DNA of 64,000 nucleotides from Sialis fuliginosa (lineage: Eukaryota > Arthropoda > Insecta > Megaloptera > Sialidae): the NCBI GenBank assembly GCA_961205875.1, contig OY540819.1:4838501-4902500 (forward strand), read 5' to 3'. The translations under genes and the position numbers were made by a program. Position 1 is the first letter of the stretch. Each line of letters opens with the position of its first letter. Under the pieces are notes generated by a model. The model searched no databases. It was given only the letters and a program-made list of their open reading frames with translations, and was not told the DNA's origin. This document shows positions 1 to 64,000 of this stretch, piece after piece.

Positions 1-1814
1 TCTGAAGTCGCCCTCTCAGCATATTATTTGTTTCCAATCTACCGAGCTCGGTCGTAGCACGCACTACCGATATTTTGTGTGCAATTCGTTAGTTTATTAT
101 AACAGTTATTTATTATAGTACCAACTTCTGTGTTATTTGAGTAAGTTTTATTGAAAAATAAACTGAAGTGATTTTTTTGTATTTATTGCATAGCTTTCAA
201 CCTTTAAAAGACGATTGGCAAAATAATTTTGAATTACAATTCATCCTTACATATTTTATGTTTTGCTGGCGCCCTGCTTCTATTGTTTTAAAGATGTTTA
301 GCATTCGTTTTTACTTTCCAAAATTTTATAATCATTTTTGGGTATATCAATTCATTTATTTTTAGTTTCTTCGCCTTTACACAATATAAAACATTTTGAT
401 ATATAGTTTCTAGAATTTGTATGTCTGTCTGTCGGTTTGTTTCTACTTTATACGAAAACTACTGAACCGATTTTGATGAGACTTTCACTGTTCGAAGGCT
501 TAAATACCTAAAATTAGTGATAATTAATAATAAACATTAGGATGTTCTTATTAAGGGAAATTTACATTTGATTTTTTTATAATAAAAGATTTTAAAACTT
601 ATTTTTATGTAATTTGAAATACGTTTTCGAATAAAAGAAAAAGTAGTATATGACTTTAATTAGACCACATATATTTGCGAATTTTAAATTACTTTTATTA
701 GAGATTTTATCTCCAATAGATCATTTTTAACTATAGTAAAAACACAAAATAAAGCCCTTATTAATTATGAGTCAGCGTTTGCGATACAAACATTCAAATT
801 TGTTCGTTGCAAATACAAATTAAAATTCTATATTAATAACACGATTAAATAGTACAAAATTATTGAATTGTTTAAACAGTTATATTGACAGCACAGCTTT
901 ATTTTCCGTATTCATAGTTTTATCAATTTAGTATTTTGTTTTCAATTCAAATTTCAAATGACGTCAAAATGTTACCAATGTGTAATTATAAAAAGTTCAC
1001 AATCATAGAACTTTAACAGCTCATAATACCTACATACAATTAGTTTGATTATAAACAATTACCTATGCTTTTAGTGTTGTGGATACAAAAAAATAAACTA
1101 ATGAATTGATTTTATTTAGTAAAACAAAACTTTTATAAATATCAACTGTAATATGTGACAAAACGTTGATTTGAAGTAAAATAAATTATGTTTCATTTTT
1201 GGCGTAAACTAGTTGTACAAATAATTCTTAAACCTACGAATACAATTAGAAAAAAATGTATTAATTTATACGTCCCACTAATAATTTTTCTCTGGTCTGG
1301 TTATGTATTTTTTTTTAATTCAACATAGGTAAAGGTAGTCTGCGAAATGGAAACACCAATCTGCGCAAAGACTAATCTAGAACTATTAATCATAGAAATC
1401 TCGAAGTAGTATATTTTTTCTAATTCAGTTTATTTTTATGTAGTAAAATTTCAAATCATTTCAACCAATTTTTAGTTTTTATAGTAGGTACTTTATACGA
1501 TGAGCAAGTTAATATTTCAGTTGTTTTTGAGATTACCAGTGGGTTTTACAATCATTTCCATTCTATTATTATGTTTGCAATGGATTTAAAATGTTGGTGT
1601 ACCAAAAATCACTTACTCATTTTTTAATCAATATAAACTAGTTTTTTCCAGTATTTATTTAATTTACTTAAACGGTTTGTTAAAGAATAATTTAAGATTG
1701 AAAGATATTATATTACTGAAAATATTTATTTGTTGTCCATTTCAAAAAGCTACTAAGTAATGTATAGCTCAGGAGTACTATACCACAAAAGATGGTACGT
1801 TTTTATTAACTCAA
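1..1814. other. AT-rich intergenic DNA, no gene seen
   Basis: No coding, RNA or bounded mobile element is recognisable. At 417-490 there is a short TCTG-rich tract followed by a phrase of the type 'aaactactgaaccgattttg'. Similar phrases recur in this window near 17815, 26250 and 53815, and are a commonplace dispersed-repeat motif in insects; this one is only a fragment. Confidence 0.6.
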
Positions 1815-1829
1815 TATTGATAAATATCT

Positions 1830-2003
1830 TTCTTCTGTAGGCTTTCGTGACCGTTGTCCATAGTAGCTAACTTTTCGGGCTGTTGTCCACGTTGTCGTAT
1901 TTTTCTTCAGAAGTGATTCTGAAGAAGACTCCGACATGAGAGTCGAAACGTCAAGTGTAAGAAAAATACGACAACGTGGACAACAGCCCGAAAAGTTAGC
2001 TAC
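1830..2003 (+). mobile_element. 174-bp hammerhead-bearing foldback insertion (Penelope-type?)
   Basis: A 15-bp direct repeat TATTGATAAATATCT lies at 1815-1829 and 2004-2018 and delimits an insertion of 174 bp. Inside are two perfectly complementary 47-base arms, 1861-1907 and 1959-2005; the last two bases overlap the right TSD. The arms enclose a 51-base loop that holds a hammerhead-like core (separate entry). There is no reading frame of note. A TSD of this length excludes most DNA transposons and points to target-primed retrotransposition. Hammerhead motifs in repeat ends are known from Penelope-like elements, so a very short non-autonomous relative is the best guess. The left 30 bp (1830-1860) lie outside the arms. 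Confidence 0.7.
1917..1954 (+). ncRNA. hammerhead ribozyme-like core 1
   Basis: CTGAAGA (1919-1925) matches the conserved CUGANGA. Stem II is GACTC (1927-1931) with GAGTC (1940-1944), followed by GAAAC (1945-1949) and GTC (1950-1952). ACGU at 1948-1951 is self-complementary, giving helix III only as a dimer, as in minimal hammerheads of Penelope-like elements. Stem I would be TT/AA next to the core, then an internal loop, then the 47-bp arms of the host insertion. Predicted cleavage is after C1952. The core match is seen in the sequence; catalytic activity is inferred. Confidence 0.6.
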
Positions 2004-2018
2004 TATTGATAAATATCT

Positions 2019-2861
2019 ATTTAAACAATTTAAAAAATTGTCAAGTGCGAGTCGAGTCTCGCGTTCTAGTGTCCCGTACCATATAATTTTTCAATTTCTT
2101 CGATTATTAAAAAAAATGTAAATAATAACTATAGGTATTTATCAGTTCGCCTATTAGAAAACAGATTAACCAAATATACAAGTACAATGAGTGCGGTATT
2201 TTCTCTTGATCTCGGTGTAGTTATACATATTCCCATTTCTTCGAAAGATAGCCCATGCACCCCCCCCCCCCACCCTTACAATAAACAACATAAACTTTAT
2301 ATTATTTAATATCCATTATGAACTATAACTATGCCAAATCTCAGCTTTCTTTCTTCTCTGTAGCAGGCACAGTATTGATTTCATAGGTGTTCTTTTTTCC
2401 GATTTCTGTACGGAACACTAAAAAAAACAATCACATAAATTTATTCTGAATTAAATTAATTATAAAATTCATTTATCTGCTTAGCTGATTTCTGTCAAAT
2501 ACACATATGTAGCTACATACATACACAAGCATGTACAGTATAAATCAACTATTTATTCAAAGTATGTGGCAAATTTGTGAGGCATTTTGACAGATACGTG
2601 TGTCGCATACTTCATTGTACGGTATATTTAAATTACATCAATATAATTTTCATTTCATACCGCAAATAATACAGCAACAGGCTTGTACATAATGCATGAG
2701 TTCATACTACATGCATTTATAATATGTATCTAATCATCCATGTATGCAATTCGTGTTTAATCAGTGGTGCATATTTGTTTCCTATCTATAAACTATATAT
2801 TATATTTATTGTGTTACATATATTACATTACATTGTATTTTTATTTTAAATGGTGTAACTA
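2019..2861. other. AT-rich intergenic DNA
   Basis: No gene or bounded element seen. A C homopolymer of about 13 bases is at 2259-2271. Confidence 0.6.
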
Positions 2862-3929
2862 CACTCAAGGAAAAAATTAAAGGACCACTTTTATTTTTCG
2901 AAAAAATTGCTCATTTTCAAAGTAATGCCGATAGGTCAAATATGATCCTATTTTACTTATCGGATATGAAAATTGAAGGAAATTTTATCATATTTTCGAA
3001 TTTAGGGGTATTTTTGTGTTATTAAACTTATTTTTGTGACCAAATTGCGGCTTAATAAAAAATAAAAAAATTGATTTTTTTTGCAATTTTGAAAGATACC
3101 CACGGGGATGTTAAATTTTTTTTCTAAAAATTCAAGGTAACCATTTTGTAGGAATTTTTTTCAGTTTTAAAACGCTCTTTCAAATTAGTTTTATAATTTT
3201 TTGGTGTCGCGATATTCGAGTTTGAATGAAAAAAGTACCAACAAGTTTTAAACGACCATAAAGGGCCTAATGTTGGTCGCACAGAAAAGAAAAAAAAAAT
3301 TAAAGCTTATATAATCACCTATTGTCTAGTAGCATTTAAAAAATGTCTAATTTTAACTTAACCCTTCAAATACGAAAAACAAAACAAGGTTCGAATTTAA
3401 ATAATCCTGTAAAAATAACCTTTTTTTAATCATAGATCTAATGTTTAAAATGTATCAAGAAATTAAGTTCTATCAAAGAATATGAAAATTAGACTTATTA
3501 CCTTCTATGTGAACAAAGGTTCCAGTAAAAATCTTTTAATTTGGTTGAGAAATTGCATTTTGAATTTTTTGTATACGTTTAGGACTTGACCGTACATTTT
3601 ATAACAAGTTTTTCTTTGGGATTTTTTTTTTCAAAAAACAATCAATTTTTGAGAAAAATTGTAAGAGGGAAAAAGTTTTTCTTTCTTATTAAAGAATATT
3701 CTTAATTTTTTTCAGATGTTTTATATCAATATTGTGGGATCAAGTTTATTTTTAATAGGGTACTATAATAACACAAAAATAGCCCTAAATTCGAAAAGAT
3801 GATAAAATTTCCTTCAATTTCCATTTCCTATAAGTAAAAAAAGGATCATATTTGACCTATCGGCATTACTTTGAAAATGAGCAATTTTTTCAAAAAATAA
3901 AAGTGGTCCTTTAATTTTTTCCGTGAGTG
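2862..3929. mobile_element. Tc1/mariner-type non-autonomous element, 1068 bp
   Basis: TA dinucleotides at 2860-2861 and 3930-3931 flank an element with long inverted ends. The left arm is 2862-3024 and the right arm 3767-3929, with only scattered mismatches. The ends read CACTCAAGGAAAAAATTAAA and, on the other strand, CACTCACGGAAAAAATTAAA. The 740-bp centre is AT-rich with no transposase frame. TA duplication plus inverted ends fits the Tc1/mariner superfamily; the family is not identified. Confidence 0.75.
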
Positions 3930-5021
3930 TATATAAGCTCCGTCCTGGGAAAAGATAAACGATGATGTTTTCCTTAATATTTTCGAATTTGTTGCCAGCA
4001 AAAATGACCTTTAGGAGGTAGACGAATTATGATACCGATGGTATTATATAGCAAAAACAAAATAAATATTAAGAAAAATAAGTTATTTAGAATATGTTTC
4101 ATTTTCAGCATATGTTGCATAAATCTAGGCCCATGTATAGAAAATTAAAGTATCTTTTATTAAAAGTAGTTAACTAAATGCACTAAATTTAAGACCACGG
4201 ATTAACGACCACCAGATTCTTAAAAAGTTGTAAAAGACAATCAAAATTCTTATACAAATAGATATGTCCACGTAAAATTCTATAGAAATGTTCATTACCA
4301 TTTCTAAATCTACAAAATCATTAACATTCTTACATAGATTTTTTTAGACAGTGCTGAATGTTTTATTACCACTATTTAATTATTTAAATAATAAAATTAC
4401 TCAAGCATGCCTATTACACGAAAATTTAATTTCTATAAATATAATCCAATGTAGAGCAGAACATTATTCTAATAACATAATTACTTCATTTTGCAACGAC
4501 CGTATGTGGTGTTTTACAATATTAATAACTGGGTTAGAGTTTTCATAAAATCATTATTATTTTAACAACAGAGCAGTTAGACTATTAGGCTGTGTAATTA
4601 ACTAACTTGTAACTACATCTAATTTATAGCTAGAGACATCACAAATGTTCATATATATGAATGAGATGTTAATCCGCAACCCCTATTTTGGCAACATCTC
4701 ACTTTGCTATTAATTTCATCTGGGTTGTAAAATGTTTAAGGTAACCTTATATGGGTATTTAATTTTTCTTTTAAAGTAAATGATGATGATAAAGTTAATG
4801 TATAAACATATACTACATACATTTTAGAATTACAAAAGTTTTTATAATAACAGCCTTTAGTTGTAACTTGTAATACATAAAATAAATATAAATTTCAGAG
4901 AAAACTTTCTGGTTAAAAAAGACACTCTTTTAAACATAATATAAAAAATATTATTATTAAACTTGCGATACAACATAATATAGTCGATCTTTACAGGTTG
5001 GGATATTTAAAGTGTTACAGA
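3930..5021. other. AT-rich intergenic DNA, nothing recognised
   Basis: The open frames here are short, low-complexity and lack any family resemblance. Confidence 0.6.
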
Positions 5022-5297
5022 TTTGGTTGTGAGGGGGTAATTGAATAGTAATATTTATTGTTATTTTATCGTGGCCTTCAAGTAATCTTATTCTACGTGA
5101 AAAAACACGAAACTTTCATTGAATTTTTTTTGTACAACCTTAACTTTACAAAATATTTAACAAAATCATTTCGAGATTTTGAACATTCGAGAATTTTTTA
5201 CTCAGAAATCATGAACATTAGAGAAAAAGTACAAGACAAAAAAAATGTTAAAAATTACAAATAAATATTACTATTCGATTACCCCCTCACAACCAAA
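5022..5297. mobile_element. short MITE with 38-bp inverted ends
   Basis: TTTGGTTGTGAGGGGGTAAT begins at 5022, and its reverse complement ends at 5297. The arms (5022-5059 and 5260-5297) differ at about one base. The interior is AT-rich and non-coding. No convincing target-site duplication is visible, so the superfamily is left open and the true ends could lie a few bases away. Confidence 0.6.
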
Positions 5298-7010
5298 CAT
5301 TTTTGTCAAATATGCGATAGTTCTGAGTTGTTATATAAATTTTTAATTTCTTAGTAAGAATAAAAATTCAAACAAATGTCTAGTATATTTATTCTTATAT
5401 TTTCTTCTAAGTTCCCTGAAGAATTCGTTTTCTGTGGAGTAAACATAAAATTCTAATTAAAGTATAACAAATAAAAGTATTGTTACTCATATAAAAACTA
5501 ACAATATTGACCACAAGCATACAGATTGTTCTTCAGTTTCACGAGCTGCATAGAAGTTTTTAAAAATTTGAAAGTTGCCAATCACAAATGTATAAATATA
5601 AACCAAAAGGTATATCTAATATTAAATACACCGAGAACAAAAAAAAAACTTCAGCATAAAAAACTAAATTATTTCTGGCTTATTATGTTTTTAAAAGTAC
5701 TTTATTAATATTCATATTATTTTAATAAAAATATTATCTTGATATAATATGAATTGATATTCCTAATTATGTTTCTCCGAGCCTCTTGATAGAAATACGT
5801 GCCAATTAAAAGTAATTGTAAAAAACGTATAATATTAAATACCAGACACAACAAGAATGCAACTATGGACTTTAACCAAATAAATAAATTTTATTTTATT
5901 TTGTTTCTGTTACTTCCCAGTATGTTTGTATGCAATTAATGATTGTTTAAATATAGAGTTTTTTTCGTAAATAATGATCAATTTAAACATTTTGTGGCAC
6001 CCTTTCGACGCATTTGAGAATCAAGATTTGATTAATACTGCATCAGCAATAAATATAACGCATTTAATAAACAATTTAACTAAAACAAAACAAACATCAA
6101 ATTATAACAGCGAGATAACATGAAAGGGCGCCGAACAAGACATAGATACAGAGGAAGAGAGACGACCTAGACACGCGCGACAGAGATGGGTAGTACAAAA
6201 CGCTACAACTAAATTATCACTAGATCGTTTAACCGCGTCGACAAGTTCATAAAGCCGAACACCGAGCTGCTAAAACTTTAATGCCCCTTCTTTCCAACAG
6301 GTTGACTTAGTTAACCCCATTTGTTTTAAAGAACACTTAACCAACAAACACGCTCTTATATACACCACGCAAATTCTCCCTCTACACGCCACGCAACATT
6401 CTACCCATCACCTCCACCAATCCCCGGTACCCAGCGTCGTCGTTGCCGCCAAGGATCCCCATTGATTATTCAAAACGAACGCATGAGATTCAGCGTGGAA
6501 AATTCAACGGAAGTTGTTTCAGCTATTTAGTAAGCTGCTTGATAATGTCTTTAATATTGTTTGTAGTGTGTAGTCTTGACGGAATGTTCTTGCCAAGATT
6601 ATGTACTGCTTACTCGCGCCGAATACTTTTACATTGCTAATTTTTGTTGTGTACGAGGGCACGTAACGTATGCTAATTTGCATGGGATTAGTGAAATGTG
6701 TGTGCTTTGGAATTGTTTCGCAAAATTTGCACTTGATGAACTTGAAGCGAAATTTTACTGCCGGAAAATTGGACGCTTAAATGTTGCCATACAAAATTTT
6801 AAGTATAACTTTCAAAATCTATTTTATAATGTATAACAGATTGATTTTTAATTATTTTTTTAATATGGTAATAAATTATTAATTTATGACCAAAATAAAT
6901 GTATTTTTTTTTTAAATAACTCGATTTTTTAACGAATTGACCTCAAATTTTTACCACATAATAATCAAGGTTATTTTTACTGCATCACGAAAGATTTTGT
7001 TGTTTCTACA
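5298..7010. other. intergenic DNA with a GC-richer island at 6118-6480
   Basis: The island contrasts with its AT-rich surroundings, but no consistent reading frame, splice pair or TIR was found in it. It may be a conserved regulatory element or an old repeat. The rest is featureless AT-rich DNA. Confidence 0.4.
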
Positions 7011-7073
7011 CTTTACTGTTTTGAAAAAAAACTTATTAGGTAGTCATAAGTTTTTTTTTTCAAAACAGTAAAG
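7011..7073. repeat. near-perfect A/T-rich hairpin
   Basis: An arm at 7011-7036 (ctttactgttttg, then A-run, then acttat) is complementary to 7046-7073 across a loop of about nine bases. It could be a tiny foldback element or a hairpin from an inverted duplication. No TSD is evident. Confidence 0.6.
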
Positions 7074-9424
7074 TTATTTTAACTTATTTTCAAAATTTTA
7101 GAATGCTGAAGATACAAGAAAATAAATATAAATGATATAATAATTATAAGAAACAATTTATTTACTTTCTGATGACGAAAAACAGCTTTACGTTGTCAAT
7201 AAGACAATTTTTTAATCAACTTCTGTATCTCTGCTATTTTGTAGTACTTTTTAATAATAAAAAATATTGGGTATGCTCTTTAAAGATTTATTTAACATAC
7301 GTTGTATAAGTAATGTATCTAATTCGTTTTCTAATGAAATTTTTTATCCTTCAAAAAGTCTTAAAAGGCCTACTTATTGTTACGTGAAATTATGTATAGA
7401 TAAAACAAAAATTTTCAGTATACTCGTACAAGTTTTTTCATTTATTTAGAGAAAATTTGAAACTTTATTTTGTCTCAAGGCAATCAACACACAGAATACT
7501 ACTTTGAAAAATATTTACACAAAAATAAAATCCGAGATATTTTCAAAACAAAAGAATGAAATAACATTTCATAACAAATATTAAAAAAATTTAATTACAC
7601 TTAAACCTCGTGGGTTTTTACAGTTAATCTTGTATGATAATAACGTGTACGTCATCTACATAAAAATGTCATGTATAAACACACACCCACCCACTTACAC
7701 ACTCGCCAAAACGGTTGAACAGTGCGTTCAGATTTACGATAAATAAATCGTTGTATCGTTAAATTTTATATCGGCCCGAAACACGATAATAGAGATAACT
7801 ATATAAAAAAGTAGATTCGGCGGAATAACGAATAATCTATATACGAGTGAATGGGATTTGTTAGGCGAACTCTTCACATGTTCATTGAAATTGTGGTTTT
7901 TGTGTATATATTTTTTATTTTGTGTTTTTTTTCTTTGTATATTATGCTATGAGAAAAAATATAAGTTGCATGCATACATACATATGACATACGCATTATT
8001 TGTAAAAACATTGTTTTTATTCATAATCTGAAAAAAAATAATACCATTGTTTCACATTTTTGTTTTCTTAACATTCGATTCATTTTTTAATATAAAAAAT
8101 ATTCCTTCATAATTTAACAAATAATACGTTTTCAGTATAAGAGAAAAACATAATAGTTACTAACATTATTATTATCTTTGCTTTTTTATGATGACATTTC
8201 CTTTTCTTTGGTTATTTATTATAAACAAAAAATATAATATTATTTATTATTGTAATACCTGATATATACATATTACAAGTATATAGATATTATAATTTAT
8301 GAATAAATTTTTATCTTAATACAATTACCAACATTTTTTAGATTCAAATGGTAAAGTTTTTAAATGTAGGACCTAATTATATTTTCTTTAACGATATAAA
8401 CTATTTCGTTAGTACTGATATATGCAAATATACATAATATTTACATGTTTATAAAAAATAAATGGTTGATAGTAAAAAAACGTTCGCTTGATATCACATT
8501 AAAATATTTTGATATCAAAGAACATACAGCTGGTCGTTCATTTGTATTTTATTTTTTTGCGATGAAATAAGGTTTAAAAATATTTCCTTTATTATATTTA
8601 TCATAAATATATAGGTATGATTGTTTTTACTCAAACTTTTGTACACGCGCAACAATTCGAAAACTTGAAAAAAACCTATAATAAATTATTGATATCTTAT
8701 AATTTATTTATTTTATCAGTGGCGAAGCGTCCATGGAAGCAGGGGAATCACTGTTTTCCTTTCTTTATGGGTAAATTAATACAAATCTGTGATTTCAGTT
8801 AATAAATAATTTAAAAATATTATTAGAATATTCATCTTTATGCGCAACTCAAACATTTTAACCAAAAGTCAAAAATAACATTTAATATTAATTTATACGT
8901 CCAATTATAAAATTGTAATACCTCTACGTGTTATTTTCTTGTGTTTTAGTCGATATTTGTATGACGAGTTGAAGTTCATTGCAGGAAATTTCACTAAAAA
9001 ATTTTCTAATTTTAATTTCGTTAAAAGTATGTTTATTCTATAGAATATGACGTGAAAAGTTGAAATTTTCAAACCGCAGGTCTGTATCTCAAACCTTTCT
9101 CATGTTGAAAATCCATGTGAACAAATATAAGTTTGTCTCAAAATGCAGATCTATCAAGATCTGATATGATCACTTCAGATCAAAATTTTTTCCCAGGATG
9201 TGTAAGTTTAAAATCTTACAAATATTATGGTTAGGATATTTGTATTTTTGACATACCCATACAAATTATACATTAAATTCTGTCTACTGGGGAGATTAAA
9301 ATTAATTCTGATGAAAAAGTATGAGAGATTCAACCATTGACAGTTCTATTTTACAATCGATCGTAATTAATATCACTATCTACAAAATTCCAATTTTTAT
9401 ACTAACAATTCAGAAACGATAAAA

Positions 9425-9616
9425 ATGAGAAGCATAAGAGTTTCCTCTGACAACATTATTACAATTTCTTCGGAAGATATATACGTGCCTATCGACTCAA
9501 TTGCACTCAATCCACAGCCGGAGTGCGAATCAGACTCAATGATAAAGAACAGTCGAAGGGAGCAGTACGAAGGGCGTATAGTACAGACACTATGCGTTGC
9601 ACAGTGGCGTAACTAG
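9425..9616 (+). CDS. 63-aa open frame, unrecognised, doubtful
   Basis: ATG at 9425 has A at -3. The predicted peptide has a balanced composition (rich in S, E, D, I and R, such as ISSEDIYVPIDSIALNP), unlike the K/N/F/I-rich frames of the surrounding AT-rich DNA. It ends in the phrase cagtggcgtaactag, which looks like a transposon boundary, so the last residues are probably not host coding. No signal peptide, domain or homologue is recognised. It may be an exon, a regulatory island or chance. Confidence 0.2.
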   Translation: MRSIRVSSDNIITISSEDIYVPIDSIALNPQPECESDSMIKNSRREQYEGRIVQTLCVAQWRN

Positions 9617-10489
9617 CATTTTTTAATTCCATTGTGTATAGTTTAACATTTTTTATTTGTTAAATTTATAAAATCACGATGAGAAATATAGTTTTTCTTA
9701 ATTATTGACGTCGAAAAAGTTGGTATCACAAGTAATATTAAATTAAGGCAGGTATGTATATTTTTAATAAAAATGTTTTTTTTGTAACATAATTTTAAAC
9801 GTATGTTTTTTGTTCCTTTCGTCATTGAATTTAGTAAATATAGTAAAATAGAGTTTTTACTGGCAGCTTTGTCAGCGTATATTTCAAAGTTGATAAAATA
9901 GTATTAACTGTACAATGTTTTCCTTACGTATTTTTGGGTGCTGAAAACGAATTTTTCTTTTCATTTCAATTTATTATTTGTATCGCTTGACAACTATATT
10001 TGACCAAATATATCATTTATTCTCTTGTTATAGTCGTTCACAAATAAAAGTGTGGTTTTTGCATTGATTGCAAATAACTACGTCAAAAATAGTCGTACAT
10101 AGCTAAATTAAAAAGTCATTTATTAAATTTTGTCAAAAAAATTATCATGACCTATGAAGGCTTGACAATATTACAATTGTGTAGGTCAGCGAAATTTTTT
10201 ATTGTCGATTACGTTTTCAACGCCCAAAAATACATAAGAAAAACATAGGTTAAGAGTTTTTTTTGTAGGCCTGTTTAATAATTATACCAATTCTGATTAT
10301 GTACGTCAGAATATATCAAATCATTTAAGTACAATAATATTGTGTTCTAATAAAAATACTTTTTCATCATTATTAAAGTTTAAAGACTATTCAAGATTAA
10401 GGACCGCTGTTAAAGATAATTATTCTGACAATTGTTGAAACGATTTTATAGTGAACAAGAATAGGCTAATCGCAACAATATAGAAGATA

Positions 10490-10740
10490 ATTATTGTTCC
10501 CCCTTCCCTTCGTGCGTTACGGCACTGTGCAAGGGGTATACGACATCGGCATCGCTTTATCTTGTGACACCGACCGTTTGTTTGGGTCTGCGCAAACTGC
10601 GTGACGACTGTGCAGGCATCAATCTGGTTATTTTGCAATCGGAGCAGATGAGCGTGTTCTACGTCAACGTCATGGCTCCCCCTCTCCTAGAGGCCCCAGG
10701 AGGCGTACGCTACTGAAGGTAGCGCGTGGGTGATCAACCG
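10490..10740. other. GC-rich island of about 250 bp
   Basis: The island is sharply GC-rich against flanks of mostly A and T. One plus-strand frame stays open for roughly 80 codons up to a stop near 10718, without an ATG at its start. The minus strand has a 72-codon frame (10420-10638). Neither translation shows a known domain. Conserved enhancer, orphan exon or repeat are all possible. Confidence 0.35.
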
Positions 10741-12047
10741 ATACGATTTTTTCTGGTATTTATGTATGTATTGACCATGAATTTGTTAGTGTTGCGAAAT
10801 TGGAACTGATTCTTTGACCTTTCAGAAATTAATGCCCGCAGGATAAATTGGTGATTTTTTTTCATATTAAAAGCTTTCGTTATTATTAACTTGCCATGAT
10901 ATTAATAAGCACTTGATACAGTAGGTCAAATAAATAATGGTTTACCAAGTTGAGTATTTTACATACATATACTGTCCGTATCCAGAATTGTAGCACTCAA
11001 AAATTTTATATGTACAAGTAATTAGCATTAAGTAAAAAAATCAGAAAAATTATAAATTTTTTTGTATATTTAACCGCTATTGCTATACATTTCCCCACTT
11101 ACCCAGTATGATAACTATTTGAAAACATATCTAATATTAGTATATTTAATTATTTTTTTATTAATGGAAAAATGAATCCACCATCTTGAATTTATATAAC
11201 TTAAAAGTAAAAAAGTATATCATCATCAAAGATCTCAAAGTATACCAAATTTTAGCTCAGTGGCTCGACGGAAAGTGGGTGAAATTAGCGTTACAATATA
11301 AAAAAAACGTTCGAAGTAGGAATTTCGTCTATATATAGAACTATTCTTCGCTCGGACAGTCTGTTATTACGAAGTTCTACTGTACTGTTTTTTTTGCTTA
11401 TTAGCGATTATGTCAAACAAATTGGATTTAATTAAAAATAAGTATTATTCTACACATAAAAATAAATACACAAATTCTACATAATAAAAAGAAAACAAAA
11501 TAATTAAATATATTCACATGAAGACTATTATACGATTTTCTCCTCATTGAAAAGAGTTCTTTACAACCTTTCTATAGATTTCTAGTAACATGTAACAAAA
11601 AACAAATGCCACGCTCAACCTATAGAAGAAGTGTATAAAGACCATCAATTTATAGCTGTTTATTAAAACCCACAATCTGTGACCTTTGAAACATCTGATC
11701 TTAATTACAGATAGTATGTCAAAAGGTTACCTGTTTTATTTTATAGTAAAATAATACAAATAAAACGATGTGTATTTAATTTTATAATTAGCAAGGGGTT
11801 AGTATAAAATTATATATGTAAAAAAGGTTAAATATGATGTAATGTTTTCTCTGAAATTGCACGATGTCATTATTTGTATGCCGATTATTCGTTCACAGTT
11901 GAGAAAAGTTAAAAAAAATTTTTGATTAATTATTATTAATGAAATAATAAGAAAATCTGTTTATGTGTGTGTATTATAGCTCTCAATTACAGAAAGTACG
12001 TAGATAAACAATCAATAGTTGTTCTTTAATTAATGTAATGTAATCAA

Positions 12048-12674
12048 TAGAGATTGGAAAAAAAGTTTTTCAACTATTGCGAAAAATGCAACTATTGTAA
12101 TTTTTATTACATATCTCCATCGATTTCAGAAAACTGGTTGTATTGAACCCAATTTGAAATCTGCTATTTACAACTGTTTTACCTTTTCAGCTATTTTTAT
12201 CCAGCGTTAAAAATTTTGTATTGTTAAAAAGTCATAAAGACAAAGTTTGAAATAATTCTAATTATTAATATTGATTTTTTTCAAAAAAATAAAAAATATT
12301 ATACAGTTTTATTCATACAATTCTTTGTAGATTTTTTTACTTTTAAATATTTTTAGAAATACATTTTGTCTATTATACAGATATTTTTTAATATATATTT
12401 ATGTTGTGTTTTTACATATTTGTTTATTTTTTTTTTAGCTTCTAAAATCTATCTAAAATCGACCATAACATGTTTTCCTCGGATTTCGGATTTGACACGT
12501 TTTACTAATACGTTGATTTCACTAATTTATTGATTAAATCGAACAAAACATTATTATTGTAAAAAAAATGGAACTATTTTACAACTATTTTGATTAAATA
12601 AAACTATTTGCCAACTCTTTTACAGAAAAAAGTAACTATTTCATTTAAAATTACAACTATTTTTCCAATCTTTA
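12048..12674. mobile_element. hAT-type non-autonomous element, 627 bp
   Basis: The 8-bp duplication GTAATCAA lies at 12040-12047 and 12675-12682. The ends are TAGAGATTGGAAAAA on the left and TAAAGATTGGAAAAA on the right (reverse complement). Many AACTATT-type subterminal repeats occur just inside both ends. No transposase frame is present. 8-bp TSDs, TA(G/A)AG ends and repeated subterminal motifs fit the hAT superfamily. Confidence 0.75.
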
Positions 12675-12682
12675 GTAATCAA

Positions 12683-14802
12683 CAATTTATATTAAAATTA
12701 AATAGTATTATATTATACTATAATATAGTCAGTCATGAGTAAATAAAATTATCATAGATATTTTCTAATTAAATGTATACTCTAATATATTTTTTTAATG
12801 ATACAACTAAGTATTAAACGTGTTGTAAAATTTGCTATATTGTATAAACAATAATAAAAACATTAAAATGATTCAAGACAAATAAAAACCACAAAAAATT
12901 CAATAAAAACCAGCATTTATGTTATCATAACATGTTTACGCTATTTTTTTAATAAATATCGTATTTATTTCCGCTTTAGTTTAAGATTGGTATTGGTCGA
13001 TTATTCGCATCACTTCTAGAAAAACCAATATGGAGTGGGAGTTCACTGATCTTCCTCCAGATCGTTCTTCTCTTGTCTCTTTTGCAGTCTTTTATCGACT
13101 TAATAAATATTTATACAAGATAAATTATACCAGATGTTGACGAAATACTTCGGAAATAATTTGTATTGTATAACTCGATGTTAGTCACTATTTTTATACT
13201 TTTTAGTTTCTATTAATAAGTTTTTTTGTGTTGATTTTTTTTTTCGTTTTTTATTCTTATAAACTTTTTTAGTTGCGCATACAGGTTGTCCAAGATAAGC
13301 GTAAAATGCATGAAGATTTCCTAAACGGTAAGAGATACAGATTCGGTTAATTAATTGATATTAAAACATGTATAATATAATAATAATTTTTGTAGTTACT
13401 GAGGAAGTCTAAAATGACGAAACGTTTAAATAAATAATGTTATAACACGTATAACTGTTTTAATGACCTAAAACCTCGAAGAAAACAAAACAAAATAAAA
13501 TCTAAAATGGTCATTTTCTTAAATTCTAAATATAATATAATATTGTGATTTTTGAAAGCTCGTTCAATATTTATTTATCAAATAATAATAATGTTATAAG
13601 ATCATTAACCTGGTGTAATTTAAAAACAATTTTTATCAATATTACGTACTTTAATATTGATATGTACAGTCGCCTGCAGAACTCGTCTGGCACCCTAAAT
13701 GCTAGAATCGTTTACAACAGATTCCAAATTTAAAGACAAACATCATCGGTTATGTTTTTCTATCAAGTTTAATATATTAAAATACTAAAATTCGGAATAT
13801 CAAATATTTATTGCCACAAAATTTACTTATACAATTTTCAACAGATTACATAATAATTTAATTGCACAAATATATATGAGTACCTATTATAAACGAAGAG
13901 TAGTTCTTTATCTAGCAAATGAATTGCTAAATATCTGTCTTTGTTTGATACATGGAGAAATGATTTAAATACTATAATAATCAAATGGGAGGAGCCTACT
14001 AAGTTTGTGATAAACGAAAATGAATACAAACTGCAAGACCATTAATGCAGGTGACTGTACCTACGAGTATAATATTTTATATATAAATTATTAAGATTTT
14101 TTAAATATTTTTCATTGGATTAAATATTGATTAAATAATGTGTATTTAGGTACTATTAATTATATTTTTAGAAAATTCAATAAAGCTTTTCAGACATCAA
14201 AACATAATTTCAAAGAAGAATATTATGTTGACATCCTAAATTATTTATCATTGAATAAATACGCATGTGCATGAATGAAAAATGTCTTTATAACGTATAA
14301 TCCATTAAATTAAAAATATTAGATTAATTATAATTTTCTGTGTGTATGTTTTTTTATATATACATAAAATTACGTTGATATTAATTAATTTTTCTTATCT
14401 GATTTTTAATTAAGAAAAAAAATCTTTGCATTAATTAAATTTTAACATAATCTACTTCTCACAATTTGATAAGACTTGCTAAAACTTTTTAAGTATTAAT
14501 GAAATACATAACGCTTGTGGAATTTTCGTAATATTTTTGTAATTACAGAAGAACTTATATATGTTATAATATGGATACTTATAAATAAATTACGTATAGA
14601 GATCTTTCGAAATTTAGATATGTGTGGCGATTCTATTTAACAGCGAAATTACTGTGTACCAATTCATAGACAATATGTAAGTGGACTTACACTATCGTCA
14701 TTTGAATATTTGTTTGTTAGAAGTCCACAAAACTAATTTTGTGGTAATTGAATTATGAAAACATGTACATCAATTATAAAGCTTAACATTAATTTAAGTT
14801 GC
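12683..14802. other. AT-rich intergenic DNA
   Basis: A single mariner-like end, TACAGGTTGTCCAAGATAAG, is at about 13281 without a visible partner. A hammerhead-like core at 13396 is listed separately. Nothing else is recognised. Confidence 0.5.
13396..13429 (+). ncRNA. hammerhead ribozyme-like core 2
   Basis: CTGAGGA (13399-13405) fits CUGANGA. Stem II is GTC (13407-13409) with GAC (13416-13418), then GAAAC and GTT to 13426, again giving self-complementary ACGU followed by H (here U). TTA before and TAA after the core give a 3-bp inner stem I. A taaataaata phrase follows, similar to the one after core 4. Likely a decayed Penelope-type repeat end. Confidence 0.5.
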
Positions 14803-15346
14803 AATAGGCATGATGCCAGTAACAAAGTATCACTGAAATTATGATTTTAAATAATGAAATAAGTTAAAAAGATTTTTTTAAATGTATCTATTTTTAAATT
14901 AAAAGCGAATTTAATATGATTTTTGTTAAAATAAAAACGCAAAATACAGTAATCCGCCATGTTTAATAAAACACCAATTAGAGTGAATGACGTCACGGCT
15001 ACGTAAACGTCATTTTTGTTTCATTAATATCTGCACTGTTTATAAATTATTTTGTGGTTTTAAATTATCAATTTGCTCAGTTTTGTGTTACCAAAAGTAA
15101 AACCAAGAAACATTAGCGATGGAACAAGGATTTATTATAGTTGACAAGGAGTGTTTACATAGGCGTGACGTCAAATTGCGCCATGACACCTGCGAGCGTT
15201 TTGGCATCAAATTCAAAATTAGTTTTAAAAGGGTCAATTTTTGTGATTAACCCTTTATTTTCTGCAGAAATAAGCATTTTTTTGGAAATAAGAGACGCGT
15301 AAGATCATCATAAAATAGTTTTTCAAAATTAGGCATCATGCCTATT
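14803..15346. mobile_element. foldback MITE with internal TGACGTCA palindromes
   Basis: AATAGGCATGATGCC at 14803-14817 has its exact reverse complement at 15332-15346. A second, inner inverted pair (about 14986-15008 and 15153-15175) includes TGACGTCA at 14988-14995 and 15166-15173. No TSD was found, so the ends are provisional. No transposase frame. Confidence 0.5.
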
Positions 15347-16181
15347 AGAATAGTGGAAGTTGTTTATTTTTTGTTAAACGATATTTTGTTCTGCTTCCTT
15401 CAATATTTGTGGACATGTAATAAACAAATATTTTGGTGACGCTATGATTATACCGGAAAAAATGTTCCTTAAAAAATTATATTTTCAGCGAAAATTTAGT
15501 TAATTTATACAAAAAATCGACTTTACAAAAATACATCTCATCATCATGAATATTAAAAATTTTACGATTACATAATTAAATATCAAAAATCATTAAAACA
15601 TTTTAAAAATAAAAAAATATTAACAGTAACTGTATATCGATCAAAAATGTACATCGAACATGTGGGTGTAACGTAATGTACGATTAGACAACAATACCAG
15701 AGATTCCTGCGTCAAAATCTGGAACAACAAATGATGTTTCAGTGCGGACAATGCAACGTAATAAATATCACCTGTCAAACGTCGTTCAATAACGGTTTAT
15801 TGTTTAGCGTGTGTTTGACTCCACGAAACGATATGCTTTTATAATTTGTAGACATTTCAATTCACTTCCTTTCAAAAATCAATAGCTTTGTATGTAATCA
15901 AAATATATGGACTGAAAAATAAAAATGTTTTCTATTTTTTTTAAATAGTTTTTTATAAGGAGGATGAATGTTATACAATTTATAACTTAATATATAATAC
16001 ATTTTTTTTAATAAAAACCGGTTATACTATTTAATAACAGTATGGGTTCTCTAGTAATTAAATAAACACTAATTTTGGGTAAAATTTTTGGAAGGCTGTA
16101 GCTCCCTCACAATTTCCGGACAAATGTGTACATTAAGTTTTTTACTTAAAATAACATCCTCGATCTACTGTAGATTTTTTT
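15347..16181. other. intergenic DNA, nothing recognised
   Basis: A slightly GC-richer stretch lies at 15655-15835, with no frame or repeat structure. Confidence 0.5.
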
Positions 16182-16539
16182 TACACTAATGTCGAATATT
16201 ATAAAAGAGCTAGCAAAATTTGCTAGCTAGCAAGCACTTTCAAATGAGGTTTCTGACCAATCTGACAGTTCTCCTTTAGTTTCATGAAATGTTTGACAAT
16301 TTTCGCGCACGCGTGGTATGTAAACACCAATGGTATTAAAACAGTGGCGATATTATGAACATTATTTTGTACGGTCAGAGTCGCCAACTGTGTTACAATA
16401 CGTTGAAGAATCACTACTCTAAATTTCATAGCTAATCCATAGATACTATCACAGAATTAATACCCCATTTGAAAGTGCTTACTAGCTAGAAAATTTGCTA
16501 GATCCTTTATAATACCGGACATAAGTGTAGAACACCCTG
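16182..16539. mobile_element. mariner-like MITE, left end imperfect
   Basis: The arms at about 16182-16250 and 16470-16523 are complementary with mismatches; they contain ctagcaaa..gctagctag and aagcactttcaaatg. The right end finishes with accctg followed by TA (16540-16541), as in many Tc1/mariner MITEs. The matching left terminus is not recognisable and may be lost. Confidence 0.5.
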
Positions 16540-17674
16540 TATAATAAATTATATGTATTATACTTTAAGTCATTAATTATCGTGTTATTTCTATTTTAAA
16601 GATTTTGTTAACTTATTTCATTTATAATTTTTTTTCAATTTTGTAATGTTCTTTAAAAATATACAATTTTTGGGTAATATGAATTTATAAGTACAAAAGC
16701 CAATTAATAGTAAGTATTATAACATTAAATTGAATTAATTTCACCTTGAATAAATACAAAGTATTCACAGAATTCTGCACCTGTTGCAAGGCATTAAACT
16801 GTTTAATTAAGTCATAAAAAACCTTCCTGTGTCACATCACATTCATTTCAGCTCCTCAGATTCAACATTGTAATTTGTTTAGAACGTTATTATATTATAC
16901 AACATTTGCGAGTAAAAGCGAACTACGTGCATGTGTTAAAGAAAATTTAATCATACACATAAGAATAATCCTGAATTTAATTAATTTTAAAACACAATTC
17001 AAAATTGATTATTGACTTCTGGATGAAACTCACGACGTTCTGGTAATCGATTTGATCAATGTTTCTTCACATATTGCAGTCGACATTTTATAATATTTTA
17101 TTAGTATTTCAAAAATATATTAATCTAGCTGTAGAATTTTGTATTGGTACATATAATATTTACAATTAAACTAGTTGTAAGAAATTCTCACTAATAAAAA
17201 ATAATGTACCAAAAATATATAAAAATCTCTTGTTAATAAATTAAAATTTATAATTCATTTTTATGAGTAAACATTTTTCTTCGCACAGAAAAGGGAAAAT
17301 AAATTATTTCCTTCATTTTCAAGGAAATGAATTATTATTTATTGTGTTTTCCTACTTTATTCTTTTAAATTTCCGTCCAGTCATTATGAAATTATTAGAC
17401 ACTCTGTTTTATACAATTTACTTTTTAATTCAAAATCAATAAAATATACAATAAATTTTAAAAGCTCGATTATATTTAAAATGGTATCCATTTGTTTCTG
17501 ATTTAGATTTAAATTTCTATCCGTCGCCTTAAGTGCAATGAAACTATTTTTATTGCTTTTACGATGAACTTATCAAATATAGGTATTACGAATATCAATT
17601 TATATTATATATTTGATTTGACAATAGTAGTTGACATGACTTTTTTTTAGAAAATATAAAAATAACACGATTTG
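16540..17674. other. AT-rich intergenic DNA, nothing recognised
   Basis: No frame, repeat ends or RNA structure found. Confidence 0.6.
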
Positions 17675-18117
17675 TTGCTTCCTCGCAATATCGAACATAC
17701 GAGAAGCTTTGTTCACCGATTTCAAAATTTTAAATTGATTTTTCCGTTTCAGGTCAAAACAAGCACTTTTCGTTCTATGTCTGTCTATGTGTCTGTCCCC
17801 TGAACTCTTGAACCACTGAACCGATATTAATGAAACTTCGTTGGTTGATTGGGTCTGACTTTTGGATTTAGATTGAAATTGTCAAAAAATTAAAAATAGA
17901 CGAAACAATAATCAGGTGCGTCTTAAGAAAAATTTCGAAATATTATTTTTCAGTAAAATTGCATAAAAATTAAATGGTTAACCAATGCCAGGCAATGAAC
18001 ATTAAATCGAATTTTATTTAAATTGTTCAATAATTTATTTAAATTATTCAATAATTAACTACCTTTGGTGAATTTAGCACGAGAAAGCACTGTGCATTTA
18101 CTTGGCAGATGTTTTTT
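17675..18117 (+). repeat. dispersed family R1 copy 1 (TTGCTTCCTCGCAATATCGA type)
   Basis: The copy starts TTGCTTCCTCGCAATATCGA and ends GGCAGATGTTTTTT. It shares the order of motifs (GAGAAGC, tttcaaaattttaaattgat, TCTG tract, gaaccgatatta, gcactgtgcattt) with copies at 53602-54402 (+) and 56799-57342 (-). It lacks about 300 bp present in the centre of the second copy. No coding frame; superfamily unknown. Confidence 0.7.
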
Positions 18118-19573
18118 CTATACCTTTTTTGAGTGAATATAAATAGCTTGCTCTCACGATGAATTAAAATTGGATATAATTTTGGTTTCTAATTTTAATA
18201 ATATAGTTCAATTTATTAATAGTTCATTGCGTTTTCTGTATACCAAGTGTATCACCTAATTCTGACAACTTATTTACTATTAAAAACCAATCCAAAATCA
18301 ACATAAAAAAGTATAGTATAAAAGAATATTAGAACAGTATTTAAATTTCGTTATTTAAAAAAAAAAATCTAGATTAGCGATCGATCGATAGATCGTGATC
18401 GACGTTCTTGAGAACCCTGATGCATACTGTCCATAAAGGTAAATAATGATTTATAAAAAGAGTGAGAGAGAGAATGCATAATCCTATTATAAAGTTTATC
18501 TTATCCGATTTGCTTAACTGTTTGGTACGTTAAGTAAAACACTTAAAAATAATATTATCAATTATAATTTTGAACAACAAAAATCATCTCGAATGTGATA
18601 AAATTTGCTGTAGGTATATTTACACACTCAGTGCTGTTTTTATAACTTATATTTGTCTTGAGTGAGTAGAAGTTATATTCATTCTCTCTGAATTTATTCA
18701 TTTTACGACCGTACTTTTCATAATTACTTTTTAAGAATGGGTTGCTCTTTTTGTATTTTTTCTGTTTGTGGAGTATAAAAATGTTTCTTTACAAAATATT
18801 TGGTCTTTTTTACTAAATTTTATACTGTGCTTTATTTTTTATGGAATTTGTATTTTATTGTTTTATTAAACAACCGCAAATATTTTATCTACTAGTTCTA
18901 TATTATAATTACATTTTATCGATTATGTACTTATAAATAATGTGAAAAATAAAAGCTTGTAAATCAAAAAAAAAAAGTTTTTATAAGTAAACTTAAAGGA
19001 AGTTAAATGATATAAACAATAATGTTTTCTGATTATTAACTGCAGACCTTAATCTACATTTATTTTTGTGTTAAACAATATATTTTTTTAAAGAATATCC
19101 ATATATTCAATGTTAAATAGTTGCACTTATAAAAAAAATAAAAGCAAAACTATTATAAGTATATTCCGATAGACGTCATGTAGATAAATGAAATTAAAAA
19201 TAGAGCAACATGTAGTTTAAAATCGAGTGCGAACCCATTGTAAATGGTCGTATACGAAATTATTAAATCATCCATATATATTATCAAGCTCAACGTCTCT
19301 CTATCCGTTTGTGCGCTTGTAACTCGAAAACCACTTATCCGATTTACGTTTTTTTTTATTCATAAATATGTTCTCTGGCCAGGTTTAAGTAAATATTTTG
19401 TTACATTAGGTAACATAAGGAATAAGCAGTGATGATATTAGTAAATCAAGTCGGAAAAAATCATAAAGACCCCCACTCCAGGGTATTTTTTCCACTGAAT
19501 CTAATGAAACTAATTACAACCCTATATACGTGACAGGGGGTGAAATATTAACTCCCGCTAGTCTTATATACGG
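18118..19573. other. AT-rich intergenic DNA, nothing recognised
   Basis: A run of GATC-rich sequence at 18378-18402 (gatcgatcgatagatcgtgatc) is the only local oddity. Confidence 0.6.
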
Positions 19574-19575
19574 TA

Positions 19576-20110
19576 CAGGCCAAAAGTTTGAATACACCTA
19601 AAGAAAAAACAATTTTTTGAGTTTATTTGATTATTTCACGAAATCAACTTACTTTATTCACATAAGTTTATTGTGTTTAACATATGTATATATATTATAG
19701 AAATCAAATCAATTTTGAACATCGAAGAAATGAAAATGTTACTTTAACCGATTTTCTTAAAAATACCCACTTTTTTATTAATGATTTCGGCGCAAATTTT
19801 TGGTATTATTTGAAAAGTGATGGTGGCTTAGTGATGGTTTGGGGCTGCTTCAGACGCATGGGACAATATACAACCACAAATATTACAAAAACTAGTTGAA
19901 ATAATTAAAGCAAAAGGTGGTCATTTTCAAGAAAATCAGTTGAAGTAACATTTCCATATCTTCGATGTTCAAAATTGATTTGATTTCTATAAAATACATT
20001 AATAATAATGAAAAAACGTCTAAACTATGTTATGTAAGTCGAATTCGTGAAATAATCAAATAAACTCAAAAAATTGTTTTTTCTTTAGGTGTATTCAAAC
20101 TTTTGGCCTG
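19576..20110 (+). mobile_element. Tc1-like snapback element, 535 bp
   Basis: TA at 19574-19575 and 20111-20112 flanks perfect 67-bp inverted ends (19576-19642 and 20044-20110) that start CAGGCCAAAAGTTTG, a typical Tc1 terminus. Weaker complementarity continues to about 19790 and back to about 19896, leaving a centre near 100 bp. That centre encodes GGLVMVWGCF (19822-19850), a Tc1 transposase hallmark. The right arm encodes the transposase C-terminus, VEIIKAKGGH..., ending at a stop. The left arm is therefore an inverted copy of the right transposase end, not the original left end. No functional transposase remains. Confidence 0.85.
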
Positions 20111-20112
20111 TA

Positions 20113-22563
20113 CTCTATGTAGTTATTAATTACTAAATTAAAACTATAGTTAATAATAATTATAACAAGCGTCTCGTTAATAAGATTTACTATCTTAATA
20201 CATAGACATTAAGTATTTGCTATAATTGAGTTAGCAACACACATGTATCAATGTTGCCGTAATATTTTTTATCACCACAGACCTCAATCAGTATTTTACG
20301 GCTTTTCTCACAAACTAGATATATAAAATGGACATAAAAATAGCATTCTATTGCCTGTATCAAGCAAGCATCTACTATATTGTTCTTCGATTAATAATTA
20401 TTTATGACGTGTTATCGTTATGGCTAGAATGCAATCATATTTTAATATATCTAATGTTTATTTTATAAATAGGATCGGATATTGTCTAACGATAGCAAAA
20501 TGTACTGTGTTAAATTGTAAATACACAAGCTATTGTATAGAAAAATAACTGTTATAAATAACGATGACTTTATTTATGTAATGGTGATTGTTATAAAAAA
20601 AAATCATTAAATTAAATTAAATTAAATAAAAAGTTCATCACTTGCACTTTTTAAGACTTCAAAATATGTCTACTGCATTGTTTGGCCAAATGTTTGGTAA
20701 CATAATGGCCTAATATAACCTATATGAAGATATTATTTTCACTTTTAATTACTATAGATTTGATACCATTTTTAATGTTTCGGTGTGCAAAAACAAACCT
20801 ACGCAAGGAGAATTTATAAAATATTAAATTATTATAAAAATGTATTATGTCAGAATCGGTATCCAGATGAATAATACAATAATTAAACAAACTACTCGTA
20901 TAATAATAATTTATAACTTGCATTAAAATAGATTCAGAATATTTAAAACACAGCACAGTTCTGTATACAACTGTACAATGCTGTACCACAGAGAAAATTT
21001 TACTAAATTTACTCTACACCGTGTATTACAGAGTGAAATTTTTGCTTTAGAATGAACCTTCGCTTGTAGTCGAAGTATTTAAAACTTGGGCTTGGTTTTA
21101 CTCCGCAACAAACGTGTTTTGTATTATTTTGCATAAATAAACGAGAGTTTGTAAAGTAGTTTTCATAAAATTGTCATAAAATAGTTTTGTAACAATAAGG
21201 AAAAGTATTTATCAGTTTAGTTCAATTAATACTGAATATCGAAACGTACAGGATTATTAGTTTAAAGTAAACCATTTGTTCGAAATTCTAGATCACTCTT
21301 ATTATCAATAGATAAGTTTGAGAGTTTACTAAGAAAAAATTTAAAAATGTTTGTTTTTTTTTGTTACTGAATTATTTATGTTACTTAATATACGTCTGGG
21401 CTAATATGAAATTAATTTGATTAAAGTATTAAATAATATCAAGGTTTCTATATATTTTTTATTTTACAATTTTAAATGATACTTAATATACGTCGGAACT
21501 AATATTTTATATTATTAATTATATTAAATATCAAATGTTCCAATATTGTTTATGTGATTTTGTTATTTTAACAATAAAGGCCCTAAAACTTCCATAATAC
21601 GAATCTGGACTTTTAAAATTATGAAATAATATCTATCTGCCTTTTTGTTTTTTATTTGATACATTTCCTAATATTATTTGGCATTGTATAGAGTGCGTAG
21701 ATATTCTATATAATTCTTAGGCAAAGTATATAATAAATTTATTTTAAATAAATATTTCATAAATGCCTGAAATTGTATAGAATTCCCAGGAAAAATACAG
21801 AGTGCCTGTATTACATACTTTGCCGGTAACATGTCTATAAAATTAATTTTCTTGAGTGACTACTTTCAAATGTGTGTATTTGAATAACAAAAATATATAA
21901 AAAAAACTATATAGGTATGTAGTATATTTTTTTTATATCTTTAAAAAAAATCTAAATTAAAATACTTTCTACAAAGGCAGTATTTCACATTGATGTATAA
22001 CTTCAAATTCTCCGCACGACGTCAACATTATTTGATTATAAAATTCCCAAAATCCATCAAGAAATTTAGAGTCCATTCCACGGCTAAATACGGTTAGAGC
22101 TATTTAATTCAAATAGGTTGAAATTTTATTTAGTCTGAAAGTAAATAAATAAATAAATGATCCCATTAACTCCCCGTTCAATTTGCGAACTTTGTTGTGG
22201 CATTATCACCACCCCCTCCCCCCATGTATTGTATACAGCGGCGACTATTGCATTAACCCATTTCTGGCCTTTGGCTGCTGAACCTTAATCCCAGTTTATG
22301 ATCAGCATAAAACCTTTACATAAAAACGTAACATTACTGTAGAGTAATTCACTTATCGGTTCTGGTCGTTGCGACACGTACCTTTGTTATATTCCTCTAT
22401 CGCCGTAGAAATTCCATTTGATTCCAGATTCCGTGTTCTGCGACCTGAAACACACAAAAGCATGAGTTATTGTTAACTGGCATTTGCATCAACTACTACT
22501 ATTCGGCCTCGTTTCAAATTGCACTGATAACAGACATAGTGGCACAACTTTCGGCCCGTTTTT
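20113..22563. other. AT-rich intergenic DNA; GC-richer from about 22190
   Basis: From 22190 to 22560 the base composition becomes more mixed, with no TIR or clear exon. It could be a conserved non-coding element. The remainder is featureless. Confidence 0.45.
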
Positions 22564-22650
22564 ATATCAACAATTCTTCCCCTTTGGAAGCAATCGAGGA
22601 TGCTGATAGGAACTCTGATAAACACGGGTCTAGGAGGAGTTCTGAACGAA
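22564..22650 (+). repeat. dispersed repeat pair S, copy 1
   Basis: The stretch with cctttggaagcaat and gaggatgctgataggaac recurs at 25350-25455. In one frame both copies read SPLEAIEDADRN, which suggests a fragment of an unrecognised coding repeat rather than two unrelated sites. Confidence 0.5.
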
Positions 22651-23420
22651 ACTTTAGTATCAATCGTATTGCTTTGTTCGATAACTCTAAAGCTTGAGAT
22701 TGCGGATATGAAAGTGAAGAAAAATAATAAAGAACGTTTTATTTTTTAAACCGTAGCAGTTAACTACAAGAATTTTAACTAACATATACCGGGTTTCACA
22801 AATATGCAAAAAAGTACATATTAATTTGTGTTTCAAGATAACCTATTTCAACTGTATATTTAGCTGAAACTGAAAACAAAATTAACATTCTTAAAAAAAA
22901 TTCTGGTGGACGGTTTGATAAATCCACACAAAAAATGTTGAATTCTTCTGGTAGATATAATAAATATATATAAGTGGTTTTTATACTGTTATTCATTACC
23001 TTATTTAGGGGGGGGGGTCGTATAAAATGTTTAGAAAGGTATGACTAAAGGAGCGCGTGTTATAAAGTATTTTAAAAACCTATGATATATATAGTTTTAT
23101 TTTTCGAATGTCTGCAATTAATTTGTTAAAAATAAATGGGTATTTCGCGAGCATTTTACAGAGTAATTTACATTCGGATAAACATTTGTATTATGATGAT
23201 ATCATAAATCATATCGCCTCAATTCTATAAAAAAATAACGCTATTGTAGGGTGGGAAATAACAGAAATGGAAAAGGAAGTATTGCAGTAAATATTTCTTT
23301 TCTGCACCAAAACCATATGTGTAATGGACATATTTTAAATTAACTATTTTAAATGGACAATTTTTCGTTTATTTACCAAACAATTGGGCATCATCGAAAT
23401 TATAAAAATTAATAGATATA
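22651..23420. other. AT-rich intergenic DNA
   Basis: A G homopolymer of about nine to ten bases is near 23010. No gene or bounded element. Confidence 0.6.
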
Positions 23421-23429
23421 GGTCATAGT

Positions 23430-23652
23430 CATAGATAATGGACTGCGCATCTGACTCGAAAACAGAGCCGTGTCAAAAGAAAGAGATAGAAAATGGTTTG
23501 GGATATACTTGTCCTTTTTTAAACAGGAATGTATATTTCATGCTTATTAGAAAAGAGATAGATATATCTCAAACCTATCGCATCTCACTGTTTTGGAGAA
23601 ATGTTATACAATTATGTTAATACAGAATGCGCGATCCATGCTCTATGTCTAT
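23430..23652. mobile_element. 223-bp MITE with 9-bp TSD (Mutator-like?)
   Basis: GGTCATAGT is duplicated at 23421-23429 and 23653-23661. The inverted ends are imperfect: CATAGATAATGGACTGCGCA on the left against CATAGAGCATGGATCGCGCA on the right strand. A 9-bp duplication is typical of Mutator-like elements, but the termini themselves are not diagnostic. The interior is non-coding. Confidence 0.5.
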
Positions 23653-23661
23653 GGTCATAGT

Positions 23662-24014
23662 TATTTTGATTTGACAAGTTATAACTTGAATTATCAATTG
23701 TTACAATTTGGACAAATCTATAGTTAACAAACTGTAGTTAACAGAGAGTTACAAAATATAAATATAACAAGATGCAAAATGCAAGCACTTAACAATATTC
23801 CATGAGAATTAATGAGCCCAGTGTATGATGTACGAGTAATATGTATACTAAAAGCTTTCAGTTTTGATTAGCTATTAATTGTATTTTAAATGGATATTAT
23901 AATTTAATAAGTTTCTGTGTTAATAATATATGTACTAATAAGTAATCCCCAATCTATATTCGTAAAGTAATAACTTTGATATAAATACATAATTTAAAAA
24001 TTCTATATAGGTAT
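23662..24014. other. AT-rich intergenic DNA, nothing recognised
   Basis: Short spacer between two MITEs with no frame or structure. Confidence 0.6.
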
Positions 24015-24016
24015 AT

Positions 24017-24535
24017 ACAGTGTGTCCCAGAATAGATGTAACATAAGATGTACTGAACAAAAAAAAATTCGAATTTCGGAATGGCATTTCGGGATCGAGT
24101 CCTGCTTGATGTAAAACTTACGTATACCAAAAATTATTTGATTTGGTCGTCTATAAGGTATTTCATAAGCAAAGTTAAAAAAAATACCAAGAATAAAACA
24201 CTTTTTTCAGAATTAAAAAAAATTATTAAGAAAAGTAGTTCAAAATGTAATTTTGGCTACGAAGAACAATTAAATACCTATTTAATTTATTGAAGTGTTA
24301 TTTTTTTGTAATGCTCTGAAATTCGGTATAAGGTTACAATATTGCATTCTAAATAAACTTTCTGAGTGGATTTTCTTATAATTTGAAAAATATAGGTAGT
24401 TTGTTTTTGGTTATGTTTACAACTTTGCTTATAAAACTCCCTGTAGAAGACCGAATGGACTGATTATTGGTATACTCGATCTCCAAATGTCATTCCGAAA
24501 TTTAAATGTTGTTACATATATCTTGGGACACACTG
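24017..24535. mobile_element. Tc1/mariner-type MITE, 519 bp
   Basis: TA at 24015-24016 and 24536-24537. The inverted ends start CAGTGTGTCCCAGAATA and CAGTGTGTCCCAAGATA, and complementarity continues for roughly 90 bp with mismatches. No transposase frame; the 70-codon frame inside is chance. CAGTGTGTCCC ends with TA TSDs are common for mariner MITEs. Confidence 0.7.
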
Positions 24536-24537
24536 TA

Positions 24538-25349
24538 CATTAAAATATCAAAAAACATTTATTATTGCATTACATTTTTGTGGATTATAAATTATATGTA
24601 GATACAAATCTAACACGCGAAAGTTTTCATATTATAATAATTACGTTAAAAATAGAGTAATAATATAGTCTACAATTTTCAAGACAAAAATATAAAAAAT
24701 TACTAAAAAAGTGAAATACATAAAACTTAAAATGATATAAATAAAAATATATAAGTACCTACTATAAGTAATCTTATAACATTAAGAATTTGGTTCATTT
24801 TTTATTTTCAACCAATATAAAATATTAATATCAGATCAATCCCTAAAATCTATAATTTGAATTCAATATATTTTAACTTCAACGTTGTAGAAAAAAAATA
24901 TTTTATATCTACTGTTCTAAATAACTTCAAACATAATATGTATCAATTGAAAGTTCATTATAAAAAGTTGGAAAGAAATATAATATTATTATAAATATAC
25001 AATAATATACATACTTATTATATAAAATATGTATTATCATATTTGTTCGTATTATTTATCAATCTTTGCTGACTCTTATCATGACAGTATTTTCTTATTT
25101 GTGTCCATTCAATCACATATAAAAAAAATTCCAAATATAAAAATTTTAAAATATTAATACAATAATATTATAAATTTTAAATAAGTAGATTTAAAAAATA
25201 AAAATGAACATTATGGTGCGATTTAAAAGAAAACCTCCAGATACTTATGTAAATACATAAAAGAAAAATACATAATGCATATACACACTCCCAATGCAAT
25301 CTTGATAACGAAATACATATCGTCAGTTATTTTTACAGAGCTATTTCTG
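24538..25349. other. very AT-rich intergenic DNA, nothing recognised
   Basis: Low-complexity A/T sequence without bounded elements. Confidence 0.6.
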
Positions 25350-25455
25350 TATCAACATTACTTTTCAAATCTCCCCTTGGAAGCAATTGAGGATGCTGAT
25401 AGGAACATTGATAAGGTGGGCTGTGTAGCTCTCTGGGTGGAATTCTGAACATAAA
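25350..25455 (+). repeat. dispersed repeat pair S, copy 2
   Basis: Counterpart of 22564-22650. It contains gaggatgctgataggaac and ends near gaattctgaac in both copies. A hAT-like terminus CAGTGGTTCTCAAA follows at about 25579, without a visible partner end. Confidence 0.5.
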
Positions 25456-25674
25456 ACAAGGCCAACTACAATAAATCTATGTTAACGTCTTTATCCAAAA
25501 TTTAACAGCGCAAGGAGAGGAAGCATGCAGTCGTATTTAACTTGGAGTAGTGGGTGTTGAGTGCACTACTGTGTACCAGTGGTTCTCAAATTATTTACAT
25601 AATACATATAAAAATAAGTATTGAGGTTTACATTTTTTTGCAAATATCATATGAAAAATTATAATCTAAAATTA

Positions 25675-26436
25675 TCTCTATAAATAAAAATTAATGTTCG
25701 TTTTTATGAGGTCTAAGACACTCGGGAATGACTGTATGTTCGTGGCTATTAATATTTTATGAAAACCTAAGATTTAACATCAAAAGACTAAAAAAAATGT
25801 TTATCAAGTCGTGTTTTGTTTCCACGATGTCACAGCATATAACTGTCATTATATAAAAATAATTTTATAATTTACGATTTCTATATTTTATTATTTAGGT
25901 AGGTAATAAAGTATAAAAGCTATCTAAAAAATTCAAGAGGAGCTAGAAGACAAAAATAAAATATAAAAAATAAATAAAAAAAATTATTTAGGTAACTATA
26001 ATTACGTCTCTTTCAAATATTTTGTCGAACAATTAGAAAATTTTTGACATATGTTAACAATTAAATATATTGATTGAAAATTGAAATATAAACAGTATAA
26101 AGAAACATTTCATTTCCAAGAAATGTAAAATCTCGAAACTGATTATGATTGTTGCTAACCTATTTATTTATTTTGATTCTCATACAAATTCTAAGACGGG
26201 ATCTGCTGTTTCCTGGAAATTTGAAAATATAATTTTACAAGATTTTCTCAGAACTACTGAACGGATTTTATTCCGGTGTTCATTAATTTCGGGAAAAAAC
26301 AATTCGCGGTGAATCCTGTGATGTGGGCATGGATTTCATTATTCCCAGTCAAATATGAATGTCAAAGAACATAGTTTGAACTATTTAGGTCACTACAATT
26401 TTGTGGATATTAACCTGGGTAACGCCAATGTGCTAG
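25675..26436 (+). mobile_element. Helitron-like element, 762 bp
   Basis: The 5' end is TCTCTATAAATAAAAATTAA preceded by A. The 3' end is GGGTAACGCCAATGTGCTAG followed by T. TC and CTAG ends inserted between A and T are the Helitron rule, and the 5' phrase resembles known insect Helitron starts. The 3' hairpin is weak (ACC/GGT). Non-autonomous, with no Rep/helicase frame. The part at 25741-25860 recurs at 61183-61307. Confidence 0.5.
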
Positions 26437-27192
26437 TATACGATAAAACATTGTTTCCAAAAATGAAAAGCGTTATTTAAATTACTAGTCACAAAAGAGA
26501 TGTAAAAAATGAATACCTATAAAAATTCGTTTATATACATATGTAGATATCTATTAATATATTTTATATATGTAAATATTAAAAATTTTACCTCAAGAAT
26601 AAATTTAAATTTGTTATTTTAATTATACTTTCATGTCAAAATAAGCGTCTAATATAACATATTTTCATGAACAGAGAAAAATAAGTTACAAATTTATGTT
26701 GAGCAGATTAATATATTTTAGCCTGGAGTTAATAATTTGTAAAATTTAAAACAAACAATTAACATATTTCAAATCATATACGTATGCATGTAGATATGCG
26801 TAGTCTTTTGTTCATATTGTAAACAAAAGTTTAAAAGTGTTTACATTAAAAACAAAAGGCTATTAGCAAAAGAGATCAGTTCTCGTACGAACAATAAAAA
26901 GTATAATCTTCTGTTGATTACAAAGTTGTAAAAAATTTAAATATTTATGTTAACTTTAATCTACGTTGCGGTATTTTGTTAATGATAAGAAATGTTTGTT
27001 AAATTTTCCATATTAATTCAAATATATCTACATACTAAAAAAATTATTTCGTTAGGGTATACCTATAAGACATCAAAACAATTTGTTTAAGAAATTTTGT
27101 TAATATTTAATATAGGACATTAATTTTTAAATTCTTAATCGATTGATTGACCTCTTTTCAAAAGTTAAATAAGACCGCATACTTAATAAGTC
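26437..27192. other. AT-rich intergenic DNA, nothing recognised
   Basis: No frame or repeat ends found. Confidence 0.6.
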
Positions 27193-27195
27193 TAA

Positions 27196-28019
27196 CAAGA
27201 GGAAGCAACAGCACGGTTAATGAGAATTTCAATGAGCTTGTGGTATGTCAAACTAGAGCAAAAATAAAAAGACACGTGTCCAACAATTTGATCTCATAGG
27301 CCTTAATTACAAAGATAATTAACTTTGAAAATTTGTGTATTCAATATAACCGTGTATTATGTTCGCTCGAAATATAAGTGTGTTGGCCCTACGGTCAACG
27401 CGCTGGCGTCTCGCCTGGTTTTAAGATTTTGATTTTAATTTTTATTTACAATTATTTTTTATTTTTTGTACACATTACCTCTCCCACTTGCGTAAAAATC
27501 GATAAATTAGACATAAATAAAACATATATTATTATTGACAATAGATGTTTGTGGTTTCTTTCAAGTTTGTTTTTTATTAAAACTTTTCAATTTATTAATT
27601 AAAAACTAATGAGTTGTATCAATAATAAATTAAATTTACTTTAAAACAAATTAATAATTATGTACTGGCGTATATATCAATATTTTCATTGTCAATAATA
27701 ATATATGTTTTATTTATGTCTAATTTATCGATTTTTACGCAAGTGGGAGAGGTAATGTGTACAAAAAAATAAAAAATAATTGTAAATAAAAATTAAAATC
27801 AAAATCTTAAAACCAGCGCGTTGACCGTAGGGCCAACACACTTATATTTCGAGCGAACATAATACACGGTTATATTGAATACACAAATTTTCAAAGTTAT
27901 CTTTGTAATTAAGGCCTATGAGATCAAATTGTTGGACACGTGTCTTTTTATTTTTGCTCTAGTTTGACATACCACAAGCTCATTGAAATTTTCATTAACC
28001 GTGCTGTTGCTTCCCCTTG
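27196..28019. mobile_element. 824-bp foldback element with nearly identical arms
   Basis: The left arm (27196-27542) and right arm (27688-28019) are complementary, with about two substitutions and three short indels over some 330 bp. The loop is 145 bp and AT-rich. The ends read CAAGAGGAAGCAACAGCAC and CAAGGGGAAGCAACAGCAC. TAA flanks both sides (27193-27195, 28020-28022), consistent with the 3-bp TWA duplication of PIF/Harbinger, though the family call rests on that alone. The near-identity of the arms implies recent insertion or ongoing gene conversion. No transposase. Confidence 0.75.
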
Positions 28020-28022
28020 TAA

Positions 28023-28903
28023 GTTACAAAATATTTTCATCGATTTTTAGTACTTTTTTCCTACCTACAAGTTTTATTTTAGTTGATTGTTATGTAGTGT
28101 TAGTAACATTGACTTTGGAATATACTAAAATATTAATAAAATAAACTTGTAACAAATTTTTCGAATAAATTATTTTCACAAACATTGAATCGTCTCTTGT
28201 TTTCGGATAAACAAATGCATTTGATTTCTTTCACTCAATATAACATGGATTTAAGTTGTTACATAAACATTGTCCCGAATCCAGAACACCCCACGGCCGA
28301 TAACGAGGGGTCTCTAACTTGGCGACAAAGCCCCGGGATACGAAAAGTTATGTGCGCTAAAGAAAACACAACTTAGATGGAAATCACGAACAACTAGATC
28401 TAATATTGGTTAAAGCTGTTAAATTCCCAATCTTGATGGTTAAATGTGACTCATATTTTATTTACATTTTAAAATAATGTAAATATAGATTTTAGCTTAT
28501 TAGTGGTGTAATAGGGGGAAGTCGGTTAATTTGGACCATTTTTTTAAATTAAAATTAATGTCAACAACAAAAAAAACGATAGTTCATCCTAAAATATTTG
28601 GTGATTATTGATTGGACCAATAGGAGTTGTCTGTCTATTGAATGGCAACCAACGTCTTAAATATAACATATTAAAACAGACAATAATATATGTATATGGA
28701 ACTTTACTCGTAGTCTATTATAATAGTTTCCATAAAATAGATATTAAAACTAATTTCTTAACTACATAATTATGTTTAAATCTACACTAAATTAATTAAA
28801 AATGTTTTAAAACAATTTTATTTTAAATTCATACAGAAGACTTTCTTGTTAATAGAGAGTTGAAGTAATATGGCCACAGCACAAAGTTTCCTCAATTCTT
28901 TAT
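28023..28903. other. intergenic DNA with a short GC-richer patch at 28265-28370
   Basis: The patch (ccccacggccgataacgagg and following) stands out from the AT-rich flanks but has no clear frame or repeat end. Confidence 0.4.
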
Positions 28904-29443
28904 CAGTGGCGACGTAAAACTAAGACATGTGGGCTAATAATTTATTTATATGTCATTTATAAACATCTAAAGTATTTATATATATATAGGTTATTAACAT
29001 TGGAAATAATAACAAACTATTTTAAAACTTTTAATATACATTTATTACACATAAATTTATAATAGATTATACAGTATTGTATTATATAATTATTTTAGTA
29101 ACAATATAATTACGGTAAAATTAAATATTACACTGAAAAATTATCTTGTGAACTCTGGTGAAATATTATTTCAATGTTTGTATTTTGAAATTACCAACTT
29201 CTTCGATTCAAAATACTGTCGTTATCTACGTCAATCAAATTCAAAATTCGCTGTAAATCTTGTTTCAAGTAATTTTCTTTAACGATTTATTTAATACTTG
29301 TATTTCAGACTATAATATTAGACTAAATACTTCGCTTGCAAATATTTATTCAGTTTTTACCATACAGCATTTATCACTATTCATATAATCCTGGCACTTA
29401 GAATTATTTTGAGTTAATTTTCTCCAGTGTTTCCACGCCACTG
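28904..29443. mobile_element. possible hAT-type MITE, 540 bp
   Basis: CAGTGGCGACGTAAAACT starts at 28904, and on the other strand CAGTGGCGTGGAAACACT starts at 29443. The first eight bases are identical, with partial matches after that. The 8-bp flanks (TTCTTTAT, CTAATGAT) do not match well, so this may be an old insertion or a chance pairing of two solo ends. Confidence 0.35.
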
Positions 29444-32400
29444 CTAATGATTATAATCCACTGCAATCACAATGCGACTTGTACTTACTTCTTCTCCCAA
29501 TTATAAATGTTTCCTTTAGTTGTCTTCACGTAGCTCTCAATGTCATACAGGTTGGATCAAAAGTAACTGAACGAATATCTTAACTATGTTAATATAGCTT
29601 ATATTATTCTTGTCGATTTTTGTTCAGTTTGACTGGTAATATAAATACCGAATAAATTATTAAATATTATATGTTTTGATCTGAATTAGCCGCTCTTTTA
29701 TGAGACAATCGACATAATGAAAGACATTTTTCCAATGTTGAAGTTGCATCAGTTTTTATTTAAAATACAATTTTCTCAAATGCTATTTTATGTATATGGT
29801 AGCAAAAAATATAATATTGATAATTAAATGATCACACCTTTGCAGAATATTAAAAAAATAATCGAATTTTAATGATTTTTCAACTCGCCAATAACACGTG
29901 TTTAAAAAAATACAATTTTAATAAATTAAATGTCATTTAAATGTGTCTAAAATTGAATGATGTTTCTATTATAGTTCATAGTAAAGGCTCTTTACATTCA
30001 CTATTCAAATCCTCATTTTGTACAATTTTTCTTTATAAAGCTGATTTTTTGTAAAGTTATCAAAATACGCCTATTGTATTATCACCAAAAATCAGATTGA
30101 TTAACTTAAATGCAACGGAAACAATTTAACAACATGAAGCTACGTTAGATTTAGATAATAAAGATTTCTGTTATGATAGTCGATAAAACAGATTTTTAGT
30201 TTTAAATTTGCGCGCTAGATGTCACAACGCCAAAGAAGTATAACTTCTGATGTGCGTACATAAGTATATAGACACACTCACTTTTTTGTACAGAGATGTT
30301 TCAAAAATATAAAAAAACTTTTCAGTTCTCGTCATTTTAATAATTACAAGAATGTGTATAAATAAAATACAAATGATTTCTTTATCATCCTGTATGTTTG
30401 TACCAGTACATGATACGTTCTTGTCAAAGTTTTCGTTAACGAATTATACATTGCATACTTCCTGTTATACTTGTTGAAGTGCACGCTAACAACTGTAACT
30501 AATGTAAAAATTATTTATGACTAAATTACAATGAGAGAACTCATCGCTGACAAAAATGCATTGTGAGAATTTAATAACGAGCTATTTTTATATATGTATC
30601 ATTCAAAATTACACGAGTGGCATTTCTTTGGTGTCTTTCATTGCCGGGTAGTTTTAATAAGAGATCTTTATTGTTGTTTATTAAAATATGTATGTGATGC
30701 GGTGCTTGTTATAAATGAGCACAGGATTACTTTTTAATGTGTTGTTTAAGTTTTAATGAATGTTTTTATGGTTATTATGTTTTTAATATTAATATGTTAT
30801 GTCATTTTCTTATATCAACTAGGGAAACTTATAGAGAAATTATATGTTTAATATCTATATGCGCCGTTATTTTCTAAAGAAGTTACAAGTCTATTTATAA
30901 GAGTTTTGAAATATTTATGGATTTGTGTTATGTATGATCATTTATTAATGAATTTACTTTCGACTAATTTGTAGAGTTTGTAATGTGAAATAAAATAAAA
31001 ATGTTCCACATTTATACACGCTGTGGCATTGTTTTAAGATCGGGCATTTGTTTCAGTAACTATTTATTGTATCATAAAAGTTCAAATGAGAAATATTTCC
31101 AATTTTAATATATTAAGAGGAAAATGGCATCTAGATTCATATATATTCGCGTGCTTGATAGACATTTTTTTATCAAAGAGAATGTTTTTTTATTATATAT
31201 TTTCATAAATAACTATTGTAAAAAACCTTTTATTCTTAGAGCTATATTTTAAGCGAAATTTGATATCAAACATTGACGCATAATACATTCGCAGATCATA
31301 CATATCTAGCTAACTATGTATATTGGTATGAACAAATAGACAAATTTAATATTATTCGAATGGTTTTGGTTTTCAACAGTAACCAATTTTTTTGTCTTAT
31401 ATTAATTTACACGCTTTTTTAGGTTAAAATTTCGAAAGTAAAAAGTCGATAAATTAAAAAAATGCTAATTTGATCTTATTGACAACTGATATAAACCAAA
31501 AAATATCACCCACATCAAGCAATACGTATTATTAATACCACCTACTTGATATTGATTATTTCCAAACATGTATGTATAATGTATACACATAAAAAAAATA
31601 ATAAAAAATTTAATAAACAGTTCGTCACCTTGTTTGCATTAGTAGGCACCTAGCAGGTATGTTTGTAGGTTAAGTCTTACACTTGAAAGTGGCATTGTGT
31701 CAAAATAGCTGCCGTGGGAAGTAGTCTCAAACAACATATGTTGTGAATGTACGTTTTTATTATTTATTACAATTTCGGATTGCAAGAAATATTCTATAAA
31801 TAACAGAGGAGAAAAATCGAACGGGCGTAACAGATATTTTCTTATGAATGCATCTTTGTATGTTATTCTTGGCAGAAAAGAGGAAAATAAATATTTTTTT
31901 TAGAATAACTGCTGAAAATTTTATAATTAAAATCATAAAAATTATTGCAAATAAGTTGATGTTTTCTATCGATAATAACACTACTCTGCCACGTTAGGTT
32001 TTGAGATATTTTAACCTAAATTTAACCAAACAGGGTTTTTTTTTAGTTTTCATTCACGGTAAGAAATATTACTATCTGCTGTAATATAGTCAATTGTCTT
32101 AACCCTGCATTCATATTTTATAATTATAATGTCTATACACATAGAAATATGTTAGAGAAAAAAATCGTACAATGAAAGTAATTGTTCATATTGCACTATT
32201 TGCTGCCGTAAAGAAAAACTTTAGAAAAAATTGCCTGATCGTAATATTTTCATAAATATGACCAAATCGTTCGCAATTTTAGGTTAGGTGATGTGATGAA
32301 GCAATTTTGGTAACGAATTGGGTTTGATCACGCTGAAAACATTCGGAATTACTATGAATATTAATGTATAATTCTGTAGATTCTACTTGTGCATATTTTT

Positions 32401-35400
32401 GCATACTATTTTTCTATTAAAGACAAGTTTGAATTTTGTCAGGCCGAATTTAAAATAGTTATGTATGAATAAACCACGAAATGAACCAACGGACTATTAT
32501 AAACATCAAAGTGTTTTTTATTATTGATTATTATTTTGGATGGAGTGCTAATTTTGTAAATTTATCAGATACCAATTTATAGTGAAGGATTTTAATAAAA
32601 AAATAGTATTCATTTATAACCAATTGTTTGTATTTCTTCATGTATTTTTGGATCCAGCCGGTGGGGGTGGTAAAAGTATATACATATTATTTCTATTATC
32701 AGGCAGTAGACATTCAAATTTTTAATGATTAAAATTTTCCTTCAATAAAATAATATTTGATGCGAAATAAATTACCTTATATCACAAAAAATAAGTACAG
32801 TTATATTTACAAATAAATATTTAATCAACAATTCATTGCATTGTATAACAACAATACAATAAATAAAAACTGTGTACTTTTCTGGATCGCTTATTGACTA
32901 ATAAAAATTATTATTATTGAATAATACATAAAGGAATCAAAACACAAAAAGAACTGCTAGCAAATACGACTTTTTGAAGTATCTTAACAATGGGGAAGTT
33001 TTTTATTTATTTTTCGACAATGCAAACGGTATGAGGATAAACTTGTATAGACGGAAACAGCATTCTCACGTATTTCCGCCCACCCGATTCGAACATTGTA
33101 TGAGAGCTAATGACCTAACAGTCGAGTGAGGTACATCAAATAAAAATATTTGATTTCAATAACGAACATTTACAAACGTGCGAATACCATTAAAATAAAT
33201 ATATTTAACAATTTGAATAATTTAACTACTCGAAACCTAAAATAACTTGTTATACAGAAAAAAGTTTTTCACTTATTACCACTTAAATTAAATTTTAATA
33301 CAATTACAAAAAATAAATTTATTTCCATTCTTTACAGTCAAAAAATATGTAAGTACCTAATTTACATAATTATTTTCATTTACCCATGAGTTAATTTTAC
33401 GTTTGTTATTATAAAAATACATGTAAATATTAATAAGAAAGCAAATAGGTATATATTTTAATAATTCTGCTTAAAATGTTATACTAAAATTAAATAATTG
33501 TGAATAAAGAATCAAACATTTTAACAAATATTTAAATAATTTTTAATTAATTTCGAAAATATAAAGCATATTACTCCAAATTATACTAATGAAAATAAAT
33601 TTTGGAATTTTTTCGTATAGAACATTTAATAAAGTATTGAAACATATAATATAAATAATACAAATTCAAAATCTAGCAACGAAAAGTTTTGGTCGTCAAC
33701 GGAATGCAAATTTTAAGACAAAATTGTACGAATATAAGAAGACGAAGAAAAAAAGACTTTAGGGAAGGAGGAAAATGAATTAATTCAAAGTAAAACTGTT
33801 CATATCTACGTATATATATATTCCCAAATTGATTTGAGTAAAGGAAACATGAAAGAGAAATATGGGTTCCCCTTTTTCATTTAAAAACACACGGCGAAAA
33901 ATTCTTCGCTGTCCATCAAAAGTATATTTTCAGCAAGAATGCTTACGTACTGTATAGCAACCGGATCTTTTGTACCGGAGTAAAAAAATATATATAAATT
34001 GTACTAATTTATTTCATAAATTTTAAAGGGTCTGATTCTTCCTTTTACGGCCTTATAAAATTTTGGTTTATTACAATAGATCACTTATTTTATGTAAAAA
34101 AATTTCTTCTTTACTTTTTATGGGTACATTTTTTTAGTTAGTTGTTTAAAATATAAGTTTTTAGATTATAACAGTAATAACAACACAGAGTGCTCCAAAG
34201 TTTCATTGTTAATACACACTATAAATGTCAAATTTTAACCTTCTACGTACATACATTTTAAAATTAAATTAATGTTATATATGTATATTTTCTGTATAGC
34301 AACTTCTCGTGCGGAAAAAGAAAAAACTAACAAATTATATTATTATATTACAATATACATGTATTATTACGTAATATTTATTATAGAAAGAATACCGGGT
34401 GGATAAAAAAACTCTTCTGATTAGCGATGTAATATTCTGGGACTATAAAACTTTGGAACTGTCTTAACATTTTTATCATTTCAATTAATCGATTTACAGC
34501 TAGCTGTTGAAGTAAAGTACAAAAATATAACTGACATTCGGAGAGCTATAGTTATTGTAATTTTTTAGATTAAAAAAAATATAAAACTGTCTTCATGATT
34601 ATTTACATTTTAATCAACTCTACTATTGAGTTTCAAATCAATCAAAAACGTTAACAAATAAAATTTTATGTTAAAATAGCAAAAAATCGGGTTTTAAAAA
34701 TTTATGTCTAAAAAATAAACTTATATGTATTACTTAATTGATTGAAATATAACAATTTATTTGTTTTATCAGTGTTTTTGGTGTACTTTAAACAATTAAT
34801 TGGAATAATTTGAAATTATTTATATTACAAACATTTTGAAAAAATACCCAAATTATATGTAATTTATTGTCCAACAGTTGTATGTCGTAAAAGGGAGACT
34901 TTTTTTATATACCCGATATAATAAATTTGTATAGTTTGTATCGTATAAAATAATTATATTAATAATATGAATAGTACCCCACTTGAATTTAATTAATAAA
35001 ACCACATTTTACACCATTAATTAATTTTGCATTTACCCTTACTACATATATCCAATACACGTCTATAAATAGGGAGGTAATTATATTTTCTACAAAATTA
35101 AGCACTAACATATTCGACCGTTACATAATACCAGATCATTACTTAAACAGAATTACAACATCATGCTTATTAATTCCGGGAATAATATTATTTGTTACAA
35201 CGATTTATTCGCGTAATAAAAATGCGAAAATACCGCAGATGTTTCCCAAAGTTTCTCGCCTCACATCGATAATAATTACTCTTTATAAATTAGTATTTGA
35301 TTATTGTTTATCTGCAAAGTTTTTTATGAGTTCTTTTATCATAAAAAACCTCGCAAAAATCTGTTTATGGTAATTTATATCGGAAATAAATTTATCTCTC

Positions 35401-36289
35401 ATTTGCTTTTAGAATATTACAGAAAACAACTTGAAGTAAGTCGTAAAATGTAGTTGATAAAAATGTCAATTAGGAAATAAAGTTTTATTGAAAGTTATTA
35501 AATAACACATCAAAATATATTGAAGTTATTGTTAGCCAAATACATTTCATTCGGTCCATTGACTACAAAGGAAATAGTAAATACGAAATAAAAAGAAATA
35601 TGCTGTGATTTTTCTATACAAAGATTCTCAGAGTAGGTATTTTAATCGTATTTCTTCAAAAATATAGTAAAGTAAATAAGTGTTTATACAAAAGACTTTT
35701 GTAAACTTTAACATTATATTTACTTATTCATGTAAAGTTATGTAATATTGCAAATATTCTTCTTTTAAAAAATATATTATATAAAAACACTCACCTAAAT
35801 AATAAATGAAGTTCTGTTATATAATGAAAAATATATTTTAGTTATATTCTATAAAAAGTTTAATTAATTATAATGAATGATATATAAATTTATAAACCAA
35901 GAGAAAATATCGTTATCAGGAATTTAATAATTAACGACATATATTTCACCGATTCTAAAATTTCATTAGAATCATTTTAATTAAAATCACAAAAGTATTT
36001 GAAAAATAAAATATTTTTAATACACTATCGCCGAACGAAAATAAATTTCATTATTTATAAATTCAAGTATCAGAAAAACATTCAATAAGGTTGTTTTAAT
36101 TCTAAGAAATACCTGAAAGAGCAATTAGTATTTCTTGGTATAAATTACTCATTTGTTTTTCAATGTTATTTTTAAACTAAAATTCCTTCAAACAACCTTT
36201 TTGTGTATTTCAAAAAGATAAAATTTAATACGATAAATTACAAAGGGAAGACTATTATGTTACAACAATAATAATTATGCAGAGATGTA
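29444..36289. other. 6.8 kb of AT-rich intergenic or intronic DNA
   Basis: No exon, RNA gene or bounded transposon seen. Single mariner-like ends appear near 29550 (TACAGGTTGGATCAAAAGTA) and 34397 (ccgggtggataaaaa), without partners. A tRNA-like T-loop phrase near 33085 was judged insufficient. If the minus-strand exon at 37.7 kb is real, this would be first-intron sequence. Confidence 0.5.
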
Positions 36290-37687
36290 AAAGCGGCGTT
36301 GTTTTTTTTTAAGCAAATTGCCTCGCTAATTGGAAATAGAAAATCCGTTTATCAGTGCTTTTGCATCCCCTGCATGGGCCGCAGGAAGATAAATAAAACA
36401 AAGTTAAGATTGGGGCGGTCGAGGGTCACAACACTACCCCCGACCCGTGGTTCATTTTCCACGCCACCGGGCAGCTCATTAAGTCCGAACTAAAGCATTA
36501 CACTGTTGTGTCCGAGAGTTTTAAAGCGGGCTTGGCGTAATCTATCCAGGATTAAGCAAGCTGATTTATTGTGTATGGATTCTGCGGTACTCTCATTAAA
36601 ATGAATCGATCGCCAAAGGTGAGAGACGGTAGCAATCTCAAGACCAATTTACGTGCATATTCCAAGATTGGTCGGTGCGGCGTAGCTCATCAATCAAACG
36701 TCGGAGGTAAGGCCGACATGATGGGTTACGTTCGCGGCGCCGAATATTAATGAACGCGCGAAATATGTGTCCCATTTCTGTAATCAAAACAAATCATGTC
36801 GATGCAGATTCAGAATAACAAGTAGACACTGCAGTGAGTACGATCATCCGTAGTTGCTGATTGTTGTAACATACTCGATGCAATTTATGTTGCTGGAATT
36901 TGGCCAACACAAACACTGTACACAAAAAGAGAGGAAGTAATTTCTCGGGCGTCTTCCGTTTGCGGTGGCGATAACTCGTTATCCGCTGATCCCCGTCGGC
37001 TAATGCAGACTTTTCCATGTCCAGCACGTTCCGACATTCATTACGGACATTGTGTGTCACGTGACCGCAGCCGATATCTTTGCGCGTTATATTTCACCGT
37101 TCATTACTCGTTGTGCCGCTGACCGTAACTTTATTTTCCTTTGTTCCACTGCTCCATTATTTACACAAAAAGTTTTTAAGTACTTTTTGGCCATCCGTAA
37201 TTAAGTATAAATAATGCACGCGTCTTAATTGGAGTAATTACGTAGAGGCAAATCGATTGTTTGTCACAGGTACATATGTACAAAGTATGCCATCCAAGGT
37301 GTCTTGAGCGCGCGAGAGATTCATTGCATGACCTACTTGAGCGCAGAATTACTGCGGGCCAGGATTAGTTATTGCATTAACAAACTAACAGCGGCCGATG
37401 CAGGCCAGTGGTGGGCGACGAGGTGGATCCGACTTCTCGTTTTGTGCAACACCGAGCACAGGTTTCGTACCGCCACCGATGTGAAATATGTCCCTCTGCG
37501 GCTGCCGCGCCAACTTCTCCAAGACGTTACAACTTTGTTAGCAAACTCCACAAACACCGCAACAACTAATCTGCCATTAGACGCCGCCGTGATTTACTGA
37601 CTGTAATTGGAACCGCGAAAACTTGTTCCGCATTAAATAAACTCCCGAAAGTAGTGTTTAATTAAATTCGACAAAGAGAGAAAAATA
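36290..37687. promoter_or_regulatory. GC/CpG-richer island next to the putative first exon
   Basis: The composition is strikingly mixed compared with the flanks, with many CpGs and homeodomain-like TAATTG and GATA-like sites (for example near 36326-36335 and 36387). No translation in either strand resembles a protein: the frames at 37304-37600 (+) and 36794-37060 (-) have no domain, and the first overlaps other open frames. It lies immediately downstream of the splice donor at 37693, so it would be the promoter-proximal part of intron 1, a common place for conserved enhancers. Function is inferred. Confidence 0.4.
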
Positions 37688-37693
37688 ACTCAC

Positions 37694-37748
37694 CAGTAAC
37701 AAGGAGAGCCGCGGTAGAGAGAAGTAACACGATTGGTAGCGCCGGCAT
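37694..37748 (-). CDS. first coding exon of a secreted or membrane protein (signal peptide)
   Basis: On the minus strand an ATG at 37748-37746 (A at -3) opens 18 codons reading MPALPIVLLLSTAALLVT, with the next base completing G across or at the junction. A consensus splice donor follows at once: G/GTGAGT, with the intron starting at 37693. The peptide has the hydrophobic core and small residues of a secretion signal, though without a basic n-region. The exon would end in phase 1, the usual phase for introns just after signal peptides in receptor, Ig-domain and secreted-protein genes. It lies in a GC-rich island with TATA-like and CCAAT sites upstream. No later exon was found in lower coordinates, so the product is unknown. 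An overlapping upstream ATG in another frame (37770) could act as a uORF. Confidence 0.5.
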
Positions 37749-37880
37749 AGTAGCGCGGTCGCGAGCGCATCACAAGAACACAACCACACGGAGCAAAGCA
37801 CACGCGGATTCTGAGCTCCGGGTGAAGACTCCGGAGCGGAGCGCGCGTCGCCTCTCTCCACAGTCCTTCTATGTCACGCA
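37749..37880 (-). promoter_or_regulatory. putative 5' leader of the signal-peptide gene
   Basis: GC-rich stretch between a TATA-like box and the ATG at 37748. Its length and the start site near 37880 are inferred from TATA spacing. It contains one overlapping out-of-frame ATG at 37770, whose frame runs past the donor. Confidence 0.35.
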
Positions 37881-37895
37881 CGCGCATTGCGACAC

Positions 37896-38050
37896 CACGT
37901 GTGATATATACCTATCTACAGACGGCGTACGTCTACCACCGCTGCAATGAGGAAATATGAATGCTCATATGACTTGGCCTCAATGACCGACACTATCCAA
38001 TCAGTGTGACACGCCTCGTTCAACCCGTATTATTTAACTTGGGTATAAAT
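37896..38050. promoter_or_regulatory. putative core promoter region, possibly divergent
   Basis: For the minus strand: a TATATAT box at 37910-37904, a CACGTG E-box at 37896-37901 and a CCAAT element (inverted, 37997-38001). For the plus strand: TATAAAT at 38044-38050, followed by a CpG-rich stretch to about 38160. Only motif matches support this. No plus-strand gene is recognised downstream. Confidence 0.35.
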
Positions 38051-39624
38051 ATCATTGCGGCGGTCGGGGCCGAGCCACTTCACCTCCCTGTTTACCCCAC
38101 ACTTTCAACACGCGAGTACTCTGCTCTCTGGAACAAACGACGCGACGCCTCATAAAGCCGATAAGGGAGAATGGAGAAGGTCCAATCACTTTAACTCGAA
38201 ATGTGACGCTCTTCAGCTTTATATGGCCCCGTCTATATATTTGACTATGTTAATCGTATTGTAATGAAACCTTTTTGACTTTAATGTATACTTATTTTAT
38301 GCGTACGTTTAGATCCCTACTGTGCATTCTAGATATTGGCTTTGCAGTGAAACAAATGTTACGATTCGCATTAGTTGATATTACTTTGAAATTAAAATAA
38401 TCTACATATATTTGTGTATACGCTACTGTTACAATCTTAATTGCACTTAATAATAATATTACTATCATTATATAAAAAAACAAAATGTATATATTAGAAT
38501 GAACGTATGATATAATATTTTGTTTATAAAAAAATCTATCTATCAACTTCACAGTTGTTATTTAATGTCATTAATTCTTATACTGTAATTTGTCTTGTCT
38601 CGGTAACGTTTGTTAGATATACAAATTGACTTTTATCGTAATAAACATGTATATATATTTTATCTTTCATTGATAATAAATAATATACCAATGATTAAAT
38701 TTTTGTAGTTTAATTCAGAAACTAAAAATATTTAGAAAACCCGGTTTTATAATGTTTAAAACAACATTATTTCTACCTTTTTTTCTAAAAAACTGCTTTT
38801 ATTATTTAAAAATTTTGTATCAGAATCACTAACAATTACTTCAATAAAAAATAGGGCTTCACTCAAGGCTGAAATGAAATTTAAATTTTTCGAAACGAGG
38901 TCGCTTAAAATAAGATCCTATGTTTAAACTCATAAAAAAAAGCGGCGTAAAATACATTTTGAGAGATTGTCAGATTTAATATACACAACGAGAAAAGACT
39001 CGACTTAAATATTTACTGTTTTAGAAAATGCAAATAGTGGCATTTTGGAAAATATTAAAACGGTATTTCTTTTGCTTATTAAAAACTTAAGTTTCTAATA
39101 TTTTCCAGGTTTCTGTGGGGTAACGCATTTTCTATTTAAATGAATTAATGTCAAAATTATTCATAAAATTTAATTTCTCCACTATATTCAATACCGCATT
39201 TTCTATTATTTTATTCATAAGCGTAGACCCGCAATTAACAAACTAAAAATTAAAATAAATCACGTATTCAAACAATCGGTAATAATTAAATTAAAATTAC
39301 AGCCGTCGTTTCCTAAACAAACATTAAAGCACATACAAACTGTGATGTCTATATCGCGCACACACATTTTAACGTATATTTACGTGTGCCGGGCCATTCC
39401 ACTTTCAATATTAGATATCGCATAACCATCAGTTTCACGGACCGTCAGTGGCATCTGCGTACACTCACACTTAATATCGCACCCTATAGTCTCAAACCCA
39501 GCTGTGATGATATGATGATCGAGTGATACGAGCTCATGGTTTGACTTATAAAGGTGCGTGTACACTAACGGAATTTATAATGTATTTCTTGACATATTTT
39601 ATTACATGAATTTAGATATAAACT
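38051..39624. other. upstream flank, GC-rich to about 38260, then AT-rich
   Basis: No frame of note. A moderately GC-richer patch at 39330-39560 has no transposon ends and could be a conserved non-coding element. Confidence 0.4.
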
Positions 39625-40846
39625 TAATAATAATATTTAATAATAATAATTTATTCTGTGGGTATAAAAGAGTATACATAGAATAAGTCAAAATATATAT
39701 TAAAAAGTACAATCAATTAAAATAAACAAATATACATATATGAATTAAAAATATTCACTGATTTTATAGTGACATGAGTCCAACAAAAACGACTTAAACT
39801 TTATTTTGAAACTTTTTAAGGGAAGAGATTTTAAATCATTGGGTATTTTGTTGAAAACACGTATTATGGTATTGAATACCCCTTTGTTTATTACTGTTAG
39901 TTTTGATTGCATTAATGTAAATTCATTTTTGTGTCGGGTAAAATGACTGTGCCCTGGTAAATTACCACTAAACAGCTCACTGTACTTTTTCATAAAAATT
40001 GCACATTCAAAAATATATAAGTCTGCTAAAGTGAGGACCTTTAGCTTATTGAAAAGGGGTCTACATGGATCTCTTGAACTGGCACCGCACATCAATCTAA
40101 CACAACGTTTTTGTATCATAAAAAATTCAGTGTTATTAGACGCGTTGCCCCAAAAAATAATACCATACATTAAATTGGCTTGAATGTATGCATAATAAAT
40201 GTTTAACAGAACATTTAGAGGAACTGTTTTTTGCAAGGCCTTAATCATATAGCAATATTTAGCAATTTTTTTAACAAGTTTCTCTACATGATTGATCCAA
40301 TTTAGGGTGTAGTCTATGTTGATTCCAAGAAATTTGACACAATTTTGTGTTGGAATATTGGAAACAACATCCGGGAAGTTACCAAATTTACCAAATCTCA
40401 TTATCTGGGTTTTAGAGATATTTAATTTAAGCCCATTGTTGCAAAACCATTCTGTAATAAAAGCTAAAGAATATTCTATGTTTTTGAGCAGTACTGTAGG
40501 GTTTTCGTGATTATATATGATTGTTGTGTCATCTGCAAAGAGTATAATTTGTTCATTGTTCTTTATGACTTTTGGTAGGTCGTTAATGTAAAGTAAGAAT
40601 AGAATTGGACCCAAGATTGAACCTTGAGGAACACCGGTATTTATAATTTGATAATTAGAATTTATTGCCAAACATTGATTATTAATGTGGAAGTTTAACC
40701 TAACAAGTTGAGATCTATTAATCATATACGAGTCAAATAGTTTTAAAACAGTTTTTCTTATACCATATATTTGTAATTTATGCAATAACAATTCTTTATC
40801 GATGCTGTCGAAGGCTTTTGAGAGATCAAGAAAAACTGCTACTGAT
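39625..40846 (-). mobile_element. CR1-group LINE, 5'-truncated, reverse transcriptase 3' part
   Basis: The minus-strand frame 40791-39745, with in-frame extension up to about 40846, encodes the C-terminal part of a non-LTR reverse transcriptase. In order it has FLDLSKAFDSID (motif A), GVPQGSILGPILFLLYINDLP (motif B), LFADDTTII (motif C, catalytic DD), LNISKTQIMRFG and KFLGINID. After these come QKRCVRLMCG and a CRPLFNKLKVLTLADLYIFE tail typical of the CR1/Crack/Daphne group. The endonuclease and RT N-terminus are absent. The 3' UTR ends in an ATT-type microsatellite tail at 39625-39652. The frame is open throughout, so it is probably young. It contains no host coding. Confidence 0.9.
39745..40791 (-). 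CDS. LINE reverse transcriptase, C-terminal 348 aa
   Basis: Coding part of the LINE above. The listed start is only an internal methionine. Open sequence continues upstream (to about 40846) with VAVFLDLSKAFD, so the annotated length understates the fragment. Both catalytic aspartates of motif C (FADD) and the aspartate of motif A (LDLSKAFD) are present. It lacks the N-terminal third of the RT and the endonuclease, and therefore cannot act on its own. Confidence 0.85.
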   Translation of the reverse strand: MLLHKLQIYGIRKTVLKLFDSYMINRSQLVRLNFHINNQCLAINSNYQIINTGVPQGSILGPILFLLYINDLPKVIKNNEQIILFADDTTIIYNHENPTVLLKNIEYSLAFITEWFCNNGLKLNISKTQIMRFGKFGNFPDVVSNIPTQNCVKFLGINIDYTLNWINHVEKLVKKIAKYCYMIKALQKTVPLNVLLNIYYAYIQANLMYGIIFWGNASNNTEFFMIQKRCVRLMCGASSRDPCRPLFNKLKVLTLADLYIFECAIFMKKYSELFSGNLPGHSHFTRHKNEFTLMQSKLTVINKGVFNTIIRVFNKIPNDLKSLPLKSFKIKFKSFLLDSCHYKISEYF

Positions 40847-41081
40847 AGATATATAATTATATAAACTTACGTATGGAATCATCTTTTTTTTTGGGGGGGG
40901 GGGGGCTCAATTAATTTTAAATAAATATTTCTATCCCAAAAAAGGGCAATAAGAGCGATCACTAATATCTCAACAAGGACATTTTGTTCAATATTCAAAG
41001 AAATGCGTGTACTCACCGTATATGATTTATATATTCTAGAGTGTTCTTGTTTCATCAATAAATATAAAAACTTACCATATT
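40847..41081. other. spacer with a long G run
   Basis: A T-run followed by about 13 G residues at 40889-40904. No gene. Confidence 0.6.
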
Positions 41082-41503
41082 TATTCCACTAGAAATAAAC
41101 ATAATCTTACACAAACATTCTCCATTATTAATATTGTTAAAAATGGTCCTTTTAACCAAATGGTTAAAATCTATAATCAAGTCAAAAATTTACCTTACAG
41201 TGAATTCAGGAAAACTGTAAAAAACAGCTTATCAACAAAAAATTTCTACAATATGGATGATTATTACAATACAGAGTTTTAATTTGTTTCTGCAACTGTA
41301 TATAATATAGAAGTAAATATGTAGATACATATTTAACATTATAATTTTAGTTTTTTTTATTGTATATGCATATTGTAATTATAATAATTCAGTATTTTTA
41401 TTTTTATTTATCACTTTGTATTTTCTATTCTCTTGTTTGACTTATTTCATATCGTGTAACATACGATCCACGAAATAAAATTATTATTATTATTATTATA
41501 TAC
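41082..41503 (+). mobile_element. CR1-group LINE 3' end, second copy
   Basis: The plus-strand frame 41082-41282 encodes the last 66 residues of a LINE protein (TRNKHNLTQTFSI, NGPFNQMVKIYNQ, then a stop), collinear with the C-termini of the neighbouring copies. A roughly 190-bp AT-rich 3' UTR follows, ending in an (ATT)n tail at 41478-41503. Severely 5'-truncated; orientation is opposite to the other two copies. Confidence 0.75.
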
Positions 41504-43163
41504 ATAATTTAAAAAATATATATTTGAATTATCTTAAACTATGATATAATACGTAGGTTTATTAAATTAAAATAATTCCGAAAATTTTCAAAATCGGGAT
41601 TTTGATGGAATATTTGATCCTTCTCTTAATCCATTTTGGTTATTTTCACCATGTGTGTTTGTTTGTAGACATTCCAAATCAAAAACAATAAAACAAATGT
41701 TGTAAAATATATATAGTTTGTTTTATAAAAAATTGTTTGAAACAAATTGTTAAAAATATTATATTTGAAAAAGTTAGTTTTCTTTTTATATTTTTATAAA
41801 CATATTATACGGAAAGTAATAAAAAATTAAATCGTCATCTGAAAAAATCATCACATTTGAAAAAATTGTTGTTTGTTCAGAATAAAATGAAACAAATTTA
41901 GATTTCGAAAAATTAAGCTACTTATAGAAAAAAATTCAGATAAAAGTTTCTCACAATCAGTTTTCAGGGAGTAATATAATTTCATTATTATATTAATATT
42001 TTTAATGGTAACTTTAATATTTTTAAAAGAGAATCTATTGTTTTGTTAGAAAAATCTAATTCTACACACAAAAAAATAAGAAACTTTCGAGTTTTGCAAT
42101 TTAAAATGAATTTATTTAGAGAAAAAATACAATAGAAATAATTTTGTTAATAATCAAAAATGTAAAAGTTATTTTTATTCGTTACTTATTTTTAAAAATT
42201 ATATATATATTTGCAATATGAAAAAAAAACACCTTAGAATAAAAAAATGTTTCGGAAAAAAGTTCCTTATCCCATAGATTACCATTAAAAAAAAAAATAA
42301 AGTGACACTAGAAATAAACGTACAGAATCATAATATTGCCCCCTTAAAACAATGTAGCTTTTGGCATATTTTTTTACACGCATACAGCTTTTTTTATGTT
42401 CTTTTATTATTTGTAATTCAGTTACGATTTAATACCCAAATAATAAAATACAAATAAGATAAGATATACAATATTCAATATTTCAATAATTCTATACGAT
42501 TTACGAATACTTCATTCATGCAACGTTAATTTTTACTTTTGCTAAAAATAAAACACAGACAGTGTGATCCGATCCTAAACCAATTCAAGCGGGAAGTCGT
42601 AAAACGAGCTAGCGATAGTAGTGGAAAGCAGAGAAACAGCGCCTCCACCACTCCCGTTACGTTTCCTCATCATCTGTCATTTGCAATTCAAAATTCTCCT
42701 TGAGAACATCTTACAGATTCATATCCGGCGGCTCGCACGTCCTACTGTAAATCTCTGATAAGTGTATTATGCAGTCAAAACTTCTGGTCACGAACCGCGC
42801 AACACCCGGCACCGACTTACATCTAAATCGTATTACACCGTGCAACTTAACACGCCTGCACCAAATGGTAGCGATCTATGTATGATATGCCACCGTCGGT
42901 GCCCCACTGCACTTAGATATGCCAGAATTGAACTAGAGGGCCATTTCTAAGACGTTCGGTAGCAAAAACACTCCTATAAGATGTTAACCCTCCAGTGGTG
43001 GCGTTCTGTCTCATTGCATTATATCATTATATGGACCATAAAATGCACCTTAATCTTACAAATTGGTCTTCAGTTACTGATTTAAAAAATACAATAGCTC
43101 TAATTATTATTTCTATCACGTATAAAATCACAATAACTGTGTTAATTTTAAGAATTCGAATAT
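41504..43163. other. AT-rich DNA with a GC-richer island at 42590-42960
   Basis: The stretch near 41595-41690 resembles 51705-51790 (gattttga..gaat ccattttg..attttc), a diverged dispersed repeat. The 42590-42960 island has mixed composition, no convincing frame and no TIR; it may be regulatory, about 5 kb upstream of the putative promoter. Confidence 0.4.
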
Positions 43164-43740
43164 ATAATAATAATAATAATCTTTATTCAATAAAACCTTG
43201 TACAGACACTGAATGTGTTAGTACATATAATATTATACATTCTACGTAAGTTTACTTATTACATATTAAATTCACTTAAATTATAATAGTTTTTATCTAA
43301 TAAATGTTTTTTTAACTCATTCTTAAACCTTATCTAGGGAGAGTTTTTTTATATTTTGTGGCAAATTATTGTAAATTTTTATTATCGTTGTTTGCGGGCC
43401 TTTATTGACAAAAGTGAGATTGCCAGTTGGTGGAATTAAATAATTTTTATTTCTTATGTTATATATGTGAGAGTTTACATTTTCCAAAAATAGGTCTAAG
43501 TGTTTTTTTAGAATATGGCACATTTAAGAATATATTGTCAATATTTTAAATTATTTAAATATCGGTTTACAAGATGTCCTTGGATTGACATTATAGATAG
43601 CTCTAATGCATTTTTTTTATATTTGAATAAATTTTTTGTGTTAGAACTGTTGCCCTATAAAATGATGCCATATGATAATTGGGGTTGTATGTAGGCATAA
43701 TAGATATTTGTTAATACTGGTATCATTACAATTTTGTTTA
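43164..43740 (-). mobile_element. CR1-group LINE 3' end, third copy, degraded
   Basis: The minus strand encodes NIYYAYIQPQLSYGII..GNSSNTKN (about 43730-43600) and RNKNYLIPPTGNLTFVNKGPQTTIIKIYNNLPQNIKKL (about 43470-43340). This matches the order of the copy at 39.6-40.8 kb (NIYYAYIQANLMYGIIFWGNASN and NKG..TIIRVFNKIPNDLKSL). At least one stop and a frame change interrupt it, for example TAG for the tryptophan before GNSS. The tail is (ATT)n at 43164-43180. Confidence 0.75.
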
Positions 43741-46700
43741 AGTTTTAAAGGAGATATATATACACAGTGTTGAACACATATTTTAGAAACCCTACTCTTC
43801 AAAAAAATGTGCCCACCCCCTCCGACGTTTTTTATATTTCTAATACCTCATGAATACGAGAATTACGAACTTACTTATAATTTATAAAATAACTTGAGGT
43901 GCAATATTTAACCAGAAACTACCTTTATTTTATTTTTCATTGATTCTGATAACTTTACATAATATTTTTGTTTCGCTTTAAGCAGAACGTCGGATACACA
44001 AAAAATAACATTTTTTGTAAATACAACAAATCCGAACCACCCTCTTGCTCAAACATTGAACCCACTACCGATTCTAGTCACAATTCCTTATGTTTGTATA
44101 TATGTGTACTTTTAGAATATATACATGTGTATGTGTACACTTAACATATGGTAGCATCGAACGAATAGAAATATATTTATTACAATGGTATGAACGTTTT
44201 ATTCTATTTGTTTATCTTGCACAGTGAAAAAGATAAAGATTTGCATGTTGAAGGCATATTGTGATTCAAGCAATCTATTTTACACTGATAACCTTTTTGT
44301 TAATAAAAATAATTAATAATTTAATTAATATTTTCATTACTCCCTTTTTTGTAAAATTGAGTTTATCAAAAGTTTTAGATACGATTATTCATACAAACTA
44401 GTGTCATAAAAATATTTTATTTATTTGCAAAAAATATTTAGCGTTATTTTTAATCTAGATATTTATTAGTAAAATAGGTCGAAATCAAAATTAGAAAATT
44501 ATTAAAAAGGATAAAGGATAGAAATATATAAATATGAAAAAAAAAATCAAAATCAGTTGTCATGTTGATGTAATTAAACTAATATGTTATATTGAATTAT
44601 TAGGTCGGACGCGTATTAAAAAATTTACATTTGACAAACAATTACCATTTACAAATAATCAGTGACAGTTGTAAATTGATGTGATTAAACCATCATTACT
44701 GCCTCTGTGGTTGGTGCACATATTTTAGCGCAACATACATTGTATACCAAATATTATTATTATTGTTAATAAAATATTTATATAAAACAATAGCATCGAA
44801 ATTTTCCATCGTTTTTATTAGAATAATAAAAATATAAATGTATGTCGTACTTCCACGAATTTGCTATTTACAACAATAAGGGCTATCTACAAGAAATAAT
44901 ATAGTAATAATAATATAAATATTTTGAGAATATTCTTCCTATAAATAAAAGAATACAATATTATCTATTTTCTTATATTGGCAGCCGTTTTCTCATTAGG
45001 AGTTGGACCTTTTATTATCAACAAATAGTTTATATTTAGTAAATATCAATTTTTACTCATATTTTAATATGTAGAGAATCCTTAAAATATTTAAAAACAT
45101 ATATAAAATAGCACGAGTAATTCGTGCCTGTCTAATATGTATATAGAAATAGAAAACGGTTTTGTTTATATAATATAATAAATAGCATGCTACAAAGTGT
45201 AGTAAATTGCTATTGATTTTTAACGCTTACAATTCACGAACTAAACTATAATATTGTTTGTATAACGATTGTGATACAGATAACAAAACTAGTTTACTTC
45301 GTTAAAATTTACATGCGTTATATTATATATACACTATATAGATTACCATAGTTAATTATAGCTTTTTATTTGCTTAAAATGTACTTTCAAAACTGCCATT
45401 TAGTTATGATGGTAACGATATTATCATTTATTTGAATACATTTTAGTATGTTTATTTATATAATTGATTAATCGTAAATAAATATTTAATCATATATTTA
45501 AAACTTTTTTTCGATGTGTGATTTATAAACCAAAGCGATTAACACACAGTTTTTTGTTTGTATAATATTAAATTTTATGTGTAATTTTAAACTATAATGA
45601 CCTTTCTTCAATAAGAACCTACATTTTTGTCTAAAAAAAAATCATATCTGACGTCAATACAAATTCAACCGTTATTATCTAGTTTGATTTAAACATTTTA
45701 TACTCTGAGAGATTGTTCATTTTTTATAGAAAAAATGGATGTCATGTATTCTGTACTACTTAAACAATATCGAAGTCTCTATTTGAAAACCATTATATCG
45801 ATTTCTCGAAAAAAATTTAATTTACTGAAAAAAAATTGTAATTAAATAACCATAATTTTCATTTGACCATATTTTTTTCAAGAGTCAATTCTTTTGTATT
45901 ATTTTAAAATGGAATATATTTCGTATATACTTTAATCTCATATATTTAATAATAAAATTATGTGATTCTTATAATTTACAATGTATTAACAAAATTGTAT
46001 AAAACAAAAATATGACGTCTGAATTAATAAATACATAAAGTATTCAAATGTTGAAACAACATAAAATACCAAAACCCAAATCAATAACAAATTATAAATT
46101 CACAATTTTATTCATACACATTTACAAAAACATACAAGCTGGTAGGTATATCTTACATTTAATAACATAATTGGCAATTTTTCATAAACTGTGAGCTTAC
46201 GCAGAGTGATTTATTGACTGAAATTGGAATCATTTATCATTTGGTATAAATTTCCCGAATCCAACATATAATTTTCAATCACGTCTAAATTTTCATACAT
46301 ATAACTACCGCTCGGAATTTGCCAGATATGAACTGGTGCTGCGAATTGTTGGCAAAAGAATAAAAAAAAACTTGATTGTGTCTGGATAACTTTGAATAGG
46401 AAATACTGAAATAACTTTTCAAATATGTACGAACATTTAAGAAAGAAGTTTTAATATTGTTATATGTGTTAGTTAATAATATGTATAATAATATTTTTTA
46501 TATCGTTCAGTTACACAAAATAAGTAACTCTACAAAAGAAAACATACATATTTTTATAAGTACATAGACTGAAGGTCATTTTTATGTACAAATATTAGTT
46601 ACAAACTACAGACTTTTAAAATTGTTTCTGTTTTAATTCTTGTTTGTTTAATGAAACAAGATGATGTAAAATTCTTAATTTAATATGTTTAGCGTATATT

Positions 46701-47039
46701 CGACTAGAAGATAATATATAATTATTACAAAATTATATATATAGCAGGAATGGTAAGCTAGTCGATGGCGATCTACTATTTTTGTAAACGCGCTAAATAT
46801 CACATTGATCATTTATTTCTTTTTTTTAGGCAAAGATAAGGTTTTCTTTTCAAGCTCAAATTTTGTGTACAAAAATTCAAAAAGTAATTTTAAACTAAAA
46901 AAGAGGACATTTAAAGGTTCAAAATGCATTTAATCGATCGTTCTATAATAACTTTAAACGAAGATGTATTGGTTTGAATTTTACTTATTTTCAATATAAA
47001 AATTCCATTCATTTTTTTGATGAGTGTATAAGATCTATG
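43741..47039. other. AT-rich intergenic DNA, nothing recognised
   Basis: No bounded elements or exons. A short palindrome, gcacgagtaattcgtgc, is near 45111. Confidence 0.55.
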
Positions 47040-47410
47040 ATACCGACTCTATTAAAACTACCACAACCGACCCCAGAGCACCCAACCAGTAGCAGCAGGG
47101 GGTCGGGGCGTTTGGAATATAAATAAGCTACCTACATATCCGACTTGCTTATGATCGTGTCTGACCCACATCTCGTAAACAATATGCGAACATGCCACAT
47201 ATCGCCGCACAATTCGCCGCTTCGCGAAGACTGTATTATTACACCCGAGGGCCGTGTTCGAATTGTTCCACAATCTTCCAGCGGCCATAAATCTCCCCGT
47301 ATTGTGTCAATGTGGAATTCCAGATACAGTAATAGAAACACATTTGCTAAATTCCATTTATAACTCTCCCCGTATCGTCGCGGAAATGTCGGTTGTACCT
47401 TCACCACGGA
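47040..47410. other. GC-richer island, possible conserved non-coding element
   Basis: The composition changes abruptly for about 370 bp. Overlapping short frames occur on both strands, none convincing. It contains GCCATAAA (47283-47290), a Hox/Caudal-like site. No TIRs or TSDs. Confidence 0.35.
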
Positions 47411-50274
47411 TACACTGAGAATGATGGCATTTTCAAGTTTACTGTTCGATTCTTGTGTCGTATTTGAATGAAATCCTAAATAGGTATTACCATTTATGTT
47501 ATAGGTTAAATTTATTACTTATTTATTTATTTATTTTAATTGTGTTTACCTTCATCACAGGCGTAAATAAGATAGGGTATATTTAAATAACATAACTCAT
47601 AGCAAACCTGTTACTTAAGAATGTAAATTTTTGTCTATACATATAAAAATACGAAATAAAATACAAATATAATAAAAAAAATTATTTTGTAAGATTACAG
47701 AGTGTTTAGTCTTACCTCAAATAAGGTGGTATTTTAGTATATAATTTTTTTTTAAACAATTAAGGAAGAATTTTTGACACAGAAACTTTAAAATATTTTA
47801 TTTTAGATATTTTTAACCTGCATTTTATTGACATAAAATTGTAATGATATTTACTAGTAAAAATATCAAAATTATTATATGCGTAAATACTTTCCATCTC
47901 AGAAAAAAATTCTTAGTTGAAATGAGTAGGTGAACCCTGAGCCGTAATTACCACAGAGGCAGCTGGAGTGATATTCTGGACCTCTTAGCATAGGGGGATT
48001 TCGAACAAACGTGGAGAGATAAAGGGGGCCCAGAACCTCTAGTTATAGTGAACCTAAAAAAAAGGTGGCCTCTTATAAACGACCTTTTAAATATATTTTT
48101 TTAATATTTTCCCCTGAATAATAGCTAAAAGTTTGTTAAAGAAATAAATAGTTACCTATATACTATAATAAATAGATATTGAACATTTATCGAGGTTAAT
48201 TATAAAAATGCATTCGCCTGTAAAATGATAAAAACAATTAAATCCAACATTACATAAAAAAATGTAATAAAAAATATTCGTTATTTAACTGTGCAACAAT
48301 CACTTTAATTAAAAATAAAAACTCCAATATCAATGCAACTCGAAATAAGCATTTTATTATTTAAAAATTGGAAACTGTTTGCATTGTATTTAATAACCAT
48401 TCTAAATTGCTGGGTTAATGACGAACACTCAACATAAAATTAAACGTACTGTCAAGCAAACATAAAAAGGGTCAACTGAAATTAATAGCAATTTTTATAA
48501 AAAAGGTAGAACATTATTTGAACATTCACTTCATTATGCTTTGAGTTTTTCAGGTTGTTTTTAGAAATGGTAGTTGGAGTAATATTGTTTTAACTAGATT
48601 TTAAAGATGGAATTATGAACGCTATTTGTCATGAATATTTTACAACGAAAATGTTTTATACTCTTTATAGCTAACAAAGTATGCAATCACTTTTTAACAA
48701 ATTAAACTTTTTTTGTGTTGACACAGATTTTAACGTTGCAAAATTTATTTAATCTTATTATTTTTAAGACATAATTTTATAAGTATATCAATTTTTTTTT
48801 TAAATTATAGTAGAACCTCATTATAATGTAGACTAACAATAGCAAGGGGTTATTCGATAAAGTCGAATATCCATTAGAAGGTACTGGCACCAGTTTTAAG
48901 AGCAAGGTATAATGATTTTTTTGGGATTGATGGACTTTTTTTTGTAATTCCTATGAACACAGTTTACTAATAAAACAACTACCTCTTTATTATTTTTTAT
49001 TTTTTTATTTTTAAATCATATTCTTTTATTTTGATTATGTTTTTTCTCCAGTAATGGATAAAAAACAATTGCTAATGATTACAAAATGATAAATATTACG
49101 ACACAAAAGTTATAAAATAAAGAATCGTAAAATTTGAAACAATGTAAAGTAGGTTCTATGATAATATAATAATTAATAAATAGATTACACTAATAATTAG
49201 TTTAAATGTCCACCATTTTGATACCTATTAGCCGATTGTCATCCAATTAAGCTGTTTTACAGTTAAGTATTTATAGATTATGATTCATTAATGGCAGTTA
49301 TCAGATATCAATAAATATTTCTAATTTAGTATGTTTAATTAAACAAGAATTAAACACTGGGCGCTATGATCCAAGACTGATGATATTGTAATTAAAATGA
49401 TGCCTCAATTTTTCAATTTCCTCCATATTATCGAAGTTCACTGTAATGTGCGATGAAATGTTAGTCAATATACTGATCTAATATTACAGAATCCAAGATT
49501 ACATTAAATAATATAAATAATTGTGAATGTTTCAGTTTGCAATGCTTTTATAAAAAAAATCCTACAAATTTAAATATAAATAAAATAACTTCTCTCTTTA
49601 TCTGGCTGAAATAGCGTCGTCATAACAATAAAAGAAAGTTCTTTTTAGAATTAACACAAACCAAAAATCCTGAAACAATAGGCGAAGGTCATGTAAATAA
49701 TGAAGACATTTAAAATAATTACAGCTGTTAAGTTTAGGTGAGGCCGCAGTAACTGGTTTATTATAAGAATAATTCTGTGCTCCGGCAACGCCTCCTGCTT
49801 ACGGGATTCAATAGCGATGGTAATGAAGACACGGCCTACTCTAAAATCTCGCGTGGCTTGTTTTAACATTTTCTTTTTTTTTACTCGATTTACGATTGTT
49901 GGAAATTAAGATATTTTTTTTGTCAAATTGTATTGTGAGGAATATCAATAAATTATATTTATTTTAAATAGACAATAATTACTTAAACGTTCAGAAGCTA
50001 AAGTGATTTCCGTTTGAAAAATTAAGAATCAATATTTCAGAAATAGATTTTAGTCCTGAACATTATACTGTTTATACAGTAGTCTTCAAACGCTGTCTTT
50101 TTTTTATATAAGAAATATTGTACTTAATTTTTTATTATTTGCTGGATTTGAATTTTCCTATAAGATTTTCGTTCAGATATTATCGATTATTTTTTTAATA
50201 ATTTCTTCCACATTTCTAATTTCTTGTCTATAGTTATTTTTTAATCTTGCTACGTGAAAATTTATATTATATAA
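47411..50274. other. AT-rich intergenic DNA with weak remnants
   Basis: TAGTAGAACCTCATTATAAT at about 48808 resembles a pogo/Tigger-type terminus (tagaacctc) but has no partner. A moderately GC-richer patch is at 49735-49865. Otherwise nothing. Confidence 0.4.
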
Positions 50275-50276
50275 TA

Positions 50277-50674
50277 CAGTGTATTCCAAGTTGATTAAGC
50301 TATAGGAAATTTAACATGAGGACAATTAGAAGTGTTGTAATAACCTTTGATCGAATTTAACGATGTGTGATTGGTGCATTTTGAAATACCGCCACAAAAT
50401 TTAGTAAAATTGTCATTAGTATTTTGTTTTCAAATTTATATCTGCCAAAAAATATTATTATAATTTTATCTATGATGCTAACTTTAATTTCATTTTGTAT
50501 TTTATTGTTGAAAACAAAATACTGTTGATTAATTTAAAATTTATTAGTTATATTCGAAGCGGCATTTCAAAATGCACCAATCACACTTCGTTAAATTTGA
50601 CCAAATGTTACTACAACATTTCTAATTGTCCCCATGTTAAATTTCCTATGGCTTAATCAACTTGGAATACACTG
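50277..50674. mobile_element. Tc1/mariner-type MITE, 398 bp
   Basis: TA at 50275-50276 and 50675-50676. The ends CAGTGTATTCCAAGTTGATT are identical on both strands for the first 20 bases, and the arms (about 50277-50392, 50563-50674) are complementary with few mismatches. No coding. Confidence 0.8.
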
Positions 50675-50676
50675 TA

Positions 50677-52133
50677 TACGTAAACAGTAAACCTAACATG
50701 TGGTTTAAATTTTTGGGTCTTAGAAATGCGTTTTAATTTTAATTTAATCCTAAAACTATTAAATTGTAGACACGAATAGTTTTCAAATTATTGATAAGGA
50801 CTATGTTTAATGACTGTCGCTCTAGCTTGTACTTTATTATTAATCAAGTACCTACTCTGCCAACAAAATTATCAAATCAAAATCAACTTCAGAATTATTA
50901 TTCACTTACATCTCCGATATTTTTAAAATTAAATCTTATATTATTCTATGTGTGGAGTTTAATTATTGTCTTTTAAATTTCCTTTTCGAACAACATAATA
51001 TTGAATATCATATTATATTTTTAGTTGGATTTTTTTTGTAAATAATGTTAAATAAACATTTCTCCGATATTTTTAAAATTAAATAAACAAAAAAAAACTG
51101 TTTAATATTAGATTCACCTGTTGTCGAGTACATTTCTTTGAAAATCTCCCATCTGTTCTGTACGCGCCAATATAAAGAGGCCTAGTGAAGTTATTTAATC
51201 AAGTATTTTCTTTTGAGTCAATGAAATTTTTGTAGCATCTCTCATACCATTACTGCCGCTGACTTTATGCAAACAATAAATAATTCATCTCTTAAAAATG
51301 AATTCCAGTTACTAAATTATTTTTACAAGAATTTAATATTTTATCATATAATTATTACATTCATTTTCTAACTATTTCATTTTTCGTTTATCCTATAATA
51401 TTTTTTATTCAAATTTTTTTAATTTATTTATTAGTCCCATTTTTTCTCGGCCCCAGCGCAAAAAAATCTATAAACTTATTGGAGCACCAAACGAACATAT
51501 GGTGTGAATATAACTTCAGTATATCCAGTGGTTTATATTTATATTTTTTTTATATTCATGTGTACATGTTTATTTAAAGTTATTTTTTTTAATTCTCAAT
51601 TGAAAGAAAATTTTTTACTTTCTTATACCACGTGCATGAAATATACATACATATATACCTACATATAGTATAAGTAAGTACCTATAGTGAAGTCGATTTT
51701 TTTCGAACTTCGGATTTTGACGAAATTATCTATTTTGACCTTCCCTGAATCCATTCTGACTATTTTCGCCATGATGTCTGTATGTCTGTCTGTCTGTCTG
51801 TCTGTCTGTGTCTGTCTGTCGGTCTGTAAGCGCTGTAACTCAAATACGACAAATCGTAGAAGGGTGAAATTTTATATTTAAGATTAATTTTTGTCTGGGA
51901 AGAAAACGTCCTATTTTTGAAAACGATCTTTCAACCGGATACGGATGTTTACCTTCGTCGATTTTTGAATTTTTCGAATTACTCTGAAACAGTACGAAAT
52001 AGAGAAAAACGGTCAAGTTAAAAAATGTAGGTAATATCTATATCTATAATTTATGTTGTATTCATTTTTTCGTAAAAACGAATTTTTTAAAAATAAATGT
52101 TTATTATAGTTCAAATGGTTCATAACAGAGGAG
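50677..52133. other. AT-rich DNA with a TCTG microsatellite
   Basis: The TCTG tract is 51776-51828, inside a diverged dispersed repeat that also appears at 41590-41690. No gene. Confidence 0.55.
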
Positions 52134-52430
52134 AAATATCTGCCATAAGTGTCATTGGACTTTCTTATACGTATTACAGAGATTGAACAGTGTGTGTGTT
52201 TGCCGTAGGTACCATGGAACTTTCTTATACGTATTACTACTTTTATCTAAAACATTTTTTTCTTATTTCAAAAATAATTCAAAAATCCAAAAATTTACAA
52301 GAGTAAACATCCGTTTGTTCTATCTTGTTAGTTTGTTAGAAATGTTTTAATAAACAAAGAATCACGTATACAAATCACTGTTAGGATTACGTATAAGAAA
52401 GTCCCGTGGTTCCCAAGGCAGATATTTTAA
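52134..52430. repeat. inverted/tandem repeat cluster
   Basis: A unit ending actttcttatacgtatta occurs twice in tandem (52141-52178 and 52201-52238, 60-bp period). It occurs once inverted (52388-52426), each time next to tgcc..gg. ATATCTGCC and GGCAGATAT bound the cluster. It looks like a MITE with a duplicated left end; no TSD identified. Confidence 0.5.
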
Positions 52431-53412
52431 TCTTAAGTTATAATAATGAGTATTGACAAATGGCAGCATTAAAAATGTACGTATCTGGTCATACTTCGCT
52501 TCATTAAAAGTGCATTTCAATAGATCGTGAATAAATATACAGATATGTACCATATCATACAATATCTGTTAATCAATACATCTCCATGTTTACAAGAGTA
52601 TCTTGTATTCCCAAAAGAAATGCTCTTTCAACATTTTCATACGTGCATGGTAAATTCTCTATAATATTGTTTTGGACGCTTTGAAGTTTTGTAATATCAT
52701 CAAAAATTGTTTGAACATATTTAGAATAACTTCTTTGATCTTCGTATAGGAAAATGTATTGTATATGTAATGATGATGCTTGAAAGTAATTAATTTTTTC
52801 TTACATTTTTGTAGCGTTTTGTAAAGTTTCAGGGATGAAAACGTTTTGTGTACAATTTTTCGTTAGCTGATTTTTGATGATAGTAAATATATAAGCAATA
52901 TGACGATCTTTTTTATATTTTATTCTATATCTAATTTTATATTTTAATAGAATGTCGTCTGCTTCTACTATAGTATGGTATTCTATTTAAAAAAGACATA
53001 CTCCTAGTATAGTGGTGTAGTTAAATCAACTTGCTCCAGGCATAAAAATTATACGTAGCGTACGAGCAAAGAATAAATAGTACTTTTCAGAATCTCATTT
53101 AAACTACTTAACTTATAAAACAGGTAAAACATAATTTAAAGTTAGTTACAGTAATAGATTATGTGAATAATATTCTGGCATTCGCTTTTACTAATTCTGT
53201 ATTTATATTAAGCATTATATTATATTAACTATTGAAATCGATAAATATTAATAAAATTTAAGAATTGTTCGTTAATTGAAGCTATAGTTATGTAAAGCTC
53301 AATATCTAATTAAGAATACTTAACAATAAATACGTACTCAACATTTACTAAAAATCGAGTAAAGGTTAAAGTGAAGCTTTTACTATTTCTGCGAAAGCAT
53401 TTATTAATTTTT
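52431..53412. other. AT-rich intergenic DNA, nothing recognised
   Basis: No frame or element ends found. Confidence 0.6.
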
Positions 53413-53496
53413 AATTTTTATTCAACATTTATGTTGAATAAAAATTATTAATTATGAGAGAATATTTCAGTTATAACTGAAATATTCTCTCATAAT
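53413..53496. repeat. two adjacent perfect palindromes
   Basis: A hairpin with 16-bp arms (53413-53428 and 53431-53446, 2-base loop) is followed after four bases by a loopless 46-bp perfect palindrome (53451-53496, centre TTA/TAA). See findings. Confidence 0.85.
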
Positions 53497-53601
53497 AAAA
53501 TAAATTTTAATATTTTGAATATAAGAATAATAGTGAAAAACATTGGTGTTAAAACTGTAATTTCAAAATAAAATTATAACAGTAGATAGGTATACTATAT
53601 A

Positions 53602-54402
53602 TTGCTTCCTCGCAATATCGAAGATACGAGAAGCTATGTGATCGTTTCAGATTGAGACAAAAAAAATGTTCTCCGATTTCAAAATTTTAAATTGATTTAT
53701 CCGTTTCACGTCAACACAAACACTTTTCGTTCCGTGTCTGTCTGTCTGTCCGTCCGTGTATCCGTGTGTCCGTCCGTCCGTCTGTCCCCTAAATCCTTGT
53801 CATACGCATAACTCATGAACCATTGGACCGATATTATTGAAACTTGGTCGGATGGTTGGGTTTGGTTTGAGGACGGTCCCATTTCAAAATCATCAAAATC
53901 GTATTTAAGGGGGAGGGGTGACACCCCAAAATATTTATTTTTTCAAGATATCTCAAGAACGACACATGTTACGTGAAAATTTTATAGAATATTTTTTTGT
54001 AGAGTATTCAATTTCCTATAATATGGGTCTACGTTTGTTGTAAAATATTCCCTTACAAAGATTTATATCAATTTATTTTTAAAATTCGTGTTTTTGTTTT
54101 TCTAAATTGATATTGCTTGGATGTATTAAATGTCATTTTGACGTTTTAAAAGACATTTGCATAAATTTAAATTTAGATTGAAATTTCCAAAAAATTAAAA
54201 ATATTTGAAAAAATATTCAGGTGCGTTTTAAGAAAAATTTCGAACTAATATTTTGTTTAATTGTATAAAAATTAAATGGTTAACCAATTCCAGGCAATTT
54301 ATATAAACACTATCGGTTTTTATTTAATTTGTTGAATAATAACTACCTTTGGTGAATTCAGCACGAGGAAGCACTGTGCATTTTCTTGGCAGATGTTTTT
54401 TT
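53602..54402 (+). repeat. dispersed family R1 copy 2, longest (801 bp)
   Basis: Starts TTGCTTCCTCGCAATATCGA and ends GGCAGATGTTTTTT, as does the copy at 17675. It has a TCTG/TCCG tract at 53737-53790 and retains the central part lost in copy 1. The open frame 53706-53924 on the minus strand is a by-product of the tract. Superfamily unknown; no TIR or TSD seen. Confidence 0.7.
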
Positions 54403-56798
54403 TAAAACGGATGATCTTTTGTTTTCAGAAAATCTTATTAAAAAAAGGTCACATAAGTAACCTTTCTAAGAAGATTGGTAAAGTCTATCAAAGAAATAAG
54501 GGAATACTAAAAAAAAGTAAAAATTTGGAATGTCCAGCATAAAGTATACCGTTAAATTTGGTACCCAGCCAAAACAATTAAGAAAAAATATTTACACATT
54601 AGTTAAGCCAGAAGAAAGAGACCGAGAAAAAATTTAGATGATACTCGAGCAGTTAGTAAAGACTAGTTAAAACGGATGATATATAGTACTAGGGGTACTT
54701 AGAGCGAAGTCGTGCGTTTGCCCTTTTTGCGTCGTAAAAAAGGCATATATACCGTATTAAGTATAACTGACTACTGTACTAACGATCCGCCCAAATGGGC
54801 ATGGTGTTTATACATCTATAAAGTACACATAAGCCGTCTAATGACACAACTTCTAGTTTAATAGAATATACAGCCGAGTATTTATCTACAGTAGTAAAAA
54901 GTTATGCGTTGTTCATTGATCTGAAGATGAATTATGTGTTTTATTTGTAACGTATGTCAAACGGTTTACTTTTATGTAAAACAATAAGGGATCGGGAATA
55001 TTTGTGTGACACGATATTTTGGTTTTATGTTTGCATAATATTTTTATCGATGTATATTTTATGTATAAATTATTATTCTTTTGTAAGTTTTAAGGTTTTT
55101 GTAGCTATCTAGAAGTGATTTTTAACATCTGGATTTAAATAGTCAACAGATTTTATCAAAAAATATATACGAACAAAAAAGTTTTTTAATTTTATTGTTA
55201 ATAAGTTAAGATGTCTCAATTTAATTAACGCATCCCAAAATACGAGTATCAGCTCACTAAAGCTGTAATAACTTTAGTTTTTAAGCTCGTGACTAGTGAT
55301 GTAAAGGTGAAAAGTTTCATAACTTTTCAATTTCACTGAAAGTGTGTGAAAATTTTCCTTGTATGCGTCTTGAGGCTTCCGCGGTGATCTTGATATGGAT
55401 CTTTGCTTCTGGGTGTAAGTCGCTTCAGTTTGGCCCTGAAGATGCAATGTGTGATGAAACGTCGGCTAAGATCCATACTATAAATTGTGTATTACATTAT
55501 ATTTTGACTCATATAATTAGAATTTGAACTTATCACTGACTTGAAACTTTTCATGATGTTTTAAAAAATATATATTTTCATGAAAGTGACGCTAAACACA
55601 CATTATTTTCTTACAAAAATAGGGTGCCCTTATTTAAAATTAAAAAAAAAAATTTATCGATACACCCAATTATTTATATCGTGGACCTACCATAAATTAA
55701 TAAAGAACTTTATCTGAATTATAAATAAAAGTTTAACATTTAAAAACAAAATCGCATTAAATTTCCTTAATAAAATTAAAAAAATACAGTGATATAATAT
55801 TTAAAAGAAACAGAACAAAGTATAAAATACTAATTTACATTTGAAACGACACACACGGGGTAAAATGAAAATATAACAAAAATCATAACCGCGGCATTAG
55901 AGTTTTATTCGTTGCGAGACAATGACTGGTTCACGGCACAATTAAATTATATCCAAATCCACGACAGTTGTCACGTGGGTGTCAGTGGAGTACAGCAGAG
56001 TTTAAAAGTTGCCGCATCCCGGTTCCTCAGAGACACTCCCACACATACTCAAATACCCACCCATACACACAGTAGCGTAGCAAATTGTCAATTAGTCCTA
56101 ATTCATTTTTTATTTCCATGTTCTGAAAGAAATGGAAGTACTGAAATACCGTCGAAAAAAGAGCAGATTCTGATTGCACTACCTTCAAAACTTAAAGAAA
56201 AGTTAATTTTCAGTTGGCGACTGTGCGTGTGTCTGTGTGTTTGTGTGTCTGGATGTAGAATTTTCTTTCGTTTACGATAAGTACTGCAAAAATACACCGA
56301 TCTGAATTATTTTTGGTGGAAATGTTTGTCTCAGTGAGTACTCTAAATCTATTGATTTTGGTGCTAATCGGATTAGAGGTTTTAGAAATATTTAAAATGT
56401 TATAACTTTTACTGTCTTAATAGTGAACGTAGTATTTTGACTTGGTACATTTGTAGTTCAATTTAACTTAAGAGACATTTATTTTTTGTACGTGCATAAA
56501 CAGCTATTAAAGGGATGAAAACCACCCTCAAAATTTTAATTTTAAATAATAATTAATACGTCACTAATTCATGTTGCCTTAAAACAAATGCAACTAAATT
56601 CAAATTGTCAAATTAGTTATTCTATGAATGTGTATTATTTCAAACAATATTTTTCATACCTAGTAAAATACTCATTCATACATCAACATTCAAGCAAAAT
56701 CCCTTAGACTTAGAAACGTGTTTTTTTAATGGGAGTCTTCTTTTTGTTACGTAAACACCCACTAAGAAGGGATTTTCCAAAATATAGTTTAACTTTAC
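54403..56798. other. AT-rich DNA, GC-richer near 55340-55470 and 55900-56060
   Basis: A hammerhead-like core near 55433 is listed separately. The 122-codon frame starting at 55912 has no recognisable domain and ends in a GTGT-rich tract; I do not call it a gene. Confidence 0.45.
55433..55466 (+). ncRNA. hammerhead ribozyme-like core 3
   Basis: CTGAAGA (55436-55442) and GAAACGTC (55456-55463) are present, with inner stem I GCC/GGC directly flanking them. Farther out there is a perfect 10-bp stem TATGGATCTT (55394-55403) with AAGATCCATA (55468-55477). Stem II is poor (GCA/TGT with one wobble and unpaired bases), so this copy is probably decayed. Still farther out, tgaaaagtttcat (55308) and tgaaacttttcat (55540) are inverted. 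Confidence 0.4.
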
Positions 56799-57342
56799 AA
56801 AAACATCTGCCAAGTAAATGCACAGTGCATAGCAAAGTAAATATCAATTAAAAAAACAAAACACGATTTTTTAAAATAAATTGAGATAAATCTTTGTAAA
56901 GGAATATTTTGTAATATATATATAAACCCATATTAGAAAAAATTTAATGGTCTACAAAAAACATTCTATAAAATTTTCACGTAACATGTGTTGTTCTTGA
57001 GATATCTTAAAAAAATAAATATATTGGGATGTCACCCACCTCCTTACACACGATTTTGATGATTTTTAAATGGAATCGTCTTCAAGTCAGACCCAACCAT
57101 CCGACCAAGTTTCAATAATATCGGTTCAGTGGTTCATGAATTAAGCGTGTGACAAGGATTCAGGGGACAGACGGACGGACGGACGGGCACACAGACAGAC
57201 AGACAGACACGGAACGAAAAGTGTTTGTCTTGACGTGAAACGGAAAGATCAATTTAAAATTTTGAAATCGGACAACATTTTTTTTGTCTCAATCTAAAAG
57301 AATCACAAAGCTTCTCGTATCTTCGGATTTGCGAGGACGCAA
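56799..57342 (-). repeat. dispersed family R1 copy 3
   Basis: Minus-strand copy of the family at 53602 with the same motif order and a CTGT/CCGT tract at 57170-57214. It lacks a different internal part, jumping from the central region to gcactgtgcattt. The 5' start is diverged (TTGCGTCCTCGCAAATCCGA). Confidence 0.7.
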
Positions 57343-58360
57343 AATCAATTTATTATCACTATTTTACAATTGCGGCCCACTCGACAATCATGTAAGCTAC
57401 GACACTGTACAAAAACACACACACACATGTTCAAGTAAGTTCTAGTTTTCTCGCAAGTTGACAACGCAAGCACCCGAGAGAAGCTCGAGGACATTGGGTA
57501 CGTTCATCAAGTGTTCGATGTTTCACCTGAATCGTCAGACACCAGAGCTTTTTTATTCTTTATAAAACGGTGTTGTTTAACCCTTATGTTAATGGATAAA
57601 TGTTTATACGTTCCTTAATGGATAGGTACCCGAGTACCTTCATATGATTTATACATATGATATTTACGTTATAAAACTTTACGCAGTGTGTTTGATGTTA
57701 TTGTTGTCAAATTTAATGTTATTGTTAGTGACCTTACTTTTTATTTTATGGGAGTCCAAAAAGCATAATTTTTTTTTCATAATTTCTGTTTTTGGGTCAT
57801 CAATTTCTTCTTAATAAGTACATAAATGAGAGAATCAATGTACACGAGTACCTTATCCATTAACCAACATTTGTTTAAATTTAGGCCCAAAAATCTGTTA
57901 CTTCCAAATACTTTTTTAACTTTTTTTCCAAGAAATAGCATTACAATAAATGGATCTTGGAATTCCTGGATGCCCATAAAATCAAAAAAATAATTACATA
58001 CTAAACTGGTCGAATAAAATCGAAAAAGGTGTATGAGTACCTATCCATTCACACAAGGGTTAAACATGTGTGACTTCCAATATTTATATAACTAGAAAAT
58101 GCCCGCTGTGTTCAATTTTTCATTTTCTTTTTTAAATATTTGATTAATAAATATCAATTGTAAATTTTCCTTAATACAGACCTGCTATAATTCAATCACT
58201 GATTCAATAGTTTTTGTCAAGCCGAAACAAAAAGTCTATCTATCAGAATGTTATACGATATTATATCGAAATATTATATATTATATTATGAGGTTGCTTA
58301 ATCAAGAGACTGAGCAGCATTTTTCAACAAATAAGAATATGTGTAATTAGTTCATTACAA
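57343..58360. other. intergenic DNA, nothing recognised
   Basis: Includes a CA-repeat tract at 57413-57427. No exon or element ends. Confidence 0.55.
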
Positions 58361-58373
58361 CTAATCTGCTCTA

Positions 58374-59126
58374 GAAGCGTGGGCTATATATGAAGCACTG
58401 AATTATATAATCAATAACTCAAACAATAGACAAATCAACATTTTAACAGATTCAAAATCAGTGTTAGAGCAAATAAAAAATTTTAAAATAAAGAAAATAA
58501 AAAATTATATAATAATTAAAATAATAAAATGTGTAGAAACATTAATAAAACAAAATAAAAAAGTTACATTTATTTGGATTAAAGCACATATTGGCATCAA
58601 ATATAATGAACACACAGATAATCTTGCTAAAGAAGCAACAATCGACGGGGCAGAAACAGATGTAAAATTACCATATACAGACTTTCAAACCATCACAAAA
58701 AACAAAATTAAGAAAGAATGGAACGAAATATGGACGCAATCAGCACAATACAAAGGAAGAAATTATGCATCAATACACCCACAGATTCCCGCGAAACCAT
58801 GGTACCTAAAACATGAATGTAATAGAGAACTCATAGTGACAATTGCAAGAATGAAGTTCGCGCATGTCTGCTGCCCCAGCCACCTTAATAAGATAGGAAT
58901 TGTTCAATCACCATATTGTCCATGTGACAATCAATCATATGGGGATATAAACCACATAATATTCGAATGTAAGCTTTATAGAGTGCCACAAACAAAACTC
59001 CTTAATAAATTAATAGACATGAAAATACCACTACCCACGAACATAAACACATTGTTAACAACTGAAAATAAACAAATATATGAAGCAATTATTGAATTCA
59101 TAAGAGAAGCCCAAATTAAAATCTAA
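58374..59126 (+). CDS. LINE RNase H domain and C-terminal zinc knuckle (fragment)
   Basis: The frame is open from the insertion's first base: EAWAIYEAL (58374 on), LTDSKSVLEQI (about 58440), then WIKAHIGIKYNEHTDNLAKEA (about 58576-58638). These supply the E, second D and last D of the RNase H active site; the first D lies in the lost 5' part. Downstream is a cysteine/histidine cluster, CPCDNQSYGDINHIIFEC (about 58920-58970), as in the C-termini of I/R1-type proteins. The frame ends with QIKI and a stop. There are no internal stops, so the insertion is fairly recent. Confidence 0.9.
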   Translation, partial: EAWAIYEALNYIINNSNNRQINILTDSKSVLEQIKNFKIKKIKNYIIIKIIKCVETLIKQNKKVTFIWIKAHIGIKYNEHTDNLAKEATIDGAETDVKLPYTDFQTITKNKIKKEWNEIWTQSAQYKGRNYASIHPQIPAKPWYLKHECNRELIVTIARMKFAHVCCPSHLNKIGIVQSPYCPCDNQSYGDINHIIFECKLYRVPQTKLLNKLIDMKIPLPTNINTLLTTENKQIYEAIIEFIREAQIKI

Positions 59127-59395
59127 ACAAACAAATATTAACATATACAAAACGTACACCCAATGTGTTATACCCAACAACCTAATCCTAGACAACCCTG
59201 CCGTACTGTTTGTTGAACCCTGCCCTGACAGGCACAGAGGCAACATCCATTCCGTCTTTGTGTCCCCGTTTCTATATGTTGTACGTGTAGGCGTTTTTCT
59301 CACATCAAGAAGAAGAATGAGCATTTCAAGAAAATTAGATGGCTGAATTTGTAAAAAAGAATGCCAAGAAATTTAAATAAAAAAAAAAAAAAAAA
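58374..59395 (+). mobile_element. 5'-truncated RNase H-bearing LINE with TSD and poly(A)
   Basis: CTAATCTGCTCTA at 58361-58373 is repeated at 59396-59408, directly after a run of about 17 A. The body between them starts inside an RNase H frame and runs through a stop at 59126 and a 250-bp 3' UTR to the poly(A). This is a textbook target-primed insertion, truncated at the 5' end. RNase H plus a C-terminal CPC..H..C knuckle points to the I/R1/Jockey side of non-LTR elements. Confidence 0.92.
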
Positions 59396-59408
59396 CTAAT
59401 CTGCTCTA

Positions 59409-59639
59409 ATTATTAGTTAGATTTGTATTGTGTAAAAAATAGTAAAAATTATATTTTTCATTATAAAATCATAATTAAATTTCAAAAACTAGTTAATTAA
59501 AACCTTTGACTATATTATAAAATATATATTTGTATATGGCTTCAATTTTCCACTACATTTTCATTACAGTTGTTCCTTCTATGTAACACAGAAAAGTGAA
59601 TTAATAAAATATTTATTCAAACGAATGTCAATATTTGTG
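59409..59639. other. AT-rich spacer, nothing recognised
   Basis: Short gap between the LINE and the Tc1 remnant. It begins with attattag, which continues the pre-insertion target sequence. Confidence 0.6.
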
Positions 59640-60033
59640 ATATTAACAAAACAAGATTTAATACGGAGAGTAAGCAAACGTTGCTTTTAGAGAATTTTCC
59701 TCTGGAAAATGACCTATTTAGTAACACTATCACAGAGGGTGATCAAATTATTAATTATACCACACTGTTCAATTAATCGTTTTCTGATTCACCTAAATTC
59801 ATTTTATACATGATTCAAAATCTGGAAAAGAAATGTTTAGCAATGTCTGGCAATTATTTAGACATGAACCCTATTGAAAAATTCTAAAAGGAAAATCATC
59901 ACAAGCCAGAAACAAAACAAATCTTACAGAAACATTGAGTAATGTTTGACATAATGATGAAAAATTGTATGAAAATGTTGAAAAATGCATTCAGAGCATG
60001 TCAAGAAAGATTTAGACTGTGATTGACACCGTA
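59640..60033 (+). pseudogene. Tc1-type transposase C-terminal remnant
   Basis: The segment near 59847-59892 reads SGNYLDMNPIEKF, the family's SPDLNPIENLW region with the last E of the DDE triad. Near 59970-60017 it reads YENVEKCIQSMSRKI, matching the L..LV.SMPRR.. C-terminal phrase. The two lie in different frames with several stops (for example after EKF and after SRKI), so the gene is long dead. No TIRs remain recognisable nearby. Confidence 0.6.
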
Positions 60034-60148
60034 AAAGTACAAATAAATATTATGAGATTTTTACAACAATGTTTAGATTGTGATTTTTCTCACAGAACTA
60101 TTATTAAATATTTAATTTATCTAACAATAAATACATATAAAGTACATA

Positions 60149-60616
60149 TAGCGTCGGCATTAGGGGGCGGGAGAACCAAGGTGACCGCCCAAGGCGCCAG
60201 GCCAGGTGGGGCGGCGCACAATGGGGCTTAAGTGACTTTTTTGGTTCAAATCAGGATACAGGCTATAATTTTTGAATAAACTTTTTTGGAGTCTGTAGGA
60301 TCGCACTAAGCTGAGAAATTAATTATTCAACTTATTTGTTAATTTACCAATTTTAATTTATTAATAAAAGGGGAAGGTGGTCTCGACGGTATTTGGGCAT
60401 TTAATAGTCTTAAAGTTAATAGTGTAAACTATATTTAAAAAAAAGTTGGAGTCTGTAATAGAATCGCGCTAAGCTGAGATATTAACTATTCAACTTATTT
60501 GTTAATTTATCAATTTTAAATGCCATTTTTGATGATTTTTGAACATTTTGTTAGGTGGAGAGAGGATGGAAAAATAAATCTCGCCTAGGGCGCCAGACTT
60601 ACTAAGGCACGCTCTG
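60149..60616. mobile_element. degenerate hAT-type element, 468 bp
   Basis: AGTACATATA occurs at 60141-60150 and 60617-60626; its first eight bases fit a hAT TSD. The right end (ctcgcctagggcgccag...gcacgctctg) and GC-rich left end (gcgtcggcattagggggcg) resemble a widespread hAT group with gggcgcc-rich termini. The interior holds an imperfect direct repeat of about 75 bp (60285-60357 and 60444-60520). No transposase frame; the 70-codon frame at 60019 is chance. Confidence 0.5.
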
Positions 60617-60626
60617 AGTACATATA

Positions 60627-61072
60627 AGGTAACGTCGAATTGTAATTTAAATTTAAAAATTGTTACTAATAATTTTACCACCCCTATATATACAAATACA
60701 ATTACAATTACACTGACTGCAACATGTATACTGCAACTAGTCTATAACCATTACTTTTTGCATGCATTCAAACGTAAATTTTAATTAATACACTCCAGTA
60801 GCCATGGAAATATTATATACAGTTATACACACTCATCTACCCATACACTACCAATATATCTACACTACACATGTAAATTTATCTAGTTCAGATGGCGATG
60901 TGCATAACTTCCATATTTCATCGATTTTCATTACATAAACATGCATAATTTTACACTCTGTGTCGTTACACAGAAAATAACTGCTAAATGTGTAGGTAAC
61001 ATATTTTACAGGGAATTTTTTAATCTTCATTTATAAACATAATTATTTTTTATTATAGCACTAATTAAAACA
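60627..61072. other. intergenic DNA, nothing recognised
   Basis: No frame, repeat ends or structure found. Confidence 0.6.
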
Positions 61073-61307
61073 TCTCTACATATAAACAAAATTGGTAGTT
61101 TGTATGAGACTTATAGACTCAGGAATTACTGACCCGATTTCAATGTGGTTTTCACTAATAGTTAGATAATTTTTTTGAGCATATTCGTGGTTATTAATAT
61201 TTTATTAAAAACCTAAGATTTAATATCAAAAGACTAAAAAGATCTTTATCAAGTCGTGTTTTGTTTCCATGATGTCACAGCATACAACTGTCATTTATAT
61301 AAAAACA
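61073..61307 (+). mobile_element. Helitron-like 5' fragment
   Basis: Starts TCTCTACATATAAACAAAAT after A. The part 61183-61307 is closely similar to 25741-25860 in the longer element at 25675. No 3' CTAG terminus was found before the hAT-like insertion at 61584. Confidence 0.4.
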
Positions 61308-61583
61308 GTGAACCGTGGAATGAACGATTAGCAATTAATTCAGAAAGTGGAATGAAATAACTGTTCACCAAAATTTGTTTACAAAGAATCACATTTTTTA
61401 TATTTTTTATGCTAATTATCTTATATAATATTATTATTATGTGCTACTTACATACATAATTAAGTACATCTGCATCCTAAAACGACAAGCCGGTCGTTTT
61501 TAACAACATAATTTTTTAAGTAAACATTTTTTCGACTTTTTAGTTTAATCACATCGTCATCTGAACGTATGACATATGTACAA

Positions 61584-62207
61584 TAGGGTGGACTGAAAAA
61601 AATTTTTTTTTGAATCTTCGAAACACTATATGCGCAAAATGTGCATTTGTATATCCTTAAAACACCTTATGAAGGAATTTGTAATTGGATATCATCCTGA
61701 GGTTCCTAAATGATTTTCATTATTAGAAAAAAACAAATTTTTGGGCAATATATCTCGGTAACGGGGTAAGATATTTGAATGCGAAATAATTTAAATTAAC
61801 ATTCAATACCTTTAAAATGATATATAACAGTCAAACATTTATTATAGTTAATCGTTTGAAAAATGCTCTCAAAATAAGATTATTTTTATAAAAAAAAAAA
61901 AACAAAAAATAAACTTCATTAAAAAAAAAATGATTAACTATAAAAAAAATTACAGTTACATATTATTTTAAAGACGCTGGATTGCTTTTTAATTTAAATT
62001 ATTGCGCATTCAAATATCTTACCACGTTACCGAGATATAATACCCAAAAATGTATGTTTTTTTTCTAATAAAGAAAATCATTTAGGAACCTCAGGATGAT
62101 ATCCAATTACAAAATCCTTCATAAGGTGTTTTAAGGATATACAAATGAACATTTTGCGCATATAGCGTTTCGAAGATTCAAAAAAAAAAAATTTTCACTC
62201 CATCCTA
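61584..62207. mobile_element. hAT-type foldback MITE, 624 bp
   Basis: The 8-bp duplication ATGTACAA lies at 61576-61583 and 62208-62215. The ends TAGGGTGGACTGAAAA and TAGGATGGAGTGAAAA (reverse strand) begin arms of over 200 bp with few mismatches. The centre is A/T-rich; no transposase. TSD length and TAGGG.TGG ends fit hAT. Confidence 0.8.
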
Positions 62208-62215
62208 ATGTACAA

Positions 62216-63148
62216 GGCGTAACATCTGTAGCATCTGACATAGACCGTGGTTGCGTAGGACGCCACAGGTGCCGTCAGTGGTGCCATGATCTCTCTTGCG
62301 TCGCTAGCGCGCTTTCTTGGCTTGACCATCAATCATCCGCACTTCGCCGTCTCAGAGTGTCTTTGTTTACGTCAACGTATCATCATAGAACGTGTAGGTT
62401 AATCTCTTAGCACTAGTGATATAGATATTGTCATGCAATATTCAAGACAATATCATTAACTAAGGTCTCAATTCGTACTACCCATTTGTGTTATCTTAAT
62501 AACTTTATAAATCAAAATAGGCACATACTTTTGTTGTTTTCCATTAATTTTATTTGTCGTACGCGAATTAAAATTTAAAAATATATAATGTGTTGACCAA
62601 AATTATTATATTATATTAAATCGAAATAAGATTTTACAAATAATTAATAAATTAAATAAAACTGTAGGCTTTGGATTGTTTTAAGACTAAATTTTATTTA
62701 CAATTCAAATAATTCTCTATTTTTTAATATTTGTAAAACTTTCAGTTGCTTATGGTCAAACCTGAAGGTGAAATTTCAATCTTATAGTAAAATAGGTTCA
62801 AATTTATACAAATATGTAATATCAACTAGCAAGCAAATATTTGGAAGTACCTATCAGAAATAACATCGAAATCATGAATTGTGTATATTTTATCAAATAT
62901 TTAATCATTGTTTAAAGATTTAATTTGCATGTTTATCGACACTAAACAAAAATTCTTATTTTTTGTTCTTATCAAATATCTTTGTGAAACAAAATTGTAA
63001 TTCAAATAAGAATAAAGAAGCTTTACAATAAATTCTAAATGGTATCAAACGATTTTGTATACGATTTTTTAATTTCTCTCTAACAAAGTATATAAAAAAA
63101 TATTTTACATTATATTAATTGTATTTAATTGTTATTTATTATATTTTA
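62216..63148. other. intergenic DNA, GC-richer at 62216-62400
   Basis: The GC-richer patch directly abuts the MITE and has no frame or TIR of its own. The rest is AT-rich and featureless. Confidence 0.45.
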
Positions 63149-63181
63149 GCCTGACGATGATTCTGTGAATCGAAAGCTTGC
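63149..63181 (+). ncRNA. hammerhead ribozyme-like core 4
   Basis: CTGACGA (63151-63157) is followed by a perfect 5-bp stem II, GATTC (63159-63163) with GAATC (63167-63171) and a TGT loop. GAAA and GCTT come next to 63179. Helix III would be the self-complementary AGCU, a compensated change from ACGU in the other cores. GC/GC flanks give an inner stem I. A ttaaataaat phrase follows, as after core 2. Probably a Penelope-type repeat end. Confidence 0.55.
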
Positions 63182-63263
63182 GGTTACCTTTTCTTAAATA
63201 AATTTTGACGTTTAGGCAAAAAAGTTTGTTTTAAAAAAAATAAAGTATATTTTTATTTTTTAA

Positions 63264-63907
63264 CCCTAGAACCCTACCCAGGGTGCTGCAGCACCCTATA
63301 GTAACTTTGAGTAGAAATATTTTTTTAACGGTTGGCAACACAATTTCTTTTTTTTTCTATTCTCCTATCAGTTTGTGTCCACCATTTTGTGCTAGTTGCT
63401 GATTGGCTGTCGTACCGGTAAGTACTGTAAATAATTAACACAGGGTGCTATAGCACCCTTGGGTAGTAAAATCGGTTATAATAAGAAAAAATATTTCATT
63501 TTTATTGTAAGTTGTTTTTTTCGTTTTAATATGTTTTTATATTCGCCAAATGATAAATGGAATTCTAAAGAAACCTGATTTGCCAGAAAGTCCGGCACCT
63601 GATGTTCCTAAACAGGGGCGATGCAGGTTTTGTCCATACTCAGGACAGAAAAAGTGAAACTTTTTGCAACAAGTGCAATACACCTATCTGTGGCGAGCAC
63701 CAAATTAAAATATGTGCCAAATGTGTGAAGTAGATTCTGTATTAAGACTTATATGTTTTTCTTATAATATGTTAACCTAAAAGTACAATAAAAATATTAA
63801 AAATTTTATAAGACTTTTATTTACAAAAATATCACGAAATAAGTAACAGGGTGCCCTGGCACCCAGGGTAGGATAAGTCCACTCCGAATATGGGTAGGGA
63901 TCTAGGG
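63264..63907 (+). mobile_element. piggyBac-type element, internally deleted, 644 bp
   Basis: TTAA flanks both ends (63260-63263 and 63908-63911). The 17-bp TIRs are CCCTAGAACCCTACCCA and CCCTAGATCCCTACCCA, one mismatch. Near-identical palindromes GGGTGC..GCACCC occur at 63280-63297, 63442-63459 and 63849-63864. The only coding remnant is the transposase C-terminus (next entry). TTAA duplication and CCCT ends are diagnostic of piggyBac. Confidence 0.92.
63550..63733 (+). pseudogene. piggyBac transposase cysteine-rich C-terminal domain, broken
   Basis: The first frame reads MINGILKKPDLPESPAPDVPKQG and then CRFCPYSGQKK before a stop at 63655-63657. The shifted frame continues ETFCNKCNTPICGEHQIKICAKCVK and a stop at 63731-63733. 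Together these show the C-x2-C ... C-x2-C-x4-C-x2-H-x4-C-x2-C spacing of the piggyBac C-terminal zinc-binding domain, which binds the element's terminal DNA. One frame change separates the halves, and the catalytic domain is absent. Confidence 0.85.
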
Positions 63908-63911
63908 TTAA

Positions 63912-64000
63912 GGTATAATCCACAATGGAGTATTATCTATTTTTGTGTAACAATTTTGATCCTCTTTTTTATTTGATGAGTGTTATAACAAGCGGAAAAA
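63912..64000. other. AT-rich end of window
   Basis: Too short to judge; nothing recognised. Confidence 0.6.

What the first reader, a model, noticed from the sequence alone, without database searches (positions are those of the whole stretch)
1815..2018. A 174-bp insertion that is almost entirely one hammerhead-shaped foldback
A 15-bp TSD brackets an insertion whose two perfect 47-base arms would form an extended stem I. Its loop contains every conserved element of a hammerhead core (CTGAAGA, GACTC/GAGTC, GAAAC, GTC). Penelope-like elements are known to carry minimal hammerheads in their repeat ends, but a separate mobile unit of this size made of one ribozyme fold with a perfect inverted repeat would be unusual. 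Perfect arms imply either recent birth or selection on the fold.
Basis: partly seen in the sequence, partly recalled or inferred. Interest (0 to 1): 0.85.

Follow-up and report, generated by a model that had tools for sequence, protein, structure and literature searches.

The report
Tiny head-to-head Penelope retrotransposon insertion
A 174-base jumping-gene remnant in an animal genome is most likely two mirror-image copies of the same end of a Penelope-type retrotransposon, carrying its hammerhead-ribozyme motif, and not a new kind of mobile ribozyme.

Summary
A 174-bp insert (1830-2003) lies between identical 15-bp target-site duplications (TSD), and a hammerhead core (1919-1952) sits between perfect inverted arms. 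The arms are 45 nt inside the insert, 48 if three bases shared with the duplication count, not 47.

The interpretation changes. The right half (+ strand) is the hammerhead, with an ATG in its loop II opening a frame (MRVETSSVRKIRQRGQQPEKLAT). The left half, read on the - strand, is the same sequence with no mismatch, lacking one 37-nt block between AAGAA repeats and carrying a 30-33-nt extension in the same frame (MDNGHESLQK). Published Penelope-like elements (PLEs) have this anatomy: head-to-head inverted pseudo-LTRs, a 30-40-bp 'tail', a junction palindrome, a hammerhead over the ORF start, short TSDs.

Best explanation: a very short PLE insertion made by reverse transcription from both cut target ends, starting at two internal RNA sites. 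Both arms copy one RNA recently, hence perfect pairing. A decayed locus at 55.37-55.48 kb looks similar.

No host genome or PLE protein was available; family membership rests on anatomy, and two-ended priming is inferred.

The parts
1815..1829 (.). left target-site duplication TATTGATAAATATCT
   Evidence: 15/15 identical to 2004-2018
1830..1862 (-). 'tail': extension of the ORF start present only in the left, inverted unit (30 nt unmatched, 33 with the 3-nt TAT shared with the TSD); continues the frame as MDNGHESLQK on the - strand
   Evidence: translation of the reverse complement; length fits the 31-bp tail of PMC3846280 and the 30-40-bp tail of PMC11167929
1863..1907 (-). left arm = inverted copy of the PLE ORF start (RKIRQRGQQPEKLAT)
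   Evidence: perfect complement of 1959-2003; frame
1903..1926 (.). palindrome at the head-to-head junction, TTCTTCAGAA-GTGA-TTCTGAAGAA (10-nt arms, 4-nt loop); AAGAA/TTCTT is also the probable joining microhomology
1919..1952 (+). hammerhead core: CTGAAGA, stem II GACTC/GAGTC, GAAAC-GTC; predicted cleavage between 1952 and 1953
   Evidence: expected by chance 0.01 in 64 kb
1936..2003 (+). start of the PLE reading frame, ATG inside hammerhead loop II, MRVETSSVRKIRQRGQQPEKLAT (the last codon takes its third base from the shared TAT)
   Evidence: translation; an ORF start overlapping the hammerhead is described for PAc in PMC11167929
1959..2003 (+). right arm
   Evidence: perfect complement of 1863-1907
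2004..2018 (.). right target-site duplication; its first bases TAT also match the next ORF bases of the left unit
55370..55477 (+). second, older-looking relative: inverted arm 55394-55406, hammerhead core 55436-55463 and right arm 55465-55477 (13 nt, 92%)
   Evidence: longest exact inverted match 10 nt, 2 of 1000 shuffles as long; no TSD found

Best explanation
The insert is an extremely 5'-truncated insertion of a Penelope-like retrotransposon. The PLE protein cut both strands of an AT-rich site 15 bp apart. Both cut ends primed reverse transcription of PLE RNA inside the start of its ORF, at two neighbouring start sites: about 68-71 nt into the ORF on the right, and about 30 nt further in on the left. 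The right cDNA ran back through the ORF start and the hammerhead. The left cDNA stopped at the ORF start just 3' of the hammerhead cleavage site, or skipped the hammerhead. The two cDNAs were joined head to head through a 5-nt AAGAA/TTCTT microhomology, and gap filling gave the 15-bp TSD. Shown here: TSD, exact inverted copies, single 37-nt gap, one-sided extension, open frame through the hammerhead, shared TAT at the right junction. Inferred: two-ended priming, microhomology joining, PLE identity. The insert itself is probably dead. Any transcript through it would be a long hairpin, with the hammerhead at best weakly active.
For: Left half = reverse complement of 1917-2006 without a mismatch, one 37-nt gap, plus a 30-nt extension beyond 2006. 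ATG at 1936 in loop II opens a frame through the right arm, and the left unit carries the same frame 10 codons further. PMC3846280 (passages and Discussion) describes inserts completed by an inverted pLTR and flanked by TSDs of 9, 10 and 8 bp (some copies without TSD), a 31-bp tail on one inverted pLTR, a pLTR holding the first 12 codons (22 with tail), head-to-head as the most frequent arrangement and palindromes at the junction. PMC11167929 (parts 1-2 of 4) shows for a purified anole PLE protein cleavage and extension of both target strands, AT-rich targets, reverse transcription from two internal sites in the ORF start with the tail between them, and a hammerhead overlapping the ORF start. 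No difference in 60 duplicated positions (45 arm, 15 TSD) bounds pairwise divergence at about 4.9% (95%; one search computed 4.8% with 61 positions), so recent copying explains perfect arms without selection. The second in-window locus shows the same order of parts.
Against: No PLE protein, full-length copy or other genomic copy could be compared; the scans of viral and prokaryote contigs gave no usable relative. The open frame is short and not significant alone: 21% of shuffles of the joined 98 nt stay open from ATG, and 55% of shuffles of the last 33 nt of the left unit. The likeness of the two tails is weak (310 of 5000 shuffles as good). Pfam finds nothing at E up to 1 in either short peptide. 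The target is AT-rich, but so is the window. The 2013 authors held self-priming on an antisense template the best reading of such junctions, and in their paper the word hammerhead does not occur.
Confidence: 0.75

Rival explanations
1. Self-priming: the foldback was already made by a hairpin-primed copy (RNA or cDNA folding at TTCTTCAGAA-GTGA-TTCTGAAGAA and copying itself), and the finished hairpin was then inserted by PLE machinery.
For: The junction is a palindrome of 10-nt arms with a 4-nt loop, and the whole left half is complementary to the right apart from one gap. PMC3846280 argues for self-priming from such palindromes.
Against: A snapback copy of a molecule already joined to the target would run into target sequence, but the left half runs 30-33 nt further in the ORF frame. 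It also needs a separate 37-nt deletion that removes most of the ribozyme from one arm.
Confidence: 0.2
2. An independent small non-autonomous mobile unit (animal retrozyme-like, or a foldback/MITE) whose perfect stem is selected.
For: Size lies within the 170-400 nt of animal retrozyme RNAs (PMC7229834), and it has a hammerhead and a TSD.
Against: Animal retrozymes are direct tandem repeats with canonical type I hammerheads; here there is one core in an inverted arrangement with two-pair stem I. The inverted repeats are not terminal, since 30 nt are unmatched on the left. In 64 kb BLAST shows no match to the insert longer than 25 nt apart from itself and its own inverted half.
Confidence: 0.07
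3. Assembly or library artefact (palindromic chimera).
For: Perfect inverted arms are a known artefact signature (recalled).
Against: A 15-bp TSD brackets the whole insert, the hammerhead core is intact, and a one-sided tail is not expected of an artefact.
Confidence: 0.02

Closest known systems
EN-containing Penelope-like elements of Adineta vaga (e.g. Pen2a_Av, Pen3a_Av), PMC3846280 (passages and Discussion read)
   Same: inverted head-to-head pLTRs inside one TSD, ~30-bp tail on one inverted pLTR, pLTR containing the first codons of the ORF, palindrome at the junction
   Different: in the passages I read, inverted-pLTR inserts keep ORF sequence or other DNA, with pLTRs of about 190-220 bp and TSDs of 8-10 bp; here only two short ends remain and the TSD is 15 bp. 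Solo pLTRs mentioned there lack TSDs. That paper does not mention hammerheads
Poseidon of Anolis carolinensis (PAc), PMC11167929 (parts 1-2 of 4 read)
   Same: hammerhead overlapping the ORF start, reverse transcription from two internal sites in the ORF start, AT-rich target, both strands cut and extended
   Different: the commonest PAc start lies 111-118 nt into the ORF (about 68-101 nt here); [quoted passage not shown] the later steps of PAc insertion are not yet shown
Animal retrozymes, PMC7229834 (part 1 of 6 and passages read)
   Same: small size, type I-like hammerhead, TSD
   Different: direct tandem repeats with canonical hammerheads, most invertebrate ones self-cleaving efficiently; no inverted duplication described in what I read

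Membership tests
Penelope-like element (PLE) | ORF with telomerase-like RT and (usually) GIY-YIG endonuclease | tested here: inconclusive
   the 174-bp insert is far too short to hold it; Pfam finds nothing in its two short peptides and no host genome is held
Penelope-like element (PLE) | minimal type I hammerhead without real helix III in the pLTR, at the ORF start | tested here: met
   core 1919-1952 with GAAAC-GTC and no helix III; ATG 1936 in loop II; minimal PLE motif lacking helix III described in PMC6155905 (passages). By sequence motif only; stem I is weak
Penelope-like element (PLE) | inverted pLTR with optional 30-40-bp tail, within a TSD of variable length | tested here: met
Penelope-like element (PLE) | AT-rich target | tested here: inconclusive
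   TSD TATTGATAAATATCT has 2 G/C of 15, but the window is itself 72% A+T, so the test is weak
Hammerhead ribozyme (type I) | conserved core with three helices or minimal variant | tested here: inconclusive
   core and 5-bp stem II present, extra A1926, stem I two pairs then a mismatch (read); no Rfam hammerhead match
Hammerhead ribozyme (type I) | self-cleavage at C1952/A1953 | not testable with these tools
   needs an RNA assay
Animal retrozyme | direct tandem monomers with canonical type I hammerheads | tested here: not met
   one core, inverted halves, no direct repeat of the insert in the window
Foldback/MITE DNA transposon | inverted repeats at the very ends of the element | tested here: not met
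   left end carries 30 nt with no partner on the right

The most novel reading that the evidence does not exclude
The hammerhead acts during insertion. The inverted cDNA is copied from RNA that the ribozyme has already cut, so it ends just 3' of the cleavage site, while the other cDNA is copied from uncut RNA. In both in-window loci the inverted copy begins within a few nucleotides 3' of the predicted cut: 6-11 nt in the first, 1-4 nt in the second. Such inserts would record ribozyme cleavage in vivo, a step that the 2024 in vitro work found dispensable and whose cut ends it did not see in RNA-seq reads.
Probability: 0.15. Interest if true: 0.6.

Novelty: new member of a known kind. Interest (0 to 1): 0.33.

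Why it matters
It is a clean fossil of a step that is still unclear for PLEs: how the two cut target ends are filled and joined. With no body between the ends, both start sites, the tail, the joining microhomology and the TSD can be read in 204 bases. A genome-wide set of such minimal inserts would directly test two-ended priming against self-priming, and whether hammerhead cleavage sets one of the ends. By itself it adds no new kind of element.

Tried and rejected
Rfam at gathering score (0 matches) and at E up to 10 in 1750-2100 (5 matches, no hammerhead); MIR851 and MIR6445 there are generic hairpin matches far below cut-off. Window self-BLAST: apart from the insert itself and its own inverted half, no match longer than 25 nt. 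Approximate hammerhead scan (only rows with stem II of at least 3 pairs or an exact core were printed) gave 4 rows: the insert, 55436, 13399 (one mismatch, 3-bp stem II) and 30295 (two mismatches, - strand, 3-bp stem II). 13399 has no inverted arms beyond chance (1000 of 1000 shuffles as good). 30295 was not followed. Scans of viral contigs for the hammerhead, the arm end and the ORF start found nothing. A looser pattern found one contig, L001, where the motif lies antisense inside a 249-aa ORF. Genome contigs: strict pattern nothing. Two generic viral scans stopped at 120 rows each: of 361 motif occurrences in 360 loci those with stem II of 4 or more were listed. I recognised no PLE there, but did not look for PLE genes in these loci. 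A TSD for the second locus was sought and not found. Joint ORF openness was tested and is not significant. PMC12910113 (passages) gave nothing on pLTR anatomy beyond a mention. The window was not searched for a decayed PLE ORF beyond the ORF list and Pfam on 2 of its 17 ORFs.

Considered and rejected: independent ribozyme transposon, retrozyme, MITE, artefact (see rivals). A simple snapback of one cDNA joined to the target was rejected because of the one-sided extension.

Full report
What is there. Between 15-bp duplications (1815-1829, 2004-2018) lies a 174-bp insert with 43.7% GC in a 27.6% GC window. Its arms 1863-1907 and 1959-2003 pair perfectly over 45 nt (0 of 1000 shuffles). They reach 48 nt if TAT, which fits both the element and the duplication, is counted. 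The core CTGAAGA-A-GACTC-loop-GAGTC-GAAACGTC occupies 1919-1952. CTGANGA...GAAACGTC occurs twice in 64 kb where 0.01 is expected.

What it is made of. ATG 1936 lies inside loop II and opens a frame that runs through the right arm: MRVETSSVRKIRQRGQQPEKLAT. The left half, read on the - strand, gives RKIRQRGQQPEKLAT and then MDNGHESLQK. A global alignment shows the left half to be an exact copy of 1917-2006 with a single 37-nt gap, which falls between two AAGAA repeats and removes stem II, GAAAC and the cleavage site; 30 further nt have no partner on the right. So the 'stem' consists of two copies of one stretch of sequence placed head to head, one of them 30-33 nt longer at its outer end.

Why Penelope. 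Arkhipova et al. 2013 (PMC3846280; passages and Discussion read) describe Penelope inserts completed by an inverted pLTR, with a 31-bp tail on one inverted pLTR, first ORF codons inside the pLTR, TSDs of 8-10 bp (some copies without) and palindromes at head-to-head joints. Frangieh et al. 2024 (PMC11167929; parts 1 and 2 of 4 read) show that the anole PLE protein cuts and extends both target strands at AT-rich sites. It starts reverse transcription at two internal sites in the ORF start, the tail being the stretch between them, and its hammerhead overlaps the ORF start. A curation guide (PMC8969392, passages) lists inverted pLTRs and short 3' extensions as PLE peculiarities. The window insert shows these features in minimal form. 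The link between PLEs and hammerheads is credited to Cervera and De la Pena 2014, which is not held; I rely on PMC6155905 (passages), PMC7229834 (part 1 of 6 and passages) and PMC6431247 (passages).

How it likely arose. Each cut target end primed a cDNA at one of the two start sites. The right cDNA read back across the hammerhead to about position 1903-1913. The left cDNA read the tail and the ORF start and stopped, or jumped, at AAGAA 6-11 nt past the predicted cleavage site. The two were joined through AAGAA/TTCTT. Because both copies come from one RNA sequence, perfect arms are expected at birth. With no difference in 60 duplicated positions (45 arm, 15 TSD) the pairwise divergence is at most about 4.9% (95%; one search gave 4.8% with 61 positions), so no selection on the fold is needed. 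Two-ended priming and joining are inferred, not shown.

The ribozyme. Stem I next to the core is T1918-A1953 and T1917-A1954, then a mismatch (read), and the minimum-energy fold pairs 1917-1922, part of the core, with upstream bases. With the core held open and stem II formed the insert folds at -90.0 against -91.6 kcal/mol, but the bases around the cut then pair elsewhere; the unit 1908-2003 alone loses 4.6 kcal/mol (-16.0 to -11.4). Weak or protein-dependent activity is likely; PAc itself cleaved only when its protein was added.

A second case. At 55436-55463 an exact CTGAAGA...GAAACGTC is followed by GGCTAAGATCCATA. An inverted match, TATGGATCTTTGC at 55394-55406, lies upstream (13 nt at 92%; longest exact match 10 nt, 2 of 1000 shuffles as long). 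By inspection its stem I is good (TTTGGCC/GGCTAAG, two of seven pairs G-U), but stem II is decayed (1 pair). Its possible tail resembles the first only weakly (310 of 5000 shuffles), and I found no TSD. In both loci the inverted copy begins within a few bases 3' of the predicted cut. Two loci, both found through their hammerhead, are too few to build on. The inverted pLTR of Pen2a_Av (181 bp, 37 shorter than the full pLTR) may not fit, and PAc RNA reads showed no ends at the cut.

Limits. No host genome is held. The reading frame is too short to be significant alone. Seven text searches listed no paper that describes such a minimal PLE insert as far as titles, abstract starts and the passages read show; three of them listed only 20 of their 22, 27 and 37 papers, and most subscription papers, among them the 2014 hammerhead paper and Craig et al. 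2021, are not in that library.

Noticed in passing
window 2860-3931: About 1.07 kb with 166-column inverted ends at 94.6% identity (2860-3024 and 3931-3766), CACTC...GAGTG ends by inspection; looks like a non-autonomous TIR DNA transposon with a possible TA duplication.
   Followed up: no
window 27192-28023, 61577-62214, 19565-20121, 50274-50677: Long self-complementary stretches (86.5%, 82.0%, 76.5%, 77.0%), probably foldback-type or MITE-like elements.
   Followed up: no
window 53599-54114 and 56840-57345, with partial copies at 17667-18120: Inverted pair at 86.7% with further partial matches elsewhere; contains TGTCTGTCTGTCCG-like repeats and GCTTCCTCGCAATATCGAA near its end. The second hammerhead locus (55.4 kb) lies between the pair.
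   Followed up: partly
window 39745-40866 (-) and 58365-59126 (+): Non-LTR retrotransposon remnants: RVT_1 (E 2.4e-24) and RNase H (E 3e-10).
   Followed up: partly
window 13399-13426 (+): Hammerhead-like CTGAGGAAGTCTAAAATGACGAAACGTT with an ATG in the loop; 3-bp stem II, no inverted arms beyond chance.
   Followed up: partly
L332 4418 (+), L346 2498 (-), L352 37 (-); start positions on the strand scanned: Loci from the viral-contig scan with CTGANGA, 6-pair stem II (GGCTGG...CCAGCC or GGCTCG...CGAGCC), GAAACGTC and CTTCGGGG or CTCCGGGG after it; may be phage hammerheads.
   Followed up: no
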